Shown: positions 1 through 40,027, counted from the stretch's first letter. The stretch is DNA of 40,027 nt from Nanobdellota archaeon (GCA_022564635.1 JADFLA010000007.1:1-40027); one strand, 5' to 3'. Notes: generated by a model not told the origin, from the sequence alone. Numbers and translations: made by a program.

Positions 1-678
1 TTTGTTTTTCCATGTTCCTGATATAATTATATTTGGTGTAAGCCTGTCAATTACGTTTTTTTCATCGATTCCATGGCCAATTATTTTTTTGCCTAGTTCT
101 GTTGGCTCTGCATTTATTATCTTTATGATATTAATTTTAATAATTTTATTTCTTTTTTTCAAGTTTTCAAGTGATAGTTTGTCTAAATCTCTTAATTCAG
201 AAGTGTTTATTGGAAATTTCTTTTTTAGAAATTCCTGTTCTGGATAAGGTTTGTCATGGATTTTTCTTCCAACATCTGTTATTGAAATTAGGGTTTTTCC
301 GCTTTCTTTTTTTATCTCTATTGCTCCTTTTGATCTTAATATTCCAAGGCTTATACTAAATTCCTGTTTACTGTTGGTTCTTTTGGCTATAACATCTAAA
401 GGTAATGAGTTGTGAATAATTTGCCCTAAAAAATTTATTTCGGGTAGGCCATTTGCCCTATACTTTAAACCATTTTCATCTAAATCTATTTGTTCCTGGA
501 GTTTTTTATTTATTCTTATGATTTTTTTATTTTGAAGCCACTGCAAAGCTCGCATGACCTCTACTTTCTGAAGCTTAGTTTTTTCAGCTATTTTAGCAAA
601 TTGACTTGTTTCTTTTAATACCGGCAATACCTTCCTTTCATAACTATGTAAAGAATCTATTATTTTTTCTATTTCCAT
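1..678 (-). CDS. pheS: Phenylalanyl-tRNA synthetase alpha subunit, N-terminal part (runs off window start)
   Basis: Reverse-strand reading from ATG at 678: MEIEKIIDSLHSYERKVLPVLKETSQFAKIAEKTKLQKVEVMRALQWLQNKK..., matching the archaeal PheRS-alpha N-terminal winged-helix region. Open to the window edge, hence absent from the ORF track. Confidence 0.8.
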   Translation of the reverse strand, partial: MEIEKIIDSLHSYERKVLPVLKETSQFAKIAEKTKLQKVEVMRALQWLQNKKIIRINKKLQEQIDLDENGLKYRANGLPEINFLGQIIHNSLPLDVIAKRTNSKQEFSISLGILRSKGAIEIKKESGKTLISITDVGRKIHDKPYPEQEFLKKKFPINTSELRDLDKLSLENLKKRNKIIKINIIKIINAEPTELGKKIIGHGIDEKNVIDRLTPNIIISGTWKNK

Positions 679-770
679 TTTAGATTTTAGTAATTATACG
701 TATATTTTAAGCTTTTGGTATTATAGGGAAAAAAGATAAATTTTTATAAATCAAAAATACCTTGTTAATT

Positions 771-1772
771 ATGAGGCATATATGTATTAATAGAATTATT
801 GTGCTGCTTACGATTCTTTTGCTATTTTCTATTTATACATTTGCTGCCGGAGGTGGAGGTGGTGGAGGTAGTAGTTCTGGATTAGGATTTGCTGCTAGAG
901 ATTCTATATTTATACTTGTAAATCAAGATTATTCAGCAAAATTTTCTTTAAAAAATGGGACAAAGTATAAGCTTACCATAGAGGTTGAGGATGGTAATGC
1001 TACTGTAAATTTTGGTAATGTTGTAGTTGAATTGAAAAAAGGTGATAATTTTGTTGATTTAAATTCGAATGGTTTTGCTAATATAAACTTTAATCTTGTA
1101 AAAGTAAAAGGGATAAGGGCTGATGTTAGGATTATTAATGTAAAAGAACAAATTAAAGTTTCTACAGAAGATGTAATTATTATGGGACCTGAGATTGAGG
1201 AAGAGAAGGAAGAAGAGGATGAAATAAAATGTGCAGAATTAAAAACAATGAGAGAGAGGGTTTCATGCAGGCTTGATTTAGAAGGAGAGGAGCTGGAAGA
1301 AGAATTAGAGCTTTATTATCTGCCGGAAGAATGCAGAGCAGTGTATTTTACTCCAAGAAAACAATGCATAGAAAGGTATGAATCGGTGCAGGTGTGTTGG
1401 AAATTTCCAGTGGGCAATGAAAGAATTTTATGCGTAAAAAGGGTAATGAAACTAGGAACTTTACAAGAAGAAAAAAGAGCATGTAATGGACTTACAGGGA
1501 AGGAAAAAGCTTCGTGTGTAAGAGATTTAAGAAACAAAGTTTATAACTTGATAAAGTGGAGATTTTATGATTTGGAAGAAAGAGCAGAGGATTTCATGTT
1601 ACGTGGATTAATTGATAAAAAAGATTCTGTAAATTTTATTGTAAAAGTGGAAGAAAACAAGATAAAGTTTAATGAAGCTCGTACAAAAGAAGAAAGAAAG
1701 AATATTATCTTAGATGTGAGGATTGCTTGGAATGAGCTTGTGAAACAAATCGAGAAAAAAATTAGAGGTTGA
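771..1772 (+). CDS. Exported Gly-rich/Cys-containing hypothetical protein
   Basis: Signal peptide (RIIVLLTILLLFSIYTFAAGGGGGGGSSS) then a soluble, charged C-terminal region with several Cys. ORF track start is 762; ATG at 771 fits the signal peptide better. Confidence 0.6.
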   Translation: MRHICINRIIVLLTILLLFSIYTFAAGGGGGGGSSSGLGFAARDSIFILVNQDYSAKFSLKNGTKYKLTIEVEDGNATVNFGNVVVELKKGDNFVDLNSNGFANINFNLVKVKGIRADVRIINVKEQIKVSTEDVIIMGPEIEEEKEEEDEIKCAELKTMRERVSCRLDLEGEELEEELELYYLPEECRAVYFTPRKQCIERYESVQVCWKFPVGNERILCVKRVMKLGTLQEEKRACNGLTGKEKASCVRDLRNKVYNLIKWRFYDLEERAEDFMLRGLIDKKDSVNFIVKVEENKIKFNEARTKEERKNIILDVRIAWNELVKQIEKKIRG

Positions 1773-1773
1773 A

Positions 1774-1968
1774 ATGAAACTTAAATTAATTTTTATGATT
1801 TTTTTTGTATTTATTTTAGGTTGTCAGCAGTATGATGAAGGGGTTTCAGAAGAAGAAACTTCTATTGAAATTATTAGCGAAGAGACAATTATTGAAGAAG
1901 TTGATGGAGAATTTGATGATGGTTTAGATGAGGCTTTGAGGGAATTGGATGAGGTAGAGAATATTTAA
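1774..1968 (+). CDS. Small acidic lipoprotein
   Basis: Lipobox-like FVFILGCQQ followed by a highly acidic tail; directly follows the previous ORF. Confidence 0.55.
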   Translation: MKLKLIFMIFFVFILGCQQYDEGVSEEETSIEIISEETIIEEVDGEFDDGLDEALRELDEVENI

Positions 1969-2628
1969 TTATTTTTTCTTTAGTCCCTTTTGTAATTTAT
2001 CCCAATCATCCAGAAATTGCTTTATTCCCTTGTCTGTTAATTTATGTTTAAATAATTGCTCATACACCTTAAATGGCATAGATGCTATATCTGCACCTAA
2101 AAGGGCTGCATCTCTTACATGAGTTGGGCTTCGTATGCTTGCAACTAGTATCTTAGATTTAAATCCATAATTATCATATATTTTTCTTATTTCTTCTATA
2201 AGATGCATTCCTGATTCTCCTATGTCATCCAATCTTCCGACAAATGGGCTTATGATGTAAGTACCTGCTTTTGCTGCAAGTAAAGCTTGATTTGCAGAGA
2301 AACATAGTGTTGTATTGATTCTTATACCAATTTTAGTCATAATTCTGCAGGCTTTCATGCCTTCCGGAGTCATCGGAACTTTTATTACAATGTTTTTATG
2401 TATTTTTGCGAATTTCTTACCTTCTTTGACCATTCCTTCTGCTTCCAAAGAAACAGTTTCTGCACTTATTGGGCCATTTACAATTTTTGTTATTTCTTTT
2501 AGTGTCTGGACGTAATCACGGCCTTCTTTCATGATTAAGGTTGGGTTGGTTGTGCAACCATCCAAAATTCCCGTCTCTGCAGCTTTCTTAAGTTCTTGAG
2601 TGTTCGCCGTGTCTAAAAAAATCTTCAT
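1969..2628 (-). CDS. tal: Transaldolase / fructose-6-phosphate aldolase family
   Basis: [75 protein letters not shown]. Confidence 0.92.
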
Positions 2629-2725
2629 TTTAACACCATCAATATTCCATCATTATTTGTTATTTTTTTATTTTTAATTATATATTTTAACTATTGCAAT
2701 TATTATTTAATTGATTTTGTTGTTT

Positions 2726-3694
2726 TTATTTTTTATTCTTAATAACTGCTTTTACTTTATTAACAATATGTTTAGCGCTTAATCCATATTTATCGTAAAG
2801 CTCTGCATATTTTCCTGATTCTCCATATCTGTCTTCAACACCAATCCTTTTCATTATACAAGGATAATTTTCTGACAAAACTTCTGCAACAGCACTACCT
2901 AAACCACCGATTATATTGTGATCTTCTGCCGTTATTACGCAATTTGTTTTTTTTGCTAAATCTATTATTAATTTTTTGTCAATTGGTTTAATAGTATGAA
3001 TGTTAACAACATAGATATTTATATTATTCTTTTTGAGTATTTCTGCAGCTTTTAAAGATTCATGAACCATTGTTCCTGTTGCAAAAATAACAGCATGTTT
3101 TCCTTTTTTTAGTACTTCGCCTTTACCAATTTTAAATTTATAATTATTATTATGGATAATTGGTAATGGATTTCTCAATGTTCTCATGTAAGAGGGCCCT
3201 TTATAGTCAAGCAAAGCAAGAACTGCTTTTTCAGCTTCTATTGCATCAGCAGGTTGTATAACAACCATATTAGGTAGTGTTCTATAAATAGATATGTCTT
3301 CTATTGCCTGTGCACTTTTGCCATCTTCTCCTGTGAATAGACCAGCGTGGCTACCAGTTATTTTTACATTTATTTTGTTTCTAGAAATAATGTTTCTTGT
3401 TAATTCGAAAGCGCGCTGACCAAAAATAGCAAAACTGCTTGCATATGGTATTTTTCCAGATAAAGCAAGACCAGCTGCTGTACCTATCATGTCCTGCTCT
3501 GCAATACCCATACTAAAAAATCTGTCAGGAAATTCTTTTTTAAACCAGTCACTTCTTGTGCTGTCACTTAAATCAGCATCTAAAGCAACAACATTTTTAT
3601 TTTTTTTACCTGCAGCTATTAGTCCTTTTCCATAACCATCTCTTGTTGCTACTTTTCCTTTTTCTTCTTTTACAATTCCAGCCATTTTAATCAA
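2726..3694 (-). CDS. Transketolase, C-terminal subunit
   Basis: Pyrimidine-binding and C-terminal domain: ALDADLSDSTRSDWF, GIAEQDMIGTAAGLALSGKIPYASSFA. Overlaps the N-terminal subunit gene by a few nt. Confidence 0.92.
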   Translation of the reverse strand: MIKMAGIVKEEKGKVATRDGYGKGLIAAGKKNKNVVALDADLSDSTRSDWFKKEFPDRFFSMGIAEQDMIGTAAGLALSGKIPYASSFAIFGQRAFELTRNIISRNKINVKITGSHAGLFTGEDGKSAQAIEDISIYRTLPNMVVIQPADAIEAEKAVLALLDYKGPSYMRTLRNPLPIIHNNNYKFKIGKGEVLKKGKHAVIFATGTMVHESLKAAEILKKNNINIYVVNIHTIKPIDKKLIIDLAKKTNCVITAEDHNIIGGLGSAVAEVLSENYPCIMKRIGVEDRYGESGKYAELYDKYGLSAKHIVNKVKAVIKNKK

Positions 3695-4517
3695 ACTTTA
3701 TTTTATTTAATTCGTCCATAGCCTGTTTAAATTCCTCATCATTAGGAGCTTTTCCATGGAATTTATGGTTTAATTCCATAAAAGAAACTCCTTTGCCTTT
3801 TATTGTATTTGCTATGATCATTGTTGGCTTTCCTTTTAGTTTGTCTGCTTTATCTAGAGCATTAACAATTTGCCCCATATCATGACCATTTATTTCAATA
3901 ACGTGAAACCCAAAAGATTTCCATTTTTCAACTGCATTGCCTATATCCATTACTTCTTTTATTGTTCCAGTTTGCTGTACCTGATTTTTATCCAATATGT
4001 AAACTAAGTTATCTAGCTTATAAAATGCTGCTGACATTGAGGCTTCCCAGACAACACCTTCTTGGCTTTCTCCATCTCCAATCATAACATAAACTTTGTA
4101 ATTTTTTTTATCTAATTTGCAAGCAAGAGCCATTCCATTAGCTACAGGGACTCCTTGTCCTAATGAACCTCCAGCATGATCTACTCCAGGGATATTAAGT
4201 TCTGGATGTCCCTGTAGCAAGCCGTTTAATTTTCTATAACTTTTCAATTCTTTTTTATTATAGAATCCTTTCATTGCTAAAATTGCATAATAACCTGGAG
4301 ATGCATGGCCTTTGCTTAAAACAAACCTGTCTCTATCTTTCCAATGTGGTTTTTTTGGATTTATCCTTAATTTATAGAAATACAAAGCTGCTAATATGTC
4401 TGCTTCTGATAAGGAACCTCCTGGATGACCAGATTGTGCGCGATGAATCATTATTAAGGATTCTTTTCTTATTTCATTTGCTATTTTTTTAAATTCTTTT
4501 ATTTTTTCTTTGTTCAT
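3687..4517 (-). CDS. Transketolase, N-terminal subunit
   Basis: TPP-binding region: AQSGHPGGSLSEADILAALYF, GHASPGYYAILA, MIGDGESQEGVVWEA, DKNQVQQTG. Confidence 0.92.
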   Translation of the reverse strand: MNKEKIKEFKKIANEIRKESLIMIHRAQSGHPGGSLSEADILAALYFYKLRINPKKPHWKDRDRFVLSKGHASPGYYAILAMKGFYNKKELKSYRKLNGLLQGHPELNIPGVDHAGGSLGQGVPVANGMALACKLDKKNYKVYVMIGDGESQEGVVWEASMSAAFYKLDNLVYILDKNQVQQTGTIKEVMDIGNAVEKWKSFGFHVIEINGHDMGQIVNALDKADKLKGKPTMIIANTIKGKGVSFMELNHKFHGKAPNDEEFKQAMDELNKIKFD

Positions 4518-4629
4518 TGTTATATTTATGCTTTTTATTTAAGATTTATATTGAAATGTTAGAGCTAGGAAGAAAGAGATTATATAAGTTTTTTGTTTAA
4601 TGTTTGATATTAAAAAATAAAAGAAAATA

Positions 4630-5451
4630 TTAATGCCTTTTGAGAACTTCATTAGCCGGTTTCATATTTTTCCATGCTGCACTAAATAATTTTTCTAGTG
4701 CACCTGAAAAGAATGGACTATTAACCCAGATTCCTACATCGTAAGTTGGATGGACGGTGTTATCATCCATTATCATGAAGATAACTTCTTTTCCATCGAC
4801 AATTACAAACCTGGCTTTATCATCGGTGTTTCTTACTTCTGAAACTCCGGATATATCTTTTACTGCTGCTGCAGTTTCTTTTGTCAATGGTGCTGCAATC
4901 CTTATTTTTACACCGCGTTTCTTAAGTTTTTCAAATGTTGGCTTAAAGCCTTCTATCTTTCTCATAAATCCTTGGGTGGTTGTCATTATTGAAACGGATT
5001 CCTCTGCATTCCTTATTGTAAGCTCGAGGTGATTGTATAGGTTATGTCTTCCTTTCAATGATCCAGATAAATCGGCTGGTTCTACTAACTCGATGCCTTG
5101 CGTGTGTAATGTGTTTAATTCATCTACAACTTCTGTTTTCTTAAGGTCTTCAAGTTTTTTTATTTGCTCTTTTGCATAATCATTCACATTTTTCTTAACC
5201 CTTTCCAAGACTTCTTTTGGAGGTACAGCAAGGTACTTTATGGGTTTTCCTAGCTTCATAATCACAAAACCTTTTTTTTCTAGGCTTTCTAAAACATCAT
5301 AGCTTCTGCTTCTTGGTACATCGGCTATATCAGATAATTCACCAGCAGTTGAGACTCCTCTGCTTAATAGAGCTGTCCAGATTTTTACTTCATATAGATT
5401 TAAAGAGAAATATCTTCTCAGTTTGCTCAGAAATTCTTCTTTTACTATCAT
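4630..5451 (-). CDS. TrmB-family transcriptional regulator
   Basis: N-terminal wHTH (LYEVKIWTALLSRGVSTAGELSDIADVPRSRSYDVLESLEKKGFV) and TrmB-like C-terminal domain. Confidence 0.85.
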   Translation of the reverse strand: MIVKEEFLSKLRRYFSLNLYEVKIWTALLSRGVSTAGELSDIADVPRSRSYDVLESLEKKGFVIMKLGKPIKYLAVPPKEVLERVKKNVNDYAKEQIKKLEDLKKTEVVDELNTLHTQGIELVEPADLSGSLKGRHNLYNHLELTIRNAEESVSIMTTTQGFMRKIEGFKPTFEKLKKRGVKIRIAAPLTKETAAAVKDISGVSEVRNTDDKARFVIVDGKEVIFMIMDDNTVHPTYDVGIWVNSPFFSGALEKLFSAAWKNMKPANEVLKRH

Positions 5452-5670
5452 TAAAACCTACCCCCCTTTTTTTATTAAAAGGGGACAAATGAATTGATAC
5501 TACTATTAATATGTTACGTTTTTTTACCCCACTACAGTACTTTCATTTGTAATTAGGGTCATTCTATTTTAACTTTAAAGTTATAAAATCTTAAACAGAA
5601 CTCATATATAAAGTTTTTGAAACTTTTTTGGTTTTCCTTTATTTTTGTTTAAATATTTGTTATTTTTTTG

Positions 5671-6735
5671 TCAATAATTCAACTTAAATCTTAAAATAGC
5701 TGCAATTCCTCCTAGGCCATCTAATTTTTTGCCTGCTTCATGCTCTGAACTTATTATCAATATATCCCCTTTTGTGCTATCTACTGTTTTCATTGTTTCT
5801 TCTATTTCCTCGTATTTATCTTCGGTTCTTCTTTTCTGTATATAACTGTCTGTAATTAATAATGTTTTTACAGCGCCTGCTGTAGCAACATTTTTTGTTT
5901 CTTTTAGACCGTAAGATGCTAGATTGTTTTTTGATATTTCTTCAAATAGTTCTTCAACATATCTAAATTCTTTAGCTATTCTATCCTGCTTTAATGCGTG
6001 CTCTGTCTCTGGCCTTTTTAGGACTTCATTGAAAGCATTTTCTCCAGCAGAAGAGCATGTAGCTAAAATTATTTTACTTTTAAGATTTTGATCTGCAATT
6101 TCCTTCATTAATTCTTCTTTCCAAAAAGCAGGACTTGCGATTATGATTTTATTTAAATTGTATCTTTTGTCGTATTCTTCCAGTTGTCTTAAAATTTCTT
6201 TGTAAAAATTAGTCTCTACTTGCTTTATATCTGCTTTTTTTGCAACAGTTCCTTTAATGTTTGTAAGCAGTTGGTAGCCATATTTTTTCATTAATGCAAA
6301 ATAAGCCTCTTCGCGATCATGCACACAGATTAATATTTTAGCTTGGGGTGCTTTACTTGCTTCTTTTAATTTATCAATCTGGAATTTTAACCATTTCTGC
6401 TTTATTATTGTAATTATTGAGTTTTCTTCGATATTAAATGTATGGTATGATCCTAGAGGAACGTCTTCAGGACCTTCTTTTACTAAGCCAGAAATTCTTA
6501 ATATGTTTGAGGTTTTGCTAAATTCAAGTTTCTCAACTTGTATAAGCAGAAAAACTGATTTTTTTGTTATTTTTTGCTTTCTTTGCGTTTCTTGACCGAT
6601 TTTTATCTTTCTGAGAGTTTTTCCTTTAATAAGATCATTTTTTTCTATTATATGGTTTAAGTACCACAAATCATCTAAGTTCTCAATTTTTATTTTTACA
6701 ATGCCTTTTTTAAGATCTGAGTGTATTAGTTTCAT
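5671..6735 (-). CDS. pelA: Pelota (Dom34) mRNA surveillance protein
   Basis: MKLIHSDLKKGIVKIKIENLDDLWYLNHIIEKND..., EHALKQDRIAKEF..., TAGAVKTLLITDSYI. Confidence 0.9.
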   Translation of the reverse strand: MKLIHSDLKKGIVKIKIENLDDLWYLNHIIEKNDLIKGKTLRKIKIGQETQRKQKITKKSVFLLIQVEKLEFSKTSNILRISGLVKEGPEDVPLGSYHTFNIEENSIITIIKQKWLKFQIDKLKEASKAPQAKILICVHDREEAYFALMKKYGYQLLTNIKGTVAKKADIKQVETNFYKEILRQLEEYDKRYNLNKIIIASPAFWKEELMKEIADQNLKSKIILATCSSAGENAFNEVLKRPETEHALKQDRIAKEFRYVEELFEEISKNNLASYGLKETKNVATAGAVKTLLITDSYIQKRRTEDKYEEIEETMKTVDSTKGDILIISSEHEAGKKLDGLGGIAAILRFKLNY

Positions 6736-6761
6736 TTTTTATTTTTAAACATGTTTTAATC

Positions 6762-6921
6762 ATTCCGACTTCGGTAAAATTGATTTTTTGTTAAATTTAA
6801 ATTTCAATCCGGCTTCGCCCGACTTGCGAAAGCTCGCTTTCGCTCGCTTTTCGGGGCTCAGCCAAATATTACTGCTCGGCGTTGCTTCTTTGCCATAGCG
6901 CAACGCCTCGCCTATTGATTA
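6762..6921. repeat. Intergenic repeat family B, copy 1
   Basis: Shares TTCGG..AAAA, TCAATCCGGCTTCG, GCTCAGCCAAAT.TTACTGCTCGGCGTTGCTT and CATAGCGCAACGCCTCGC with copy 2. Contains the GGCGTTGC...GCAACGCC stem. Confidence 0.8.
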
Positions 6922-6964
6922 CAATAAAAAATTACTCCATAAAGCTAAAGTACAAGCTTTAATC

Positions 6965-8263
6965 GTATGTGATTAGCACAAATGAGCTTTTAGCTCAGTA
7001 AACGAATTTAATCCTCTTTGTTTCCATGTTGCTATACAGGTGTTTATTCTTTCCATTATGGTTGTCCCTTTCTCATTCCTTAGGGTTCCTATTATTTTTC
7101 TTTGAACAATAAGCTCTCTTAACGCTCTTTCTGCTCTGTTATTTGTAGGTTCCACCTCTTTGTTATCTACAAAGGTAAACCAGTGCTCTATTCCATTCTT
7201 TACCGTAACAGAAAACTTTCTTAGCTCTTTATAGCAATCTGCATAATCTGTCCATTGCTTCATCTCAAGAATAAGCTTATCTTTGGAAGGTGGCTTTTTA
7301 CTCTTAGCTTTCTCGTATAGCTTCTTCAACCCTTGATAAAGATGTTTAGCTGAATCAAATTGCTCAGCTAAATACCTAGCTTCCCTTAGCAGATGAGCCC
7401 AGCATCTTTGCATATTATCTGTGTAAGAGGAGTAGCTTGTCCATCCGTCACAACCAATAACGCCTTTGTAATTCTCGCCTAAGACTTCTTCAATAACTCC
7501 TTTGCCTCTGCCTTTTCTTATTAGGTATAGGGTAGCTTTCTTAGTTGTAAAGACCCATAGATGAAAGTTGAGACCATCTACTCTCATTCCAGTCTCGTCA
7601 ATATTGATTGATTCAGACCTTCTCAAAAATGCTTGAATTTTATTGTATTCTGCCGCAAGTTTATCACTTACCCTTCTTGTAATATCAAACACAGTAGCAG
7701 AACTCATATTAAGATTAAATTGTCTCTTTAAGGAAGAGCATACTTTCCTAAGAGGAAGCCTATCTTCAAACTTAAGCAAGGTGGTATGAGCTAAAGTATT
7801 TGCTCCGAATCTGCTAGTATCCGGAATAGGAGCTTGAGCAACTACCTCATTACCGCAATGACTGCATAGGTAATGGTTGATCCTATACTCTGTAACTTCA
7901 ATAGGTTGTGGTTCCGGTATTTCTTCAATAATCTTAGTAGTTGTCTTAAATGGATTGCTTAGCTTACTCTTGCAATTAGGACATTTATCTTCTATGACCT
8001 CCAGAGTCATAGTGGGATTTGGATTGCTCCTTGTTGTTCCTTCATGGCCTTCTTTTTGTCCTGGCTTTTTCTTATCTTCATTAAGTATCCTTGGAGGAAA
8101 TCTTATTTTGCTAGAAGGCGTATTAGCATTTTCATATGCTATAAGCTTTTTCTCAAGTTCTTCTACACGCTTAGAAAGCTTATCAAATTCCGGTTTACAG
8201 TCTTCACATACCATGAGATAATAGTTGAAGAACTACTATTTCCTTTTTTCGCTAATCACATAC
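6965..8263 (-). mobile_element. IS66-family insertion sequence, single transposase ORF
   Basis: Perfect 13-bp TIRs GTATGTGATTAGC (6965-6977) and GCTAATCACATAC (8251-8263). Perfect 8-bp direct repeat CTTTAATC at 6957-6964 and 8264-8271. Encloses an IS66-like transposase. Confidence 0.95.
6973..8214 (-). CDS. IS66-family transposase
   Basis: Zn-finger-like CPNCKSKL...CSHCG, SINIDETGMRVDG, GCDGWTSY, CWAHLLREARYL, NNRAERALRELIVQRKIIGTLRNEKG. Confidence 0.93.
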   Translation of the reverse strand: MVCEDCKPEFDKLSKRVEELEKKLIAYENANTPSSKIRFPPRILNEDKKKPGQKEGHEGTTRSNPNPTMTLEVIEDKCPNCKSKLSNPFKTTTKIIEEIPEPQPIEVTEYRINHYLCSHCGNEVVAQAPIPDTSRFGANTLAHTTLLKFEDRLPLRKVCSSLKRQFNLNMSSATVFDITRRVSDKLAAEYNKIQAFLRRSESINIDETGMRVDGLNFHLWVFTTKKATLYLIRKGRGKGVIEEVLGENYKGVIGCDGWTSYSSYTDNMQRCWAHLLREARYLAEQFDSAKHLYQGLKKLYEKAKSKKPPSKDKLILEMKQWTDYADCYKELRKFSVTVKNGIEHWFTFVDNKEVEPTNNRAERALRELIVQRKIIGTLRNEKGTTIMERINTCIATWKQRGLNSFTELKAHLC

Positions 8264-8340
8264 CTTTAATCAAAACATTTATATATTAAACTATTCATTT
8301 TTTACACAAAAGTAGATATAGATATAAAAGGTGATTATAT

Positions 8341-9525
8341 TTGAGAAAGGCTCAAGGAGGTGTTAATGCGGCGATTTTGGTAGCGGTTATAGCTGGATTG
8401 ATTATTTTATATATACTATTTCTTCCAGAAGCTGAGAGAGAAGCCATACTTGAGGAAAGGGATGTGGAAAAAACATCTAAGAAGGATAAAGAAGATGTTT
8501 TGCTGAGAGAATTCCCGGGAAGGCTTGATATTGTTGAGGGAGTAATAGATAAAACAATTCCGAATATATTTCTATTTGAGAGAACAGATGCTAAAGAGCT
8601 TGAGAGGATAAATCCCATTATAGTTAGAAATGGTTTGTTTGATAAGAAGGACAGGACAGTAAGCTTTAGCATTGATGATTTGGAAAATACTGATAATGTT
8701 ATATTATCCTTTAAGGCTAAAAGGCATGAAGGAATTTTAACAATTAAGCTGAATAATGAAATTGTATATGAGAATGATATTTCTGGAGAGACAATTGCTC
8801 CTGTAAGATTGAACAAAAATTTGCTTTTTAATGATAATACTTTTCAGTTTAGTGTTTCTTCTGTTGGTTTTAAATTTTGGAAAACAAATGAGTATAGGCT
8901 AGAGGATATAAAAGTAATAGGAGATATAACTGATAGAAGCAAACAAGAGAGCAGGAATATTTTCACATTAACATCTAGAGAACTATTTAATATCGAAGAA
9001 TCTAATTTAAAATTTGTTCCATATTGTCGTAGTGTTTCTGATGTGGGGATATTAGATGTTGAGATTAATAGAAGAAATATATTTTCAGCTGTTCCTGTTT
9101 GTGAAGATCCTACTAAAGTTCCAATACCCTTAGGAATTTTAAATTCTGGAGAAAACAAAATAATTTTTAAGACTAATAAAGGAAGTTATAGTGTAGAACA
9201 GATTAAGGTAGAATTTTCGGAAAGGGATGTGAGAACAAATGTGTATTTCTTTGAAGTAAACCAAAGTGTGATAGATGATATAGAAGATAGAGATGTAAAT
9301 GTTGTTTTGACAATAGAATTTGTTGATGACAAAAGAAATAAAAGGGCTGATTTGAATATTAACGATAGATTATCATCTATAGATGAGGAAGGAAGATTTT
9401 TTACATTAACACTTAATGACGATGATGATCCTGATTTCATAGAAGAAGGAAATAATTTTATTAAATTAGAGCCAAGAACAAGGCTTGATATTGTTGAGAT
9501 TAAGGTAGAAATACAAGATAGATAA
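8341..9525 (+). CDS. Membrane-anchored/pilin-like-N-terminus surface protein
   Basis: TTG start after AAAGGTGAT. Short basic N-terminus plus one hydrophobic helix (RKAQGGVNAAILVAVIAGLIILYILFLPEAERE) reminiscent of prepilin-type signals, then beta-rich extracellular sequence. Confidence 0.6.
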   Translation: MRKAQGGVNAAILVAVIAGLIILYILFLPEAEREAILEERDVEKTSKKDKEDVLLREFPGRLDIVEGVIDKTIPNIFLFERTDAKELERINPIIVRNGLFDKKDRTVSFSIDDLENTDNVILSFKAKRHEGILTIKLNNEIVYENDISGETIAPVRLNKNLLFNDNTFQFSVSSVGFKFWKTNEYRLEDIKVIGDITDRSKQESRNIFTLTSRELFNIEESNLKFVPYCRSVSDVGILDVEINRRNIFSAVPVCEDPTKVPIPLGILNSGENKIIFKTNKGSYSVEQIKVEFSERDVRTNVYFFEVNQSVIDDIEDRDVNVVLTIEFVDDKRNKRADLNINDRLSSIDEEGRFFTLTLNDDDDPDFIEEGNNFIKLEPRTRLDIVEIKVEIQDR

Positions 9526-9553
9526 ATAAAGAGGTGGTTTGGGAAGAATTCTG
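9521..9553. repeat. Direct repeat, left copy flanking fic gene
   Basis: gataaataaagaggtggtttgggaagaattctg, near-identical to 10610-10643. Confidence 0.85.
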
Positions 9554-9616
9554 TCTATAGTTTTACGGGCACAAAAAAAGATAAATTTAAATATTAGTGC
9601 CCCCTAACTATTTGTT

Positions 9617-10561
9617 ATGGTGTACCTAGAAAAAAAGGAAATTGGCAAGGAAACATATTTTTATTTGGTTAAGAATATAAGACTTAATAAACAATTTAAA
9701 AAATTTAGGATTTATTTAGGAAAAGGTAAAATTTCCAAAATAAAGTTGCAAGAATTAAAGTCTAAGTATTCTAAAGTTCTGGGGCAGAGAATAAAAAATT
9801 ATTTAGTTTTGCATGATCCTCTGTTAGGATTGTTATCAAAAAAACAAATTAAATCTCTAGACAAAATCAAAAGAGAGTATAAAAAACATTATAAAAAATT
9901 ACCTAGAGAGGTTAGAGAAAAACATTATGAAGATTTTCTCGTAAGATTTACCTATAATACAAATGCAATAGAGGGGTCAACAGTAACATTAAATGAGACT
10001 AGGCTTATTCTTTTAGACAAAATAACTCCACCAAATAAGACTTTAAGAGAATTAAAAGAGGTAGAGAATCATAAAAGTGCCTTTGAGTTTATATTAAAGT
10101 ATAAAGGAGATATAACAAACCAATTTGTATTTGAAATACATAGAATTTTAACTACAGGAATATTATCTAAAAGTACTTCTGGAAAATTTAGAAAAGTTCA
10201 GGTTTTTATAGCTGGTGTTGAGAAGATACCTCCAAAACCTAAATTTATAGAGAAAGAATTTAAAGATTTAATGGGATGGTACAATAAAAATAAGAAAAAA
10301 TATCATCCAGTAATTTTGACTTCATATTTTCATGCTGCTTTTGAGGGAATTCATCCTTTTATAGATTTTAATGGTAGAAGCGGAAGATTACTGCTAAACT
10401 TTATTTTAATGAAACATAACGTTCCAATTATTGATATAAAATATAATGACAGACTTAAATATTATGAATCATTAAGAAAAGCTCAAGAGGGAAATTTAGG
10501 ACCATTTGTTAATTTGATAGTTAAGTATCTAAAAGATGAATTGAATAAAGTAAAAGTTTAA
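9617..10561 (+). CDS. Fic-domain protein (putative AMP transferase), class II-like
   Basis: Fic motif HPFIDFNGRSGR and upstream inhibitory-helix motif (S/T)xxxE(G/N) as TNAIEG in TYNTNAIEGSTVTLNET. Confidence 0.88.
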   Translation: MVYLEKKEIGKETYFYLVKNIRLNKQFKKFRIYLGKGKISKIKLQELKSKYSKVLGQRIKNYLVLHDPLLGLLSKKQIKSLDKIKREYKKHYKKLPREVREKHYEDFLVRFTYNTNAIEGSTVTLNETRLILLDKITPPNKTLRELKEVENHKSAFEFILKYKGDITNQFVFEIHRILTTGILSKSTSGKFRKVQVFIAGVEKIPPKPKFIEKEFKDLMGWYNKNKKKYHPVILTSYFHAAFEGIHPFIDFNGRSGRLLLNFILMKHNVPIIDIKYNDRLKYYESLRKAQEGNLGPFVNLIVKYLKDELNKVKV

Positions 10562-10609
10562 ATATATTAAAAATCGCTAGTAATGTAAATATAGAAAAAA
10601 GGGTTATAA

Positions 10610-10643
10610 GATAATAAATAGAGGTGGTTTGGGAAGAGTTCTG
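10610..10643. repeat. Direct repeat, right copy flanking fic gene
   Basis: gataataaatagaggtggtttgggaagagttctg; mate of 9521-9553. Confidence 0.85.
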
Positions 10644-10670
10644 GGAGTTTGATTTAGCTAGGTAAGTAAA

Positions 10671-13600
10671 ATGTTGTTTAGAGGCAAAAGAGGGCAATGG
10701 CAATTTTTGCTTAAGGCTGGTAGTTTGGCTAAAGGCCTTAAGTCTGGTGCTGGCAGAGCGCTTAATGCTGCTCGTGGTATTAAAGAAAGTGCTGGGGAGG
10801 TTGGGGAAAGATTACGGCAACAACGTCAAAAGCGCCAGCAAGATAAGTTGGACCTAGAAATTTGGCGACGAGAGCAACAGGAACGACAGCAACAACAATC
10901 CCCACAACAAGGTCCTCAACAACCTGGGCAAAGTCGTTTTGGCGGTATAAGAAGTGGCGTGGCTGCAGGAGTAGGTCTCATGGGTGGTTTGGCTGTTGGT
11001 GGTATTAAAAAAACCAGCGGCGCTACTATTTTTATTATTCTTGCATTTTTGTTGTTCTTGTTTGACGTTATTGTAGATTATAAAGGGTTTAATATAACAA
11101 GTGTAGAATCTTTTTTTGAATTAGGGAGGGTTATTTTATCTCTTGGATATGTAATAGGTGTATGGGTTTTCTTTATTTGGTTTGTATCACGTGATAGAAG
11201 TTTCCAAGCTATGATTTCTTGGGTTTTTGTTTTGATAATTATAATTCTTTCATTAGGCATCTCAGTTAAGTTGAATCCATTAGCAGTAATTCATATTATT
11301 TTTATACTAATTTTCTGGATGTCCTTTATAAGGCAAAGAGAAGAAAATGTAGTCCGAGCGAACACATTTTTAGTTTTGCTTTTGGTAGCTGATTTATATG
11401 CTTATTCTTTATTTAATATTTTATCCCCAAAAATGGCTGAGTTTTTTGTTGGCTTTCCTTTTTTATTTATTTTAGTTGTAGTTTATATTTTTGAGCAAAC
11501 AAACAATATATTTGCATTAATTTTGATGATTGGTGTTGTAGCGTGGTATTTTTTATTAGGTGCTCCTCAATTTGCAGAAAAGTTAGACATAGCAGGAATT
11601 GAGGGTATTAAAACAAGGATTCCATCTCTATCTGAGCTTCCTGGACTGATTGGAGAAAAACTGATAAGTAATCCTATTGAAAGGCTTACTGAAGCAGGAA
11701 GCGCATGGCTCTCTGGTCAAATTCAATATGCGGTAACTGGTAAGGTTGAACAAAATCAATTTGAGCCTTTAGGCGTTTATTTAGATAATGTGGAGTCTGT
11801 GGCATCTAGATATTATATTGATGAGTATAGAGACGAAGACACTGGTGAAACTATTGATAAATATGAAGAGGTCATTATTTATGGCACAGTAAGGGGTAGA
11901 ACATTGGATGATCCAATTAATCTAAGGGTTGGATGTTTTGTCGAAAGGGATGGTAAGAAAGAACATGCAGAACTTGAAGACCCCAGGGATAAATTTACTA
12001 TATTTGCTTTTGAAGAGCAGGATTTTGCATGCACTTTTACTGAAGATCAATTAAAAGGAGGGAAGGTTTTGAAAGAAGGCTCTAATACTATAACCACGTT
12101 TGCAGACTTTAATTTTGAGACACTTGCTTTCCAAAAAGTTTATTTTATGGATAGGGAAAGGTTAAGGGCTATGACAAGGGAAGGTTTAGATGTTTTTGAT
12201 GAATTTGGTATTAAAGACAAAAGACCTGTTCCGGTTTATACCAATGGTCCTGTGGCTATAGAAATGGGGACAACCAGTCCGTTAGTAGGTGTAAGTGAAA
12301 ATTACCTTGCATTTCCGAGGTTTAGTTTGGCTATAAAAAACAGGGAAGGCTGGCAGGGTCGAATAACAGGATTAAAGGAACTTGTTTTGCTGCTTCCAAA
12401 GGGTGTTAGGATAGAGAATCCTGGTATTAAAATTAAAAAATACACAACTATGATAGAGGGTCTAGATGGAGAGGCTATAGAGGAAGTAACTTTTATAGAG
12501 GAAGAAACTAAGGAAAAAGATTGTAATGTTAGATTTAGACCTTATGGCATTGAGGATTGCCAAAATTCGTGTGAAATATTTGTATTAAATGAGTGTAATG
12601 ATGTATGTAAAGGTTATGGAGCTGGAACTTCAGATGAACAAACATGTCGAATAGAATGTACTGCCGGTCAGGAAGATTGTAAAGACGAATGCCAATTTTT
12701 GTTTGATGATCGTGATCAAGAGTATAAGGGTTATGCTTTAGCTCAAACTGCTATTGATAAACTTCAAAAGAGGGTGTATGATGAAGAAGATGCTACACGT
12801 TTTGAACGCTTTAACTGCAAGCTTAATCCTATACGGAATCAGGTTTTAGGAAACACCCCCATAACAACTAAGTTTTTCAGGGTAAAGGTCAGATATGATT
12901 ATACTGTTGAAGAGGCTATTACTGTACAGATTGTAAAAGCTCCAGAAATTGGAGATATTGAGGAAGTTAAAAAGGAAAAAGTTGGGCCTGGAGTTCCGTC
13001 TTTTACAGAGTCAAATGTAGTCACACTTTATGAACATGAGAAACGCGGAGGAGATAAAATTGGATTTGGTATAGGAGAAGTACCACAAATTAGTAAACTT
13101 AATGATGAAATTTCTTCTATAGATGTGAAACCAGGATATGTGATTACATACTATGAAGATAAAGATTATAAGAAAGCTTGCAGAACCGATATTGATTATG
13201 TCCCTAATCTTAAAGATGTAGGGGTAGTTGTATATCGAAGATCGCTTCCGGATGATCTTACAATTAACGACGAAATAAGCTCATTAAACGTATCAAAGTT
13301 TGAAGGTGCTGTTTTATATGAAGATGAAAACTTTAAAGGAAGGTCGGATTATTATGGATCAGACGCTAATAATTTTGATAATAAGTGTCTAGATGATTCA
13401 GGCGTTGTAGCGGATAACAAAGTTACTTCAATAATAGTTGCTCCTGGTTATCAGGCAATACTTTACAAGGATGACAATTTTAATGACTTGTCTGATCCGG
13501 TATATGAAACAGATTGCAGTGACGATAAAGTAAGATGTATTCCTGAAACAATAAAAGAAGAGGTAACAAAAATTGGTGATCTGGGTGAACTAAGTGAACT

Positions 13601-13991
13601 TAAAGGTTCTAATCGTGAAGGTTTCGATAGGGATACAAGCTCGATAAGAATTGTTGGTAAAACTAAGGATTCTATACTACAAGCAACTTGCGAAGGCAGA
13701 GACATCATTCTTGCAACTCGTTTACCTACAGCAACTGAAGAATCTGCATTGTCTGTCTGTCAGAAACGTTGTACTGCTTTATATCCTGGCAAAGTTGCTG
13801 AGGTAAGGGAAATAGAAGTCCAACCTTATGAAGGTGTTCAAATTTTGAGTGACGGGTTATGTGAAGGGAATGCATGGGCAGAAGATTTTATTGTTACAGT
13901 AAATTCTAAGGCAGATAAAAATACAATTGAGAAGATTGGATGGAATTGTTTTTGCAAAAAAGACTTGAGTGATGAATTCGAGGGTATATGA
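10671..13991 (+). CDS. Large multi-TM envelope protein with C-terminal beta/gamma-crystallin-like region
   Basis: Gln/Arg-rich N-terminus; several hydrophobic helices (TIFIILAFLLFLFDVIV, VILSLGYVIGVWVFFIWFV, etc.); Cys-rich segment; beta/gamma-crystallin-type repeats VVTLYEHEKRGG...NDEISSIDV, NDEISSLNV...AVLYEDENFKGRS, DNKVTSIIV...AILYKDDNF. Confidence 0.7.
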   Translation: MLFRGKRGQWQFLLKAGSLAKGLKSGAGRALNAARGIKESAGEVGERLRQQRQKRQQDKLDLEIWRREQQERQQQQSPQQGPQQPGQSRFGGIRSGVAAGVGLMGGLAVGGIKKTSGATIFIILAFLLFLFDVIVDYKGFNITSVESFFELGRVILSLGYVIGVWVFFIWFVSRDRSFQAMISWVFVLIIIILSLGISVKLNPLAVIHIIFILIFWMSFIRQREENVVRANTFLVLLLVADLYAYSLFNILSPKMAEFFVGFPFLFILVVVYIFEQTNNIFALILMIGVVAWYFLLGAPQFAEKLDIAGIEGIKTRIPSLSELPGLIGEKLISNPIERLTEAGSAWLSGQIQYAVTGKVEQNQFEPLGVYLDNVESVASRYYIDEYRDEDTGETIDKYEEVIIYGTVRGRTLDDPINLRVGCFVERDGKKEHAELEDPRDKFTIFAFEEQDFACTFTEDQLKGGKVLKEGSNTITTFADFNFETLAFQKVYFMDRERLRAMTREGLDVFDEFGIKDKRPVPVYTNGPVAIEMGTTSPLVGVSENYLAFPRFSLAIKNREGWQGRITGLKELVLLLPKGVRIENPGIKIKKYTTMIEGLDGEAIEEVTFIEEETKEKDCNVRFRPYGIEDCQNSCEIFVLNECNDVCKGYGAGTSDEQTCRIECTAGQEDCKDECQFLFDDRDQEYKGYALAQTAIDKLQKRVYDEEDATRFERFNCKLNPIRNQVLGNTPITTKFFRVKVRYDYTVEEAITVQIVKAPEIGDIEEVKKEKVGPGVPSFTESNVVTLYEHEKRGGDKIGFGIGEVPQISKLNDEISSIDVKPGYVITYYEDKDYKKACRTDIDYVPNLKDVGVVVYRRSLPDDLTINDEISSLNVSKFEGAVLYEDENFKGRSDYYGSDANNFDNKCLDDSGVVADNKVTSIIVAPGYQAILYKDDNFNDLSDPVYETDCSDDKVRCIPETIKEEVTKIGDLGELSELKGSNREGFDRDTSSIRIVGKTKDSILQATCEGRDIILATRLPTATEESALSVCQKRCTALYPGKVAEVREIEVQPYEGVQILSDGLCEGNAWAEDFIVTVNSKADKNTIEKIGWNCFCKKDLSDEFEGI

Positions 13992-14132
13992 CCATAGAAT
14001 AACTAACTGATACAGATACTAATTAAAACTTATTAAATAGTGCATTATAAAATTATCAATTATGAGCCAGTAATGTTTCGGGTTTATTGTGCTTTCAAAT
14101 ATGCATGCGTTTTTAGATAGGGAATGTGAACG

Positions 14133-15476
14133 ATGAAAAAAATAATTTTCGTTTTTGTTGTAGTAAGTTTGCTTTTAATAGTTGGATGTACTGGAGGCTC
14201 TAGAGATAAATCACCCATAACTGATGTTGATGTAAGGAAAGGAACAGATGGGCTTACTATGGAATTTACAAAGAATGCTCCTCCTTTAAGAGTTTTTGAA
14301 GACAGTATTTTTCCGATAGCCGTAATTTTAAAGAATAGAGGTGCTACTGATATAGAACCTGTTGATGTAGAATATATTGAAAGTGAAGAAGGGTATGCTT
14401 CTGAAGATGAGCAACCTTCAAAGCCTGTTAAAAGAATAAAAACTGTAAAAGGAAGTTTGGTTTTTGGATTTGAAACAACTTTTGTCGATTTAAGTGAGAA
14501 GGTTAAAGAAAGAAGTCTTGAAAGTGAAAAAAATAGTCTTGAGAATGAGAGAAGTCAGTTGAAAGATAAAAAAAGAATTCTAGAAAATGAGATGAATTTT
14601 ATACTAGAAGAGCCAGGTACTGGAGATGTTGATAGTAGGTTTAATGAAATTGATGAGGAATTAAGTGGAATTAAGGTGAGGAATGATGAAATTAATGACA
14701 GGATAATTGAAATATCGGTAGAGGTGATTGATGTTAGAAAGAAACTGAATTTAATAGAAAATGATTTACTTGATGAGATAAAAGGAAAATCTATATTTAG
14801 CCCCAATGGAGATCAAGAATTAATAACAATAAATGCCCAAACTAAAAAGATAGGTGCGCAAAGTGAAACACGACCATCTACTATATTGGCAACTGCATGC
14901 TATCCATACAAAACTATTTTTGGGGCTTCTGTTTGCATTGATACTGATATTTATGGAGAAAGGAGGGGAAAAAAGGTATGTAGCATTACTGATTTAAGAT
15001 TTGGCGAGGGACAAGGTGCTCCAGTTGCTATAACTAAAATAGAAACTAGAATGTTGCCATTGCCAGAAGACAGTAATTTAGTAAAGCCTCACTTTTTAAT
15101 CCATATAGAGAACAAAGGCAATGGTGAAGTTGTAGAATTAAGTAAGGTAGAGCAAGCATGTACAAGTGAGCGATTGGATTACAGGTCTTTTAATACAATA
15201 ATAATTAAGGCTTCATTATCTGGCAAACCTCTGGATTGCAGAATAAAAAAAGAAGGTCCTAAAGCTGAACCTCCACCTCCAGCACCAACGACAATAAGGC
15301 TTAGGGACAAAGAAAATTTGGTTAGATGTACTTTAGAATTAATACCGGGTGAAGTAGATGAACTTATTGATATAAATAGGGATGCTTATATAGCACCATT
15401 AAGTATAGAACTTGAATATGGATATACTTTTACTATATCGAAAGATATAATAATAGAAAAGATTTTAACATATTAA
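14133..15476 (+). CDS. Surface lipoprotein, core-module family member 1
   Basis: Lipobox SLLLIVGC. Core motifs GLTMEF..NAPP, ILATACYPYKTIFGASVCID, GQGAPVAITKIE, IELEYGYTFTISKDI. Coiled-coil-like insertion. Confidence 0.7.
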   Translation: MKKIIFVFVVVSLLLIVGCTGGSRDKSPITDVDVRKGTDGLTMEFTKNAPPLRVFEDSIFPIAVILKNRGATDIEPVDVEYIESEEGYASEDEQPSKPVKRIKTVKGSLVFGFETTFVDLSEKVKERSLESEKNSLENERSQLKDKKRILENEMNFILEEPGTGDVDSRFNEIDEELSGIKVRNDEINDRIIEISVEVIDVRKKLNLIENDLLDEIKGKSIFSPNGDQELITINAQTKKIGAQSETRPSTILATACYPYKTIFGASVCIDTDIYGERRGKKVCSITDLRFGEGQGAPVAITKIETRMLPLPEDSNLVKPHFLIHIENKGNGEVVELSKVEQACTSERLDYRSFNTIIIKASLSGKPLDCRIKKEGPKAEPPPPAPTTIRLRDKENLVRCTLELIPGEVDELIDINRDAYIAPLSIELEYGYTFTISKDIIIEKILTY

Positions 15477-15477
15477 G

Positions 15478-18400
15478 ATGAGTAAAAAAAAGAGAATTGG
15501 ATTTCTGTCATTATTTCTCTTATTGCTCGTTATATTTATCTCTAGTTGTGGTTTAATAAAAAAAGATGAAGGAGATGGTGCTAAATTTGAAAGAGGTGCA
15601 CAAGGTTTAGTAATGGATTTTGTTCAAAACTATCCTCAACAAAAATTTTTAGTGAGTAACGAGGATGAGGACATAGTTGTTGCAATAAATGTTAGAAATA
15701 TAGGCACTTATCCTATAAAAAGTTCAAAGAAAAGTCAAGATGAAGAAGAAGGTATTTTTGGGTTAGGTAAGATTTATATCAGCGGTTTTGATGACGAAAT
15801 TATTGATATGAGTGGATTAACAGATGAGGATATAACTAAATTAAAAAATTCTGATAGGGTTGATATCAGTGAACTTGCGCTGGAGGAATTGCTTGCTATA
15901 AGGGACGAGTATTATCCTCAAATAAAGAATGACCAAATAAATAATAGAAAGACTACTCTTGTTACAATTAATGTGGTAGGAATTTTAGATGAAAAGAAAA
16001 AAGATGCAATATTAAACCTCTATAAAAAGGGTACACAGAAAGCAAGAAGATCTAAAAGTTTGTCTGGAATGTTTTTACAGCCTGCCAGTGAAATTAATCC
16101 TAAAGGGGGTTTTGATTCAACTGAATTTGAAGGGAAAATCAAGGCTGATAAAATAATAGTTGACCAGTATGATCCTGTTATTCTGGCTACTGCTTGTTAT
16201 CCTTATTTTACAAAAGCATCTCCAACAGTTTGTATTGATCCTTTTCCATTTGAACATAGGGAGGAAAAGGTTTGTGAAATTGGAAGTGTAACCTTATCAA
16301 GCCAGGGAGCTCCTATTGCAGTAACAAAAGTTGAGCAAGAAGCTGCAACAGGAAAAATACAATTCAAAATCCATATAAAAAATGTTGGAGATGGTGATGT
16401 TATATGGAACAAAGATACATCAGAAGACATATCAAAACTTGATGGTTTATTGAATAGGTGCAGTCCTTTGGGTGGGGGAATATTAAAGAGGAAAGATTTT
16501 GATAGGGTACAATTAGAAAGTATAAAAATTGGGAATGTGGATATGTTTAAAGAAAGAAAGTGTAGCCCTTTTGCTGACGGAACAGATAATATTGTAAAAC
16601 TCTTTAATGGAGAGGGATTCGTTATATGTACTTTAAACGTACGGGATTTGGGCAGTATTCAATCTGCTTATACATCACCATTAAACATAGAGTTAAGATA
16701 TGCTTACAGGTCAACAATTTCAAAACAGATTAAGATATCTAAATTGACTACTATAGATTCTGAGCCAACAGATTCAAGACCTACAACTCGAGAACGTGCA
16801 GAAGAAAGACCACCAGATATTCCTGCTGAAACAGGAGTACCTTCAATACCTATCGAACAAATTGATACAGTTTCAGGCCCAACAGGAACTGTAAAAATTA
16901 ACAATGATGATAAAGCCACATCAAAAACTTCTGTTACTTTATCATTTACATGTTCTGATCCTATTGGATGTAAAAATATGAAGGTAGCTAATACTCAGGC
17001 AGCTCTTAAAAGTGCACTACTTATCCCATATATCACAAAAATGTCTCGGCTAATACCTTCAGGGGATGGGACAAAATATGTTTGGGTGAGATTTCAAAAT
17101 CGGGCTGATATTTGGAGTCATGAGTTTGTCGATAGTATATTATTGAGGACGATAGGTCCGACAGGATCCATTAAAATTGATGAAGATGCCAAAAATACAT
17201 TAACAAAATCTGTTATATTGAATCTGCATTGTTCTGATCCGAGTGGATGCAAAAGGATGAGGATAGCTAATGAGCAAAAAGATCTTGCCTATGCAACACA
17301 GAAAATATACGATTCTTTAGTACCCTCCTGGGAGCTATCGACTGCGGATGGTACAAAAACAAAGGCTGTTTGGGTGCAATTTGAAAATGAAGTTGGACTA
17401 TGGGGCAATGAGCTTGTTGATACAATTATATTTGGTGCACTACCTCCTGGTACAATTATGATTGATGAAGATGCATCCACTACTTCAACAACAAAGGTTT
17501 TTTTAAATCTATTTTGCTCTGATCCTAGTGGATGCACAAATATGCAGATAGCTAATAAACGGAAAGATTTTGATAATGCAAAAATAATTCCATTTTCTTC
17601 GCCAATAAATTGGTTTCTTCCGTCTGGGGATGGGACAAAGAGTGTATGGTTCAAGTACTTAAGTGGAAATAACATTTGGAGTGAAGCATTTGCTGATTCA
17701 ATAATATTAAGTACCTTAGATCTACTTGGTGATATTTTAATTGATGATGATGCTTTAACTACATCAACAAGCTTAGTTACGTTAAGACTCTATTGCTTTG
17801 ACAAAAGTGGATGTGATAAGATGCAGATAGCGGATACATATTCTGGTCTTGCAGGCGCAGATTCTGAGGATTTTAAACCAGAAATACTCTGGACACTGCC
17901 GTCAGGAGATGGTACTAAAATTGTATGGTTTAGGTACTTAAATGGAAATCAAATTTGGAGTGAAGCATTTTTTGACAAAATTACGTTAGGAAAAATACCA
18001 ACAGGTACCGTTAAAATCAATTTTGATAATAAGGCAACAACATCGACAGCAGTTATATTAACATTTACTTGTTCTGAACCCAATGGATGTAAAAATATGC
18101 AGATAGCACATACTGATGCAACTCTTCCATTTGCACCTATAAGGGAATTTAAAGATCAAACAAATGATTGGATACTAACATCAGGAGATGGACCAAAATC
18201 TGTTTTTGTAAGATTTCAAAATGAAGATGGCTTTTGGGGTAATGGGAATGCTGATGTTATAATATTAAGGACATCGGGTCCAACAGGAACTGTTAAAATT
18301 AATGGTGTTGCTGAGAGCACTTCATCAAGGTCGGTTGATTTATCACTTTCTTGCAAGGATCTAAGCGGATGTAAAAATATGCAGATATCAAATAATAGAG

Positions 18401-18564
18401 TGGGTCTTGAAAATAAACCAGTGATAGATTATTCCCCATCATTATCATGGTATTTACCAACATCTGGGGAGGGTACAAAATATGTCTATGTAAGATTCCA
18501 AAATTATGCCGATCTTTGGAGTGGAACCATTCTTGATAGAATAGAGTTAAGTACATCAAGTTAA
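15478..18564 (+). CDS. Surface lipoprotein, core-module family member 2, with six C-terminal Ig-like repeats
   Basis: Lipobox VIFISSC. Core motifs GLVMDF..NYP, ILATACYPYFTKASPTVCID, SQGAPIAVTKVE, IELRYAYRSTISKQI. Six tandem repeats after residue ~466. Confidence 0.75.
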   Translation: MSKKKRIGFLSLFLLLLVIFISSCGLIKKDEGDGAKFERGAQGLVMDFVQNYPQQKFLVSNEDEDIVVAINVRNIGTYPIKSSKKSQDEEEGIFGLGKIYISGFDDEIIDMSGLTDEDITKLKNSDRVDISELALEELLAIRDEYYPQIKNDQINNRKTTLVTINVVGILDEKKKDAILNLYKKGTQKARRSKSLSGMFLQPASEINPKGGFDSTEFEGKIKADKIIVDQYDPVILATACYPYFTKASPTVCIDPFPFEHREEKVCEIGSVTLSSQGAPIAVTKVEQEAATGKIQFKIHIKNVGDGDVIWNKDTSEDISKLDGLLNRCSPLGGGILKRKDFDRVQLESIKIGNVDMFKERKCSPFADGTDNIVKLFNGEGFVICTLNVRDLGSIQSAYTSPLNIELRYAYRSTISKQIKISKLTTIDSEPTDSRPTTRERAEERPPDIPAETGVPSIPIEQIDTVSGPTGTVKINNDDKATSKTSVTLSFTCSDPIGCKNMKVANTQAALKSALLIPYITKMSRLIPSGDGTKYVWVRFQNRADIWSHEFVDSILLRTIGPTGSIKIDEDAKNTLTKSVILNLHCSDPSGCKRMRIANEQKDLAYATQKIYDSLVPSWELSTADGTKTKAVWVQFENEVGLWGNELVDTIIFGALPPGTIMIDEDASTTSTTKVFLNLFCSDPSGCTNMQIANKRKDFDNAKIIPFSSPINWFLPSGDGTKSVWFKYLSGNNIWSEAFADSIILSTLDLLGDILIDDDALTTSTSLVTLRLYCFDKSGCDKMQIADTYSGLAGADSEDFKPEILWTLPSGDGTKIVWFRYLNGNQIWSEAFFDKITLGKIPTGTVKINFDNKATTSTAVILTFTCSEPNGCKNMQIAHTDATLPFAPIREFKDQTNDWILTSGDGPKSVFVRFQNEDGFWGNGNADVIILRTSGPTGTVKINGVAESTSSRSVDLSLSCKDLSGCKNMQISNNRVGLENKPVIDYSPSLSWYLPTSGEGTKYVYVRFQNYADLWSGTILDRIELSTSS
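16876..18561 (+). repeat. Six in-frame ~93-aa protein-domain repeats
   Basis: Repeat starts at about 16876, 17155, 17440, 17716, 17995, 18277. Each has G(T/S/D)(I/V)xI...(T/H/F/Y/S)CxxxxGCxxM...(S/T)GDGxKxVWVRFxN...W...DxIxL. Confidence 0.9.
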
Positions 18565-18834
18565 AAATCATCTTGTTCAACTTAGTAGGCAACTAAAATC
18601 ACTTTAAATAATACCTTATACTTATTGTGTAAAGTTAACACCAATAATTTATTGAAAAAAATACAGGTCAATTATATATGCATCGTATAATGATTATTTT
18701 AAACGATAATTTTTTTACAATGAAAAAATATAAAATTAATTTTTATTCTTTTTGAAGTAAAATTATTTTATTGACTAAGAGAATATAGAAACCTTTAAAT
18801 AAAAGAAATCAAATTATAAATCAGTTATTAAAAA

Positions 18835-19884
18835 ATGAGAAAAAATAGGAATTTAATATTAATTGCTTTTAGTGCAGTTTTCTTATTATTTATAGCAGCT
18901 TGTGATAGGGGGGGGGTTGTTGTTGGTGGTGGTGCGCCTACAACACCTTTTATAGGCGGTACACAAGGTCTGGAAATAAGTTTTTTAGAGGGAAATCCGC
19001 CTGAAGAGGTTACTGATGGAGATACTTTTCCTTTCCAAGCTGTAGTTAAATTAGTAAACAATGGTGAATTTAATATAGGTCAAGATAAGGTGAAGGTTAG
19101 TTTGATTGGTTTTTTGCCTAGTGATTTTCGTTTAGGGGACCCAAATGTTTTTGTTAATACTGATTTAATTGACAAACCTCCTGAAGACGAGCTTCGTGGA
19201 AAGAAAAAGGATTCTGAAGGCAATATTTTAGAACCTATTGAGGCTTTTGTGACATTCCCAACTGAATTAAAATCTTTTGGTTTTAAAGAAAGCATAGCAG
19301 GAAATACCGTTTTTATTTTTAGAGCAGATGTTTGTTATGAATATGAAACAAACGCCTTATCTGAAATCTGCGTATTAGAGAACTTGGTGGATGTAAGAGA
19401 TGATGCTATTTGCGATCCTAGCGAATCAAAAACTATTTTTAGCTCTGGTAGCCCAGTTCAAGTAACTTCATTTAAGCAGAATGTTGCCGGAAGGAACAAA
19501 ATCCAGTTCAGCTTTGATATTGTACACTCAGGACAAGGAACTCTTTTCAAGCCTGGTGCAGAAGATAATGCACCTAATTGCCCGAAAGATTCTTCCACAA
19601 GAAGGAGGGTAGAGAATAGGGTTTTTGCTACTATATCTACAGGGCTTGATAATATTGCAGGTACTGCAAGCTTAAAATGTGTTGGATTGGGTCCTGATGA
19701 AAATAAGAAGGTTGCAAGTGGAGTACTGACATTAGTCGATGGTAAGAGAACTGTTACATGCACCCAGAACCTGGAAGAAGACAGGACTGACTTTAAAAAG
19801 AATATCGATATTAATGTAAAGTTTAATTATCTTGAAAATGTAGATCAGGAAGTTCTGGTTAAGCATTTGGTTGATGATCCATAA
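18835..19884 (+). CDS. Surface lipoprotein, core-module family member 3
   Basis: Lipobox LLFIAAC. Core motifs GGTQGLEISFLEGNPPEEV, DVCYEYETNALSEICVLEN, SSGSPVQVTSFKQ, VKFNYLENVDQEV. Confidence 0.72.
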   Translation: MRKNRNLILIAFSAVFLLFIAACDRGGVVVGGGAPTTPFIGGTQGLEISFLEGNPPEEVTDGDTFPFQAVVKLVNNGEFNIGQDKVKVSLIGFLPSDFRLGDPNVFVNTDLIDKPPEDELRGKKKDSEGNILEPIEAFVTFPTELKSFGFKESIAGNTVFIFRADVCYEYETNALSEICVLENLVDVRDDAICDPSESKTIFSSGSPVQVTSFKQNVAGRNKIQFSFDIVHSGQGTLFKPGAEDNAPNCPKDSSTRRRVENRVFATISTGLDNIAGTASLKCVGLGPDENKKVASGVLTLVDGKRTVTCTQNLEEDRTDFKKNIDINVKFNYLENVDQEVLVKHLVDDP

Positions 19885-19964
19885 AAACTGATAAATATTT
19901 ATTTCTTGGTTATATGTTTTTTAGTAGTACTTTAGCATCTTGAAGTATATTTAGTATATTAATA

Positions 19965-20093
19965 ATTTCAATCTGCCTTCGGCAAAAAATTTGTTTTTAT
20001 GTTTTATTTAATCTTTTCAATCCGGCTTCGCTTTCGCTCAGCCAAATTTTACTGCTCGGCGTTGCTTTTCTGTCATAGCGCAACGCCTCGCAT
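19965..20093. repeat. Intergenic repeat family B, copy 2
   Basis: Matches 6762-6921 across most of its length but lacks the GCGAAAG hairpin segment of copy 1. Confidence 0.8.
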
Positions 20094-20183
20094 ATTTATT
20101 CAATAATTATTTTTAATGCAATCAATTATTTATTTCTAGAAAGCTTTAAATAAAAGAAATTAAATTAAAGTAAATATTATAAA

Positions 20184-22178
20184 ATGAAGCAAAAAAATGG
20201 TGTAATATTATTAGTTTTTGGTATAGTTCTCTTATTGTTTATAGCTGGGTGTGATGGCAAGAAAGATGTAATATCAAGGGATTCTCCTTTTGTTGGTGGG
20301 ACTAAGGGTTTAGAGATAAAGTTTTTAAAAGATGCTCCACCATCAGAAATAACTGACAATAACCTTTTTCCCTTTAAGGTTGTATTAAGTATAACAAATG
20401 AGGGAGAATTTGATGGAGACCCTATTGAACTTGGTTTAGAAACAAATCGGATCAGGGTTGATTTAAAGGGATTTTTGCCAGACGATTTTGGTGTAAATAA
20501 GGGAGAGATAACAAATATAAATCCTGAAGATAATTTAATCGCAAGAAAAAAGGATTCTGAAGGGAATATTATAGAACCTGTGGAAGTTTTTGTGACCATA
20601 CCGCAGCCAGGTGGTAGAGACCTAAAGCTAGGTGAGAATAAAATCTCGGCAAATACAGAGTTTACTTTTAGAGTTGATATCTGTTATCAATATGGATCTG
20701 ATGCCATAGCAAAAATTTGCATTTTAGAGAACATGATTGCTCCGGCTGATGATGCTATTTGTAATCCAAGAGAGGGAAAGAGAGTTTTCAGTTCTAGTTC
20801 ACCTGTTAGAGTAACATCATTTAGGCAGACTGTTGCTGGAGAAAATAAGATACAGTTTAGCTTTGATATAGAGCATTCTGGTCCGGGTAAAGTTTTCAAG
20901 AATGTACGCCCAACATCTACTACTGGATGCCCAAAAGATTTGGGTGGTAAAAGGCGTGAGGAAAATAAAGTTGAGGTTACTGTTAAAACCGGGCTTGGAA
21001 GCACCGGCTTATCATGTGTTGGGCTGAGAAATAGTAAGGAAGGTGGTAAAAATGGAGAGGTTACATTAGTTGGTGGTAAAAGAACAATAACTTGTACACA
21101 AGAAATTGCACCTCAGTTTAAGATTGATTTAGAAAAAAATGTAGATATAGAATTAAGGTTTGATTATTCTGATAGCGTAGATAGGAAGGTTTTGGCCAAG
21201 CATATAGAAGTAGTTGGTCCTCCTACAGAAGAACCTCCTATAGTTGATGGAGAACTGAATTTTTGTGGCCCTTTCTTTAATAATGTCAAAACATTTTGCA
21301 GGGATGGTGCTTGTAGTGATTTTGGTACGAGTTGTACTGGTACTGATTTTTGTAAATGTGCTGGTACCTTAACTCCATGCGCTGGAACGTGCCCATTACC
21401 TACAGATGTAGACGATACCGGACCTCGAGTTGGTGATATAGAACCAGAGTTCGCAATAGCTGGGTCTAGTCAAGTATTTGTCATTCAGGATGTTTTTGAT
21501 ACAGGAAGTGGTGTAACTTCTTGCAGATTTACTTTTGTTGGTTCTATTAATATGAATCCAGTAGATGTGGGGGGGATCCAAGGACCAGTAAATTGTGATA
21601 AGGAAACACAAAAATGCGATTTTTGGGAATCTGTGAGTATTCCTGAAGATCAGGGAGACTTTCAGATACACGCAGAATGCACAAATGGTGCAGGTATAAA
21701 AAATACTGATAATATAGTTGGTCAAGATCTTAGTTTTCTAACTGTAAGGGTTAAAAAACCTGATGATCCTGGGGTTACAGCAGGAGAAAAAATTGATCCT
21801 GTGATTGGAGATTTGGTAATAAATATTGCAACAATTGACCAACCACAACAATTTTTAGTTGTAGGTATACAAGATGAACAAAGTGGTATAAAAAGATGTG
21901 AATTGGTAATACCTAACTATCAGGGTCCGCAACCGGGGGTAATGATACTTCAAGGACCACTACCTTGTTTTGGAAAAGATAAAGTTGACAAAGAGGGTAA
22001 AGAAGGCAACCACGGTTCATGTAGCGCTATTATTAATTTTAAGATTGAGAGTAAAAACGAAGCTGGAGGGACGATAATTACACCTGGTTCACGTAGTCTT
22101 AAAGTAGTGTGTGAGGATCGTGCAGGTAATACGAAAACAACACCTAGTTTACCGATCACACTACTTCCTCAACCCTAG
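20184..22178 (+). CDS. Surface lipoprotein, core-module family member 4, with C-terminal Ig-like repeats
   Basis: Lipobox LLFIAGC. Core motifs GGTKGLEIKFLKDAPPSEI, DICYQYGSDAIAKICILEN, SSSSPVRVTSFRQ, LRFDYSDSVDRKV. Two C-terminal Cys-containing beta-rich repeats. Confidence 0.74.
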   Translation: MKQKNGVILLVFGIVLLLFIAGCDGKKDVISRDSPFVGGTKGLEIKFLKDAPPSEITDNNLFPFKVVLSITNEGEFDGDPIELGLETNRIRVDLKGFLPDDFGVNKGEITNINPEDNLIARKKDSEGNIIEPVEVFVTIPQPGGRDLKLGENKISANTEFTFRVDICYQYGSDAIAKICILENMIAPADDAICNPREGKRVFSSSSPVRVTSFRQTVAGENKIQFSFDIEHSGPGKVFKNVRPTSTTGCPKDLGGKRREENKVEVTVKTGLGSTGLSCVGLRNSKEGGKNGEVTLVGGKRTITCTQEIAPQFKIDLEKNVDIELRFDYSDSVDRKVLAKHIEVVGPPTEEPPIVDGELNFCGPFFNNVKTFCRDGACSDFGTSCTGTDFCKCAGTLTPCAGTCPLPTDVDDTGPRVGDIEPEFAIAGSSQVFVIQDVFDTGSGVTSCRFTFVGSINMNPVDVGGIQGPVNCDKETQKCDFWESVSIPEDQGDFQIHAECTNGAGIKNTDNIVGQDLSFLTVRVKKPDDPGVTAGEKIDPVIGDLVINIATIDQPQQFLVVGIQDEQSGIKRCELVIPNYQGPQPGVMILQGPLPCFGKDKVDKEGKEGNHGSCSAIINFKIESKNEAGGTIITPGSRSLKVVCEDRAGNTKTTPSLPITLLPQP

Positions 22179-22228
22179 AGATTTTTCATTAAAATTATAA
22201 TCAATTATACATAATATGAGATTGGTTC

Positions 22229-23188
22229 TTATTTTTTAGACCCATAAAGAACAAATTGGCTCAATAATGCTTCTAATTGTATGAATTCATCTGATCCTTC
22301 TGTTAACCTGAATTCGATTTCTCCGCATTTTTCCATCAGGAGCATTTTCTTTTCATTGTCTATATCAAGATTAAGAATTTCTTGCTGGATTTGTTTTATT
22401 ATATCCAAACCAGAAAGGCCATAGTTTAGCATTACATCCATTAATTTGTTTCTTGCATCAATAAACTTGTTGGATAATGCTAGTTTTAGGACTTCATCAA
22501 TTTCTTTTGGTCTAGCTACAGAAGCCATTGAATAGATAATTTCATCTGTTATATTGTTGCTTATGGCTGCAGAACTCTGCATTATGTTGTTTATTTTTCT
22601 TGCGTCTCCTTCGCTTATGTTAAATAAAGCTTCTTTTGCTTTTTCATCCACTTTTATTTTTTCGTCTTTCTCAATTTTCTCTATTATAGAATAAATTTCT
22701 TTTTTATCTAATGGTTTAAATCTAAACATTGCACATCTGCTTTGTATTGGGTCTATGATCTTAGATGAATAGTTACACGAAATTATGAATCTGGTTGTCT
22801 GAGTATAATTTTCCATTGTTCTCCTTAATGCTTGTTGTGCTTCTCTTGTTAAGGCGTCTGCTTCATCAAGATATATTATTTTAAATGGGACATCTCCAAT
22901 TGCTTTTGTCCTCGCAAAATCTTTTACCTTGTTTCTTATTATATCAATTCCACGCTCATCAGAAGCATTTAACTCTAAAAAATTTTGGTGCCAGGAATCT
23001 CCAAATAATTTTTTTGCTACCATAAGGGCTAAGCTCGTTTTTCCCGTACCTGCTGGTCCAGCGAATAGTAGGTGCGGAATATTCTGCATCTCGACAAAGG
23101 CTTTTATTCTTTTTACTATCTCTTTCTGGCCTTTTATTTCTGAGAAGTCTTTTGGCCTGTATTTTTCCGTCCAAATAGCGCTATCCAT
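22229..23188 (-). CDS. rfcS: Replication factor C small subunit
   Basis: Walker A GPAGTGKTSLAL, LDEADALTREAQQALRRTMENY, SRC motif QSRCAMFRFKPL. Confidence 0.95.
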   Translation of the reverse strand: MDSAIWTEKYRPKDFSEIKGQKEIVKRIKAFVEMQNIPHLLFAGPAGTGKTSLALMVAKKLFGDSWHQNFLELNASDERGIDIIRNKVKDFARTKAIGDVPFKIIYLDEADALTREAQQALRRTMENYTQTTRFIISCNYSSKIIDPIQSRCAMFRFKPLDKKEIYSIIEKIEKDEKIKVDEKAKEALFNISEGDARKINNIMQSSAAISNNITDEIIYSMASVARPKEIDEVLKLALSNKFIDARNKLMDVMLNYGLSGLDIIKQIQQEILNLDIDNEKKMLLMEKCGEIEFRLTEGSDEFIQLEALLSQFVLYGSKK

Positions 23189-23326
23189 AGAGGTTAAAGA
23201 ATGAAGGAGAATTTAAAAACATTACTAAATAAAACTTTACAATGAATTAGAAATAAAATCAATAGAATATACAACAATAATATGAAAATAAATAATATTA
23301 AAATAATTAAAAACTTAGAAAAAGGG

Positions 23327-23590
23327 TTAAATAATATCTTCCTCTGCGACAACCATGAAGTCCCCCATGGCTATAACAGCGCTGAAAGGTATTAAGATAT
23401 GGCCATCAGAGTCTTTTTCAAGCTCTAATTTGGTTGTATAAGATGTAGGATTGTGGAGTACTAGATGGATTAGCTCACCAGAACGTGTTTCAAATATTAA
23501 ATCTCCTACTTCTCCAAAGCGTTTTCCAGTTTTGCTGACAACTGTTTTACCAATAAGTTGCTTTGAAAATTTCTTCTCTTCTTCTGCCAT
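23327..23590 (-). CDS. PRC-barrel domain protein
   Basis: LIGKTVVSKTGKRFGEVGDLIFETRSGELIHLVL...ILIPFSAVIAMGDFMVV. ORF track start is 23602; MAEEEKKF at 23590 is a likely start. Confidence 0.8.
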   Translation of the reverse strand: MAEEEKKFSKQLIGKTVVSKTGKRFGEVGDLIFETRSGELIHLVLHNPTSYTTKLELEKDSDGHILIPFSAVIAMGDFMVVAEEDII

Positions 23591-23659
23591 AATACCCCTC
23601 ACGAGTAAATATTGTTAATTAAAATAACTCAAGTTATATATAAACTTTTTGATTGATAT

Positions 23660-24505
23660 TTATTTAATTTCTGACAATAAAGTACTAACTTCTGCTTCAT
23701 TATAGCATGTTTCCCTTAACCCACAATTAACACATTTATTCTTATTTTCGCAATAATTTGGAATATCTTGATTTTTTAATAAGTCTTGCACTTCTTTCAC
23801 TAAATTCATTATTTCTTCTTTCATGAATGGATTTATTGATATATGTCTTGTTTCTTTTGCATCAAGGTAGTGGACAAGGCCTTCTTTAACATTTGTCTTA
23901 AATTTTTCTTCAATTAACATAGAATAAGCTGCAATTTGAATACGATGGCCTGGCCACATGCCTTGCTTTGGCATTTTTCCTGTTTTTAGCTCAATAGGAA
24001 CATAACCATCTTCATAAATTTCTACTTTATCTACTATTCCTTTTAATTGTAAGTTATTTGAATCTAGCCTTATTTCAGAAATTATTTTTGGTGTTAATTT
24101 TTTCCATAATTCTGGGCCATAAACGTTATATTTTTGTATAAAATCAAAAATATTTTTTGCTCTTGTTTCTGCTTCATCTAAAATCAATGGCCATGTTCTT
24201 TTAAATACATCCACAATATCAAGATTTACTTCTTTAATTTTTGATTTGTTTTTTATTATCTTTTCTCTCAATGCTTTTGAATAAAATGATTTATATGTTG
24301 TTATCAATTCATTGTATTGTATTTTTTCTTTTATTGTTCTAACAATCTTCTCTTCACTTTGATTAATAAAATCGTAGATTTCATGCCTTAAAGAACCTAA
24401 AACAGTGCTTTCTTTTGGTGGCTCTTTTAAAGCCAAAACTTGCTGCAGAAAGAGTTTTCTTGAGCAAAAAAGATACGTACTTAACATTGATACAGAAATT
24501 TTCAT
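23660..24505 (-). CDS. Cas4-like PD-(D/E)XK nuclease, stand-alone
   Basis: YLFCSRKLFLQQ, LGSLRHEIYDF, GIVDKVEIYEDGYVPIELKTGK, HRIQIAAYSMLIE, C-terminal Cys cluster CENKNKCVNCGLRETC. Confidence 0.82.
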   Translation of the reverse strand: MKISVSMLSTYLFCSRKLFLQQVLALKEPPKESTVLGSLRHEIYDFINQSEEKIVRTIKEKIQYNELITTYKSFYSKALREKIIKNKSKIKEVNLDIVDVFKRTWPLILDEAETRAKNIFDFIQKYNVYGPELWKKLTPKIISEIRLDSNNLQLKGIVDKVEIYEDGYVPIELKTGKMPKQGMWPGHRIQIAAYSMLIEEKFKTNVKEGLVHYLDAKETRHISINPFMKEEIMNLVKEVQDLLKNQDIPNYCENKNKCVNCGLRETCYNEAEVSTLLSEIK

Positions 24506-24616
24506 ATGGGAATAGAGTAATTATTCATTTAAATATCTTACGGGTAAATGTCCAGTGGTTAGTTATCCATACACTACACCAAATATTTAAATATTAATCA
24601 AGAAATAGTAGAAATT

Positions 24617-25696
24617 ATGAATATTGGACAAAGATTAAAGCTTATAAAACAGATAGGAGAAGAAATAGTTACAGAAGAAGAATTAAAGGAATTGCTTAAG
24701 ACAAACAAAAAACCTGTTGCTTATGATGGATTTGAACCTAGTGGAACTACGATCCATATAGCGCAAGGACTTCTTAGGGCTATAAATGTCAATAAGATGA
24801 CTAAGGCTGGCTGTAAATTTAAGTTTTTAGTGGCTGATTGGCATGCATGGGCTAACAATAAGATGGACGGTAATTTAGAGAATATCCAAAAGGTTGGTAA
24901 ATACCTTATAGAAGTGTGGAAGGCTTGTGATATGGATTTTAAGAATGTGGAGTTTGTGTGGGCTAGCGAATTATTAAACAGTAGAGATTACTGGAAAACT
25001 GTAATGCAAGTTGCAAGGAATAGTACTTTGAAGAGAATTTTAAGAACTACTGAGATAATGGGTAGAAGTGAAAGTGATCTATTGCAAGCTTCTCAAATTA
25101 TCTATCCTTGTATGCAAGCTGCTGATATTTTTCATTTGAAAGCTGATATTTGCCAGCTTGGGCGAGACCAAGACAAAGTCAATATGGTTGCAAGGGAAAT
25201 TGGAGAAAAAATAGGATATTGGAAACCTATTATAATAAGTCATCACATGCTTATGGGATTACAAGAACCTGTATCTTCTAAGTTAGATGCAAGAGAAAGG
25301 GCTATTGCACTAAAAATGTCTAAATCCAAGCCAGATACTGCAATATTTATGAATGATACCGAAGAAGATATTAATAGAAAAATGAATAAAGCATGGTGCC
25401 CGGTAGGTGTTGTTGAAGAAAATCCTATTTTGGAGTATTGTAAATATATTATTTTTGAAAAATTCAAGACTATAAAAGTTGAAAGGCCAAAAAAATTTGG
25501 CGGTGATTTAGAGTTTAAGTCTTATGAAGAATTGGAGGGAGTATTTGCTAAAAAGAAATTGCATCCTATGGATCTAAAACGGAGTACTGCAAATTATTTA
25601 AACAAATTAATAGACCCTGTAAGGAAAAAGTTAGAGAAAAATAGAACTGCACAAAAATTGGCGGAAGAAATAAAAACTTTTGAGGTGACTAGGTAG
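24617..25696 (+). CDS. tyrS: Tyrosyl-tRNA synthetase
   Basis: YDGFEPSGTTIHIAQGLLRAINVNKM, LVADWHAWANNKMDGN, KMSKSKPDTAIFMNDT. Confidence 0.93.
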   Translation: MNIGQRLKLIKQIGEEIVTEEELKELLKTNKKPVAYDGFEPSGTTIHIAQGLLRAINVNKMTKAGCKFKFLVADWHAWANNKMDGNLENIQKVGKYLIEVWKACDMDFKNVEFVWASELLNSRDYWKTVMQVARNSTLKRILRTTEIMGRSESDLLQASQIIYPCMQAADIFHLKADICQLGRDQDKVNMVAREIGEKIGYWKPIIISHHMLMGLQEPVSSKLDARERAIALKMSKSKPDTAIFMNDTEEDINRKMNKAWCPVGVVEENPILEYCKYIIFEKFKTIKVERPKKFGGDLEFKSYEELEGVFAKKKLHPMDLKRSTANYLNKLIDPVRKKLEKNRTAQKLAEEIKTFEVTR

Positions 25697-26905
25697 TTAG
25701 GCCTGCTCTATAACAACAAGAGTATAATTTTTATTAAGATATTTTTTTGCAACTCTTTTTACATCATTAATTTTTACTTTTTTTATTTTATTGATATAAT
25801 TATTTGCTAATAATGCACTTTTTATTGTTTCCCAGAAAGCGAAATTGTCTGCTGCCTGGAAATTGTCTTCCATATTTAAGGTATAGTTTCCTTCAATGTA
25901 TGTTTTTGCTTCCTCAAATTCATTTTTGTTTATATTTTCAAGTTTCCTAAATTGTTGCATGATTATATTTTTTGCCTTTTCTATGTTTTTCTTGTCCAGA
26001 CCTGCAAAAACAGCAAAGATTCCATAATCATCTTCAGGATCGTTCTGGACACCTACTTGGTAAGCTAAACCATGTTTATTTCTTATTTCTTCGAAGATCC
26101 AGCCACTCTGCCCACGACCTAGAACACTATGTATAACATCCAGGACATAACTGTCGTTATGAGATCTGGAAGTTGTTTTGTATCCCAAAACCATATAAGA
26201 ATTGAATGTTTTCCTCTTCTCTACGAATTTTTTTGTTTTTGTTTGCAATGGTTCTTCAATTCTTTCCCTTATAATTAATTTTTTGGGTCGTAAATTGCTA
26301 AAATATTTTTCTACTTTTTCTTTTACTTTATCAATATTCCCAACAACAGAAATAATCATATTATTTGGTATATAATGTTTAGTATAGTAGTCATTTATTA
26401 TTTTTCTGTTAAAAGTTTTAACAGTTTTTTTGTTACCATAAGTGGGATTCTTTGCTGGGTGTTTCTCAAATAAGTTCTTTTGGAACAAAATCCATTGGTA
26501 TTGCTTTGGGTCATCATCTACCATATTTATTTCTTTTAATATTACTTTCTTTTCCTTTTCGATCATCTTATTTGGAAAAAGTGGATTAGCAACCATATCA
26601 GAAAGTATGTCTAAGGCTTTTTCAAATCTCTTATTTATTATTTTAATGAAATAAGCAGTCCTATTTTCGCTGGTATAAGCATTAAATTCTGCTCCATATT
26701 TTTCAATTTCGTTTGCTATTGTTCTGCTGTCTTTTCTGTTCTTTGTACCTTCAAAAAGCATATGTTCTAAAAAATGGGATATTCCGGCATTTTTCTTATT
26801 TTCATCATTAGAGCCAACTTTAAACATTACCTCAACTGCAACGGATTTAGATGAGTTTTTATCGAAAATTACTATAATACCGTTTTTTAGTCTGTATTTT
26901 TTCAT
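25697..26905 (-). CDS. M16 (insulinase-like) zinc peptidase
   Basis: Zn motif HxxEH as HFLEHMLFEGT near N-terminus. Stop abuts the convergent tyrS stop. Confidence 0.9.
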   Translation of the reverse strand: MKKYRLKNGIIVIFDKNSSKSVAVEVMFKVGSNDENKKNAGISHFLEHMLFEGTKNRKDSRTIANEIEKYGAEFNAYTSENRTAYFIKIINKRFEKALDILSDMVANPLFPNKMIEKEKKVILKEINMVDDDPKQYQWILFQKNLFEKHPAKNPTYGNKKTVKTFNRKIINDYYTKHYIPNNMIISVVGNIDKVKEKVEKYFSNLRPKKLIIRERIEEPLQTKTKKFVEKRKTFNSYMVLGYKTTSRSHNDSYVLDVIHSVLGRGQSGWIFEEIRNKHGLAYQVGVQNDPEDDYGIFAVFAGLDKKNIEKAKNIIMQQFRKLENINKNEFEEAKTYIEGNYTLNMEDNFQAADNFAFWETIKSALLANNYINKIKKVKINDVKRVAKKYLNKNYTLVVIEQA

Positions 26906-26971
26906 TGTATTTTTCTTTTATAGGTACTTATTAAAGCTTTTTATTGTTTATTAAATGAAAACATTTAAAAT

Positions 26972-27153
26972 GTCAAAAACCATTCATCAAAGATAGGTGG
27001 CACGATTACATTATGTAACATAAATCAATGGTTTTTGTGTGAATTGCGAGAGCTCGCCTCTCGCTCGCTCAACTCACGGAATTCCACCAATTTAATCAAT
27101 GGTTTTCGAGCACTACTCATACCACCAATCTATGATTGGTGATATTCCGTTGT
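26972..27153. repeat. Structured intergenic repeat family A, copy 1
   Basis: GTCAAAAACC...GGTTTTTG stem, CGGAATTCCACCAA, GGTTTTCGAGCACTACTCAT(A/T)CCACCAATC...GATTGGTG...ATTCCGTTGT shared with copy 2. Contains extra GC hairpin 27039-27077. Confidence 0.85.
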
Positions 27154-27174
27154 ATAAAAATATCACAAAATACA

Positions 27175-28242
27175 ATGAAAATAAGAGAATTACAAAGAAT
27201 ATTGGATAAGAATAAACTGGATTTTGCTTTATTTTATAATCTTGGTATGGAAACAAACCCCAATATGATTTATTTCTCTGGTTATAGCGGTTTGGGAGCT
27301 TTAATAATTTCTAAAAATAAAAAATCGTTTCTAATAGTTCCGGAAATGGAATTTGAGAAAGCTAAGAATTCTATGATAAAAAAGGTTTATTCAATGGATA
27401 AAAAGAAATTTTTTGAGTCAATATATTCAATAATTAAAAAAAATAAGATCAAATCAAAAAAAATTGGAATAGACAATAATAATTTTACATTAAATTCGTA
27501 CAAACATTTTAAAAAACAATTTAGAGGAGTAAAAATAAAAGGTATTTCTTTGGATTGTTTAAAACTAAGGCAGATTAAGACAGAGAAAGAAGTACAAATA
27601 ATAAAAAAAGCATTCAATTATGGAAATAAGATATTAAGTAAAACTATAATTGATTTTAAGGATTTTAAAACTGAATCTGAAGTTGCTGGTTTTCTTGAGT
27701 ATGAATCAAAGAAACTAGGATTAGGTATATCTTTTAGCCCTATTGTTGCTTCTGGAAGTAATGGAAGCATGCCACATTACGAGCCTAGAAATGTTAAATT
27801 AAAAAAAGGTTTTTGTGTTATTGATTTTGGTATAAAGTATAAAGGTTATAATACAGATTGCACTAGAACAATATACTTGGGAAAAATAAACAATAAGGAA
27901 AAACAAATTTACAATTTTTTATTAGATATTCAAAGAAATATAATTAAAAATATTAAAATCGATGGTAATTGCGGCAAAATATACGGAAATTGTGTAAAGG
28001 ATTTGAAAAATTATTCTAGATATTTTATTCATGGTTTGGGTCATGGTATTGGTGTTGAGATACATGAATTGCCAAATTTAACCTTGAATTCTAAGGATAA
28101 GATTAGGGAGAATATGGTTTTTACGATAGAGCCTGGAATTTACATACCAAAGAGATTTGGGATAAGGATTGAGGATACTGTTTTGATGAGAAAGAAATTA
28201 GATATTTTGACTAAAGTGTCGAAAGATTTATTAATAATTTAG
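27175..28242 (+). CDS. M24 family Xaa-Pro aminopeptidase
   Basis: MKIRELQRILDKNKLDFALFYNLG; metal-ligand regions VIDFGIKYKGYNTDCTRTIYLG, HGLGHGIGVEIHELP, FTIEPGIYIP, GIRIEDTVL. ORF track start is 27136. Confidence 0.9.
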   Translation: MKIRELQRILDKNKLDFALFYNLGMETNPNMIYFSGYSGLGALIISKNKKSFLIVPEMEFEKAKNSMIKKVYSMDKKKFFESIYSIIKKNKIKSKKIGIDNNNFTLNSYKHFKKQFRGVKIKGISLDCLKLRQIKTEKEVQIIKKAFNYGNKILSKTIIDFKDFKTESEVAGFLEYESKKLGLGISFSPIVASGSNGSMPHYEPRNVKLKKGFCVIDFGIKYKGYNTDCTRTIYLGKINNKEKQIYNFLLDIQRNIIKNIKIDGNCGKIYGNCVKDLKNYSRYFIHGLGHGIGVEIHELPNLTLNSKDKIRENMVFTIEPGIYIPKRFGIRIEDTVLMRKKLDILTKVSKDLLII

Positions 28243-28256
28243 AAATACAAATTTTT

Positions 28257-30029
28257 ATGAAATACGACGAAAAAAAGTTTTATTCTTCTGTTGAAGGGTA
28301 TAAAAAGATTTTAGGAGGTGTTAAGGCTAAATCTTTTTTAGTGGTTTTTGATATAAGGAACAAAAAGGCCTTTTTCTCTATTGCTCCTTTATCTAGGGCT
28401 ATACATGAATTAAGTGCTGATATTAGTGTTATGGGGATTGATAAAGAATCAAAAACTCTAGAAGCTTTGAATGATGTATGGAATGTGTTTAAGGAAAATA
28501 AAAAGGGAAAAGTTAATGAGAAGACTGAGGCTTTAATGAGTTTTATAGATGAAATAGAAAAAAGATCAAAAGGAAAGTTTATTGGGTTGTTTGAAGAACC
28601 GGATTATGTTTTAGAGGCAAAGGAATTTGGTTTTGAAAGAGACTTTACTTTACCATTCAAAGATGATTGGTTTAAAGAGCATAGGAGTAAAGAGTTGGAT
28701 GAAACATGTAAAAAAATATGGACAGATGTTTATAATTTAAAAAAGAATGAAAAGGTTTCTATTGGTTTTGTTTTAATACAAAAGCAAGAAATGCTTGGAC
28801 ATCCATTGGAAGATTATCTAGATTCTTATGCAATAATATTGCGGATGATGCTTAATTGCAAGGATGATAATAAAGTTACGATGGGAGCTTATACCCAAAG
28901 AAAATCTATGCTGGATAAAAGTGAGCGTATTTCGGAGTTAAAGGCTGTTTTATTGGGGTGTGAGTTGTGCAAGGAAGTAGATGAGGATATATTTAAAAAA
29001 TACAAAAAATTATCAAATTTGCTGAATTTAGAAAGGATTGAAGCAGTAGATGCTTCCTTTTTTATAGCTGGTAAAGGTTATCCTGGAAAGCATGTTTTTG
29101 GGGAGGTTATTGGTTACCCTTCCCTAAACAAAAAGACCAGGTGGCAGAGTCCTGGCCAGATGATATACAAGCTTGATTTCTATCCACAAACAAATTTGGA
29201 TGATAGAGAACCGAAAGCAAGGGTTGGTTTTACAGAAACTTTACCTATAGATGTTTTCATAGAAACATGCAATATTGATTGGAAAAAAATGAGAGAAAGA
29301 AACTATAAAATAAAGGAAATAGCAGATAAATGCAAACTTATTAAGGTTTGTGGAGAAAAAATTGATGGTTTTCAAACAAATTTTGAAGTGGGATTAATAA
29401 AGAAAGATGGTGTGCATAGATGGGTAAGAACTTCTGATACTGATGTTAGGGAGAAAATAAATTCAGAGTACCTAAAAAGAACCGGAATAAAAGCAGGGAC
29501 AATGGCTAATTTACCTGGGGGAGAGGCTTTTGTTACTCCGGAATATGTAAAAGGAACTATTGTTGGGGATGTTGTTATTAGTATTGACCAGAGCTATTTG
29601 TTATCAGATAAAGAGCCTTTAGTCATAGAATCTGATGGCAAGGAATATAAAATAATTTCAGGTCCAAAAGACATAATAAAGAAATTAGAGGAAAAAAAGA
29701 GAGAAGCATGGGAAATGATATTGAATCAAGAAAGGTTTAAGAGCCAACCTCAGGAAATTATAGATTTAAAAAAGAAAAACTTCAACATGATAAATGAATT
29801 TGCAATGAATACAAATCCAAATGCTAAGTTGTGTGACTATTTAATTGTAAATGAGAAGATAGCAAGGATGATACATGTTGCTTTAGGCAGCGGTTTTGAG
29901 CCTGACAGGGCATCAGAGTACCATATAGATATTGTCATAAACAGCCCAAGACAGAAAATGAATATTTATGGTATTGATGATAAAGGTAAGGAACATTGGA
30001 TCATTAAGAAAGGGGAGTTTGTTGTTTAA
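28257..30029 (+). CDS. Divergent M29-like aminopeptidase (590 aa)
   Basis: C-terminal half resembles M29: NLPGGEAFVTP, INEFAMNTNPNAK, MIHVALGSGFEP..SEYHIDIVI. Long N-terminal extension. Confidence 0.7.
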   Translation: MKYDEKKFYSSVEGYKKILGGVKAKSFLVVFDIRNKKAFFSIAPLSRAIHELSADISVMGIDKESKTLEALNDVWNVFKENKKGKVNEKTEALMSFIDEIEKRSKGKFIGLFEEPDYVLEAKEFGFERDFTLPFKDDWFKEHRSKELDETCKKIWTDVYNLKKNEKVSIGFVLIQKQEMLGHPLEDYLDSYAIILRMMLNCKDDNKVTMGAYTQRKSMLDKSERISELKAVLLGCELCKEVDEDIFKKYKKLSNLLNLERIEAVDASFFIAGKGYPGKHVFGEVIGYPSLNKKTRWQSPGQMIYKLDFYPQTNLDDREPKARVGFTETLPIDVFIETCNIDWKKMRERNYKIKEIADKCKLIKVCGEKIDGFQTNFEVGLIKKDGVHRWVRTSDTDVREKINSEYLKRTGIKAGTMANLPGGEAFVTPEYVKGTIVGDVVISIDQSYLLSDKEPLVIESDGKEYKIISGPKDIIKKLEEKKREAWEMILNQERFKSQPQEIIDLKKKNFNMINEFAMNTNPNAKLCDYLIVNEKIARMIHVALGSGFEPDRASEYHIDIVINSPRQKMNIYGIDDKGKEHWIIKKGEFVV

Positions 30030-30124
30030 TAATAAAGTACAATAATAAAAATTTTTCAATTATTAATCAAATTAAACAATAAAAACAATTAACATAAAAA
30101 TAATAATCAATAAATTTCAAATTT

Positions 30125-30268
30125 GTCAAAAACCACCCATCATAGATTGGTGGCATGATTTTATTAGCTACACATTTAGTGGTTTTTGATGCTCGGAATT
30201 CCACCAAGGATTAGTGATTTTCGAGCACTACTCATTCCACCAATCACAGATTGGTGGAATTCCGTTGT
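30125..30268. repeat. Structured intergenic repeat family A, copy 2
   Basis: 14-bp perfect stem CGGAATTCCACCAA/TTGGTGGAATTCCG, competing hairpin CCACCAATC-aca-GATTGGTGG, stem CAAAAACCAC/GTGGTTTTTG. Confidence 0.85.
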
Positions 30269-30287
30269 TTAAATAATTTAAAATAAA

Positions 30288-31232
30288 ATGTCAAAATATG
30301 CTGAAATTGTTCTGAATAAATGTTTGGGGTTAAAAAATAATGAAAAATTACTCATAGTTACTGATTCTAAGCTTTATGATATAGCAAAGATGTTTTTTGA
30401 TGAGGCTAAAAAAATAACAAATGATGTTAAATTTATTAAGATTCCAATACCAAAAGTCAATGGAACAGAGCCTAGCGAAGATGTTGCTAAAGAAATGCTA
30501 AAATACGATGTCGAGCTGCTGATAACTTCAAAATCGTTGAGTCATACAAAAGCAAGAAAAAATGCTTCTGATAAGGGTGCAAGAATAGTTACAATGCCTG
30601 GAATAACTGTAGGTACAATAAAAAGGACCATTGATATTGATTATAGTAAATTAGAAAAAGTGCATAAAAAGATTGCTGATATAATGGATAAAGGTGAATA
30701 TGTTAGGATAAAAACCACTTTAGGAACAAATATTGGCTTTTCTATTAATGGAAGGGAAGCATTTGGAAGGGGTTCTGGATTATTTACAAGAAAAGGTGCT
30801 TTTGGGAACCTGCCCACTGGTGAAATTTTTATTGCTCCTGTTGAAGGAACTGCAAATGGAACTTTTATAGCAGATGCTTCATTTGCTGGTATTGGTAAGC
30901 TAGAAAGGCCAATAAAGATTTATGTTGAAAATGGTTATGTAGTAAAGATTGAAGGAGATAAGGCAGAGGTTTTGGATGAGGTTTTGGATTCTGCAGGAAA
31001 AGAAGCGAGGAATATTGCGGAATTTGGCATAGGGACTAATGAAAATGCAAAGATTACTGGCAATATACTGGAGGATGAAAAAGTAATTGGGACGTGCCAC
31101 ATTGCTTTAGGCAATAATGCTGGTTTTGGTGGTAAGGTTAATGTGCAGCTGCATATCGATGGAATCATTAAAAAACCGACAATTTTTGTAGATAATAAAA
31201 AAATATTGGATGATGGGAGATTATTAATTTAA
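30288..31232 (+). CDS. M29 family aminopeptidase (leucyl aminopeptidase type)
   Basis: PTGEIFIAPVEGTANG, IAEFGIGTNENAKITGNILEDEKVIGTCHIALGNNAGFGG, QLHIDGII. Confidence 0.85.
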   Translation: MSKYAEIVLNKCLGLKNNEKLLIVTDSKLYDIAKMFFDEAKKITNDVKFIKIPIPKVNGTEPSEDVAKEMLKYDVELLITSKSLSHTKARKNASDKGARIVTMPGITVGTIKRTIDIDYSKLEKVHKKIADIMDKGEYVRIKTTLGTNIGFSINGREAFGRGSGLFTRKGAFGNLPTGEIFIAPVEGTANGTFIADASFAGIGKLERPIKIYVENGYVVKIEGDKAEVLDEVLDSAGKEARNIAEFGIGTNENAKITGNILEDEKVIGTCHIALGNNAGFGGKVNVQLHIDGIIKKPTIFVDNKKILDDGRLLI

Positions 31233-31246
31233 TCAACTTTAGCTAT

Positions 31247-31438
31247 AAAAAATAGAGCTGTGCCAGAGCGGACTGAAGTAAAAATGGTGCATCTTGATTG
31301 CATTTTTTAAATATTATTCCGTCAAGATACACACCATTTTAATTGATGTCATTTCTTGCTTGTTCCCACCCACCTCCCCGTGAATTGCGAGCGACTCGCA
31401 GTTGCTCGTCGCGTTCACTAGGCACAACTCTATTTTTT
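31247..31438. repeat. Structured intergenic element with 18-nt terminal inverted repeats and inner hairpins
   Basis: AAAAAATAGAGCTGTGCC (31247-31264) vs GGCACAACTCTATTTTTT (31421-31438), one mismatch. Inner arms AAAATGGTG..ATCTTGA / TCAAGATACACACCATTTT. GC hairpin GTGAATTGCGAGCGAC...GTTCAC. Confidence 0.75.
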
Positions 31439-31494
31439 GGATGAAGCAAATTTAATCAAAACCTTTTTAAATGTAAATATACTATAAATATGGA

Positions 31495-32640
31495 ATGACT
31501 ACAAAAGAAAAAAATATCTTGGATAGTGTAATATACAGCTATACCTCAAACACTAGCCAGACAGGTGAGGAAAACCAGATTCTTAAGGAGACTGTAAGCA
31601 AGTTAAAAGAAGAGCTTGACAAATTTAAAGTTCCTCCTTTAATGGTTTCTGAGGTTAGAAATGTCTTTGGGAAGGATGCCATAATAAGGCTGCCAAATGG
31701 CAATCAGTTCTATGTAAATATTTCTGAAGAATGCGGCAAGGTTAAGCCTGGGGATATGATTTTAGCAGACCAAAAAAACTTAACAATAATCAGAAAAATA
31801 CCAACAACAAGGAAGTTTGATATAGAGAGTTTTGTAATAATGGAAAAGCCAAAGGTTTCCTGGGATAATATAGGTGGCTTGGATGATCAAGTACGAGAAA
31901 TAAAAGAAGTTGTTGAACTTCCTCTAAAAAAACCAGAATTGTTTAAAAAAGTTGGTATTACGCCACCTAAAGGTATTTTGCTTTATGGAAGTCCTGGTAC
32001 TGGAAAAACATTATTGGCAAAGGCTGTTGCTTCATCCACAAACTCTACCTTTATACAGATTGTTGCTTCTGAACTAGTGCAAAAATTTATAGGGGAGGGA
32101 GCAAAAATGGTCAAGGAAATTTTTGAGCTTGCAAGGAAAAAGGCTCCTTCTATTATTTTTATTGATGAATTAGATGCGCTAGCTTCTAAAAGGATTGAGA
32201 TTGGAACTAGTGGGGAGAGAGAAGTAAATAGAACGTTTATGCAGTTGTTAGCAGAAATAGATGGTTTTAATCCTTTAGATAATGTAAAAGTTATAGGTGC
32301 TACAAATAGGAAAGATATATTAGATGCTGCTGTTATAAGGCCCGGGAGATTAGACAGATTGATACATATTCCATTGCCAAAAAATGAAGGCAGGTTAGAG
32401 ATTTTGAAAATTCACAGCAAGAACATGACTTTAGGAAAAGATGTAGATTTGGACAATATATCCTCTCTAATGGAAGATCTATCCGGGGCTGAGATCAGGG
32501 CAGTCTGCACAGAAGCCGGGTATTTCGCAATAAGGGAAAATAGAGTAAAGATAACAAGAAAAGATCTTTTAAAAGGGATAGATAAGGTGAGGCAGGAAGA
32601 AGCAACGGAAGGGGAAGATTATATGAGGATGTTTGGGTAG
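31495..32640 (+). CDS. pan: Proteasome-activating nucleotidase-type AAA ATPase
   Basis: Coiled coil, OB domain, Walker A YGSPGTGKTLLAKAVAS, Walker B IIFIDELDALASKR, RPGRLDRLIHIPLP. C-terminus YMRMFG. Confidence 0.9.
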   Translation: MTTKEKNILDSVIYSYTSNTSQTGEENQILKETVSKLKEELDKFKVPPLMVSEVRNVFGKDAIIRLPNGNQFYVNISEECGKVKPGDMILADQKNLTIIRKIPTTRKFDIESFVIMEKPKVSWDNIGGLDDQVREIKEVVELPLKKPELFKKVGITPPKGILLYGSPGTGKTLLAKAVASSTNSTFIQIVASELVQKFIGEGAKMVKEIFELARKKAPSIIFIDELDALASKRIEIGTSGEREVNRTFMQLLAEIDGFNPLDNVKVIGATNRKDILDAAVIRPGRLDRLIHIPLPKNEGRLEILKIHSKNMTLGKDVDLDNISSLMEDLSGAEIRAVCTEAGYFAIRENRVKITRKDLLKGIDKVRQEEATEGEDYMRMFG

Positions 32641-32689
32641 GAGCTTCAAAATAATAATTTTATATAATACGTAAGTGTTCTTATAAAAT

Positions 32690-33109
32690 ATGACACAACA
32701 AATGGATATTGGTGCCGGGTATTCAGCAACGGTTGATTATGGAAATTTAGTACAGCGATATCAGTCACTTACCGAACATATTAGCAGCATAAAACGGTTT
32801 GAACAAGAGGGGAAAGTAAAAAAAGCATATTTAGGTGCTAAACGAGAACATCTAGGAACAGAAAATCACCATGATACTCAATTTATTCAAAACATGACAG
32901 GAGCTTATGATACTTGGGAACAACTCTGGCAATATAACTATAGAGCTAGGAGGGCTTTGGCTATTAGTTCGGCTAATGACCTTCTAAGACTCATTGCTGA
33001 CTATAGGGGTAATTTCCCTAGCGAGTTAGTCCAAAGATTAAATCCTGAATTAGAGGGTATAGAAGCTGGGTGCCAGATCGCATTGGGATTGCCATCAAGT
33101 ATGGAATAA
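32690..33109 (+). CDS. Hypothetical helical protein
   Basis: 139-aa intact ORF preceded by AT-rich TATA-like sequence; no recognised family. Confidence 0.5.
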   Translation: MTQQMDIGAGYSATVDYGNLVQRYQSLTEHISSIKRFEQEGKVKKAYLGAKREHLGTENHHDTQFIQNMTGAYDTWEQLWQYNYRARRALAISSANDLLRLIADYRGNFPSELVQRLNPELEGIEAGCQIALGLPSSME

Positions 33110-33244
33110 ATTTTAAATTTGTATTTCTCTTTTTTAGAAAAATGTGTGCTCGTCAGTTACTTCCGTCAGTCATCCTTTCGTCCTAGGGTGTTCACCAACT
33201 CATCGCACAGTACAATAGTAATACATTATATTTTATAAATTTTA

Positions 33245-34078
33245 CTACATAACCTTAAAATCCACACAAATTCTATTAACTCTAGGAGAAAACTGACCGC
33301 ATTTTACAATATTTAGAATTTTACATTGTTTTTTATTATTTTTACATTCTTGTTTAATTATTTTGATTATATTTTCATACTTGTCTTCTTCAGCAAAATT
33401 ATAGAAATGAATTATTCCATTTCTTTTTATTTTATTTAATGCTAAATTAAGGAAATTCTCTGCTCCTTTAGGTAGAGGCATTATTATTCTATCAAATTTT
33501 TTATTCAATTTTGGCAATATTTTTTTAACATCTCCAAGAAATAATTTGATTTTATCATTAATTTTATTTAATTTTATATTTTCTAATGCATATTTATGTG
33601 CTGTTGGATTTATTTCAATTCCTATGATATTTTTTGTTTTTGTATTTTTTGAGATAACTAATGGATATATACCGCAGCCTGAAAACATTACTAATATTGT
33701 TTCATTATTTTTTACTTGTTTGAAAATCCTTTTTCTTTCCTCACTCAACCTAGGAGAGAAATATATTTTTTCAACATTTAATTTTAATCTTACATTATTT
33801 TCTTTATGTATAGTTTCTTTGTTGTTTTCTCCTGCTAATAGTTTTAACTTTAGTGTTCTATATTTTCCGGAATATTTTTTTGTTTTTTTGTATATTGATT
33901 TAATATTTTTATAATTTTTTATTATTGTATTTCCTATTGTTTTTTCTTTTTTTAGTAATTGTTTAGGAAATTCAGAGAAAATAAGAATATTTCCTATGAT
34001 ATCATAAGATGACGGAACTAGGTTTAATTCTTTTTTTGATAATTTTTTTCTTAATATATCTTTTAATCTATTTGACAT
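33245..34078 (-). CDS. trm5: Trm5-like tRNA (guanine-N1)-methyltransferase
   Basis: KIYFSPRLSEERKRIFKQV, VMFSGCGIYPLVISK, GIEINPTAHKYALENIKLNK, FDRIIMPLPKGAENFLNLAL. Confidence 0.85.
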   Translation of the reverse strand: MSNRLKDILRKKLSKKELNLVPSSYDIIGNILIFSEFPKQLLKKEKTIGNTIIKNYKNIKSIYKKTKKYSGKYRTLKLKLLAGENNKETIHKENNVRLKLNVEKIYFSPRLSEERKRIFKQVKNNETILVMFSGCGIYPLVISKNTKTKNIIGIEINPTAHKYALENIKLNKINDKIKLFLGDVKKILPKLNKKFDRIIMPLPKGAENFLNLALNKIKRNGIIHFYNFAEEDKYENIIKIIKQECKNNKKQCKILNIVKCGQFSPRVNRICVDFKVM

Positions 34079-34079
34079 T

Positions 34080-35111
34080 CTAGAAATCTCCAAGTGATTT
34101 TTGCTGTTTCTTTGATGTTTCTTTTTTTAGTTTCTCTAATGTATTTTTTACCCTTTGTTCTGAGAAATCGTATTTGTCAACAAGAAGCTTATACAAACTT
34201 TCATTTTCAATATCATTCCATTTTAAATCATATTTATCTGTTGTGGGTATCTTCTTGATTAAGTAATAAACCTCCGTCCATGGAAAATCAAAATAGCTAT
34301 TCCATTTTATTTCTTTGAACAAAGAATCAAAATCTGATTTATGTTGTTTAACAAGTTTTAATGCATTTTTTGGGCCTATGCCTTTAATGCCTCCAGGATT
34401 GTAATCTGTACCTATAATCATTGCTAGTGCGATTAACTGATTTTGGTCTATGCCTAAATTATTGAGGTTTTCTGACAAATCTATTAGCTCTGGTTTTATT
34501 GTTTCGTATGCTATTGATTTACCTTTTTTTCTTCTGCCAGATATGGATAAATTCCTTACTAATCTTGTGGATCCATGGATTAAAGAGTCGAAATCTTGAG
34601 ATCCAACTGCAAAACCCTTGTTTTTTTTAACCATATATGCAGCTTGGGCTTCTCCCTCTGAAGGAGCTTGCACAATTGGGAGTCCTAACAAAGATATTAG
34701 TTCTTTTGATTCTTCTACCATATCTTTACTTAATCTTGAGGTTCTGGAAGCATATTTTTTCATTTCTTCTTTATCTTCTCTCTTTTTTGCTTCAAGATAT
34801 TTTTTCTCTGCTTCTAATTTCAATGCATTTCTTTTTTCATTTTCTTTTTGTTTTAACTTTGGTGGTTTTCCATCAAATACAAAAACTAGTTTGATGTTTC
34901 TTTGCATTAGATTTGTGGTTCTTGAAAATAAACCAACCAAATGAGAAGTTATGTTTCCCTTAGAATCCATAAGTGGTGTTCCGTCTATTCCCCTTATTAT
35001 AGTCAAAAACTGGTAAAGGATGTTATATGCATCCAAAATTATTATTTTATTTTTTAAATAATCCAAATCTATTTCTTTTGATATTATAAGGTCTTTGAAT
35101 GCAACTCCCAT
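34080..35111 (-). CDS. fen: Flap endonuclease 1
   Basis: ILDAYNILYQFLTIIRG, FVFDGKPPKLKQKE, APSEGEAQAAYMVKK, GSQDFDSLIHG, IGTDYNPGGIKGIGPKNALKLVK, QKSLGDF. Confidence 0.95.
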   Translation of the reverse strand: MGVAFKDLIISKEIDLDYLKNKIIILDAYNILYQFLTIIRGIDGTPLMDSKGNITSHLVGLFSRTTNLMQRNIKLVFVFDGKPPKLKQKENEKRNALKLEAEKKYLEAKKREDKEEMKKYASRTSRLSKDMVEESKELISLLGLPIVQAPSEGEAQAAYMVKKNKGFAVGSQDFDSLIHGSTRLVRNLSISGRRKKGKSIAYETIKPELIDLSENLNNLGIDQNQLIALAMIIGTDYNPGGIKGIGPKNALKLVKQHKSDFDSLFKEIKWNSYFDFPWTEVYYLIKKIPTTDKYDLKWNDIENESLYKLLVDKYDFSEQRVKNTLEKLKKETSKKQQKSLGDF

Positions 35112-35119
35112 TTTTATTA

Positions 35120-35238
35120 TATAGCAAACATACTAATTTTGTAATATATTTATATGTTTGCTATATCAGGAGGAACTAAACTATTTTTATGGATACCAAC
35201 GAAGTTGGTACCGAAAATCTTTGATTTTCAAGTATTTA
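35120..35238. repeat. Intergenic hairpin cluster upstream of FEN1
   Basis: TATAGCAAACATA (35120-35132) / TATGTTTGCTATA (from 35153). Outer stem GGAACTAAA/TTTAGTTCTTCC enclosing ACCAACgaaGTTGGT and GAAAATctttgATTTTC. Confidence 0.65.
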
Positions 35239-35247
35239 GTTCTTCCG

Positions 35248-36129
35248 CTATATATTTTTTATTATTATATTTTTAAACTCGTTTTTTAACATTTCATTTG
35301 TCTTTTTCGTTAGAGTTCCATTAGTTAAAAATAGAAGTGGAAGGTTTTTTGATTGTGCGTGGATTAATGCAGAACTTAAATCGGCTTCATTAATTTTCTT
35401 CTTGTTTTTTGCTTTGCAGAAATATTTTAGATTGCCAATAGAGGTTTGTATTTCAATTATAAAATCTATCTCAAGACCCTTCTTTATATTATTTGTATTT
35501 ATTATGTTTATATTATTTGTATTTAAGAAACCTTGGGATTGTTTTAGAAATGAATCTTTATCAATTGTTTTTTTAATTTTTTTGGTTGGCTCTTTTTGTA
35601 TTTCTTCTTTTGGTCTTTCTATTGATTTTTCTTGTGAAATTCTTTCTATTGATTTTTCTGGTGTTTTCTCTGGTGTTATTTCTTTTTCTGCTGATAATTT
35701 GTCTTTTATTAATAACTCTGCTTCCTTGTTATCAATCAAATACCATTTCCAAAATATTTCTATATTATTTTCATAATTCACTTGCAAAGGTATTGCAAAG
35801 TCTTTTATTTGCCTTAATGCTACCCTTATAGCTGGCTCTTGGTTTAAGTCCTTCAATATCTTGTTTTGTGACAATAAATCGTATGCTTTCCTCTCCATTC
35901 CATTTAAATTGTCTGTAAAATTTTGAAGTTTGTTCTCTTGGCCCGGAAAATAATATAATGGGGAACCTCCTACTTTAAGATTAGATATCTTTATTTTTTT
36001 TGCTGTTAGCAGCTCGGAAAGCCTCGCAGAAGTCATCAATATAGTTTCATTTATTTCTTTTGAAGCTTGCACAGGTAAAATTGGACCTTTTTCTTTAACA
36101 ATTGCTAATATCCTTTCATTTACCTCCAT
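35248..36129 (-). CDS. Hypothetical protein, N-terminal wHTH-like plus charged linker plus C-terminal nuclease-like fold (tentative)
   Basis: GPILPVQASKEINETILMTSARLSELLTAKKIKISNLK suggests wHTH. C-terminal IDFIIEIQTSIGNLKYFCKAKNKKKINEADLSSALIHAQSKNLPLLFLTNG vaguely resembles restriction-endonuclease-like folds. Confidence 0.4.
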   Translation of the reverse strand: MEVNERILAIVKEKGPILPVQASKEINETILMTSARLSELLTAKKIKISNLKVGGSPLYYFPGQENKLQNFTDNLNGMERKAYDLLSQNKILKDLNQEPAIRVALRQIKDFAIPLQVNYENNIEIFWKWYLIDNKEAELLIKDKLSAEKEITPEKTPEKSIERISQEKSIERPKEEIQKEPTKKIKKTIDKDSFLKQSQGFLNTNNINIINTNNIKKGLEIDFIIEIQTSIGNLKYFCKAKNKKKINEADLSSALIHAQSKNLPLLFLTNGTLTKKTNEMLKNEFKNIIIKNI

Positions 36130-36180
36130 AATTGATTGTAAAGAACTAAATTTTAAATATGTTTTGATGTTTTACGGATT

Positions 36181-37334
36181 TTAAGCGATATCCCAAATAA
36201 TTTCATTCTTAAACCCCCTTTTTATAATCAAATCTTCATTTAACATTCTATTTAGGTGAGGCATTATCCCATTTATAGTAAATAACAATTCATTAGCAAA
36301 TTGCATTGTTTTTGAAGGTTTAAACTCTAAGATTTTAAGAATCCTATCTTCGATGTAATTTGGATCTCTTGTTCTTTGTTCTCTGTTTCTTGTTTGTATG
36401 GCAAATTCTAAATTTCTTGATTTTTGAGGATGAGAAAATCCTATTAAATTTTTGAATTTTAAATATTCCTTTGTTGGAATGCCTAAAGTGACTTTGTCTT
36501 TTTTATGGATATATTTTTTGTGTGTATAATGGTGAACCCTTACATTGCTGGTTTTTATATCTACTGAATTTAATAATAACTTGGTTTCTCTCATTATGTT
36601 AACATTATGTATCCCTACTACTAATTGTACTGTCATTGATCCATCATCATCAAATAATGCTTGTAAAAAAGCGGTTTTACATTCTAAAGAAGCTGTGAAA
36701 ATTTGTTTAGGTATTCTATCGGGAAAAGTAAATTGTATATCAAAAAAATCTGAAAGAATATCTGTTACGGCTTTAGGAAAAGTTACCATCGGTACACTAC
36801 CAAAATGTGTTTCGGATGTTTCAACCTTACCAAATAATTTTAAATTTTTCCTAAAGTTATCTCTTAATGCTTGGCAAGAATTTCCGTAATAGGGTGTTCG
36901 TCTTTTTGGTGCACTACCGTCTGCTATTATATGTGCAATAATGTTGTATAATTGTGGTGATTCGTGTATTGGTATTTTTGGATTTTTAACTTCTAGTCCG
37001 TTTCTTACACTGATAGCCGCTATATTTTTTCTAATTTTTTAATAAAAGGTAAATCCAATATGTGAATTGTTTTCTTTAAGAAGTTTACTGGGATGTATTG
37101 ACGATATTTTATATTGCGTGCCATGCTAAAAGCATCCTCATAGTGTCTTATGGCTGCGAGAGATATTCCTAGATTTTTTGCAGCTTTTCTTTTACTTCCA
37201 TAAAAAGAATAAATTTTATTAAAATATAATTTCCTCATGTCTTCTTTTATTAAAAAGTAAATAGTATCTGGAAAATTCCATAAGTGAATAGATAATTCCC
37301 TGTTTTCTTTAATTTCTTTATTATTTGAATTCAT
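36181..37334 (-). pseudogene. LAGLIDADG homing endonuclease with N-terminal HTH segment, apparently frameshifted
   Basis: ORF 37020-37334 (...YGSKRKAAKNLGISLAAIRHYEDAF...PFIKKLEKI*) continues in another frame as ...KNIAAISVRNGLEVKNPKIPIHESPQLYNIIAHIIADGSAPKRRTPYYGNSCQAL... into ORF 36181-36789 with second motif FLQALFDDDGSM. Confidence 0.75.
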
Positions 37335-37517
37335 TTTAAATCACCAACTTTATGTTTTGGTGAATTTTTCTTAAATGGTTTTGGTAATCACATTACAAAA
37401 TCATAATTTGGAAAATGAACTATTTTTATGGGATTTAAAATTGAATGAAAGTTAAAACAAAGAAATTAATAGAACAACTAGTTTATAAATCTGACGGGCG
37501 AATGTCCAGTGGGTTTT

Positions 37518-38093
37518 TTATGGACGCAACCAACGTGTCTCCCAATAGCTCACGCTTGACTCCTCATCAACCACAGCCAAGAGCAATCTTTTTTTGGTTG
37601 AATGTGCAACTCTATTCTTTGCTGCAAACTCATACCAGGTTAATGTTGAACTTTCATAAACTGGGTAGACAATCCATTTTGCATGGTCTTCTCCTGGTTT
37701 TACTCCCCTATCATACACTCTAAAATCTGCACCGAATTTTAATGCGGTTTTTATTATATAACCACGATTCCTTATATCTTTGTAAACACAAAATCTCACC
37801 CAAAAATTTGGTTCTTGTTTTTTTGCTTTTTTGAAAAATCCATCAAAATCCATCTTCTTGGTTTTGCTTTTATATATCTCAATAGTGTTCTTCTCCATAA
37901 GGTATAGGGACTCTGTTAATGAGAGCTGTAATTTTCCATTATCAAGCAAAGTACCATATCTACTTTGATTGTATAATTCCCTTGATGCGTCTGAAATTTC
38001 AGTTAAGACTTTGTCACCAACAAAGTCTGCTCTGATTTTTTGTAGTTTTTCTTCCTTATCTTTGCTTTCAGATTTCTCCTCTGTTTTTGTCAT
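37518..38093 (-). CDS. endA: tRNA-splicing endonuclease
   Basis: C-terminal catalytic region FGADFRVYDRGVKPGEDHAKWIVYPVYE...RVAHSTKKRLLLAVVDEESSVSYWETRWLRP with Tyr/His/Lys. Confidence 0.88.
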   Translation of the reverse strand: MTKTEEKSESKDKEEKLQKIRADFVGDKVLTEISDASRELYNQSRYGTLLDNGKLQLSLTESLYLMEKNTIEIYKSKTKKMDFDGFFKKAKKQEPNFWVRFCVYKDIRNRGYIIKTALKFGADFRVYDRGVKPGEDHAKWIVYPVYESSTLTWYEFAAKNRVAHSTKKRLLLAVVDEESSVSYWETRWLRP

Positions 38094-38366
38094 TTTTAGC
38101 TATAAAGAGTTTTTTGCTTTACTTAAAAATGTTGTTGTTTTTTAAGAGAGAAGGTTTAATTAATTTCAATATGGAAAATATATTTTAATAATGTAAAAGT
38201 TCGTCTGATTTCCCATTATACAAACATTTGGAATTACTTTTTAATTATTAAACATTTATTTTAATTAAAAACTTTGCCTTTATACAACAAATTTCAATAA
38301 TAATGAGGACTCAAAGACGGTTATTTGCTCGCAAGCTCGCAAATGCCCTATTCCAAAAGGACAATA

Positions 38367-38798
38367 TCACTTTGAGCGTGAACCTACTAACCATAAAATT
38401 CCCCCATATATGGTTATGATTAAGCTAGGTATACCTATAAAAACTATTGAATATATTAAGCTAAAACCAGATGGGTCAGGACCAAAAAAAATACTTACAA
38501 AAGACACAAATCCGAAAAAAAGGATCATACCACCAAAGAAAAGTCCTTTTCCTACGGCTATCTTTTTAGGTAAATCTCTTTTAAGATAATATATTATTAG
38601 AAGCATAGGTATTGAAATTAATGAACTTAAAACTACTAAAATAAAAAAAGTCCTAATCAAATCTCCAATCGGGGGAGCACTATAGGCTCCAATAACGTTT
38701 CGTATGAAGCCAGATATTACAACAGGAAGAAAAATGAGTATCCATACAATAATTGTGATTATTTTAAGTTTTTTAATAGTACTTTGATTTTCTTGCAT
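38367..38798 (-). CDS. Small multi-TM membrane protein
   Basis: Four hydrophobic segments; no recognised family. Confidence 0.55.
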   Translation of the reverse strand: MQENQSTIKKLKIITIIVWILIFLPVVISGFIRNVIGAYSAPPIGDLIRTFFILVVLSSLISIPMLLIIYYLKRDLPKKIAVGKGLFFGGMILFFGFVSFVSIFFGPDPSGFSLIYSIVFIGIPSLIITIYGGILWLVGSRSK

Positions 38799-39034
38799 TT
38801 TAAATACATAAACTTAGTATACTTAAATAATTATCTTAAAGCATTTAGTATCGTTTTGTTAATAGCAATTAGTTTTATCTTGTCCCTTCTTTCGATTCAA
38901 ATGTATAGGTACTCGTCATGTCTTGGAGTTTTTACAAGTAAAAAGGATAAAAAATTTGTGATTCCAAATGTCTGCGCAAAAGCTTTAATAATGGGAAGGA
39001 TTATATTATGATACAGATCACTACATATAAAATG

Positions 39035-39512
39035 CAAATACTATTTTTGGGCACTTCTTCGATGGTGCCTACTAAGGAAAGGAATCAAAGTGGTGTTTTA
39101 ATTAGTTATAAGAATGAAAGAATTCTTGTGGATTGTGGGGAAGGGACACAAAGGCAGTTGAAGATTTCTGGGGCAAAGTTAACAAAGGTTACAAAGATTT
39201 TGATAAGCCATTGGCATGGTGACCATGTTTTAGGATTGCCTGGATTGATACAAAGTATGAGTGCAGCTGGTTATGAAAAGACATTAAGGATTTATGGTCC
39301 TAAAGGATCAAAAAAATTTATGAGGAAATTGTTTGAGGTTTTTGTGTTTGACAGAAGGATAAAAATTGAGGTTAATGAAATTAAGAGAGGAAAATTTTTT
39401 GAAAACGATGATTTTATTTTAGAAGCGGAACCTTTGAAGCATAATGTTGAGACTTTAGGATATAGTTTGAGAGAGAAAGATAAAAGAAAAATAAATTTGA
39501 AATATATAAAAA
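39035..39512 (+). CDS. rnz: Ribonuclease Z, C-terminally truncated by sequence discontinuity
   Basis: MQILFLGTSSMVPTKERNQSGVLISYKNERILVDCGEGTQRQL, HWHGDHVLGLPGLIQSMS, HNVETLGYSLREKDKRKINLKYIKK. Metal-binding C-terminal part missing. Confidence 0.85.
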
Positions 39513-39894
39513 AGATCGCATCATTTCCTTCAGGGCGATATTGGATGAAACGCATACGCCCGGAGATAAAGTAATTCCATTCTATGATATGAGTGTGCTC
39601 GGGACTGCCAAAACTCTTCGCGGGTTTAGAGAAGGTAGGTTCAGAGATTTTGGCTCGCTTCTGTTTAATATTGAATACCGTTATCCTATTTGGGATACTT
39701 GGGACGGAGTCGTGTTTCTGGATCAAGGTGAAGTCTTCAAAAACCTGGGAGATATTTCCATCGGAGGATTTCATAGGGGATATGGATTTGGAATCAGATT
39801 ACGTACAGCAGAAAGTTTTTTAGCCAGAGCTCAGCTTGGTCGCAGTAAAGAGGGATTGAGATTTATTTTACAGTTTACACAGATTTTTGATTAA
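39513..39894 (+). CDS. C-terminal part of bacterial outer-membrane beta-barrel (D15/BamA-like surface antigen)
   Basis: Frame reads DRIISFRAILDETHTPGDKVIPFYDMSVLGTAKTLRGFREGRFRDFGSLLFNIEYRYPIWDTWDGVVFLDQGEVF...RSKEGLRFILQFTQIFD. Conserved LRGFREGRFRD, EYR(Y)P and an aromatic C-terminal strand. Confidence 0.8.
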
Positions 39895-39914
39895 TCTTTA
39901 ATTGGAATTATGTA

Positions 39915-40027
39915 AGTGAATAAGATTAAAATATTACTTCTTTTATTACAAGGTCTCTTATACCTGAGCTGTACCTCTACTACCGAAAATTTTGAAAGTA
40001 GCCCGGTATGGGAGGATTTGGACAGAG
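39915..40027 (+). CDS. Bacterial lipoprotein N-terminus (partial)
   Basis: GTG start: VNKIKILLLLLQGLLYLSCTSTTENFESSPVWEDLDR, lipobox LYLSC; runs off window. Confidence 0.55.

Follow-up and report, generated by a model that had tools for sequence, protein, structure and literature searches.

The window, by which we mean the whole analysed stretch of 40,027 nucleotides, belongs to a Woesearchaeota-like lineage of DPANN archaea and comes from a draft genome of 1.43 Mb (74 contigs, 87% complete). From position 8341 onward, the plus strand carries a gene for a protein here called P, a Fic-domain gene, a gene for a large membrane protein (X), and genes for four lipoproteins of 447, 1028, 349 and 664 aa, in that order (Table 1). 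All the open reading frames claimed in the first-pass annotation, which had been made from the sequence alone, were recovered where it had placed them, on the plus strand, with the Fic-domain gene interrupting the series. The latter lies outside the core set, and the window is in this respect an exception to an arrangement in which P directly precedes X. The IS66-family transposase upstream of P is possibly tied to a rearrangement at this locus. Farther downstream (28257-31232) lie two neighbouring proteins that resemble each other (E 1e-12 by BLASTP); each gives M29-aminopeptidase-like matches, those of the first being weak.

Table 1. Genes, domains and flanking features at the locus (positions within the window).
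Feature	Coordinates	Strand	Basis
aRF1 (translation release factor), divergent flank	5671-6735	-	Pfam eRF1_1/2/3
IS66-family transposase, between aRF1 and P	6973-8214	-	Family match
P, 394 aa	8341-9525	+	ORF call; homologues in relatives
Fic/DOC-domain gene, between P and X	9617-10561	+	Pfam Fic, E 7e-18
X, 1106 aa: membrane segments behind a charged N-terminus, then a conserved ectodomain of two domains and a variable tail	10671-13991	+	ORF call, alignments, hydropathy, AF2
X membrane-spanning region, residues about 111-302	11001-11576	+	Hydropathy, AF2 helices
X conserved ectodomain, residues 333-759	11667-12947	+	Alignment of X sequences
X tail, beta/gamma-crystallin domains	13020-13487	+	Pfam Crystall, motifs, X tree
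Lipoprotein A, 447 aa	14133-15476	+	BLASTP, profiles, tree
Lipoprotein B, 1028 aa: core to residue 425, then repeat tail	15478-18564	+	BLASTP, tree
Lipoprotein C, 349 aa	18835-19884	+	BLASTP, AF2, tree
Lipoprotein C duplicate, 664 aa, possibly Ig-like tail	20184-22178	+	BLASTP, tree; Big_3_2 under its cut-off (E 9e-4)
Replication factor C small subunit, convergent flank	22229-23188	-	Pfam Rep_fac_C

Judging by its sequence, P is composed of a short N-terminus, a single membrane helix (KAQGGVNAAILVAVIAGLIILYILFLP) and three related, beta-rich extracellular domains (internal repeats: R1-R2, 97%; R2-R3, 61%). The N-terminal (K/R)(A/S)QGG followed by a hydrophobic helix resembles, by eye, the class III signal peptide (PibD/FlaK) of type IV pilin-like proteins. 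Profile comparisons revealed no homology of P to X or to the lipoproteins.

The conserved part of X ends near window residue 765, beyond which the alignment of homologues gives way to a variable tail. Within the ectodomain, Cys422 and Cys454 are present in 25/25 aligned sequences, and Cys618 and Cys716 in 23 of the 25. An AF2 model of residues 91-772 (pLDDT 85) returned only weak, generic Foldseek matches. The number of membrane segments ranges from about 1 to 10 across relatives (as estimated by hydropathy only), which makes the role of mechanistic platform that the first-pass annotation had assigned to the membrane protein a weak proposition. P, the X core and the lipoproteins alike lack a match of meaningful score among the Pfam, NCBIfam and PHROGs models, and searches by sequence against solved structures gave nothing convincing, the good matches being confined to the hydrolase tails of X (see below).

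The four lipoproteins of the window are homologous, as their sequences indicate by similarities far beyond chance: BLASTP gave E values of 1e-23 (447 vs 1028 aa), 1e-99 (349 vs 664 aa), 1e-9 (447 vs 664 aa) and 4e-7 (1028 vs 349 aa), and family profiles, each made from alignments built from relatives, matched one another (A-B, A-C, B-C) at 99.9-100% probability over ~300 columns. The shared core proposed for them is thus confirmed. On a quick lipoprotein tree (with full support for the C branch, low support for the separate A and B ones, and some long-branched rows) labelled by position after X, two label changes were needed, the minimum possible, as opposed to a mean of 47 after shuffling. 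Hence, A, B and C are three ancient paralogues kept in fixed order, and the 664-aa lipoprotein, which falls in group C together with the 349-aa one (46% identical by BLASTP), is a local C duplicate. The earlier count of four paralogues is accordingly replaced by one of three, the fourth being a duplication within the window genome.

Seven cysteine positions are conserved in 29-30 of the 30 aligned lipoproteins. One of these is the lipobox cysteine, Cys23, which follows the signal helix in 30/30 and is the predicted site of lipidation; in a larger set a lipobox-like pattern was found in 116 of 128 lipoproteins, the exceptions shown being near-miss patterns. The AF2 model of lipoprotein C (pLDDT 88.9) is beta-rich, with two long strands (158-180 and 320-343), and a Foldseek search against the PDB produced no close match, only generic beta-sandwich proteins (integrins, AglB, adhesins) at low TM-scores. 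The tail of lipoprotein B is made of six repeats of ~93 aa (KINxDxxATSxxSVxLxxxCSDPSGCxxMxIAN...SGDGTKxVWVRFxN), for which no Pfam match of meaningful score was obtained.

A likeness between the 1106-aa protein and the lipoproteins had also been put forward. Compared directly, X and the lipoproteins do not match significantly by BLASTP or by profile, the best local match being the last strand of both. The likeness probably holds by way of a divergent family of X (f29): f29-type X is clearly homologous to X by profile (98.7% probability, over most of the ectodomain) and also matches the second domain of the lipoproteins (80-89% probability, with E values between 1.5e-5 and 2e-6, against 0.2% for the reversed control). 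Considering that the f29 type matches both, the second extracellular domain of X is probably homologous to the lipoproteins.

The gene set was surveyed within one class of DPANN archaea, with further genomes sampled across the phylum. Single-sequence searches in 59 relatives recovered P in 52, X in 44 and lipoprotein C in 57. In a sample of 279 genomes from across the phylum, profiles detected P in 218 and X in 153. A further 23 of 25 tested f29-family genomes carry the divergent X; even with these f29 matches included, X went undetected in roughly one phylum genome in three. P is a core member of the set, and the most widely distributed one. A single-protein scan of named genomes found close relatives of P in two records, one of Nanoarchaeota and one of Candidatus Woesearchaeota.

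Gene order is likewise maintained. Among the 88 loci with X from which neighbourhood counts were drawn, P lies directly upstream in 71/81 testable cases and a lipoprotein directly follows X in 77/83, at spacings typical of an operon (medians of 60 and 0 bp, respectively); three consecutive lipoproteins occur in 47 loci. The aRF1 and RFC families flank the operon in 18 and 19, respectively, of the 21 loci compared. The operon P-X-A-B-C is therefore conserved across hundreds of very small, uncultivated archaea. The first-pass annotation had staked its envelope module on similarity among the lipoprotein cores and on co-occurrence in related genomes, and both were found; its interpretation as an envelope system is upheld in part. 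It stands in regard to module, homology and co-occurrence, but had not counted P as a core member, and its chief omission was the exchangeable hydrolase tail described below. A viral origin of the genes was considered and rejected: in viral contigs, a pattern search with a reach limited to close relatives turned up nothing related to lipoprotein C or to P, and PHROGs matches were marginal.

The C-terminal tail of X is, in most near relatives examined, a predicted peptidoglycan hydrolase. In a sampled, non-exhaustive set of 38 tails (those longer than 60 aa, window included; domain threshold E<=0.01), Pfam peptidoglycan-hydrolase domains were present in 29, namely SLT in 21, GH73 (Glucosaminidase) in 4, Peptidase_M23 in 2, and Amidase_2 and Peptidase_M15_4 in 1 each. 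Another 22 tails, 3 of them from lipoproteins and 19 from X proteins picked for their length (a biased choice), yielded SLT in 6, SLT_2 in 1 and NlpC/P60 in 1. The SLT matches reach an E value of 5e-18; some weak ones (L015, L020, L033 and L056) fall under the curated Pfam cut-off, although the motif is kept in such matches. By pattern, the catalytic glutamate together with G-[LI]-M-Q (E-S...G-[LI]-M-Q) is present in nearly all SLT tails, and SLT-like motifs also occur in two tails without an SLT call (L053, L062). In the SLT-like tails of L107 and L109 the catalytic glutamate is apparently replaced, so that these may bind the wall instead of cutting it. Coordinate matching put about 22 of the SLT places in the 59 relatives inside the operon.

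The tail modules are swapped, including between close relatives: the X proteins of L061 (GH73 tail) and L066 (SLT tail) are 74% identical in the core, and GH73 tails arise among SLT-tailed relatives more than once on the X tree (L018, L061). On that quick tree, in which some rows are long-branched, we counted 26 changes of tail type among 79 tails (21 scored as 'other' and 18 as short, with many outside the window's family of unknown type). Fibronectin-like (fn3) and crystallin tails are found as well. In one operon (L031), the SLT domain sits on lipoprotein A (9550-11283) and X is tailless. X of other orders of the class (about 390-480 aa) has no tail at all, which indicates that hydrolysis is not a universal function. 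Exchangeable C-terminal effector modules are familiar from evolved VgrG proteins and polymorphic toxins, which resemble X in joining a constant part to swapped C-terminal enzymes; they differ from it in that no sequence relation was detected and no immunity gene was recognised in the cluster.

In the window, the tail position is occupied by the crystallin domain that the first-pass annotation had recognised, and Pfam Crystall indeed scores above its cut-off of 25 bits, both in full-length X (29.1 bits, E 1e-6) and in the tail alone (34.2 bits, E 2.8e-8). After residue 760 there are three calcium-type motifs of the form N/D-N/D-x-x-S/T-S (NDEISS, NDEISS and DNKVTS), for which binding is predicted. 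The notion that crystallin defines the system was nevertheless rejected, as the domain is one of several tail types within a variable region, most often a peptidoglycan hydrolase in near relatives. On the X tree, the window sequence belongs to a nine-member set (support 98) in which six members are SLT-tailed (L053 by motif only), and SLT is absent both from its own tail and from the rest of the 87%-complete genome. With crystallin in the hydrolase's place, the window module would probably bind calcium and/or a surface partner rather than cut.

We reason that these proteins form a conserved surface complex that presents exchangeable, mostly wall-cleaving modules, and that holds a bacterium while cutting or gripping its wall locally, a reading to which we give slightly better than even credence. 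P, anchored by one helix, would display its three beta domains; X would be embedded in the membrane, exposing a two-domain, cysteine-containing ectodomain; and A, B and C would lie on the outer side of the membrane, where assembly with X is expected. The C-terminal end of X (and, once, that of A) would serve as a socket for exchangeable modules projecting from the cell, and the complex would most likely grip a bacterium and locally cut its wall, for attachment, feeding or uptake. The homology, the conservation of the operon and the swapping of modules are shown by the data. The extracellular position of the tail (to which the lipoboxes, the conserved cysteines, the types of enzyme recruited and the charged N-terminal region point), the physical assembly, the bacterial wall as target and the purpose of contact are what we infer from the whole.

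As to the target, MurC was found above cut-off in none of the 59 relatives (one genome being ambiguous); these archaea thus seem not to make peptidoglycan themselves, which makes the bacterial wall the likely substrate. The ambiguous case, G040, has three Mur-ligase-like matches (G040:C2 and G040:C7; best 274 bits, below cut-off), reflecting either contamination or an archaeal wall-synthesis pathway. Since the core persists where hydrolases are missing, its own role is more likely to lie in contact or in organising the surface, and wall cutting would be a frequent add-on. More tentatively, and with rather less than even confidence, we propose an undescribed DPANN contact machine, whose 'tool head' would swap six hydrolase families and calcium-binding or adhesion-like modules to suit bacterial partners, and which would be the main device of Woesearchaeota to attach to bacteria, open them and feed.

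The same persistence of the core in tailless operons could also befit a housekeeping envelope scaffold (e.g., one anchoring an S-layer or organising the surface), on which hydrolase tails would be opportunistic antibacterial weapons or scavenging tools and not its purpose. This is the most serious alternative, albeit an unlikely one. It would also accommodate the greater frequency of P over detected X (218 vs 153 of 279 genomes) and the occurrence of fn3 and crystallin tails; however, at least five hydrolase families have found their way to this single position, and in one case a hydrolase to an adjacent subunit, which suggests the complex itself as the site of delivery.

A type IV-like apparatus for secretion or DNA transfer is disfavoured, and we regard it as very improbable. 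Here X would be a VirB6-like channel, its SLT tail a fused VirB1 and the lipoproteins a VirB7-like ring, in keeping with the resemblance of a wall hydrolase, a polytopic protein and lipoproteins to VirB1, VirB6 and VirB7, and with the wall hydrolases (SLT, often with a second module) that stand beside a polytopic membrane protein in VirB1/TraG/PrgK systems (PMC12102498). Unlike those systems, the present cluster has no VirB4- or coupling-type ATPase in the window nor any other recognisable type IV part, no ATPase or other extra gene recurs inside the operon across 21 neighbourhoods, Pfam, NCBIfam and PHROGs gave no match to such components, and membrane segments numbering from about 1 to 10 are unlike a channel of constant topology.

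The partners proposed for Woesearchaeota include methanogens, and the tails might act on the wall of the archaeon itself or of a fellow archaeon (pseudomurein or similar); we deem this highly unlikely given the six peptidoglycan-type families recruited, the lack of MurC noted above, and the specificity of GH23 enzymes for linkages of N-acetylmuramic acid, which are missing from pseudomurein. In its favour, some methanogens do possess pseudomurein (PMC12352652).

The preferred reading, a surface complex that holds bacteria and presents exchangeable modules, bears on a wider question. Few cells are as diverse and as poorly understood as DPANN archaea, not least in their partners and mode of contact, and above all in uncultivated Woesearchaeota. 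The operon offers a concrete, testable molecular candidate for archaeon-bacterium contact, and its tail type a genomic marker that is readable from any genome and comparable with the co-occurring bacteria.

In the literature searched, from which most preprints and subscription titles were absent, neither the operon nor its lipoproteins nor the tail exchange is described; these are apparently new, while SLT proteins in Woesearchaeota are already known. 'Vampiristic' Woesearchaeota with lytic transglycosylases have been reported (Vigneron et al. 2022, PMC9723730). Bacteria-killing, modular peptidoglycan hydrolases have been shown in archaea, and Nanoarchaeota are noted as rich in them (PMC12352652). 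They resemble the X tails in being archaeal, in including M23 and other types and in being aimed at bacteria; they were selected as catalytic plus wall-binding modules, whereas X joins its catalytic module to a conserved subunit that is anchored in the membrane and belongs to a multi-protein cluster. Closest to the X tails is fam00969 (module 98), a family of large (up to 3,000 aa), extracellular, murein-like lytic transglycosylase proteins known from Woesearchaeota and Pacearchaeota, which shares with them SLT/GH23 domains in large extracellular proteins, the same archaea and the same proposed target, the bacterial wall (Castelle et al. 2021, PMC8204110). The family is characterised there by its SLT domain and its lengths, and the text describes no operon, lipoproteins, P or exchange of hydrolase type; X may belong to the family. 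Very large SLT proteins (open frames of 2,000-3,400 aa) were also seen outside the operon (G015:C13, G020:C30, G071:C20 and others), as well as in family f82, where no P match was listed, and these are possibly the published fam00969.
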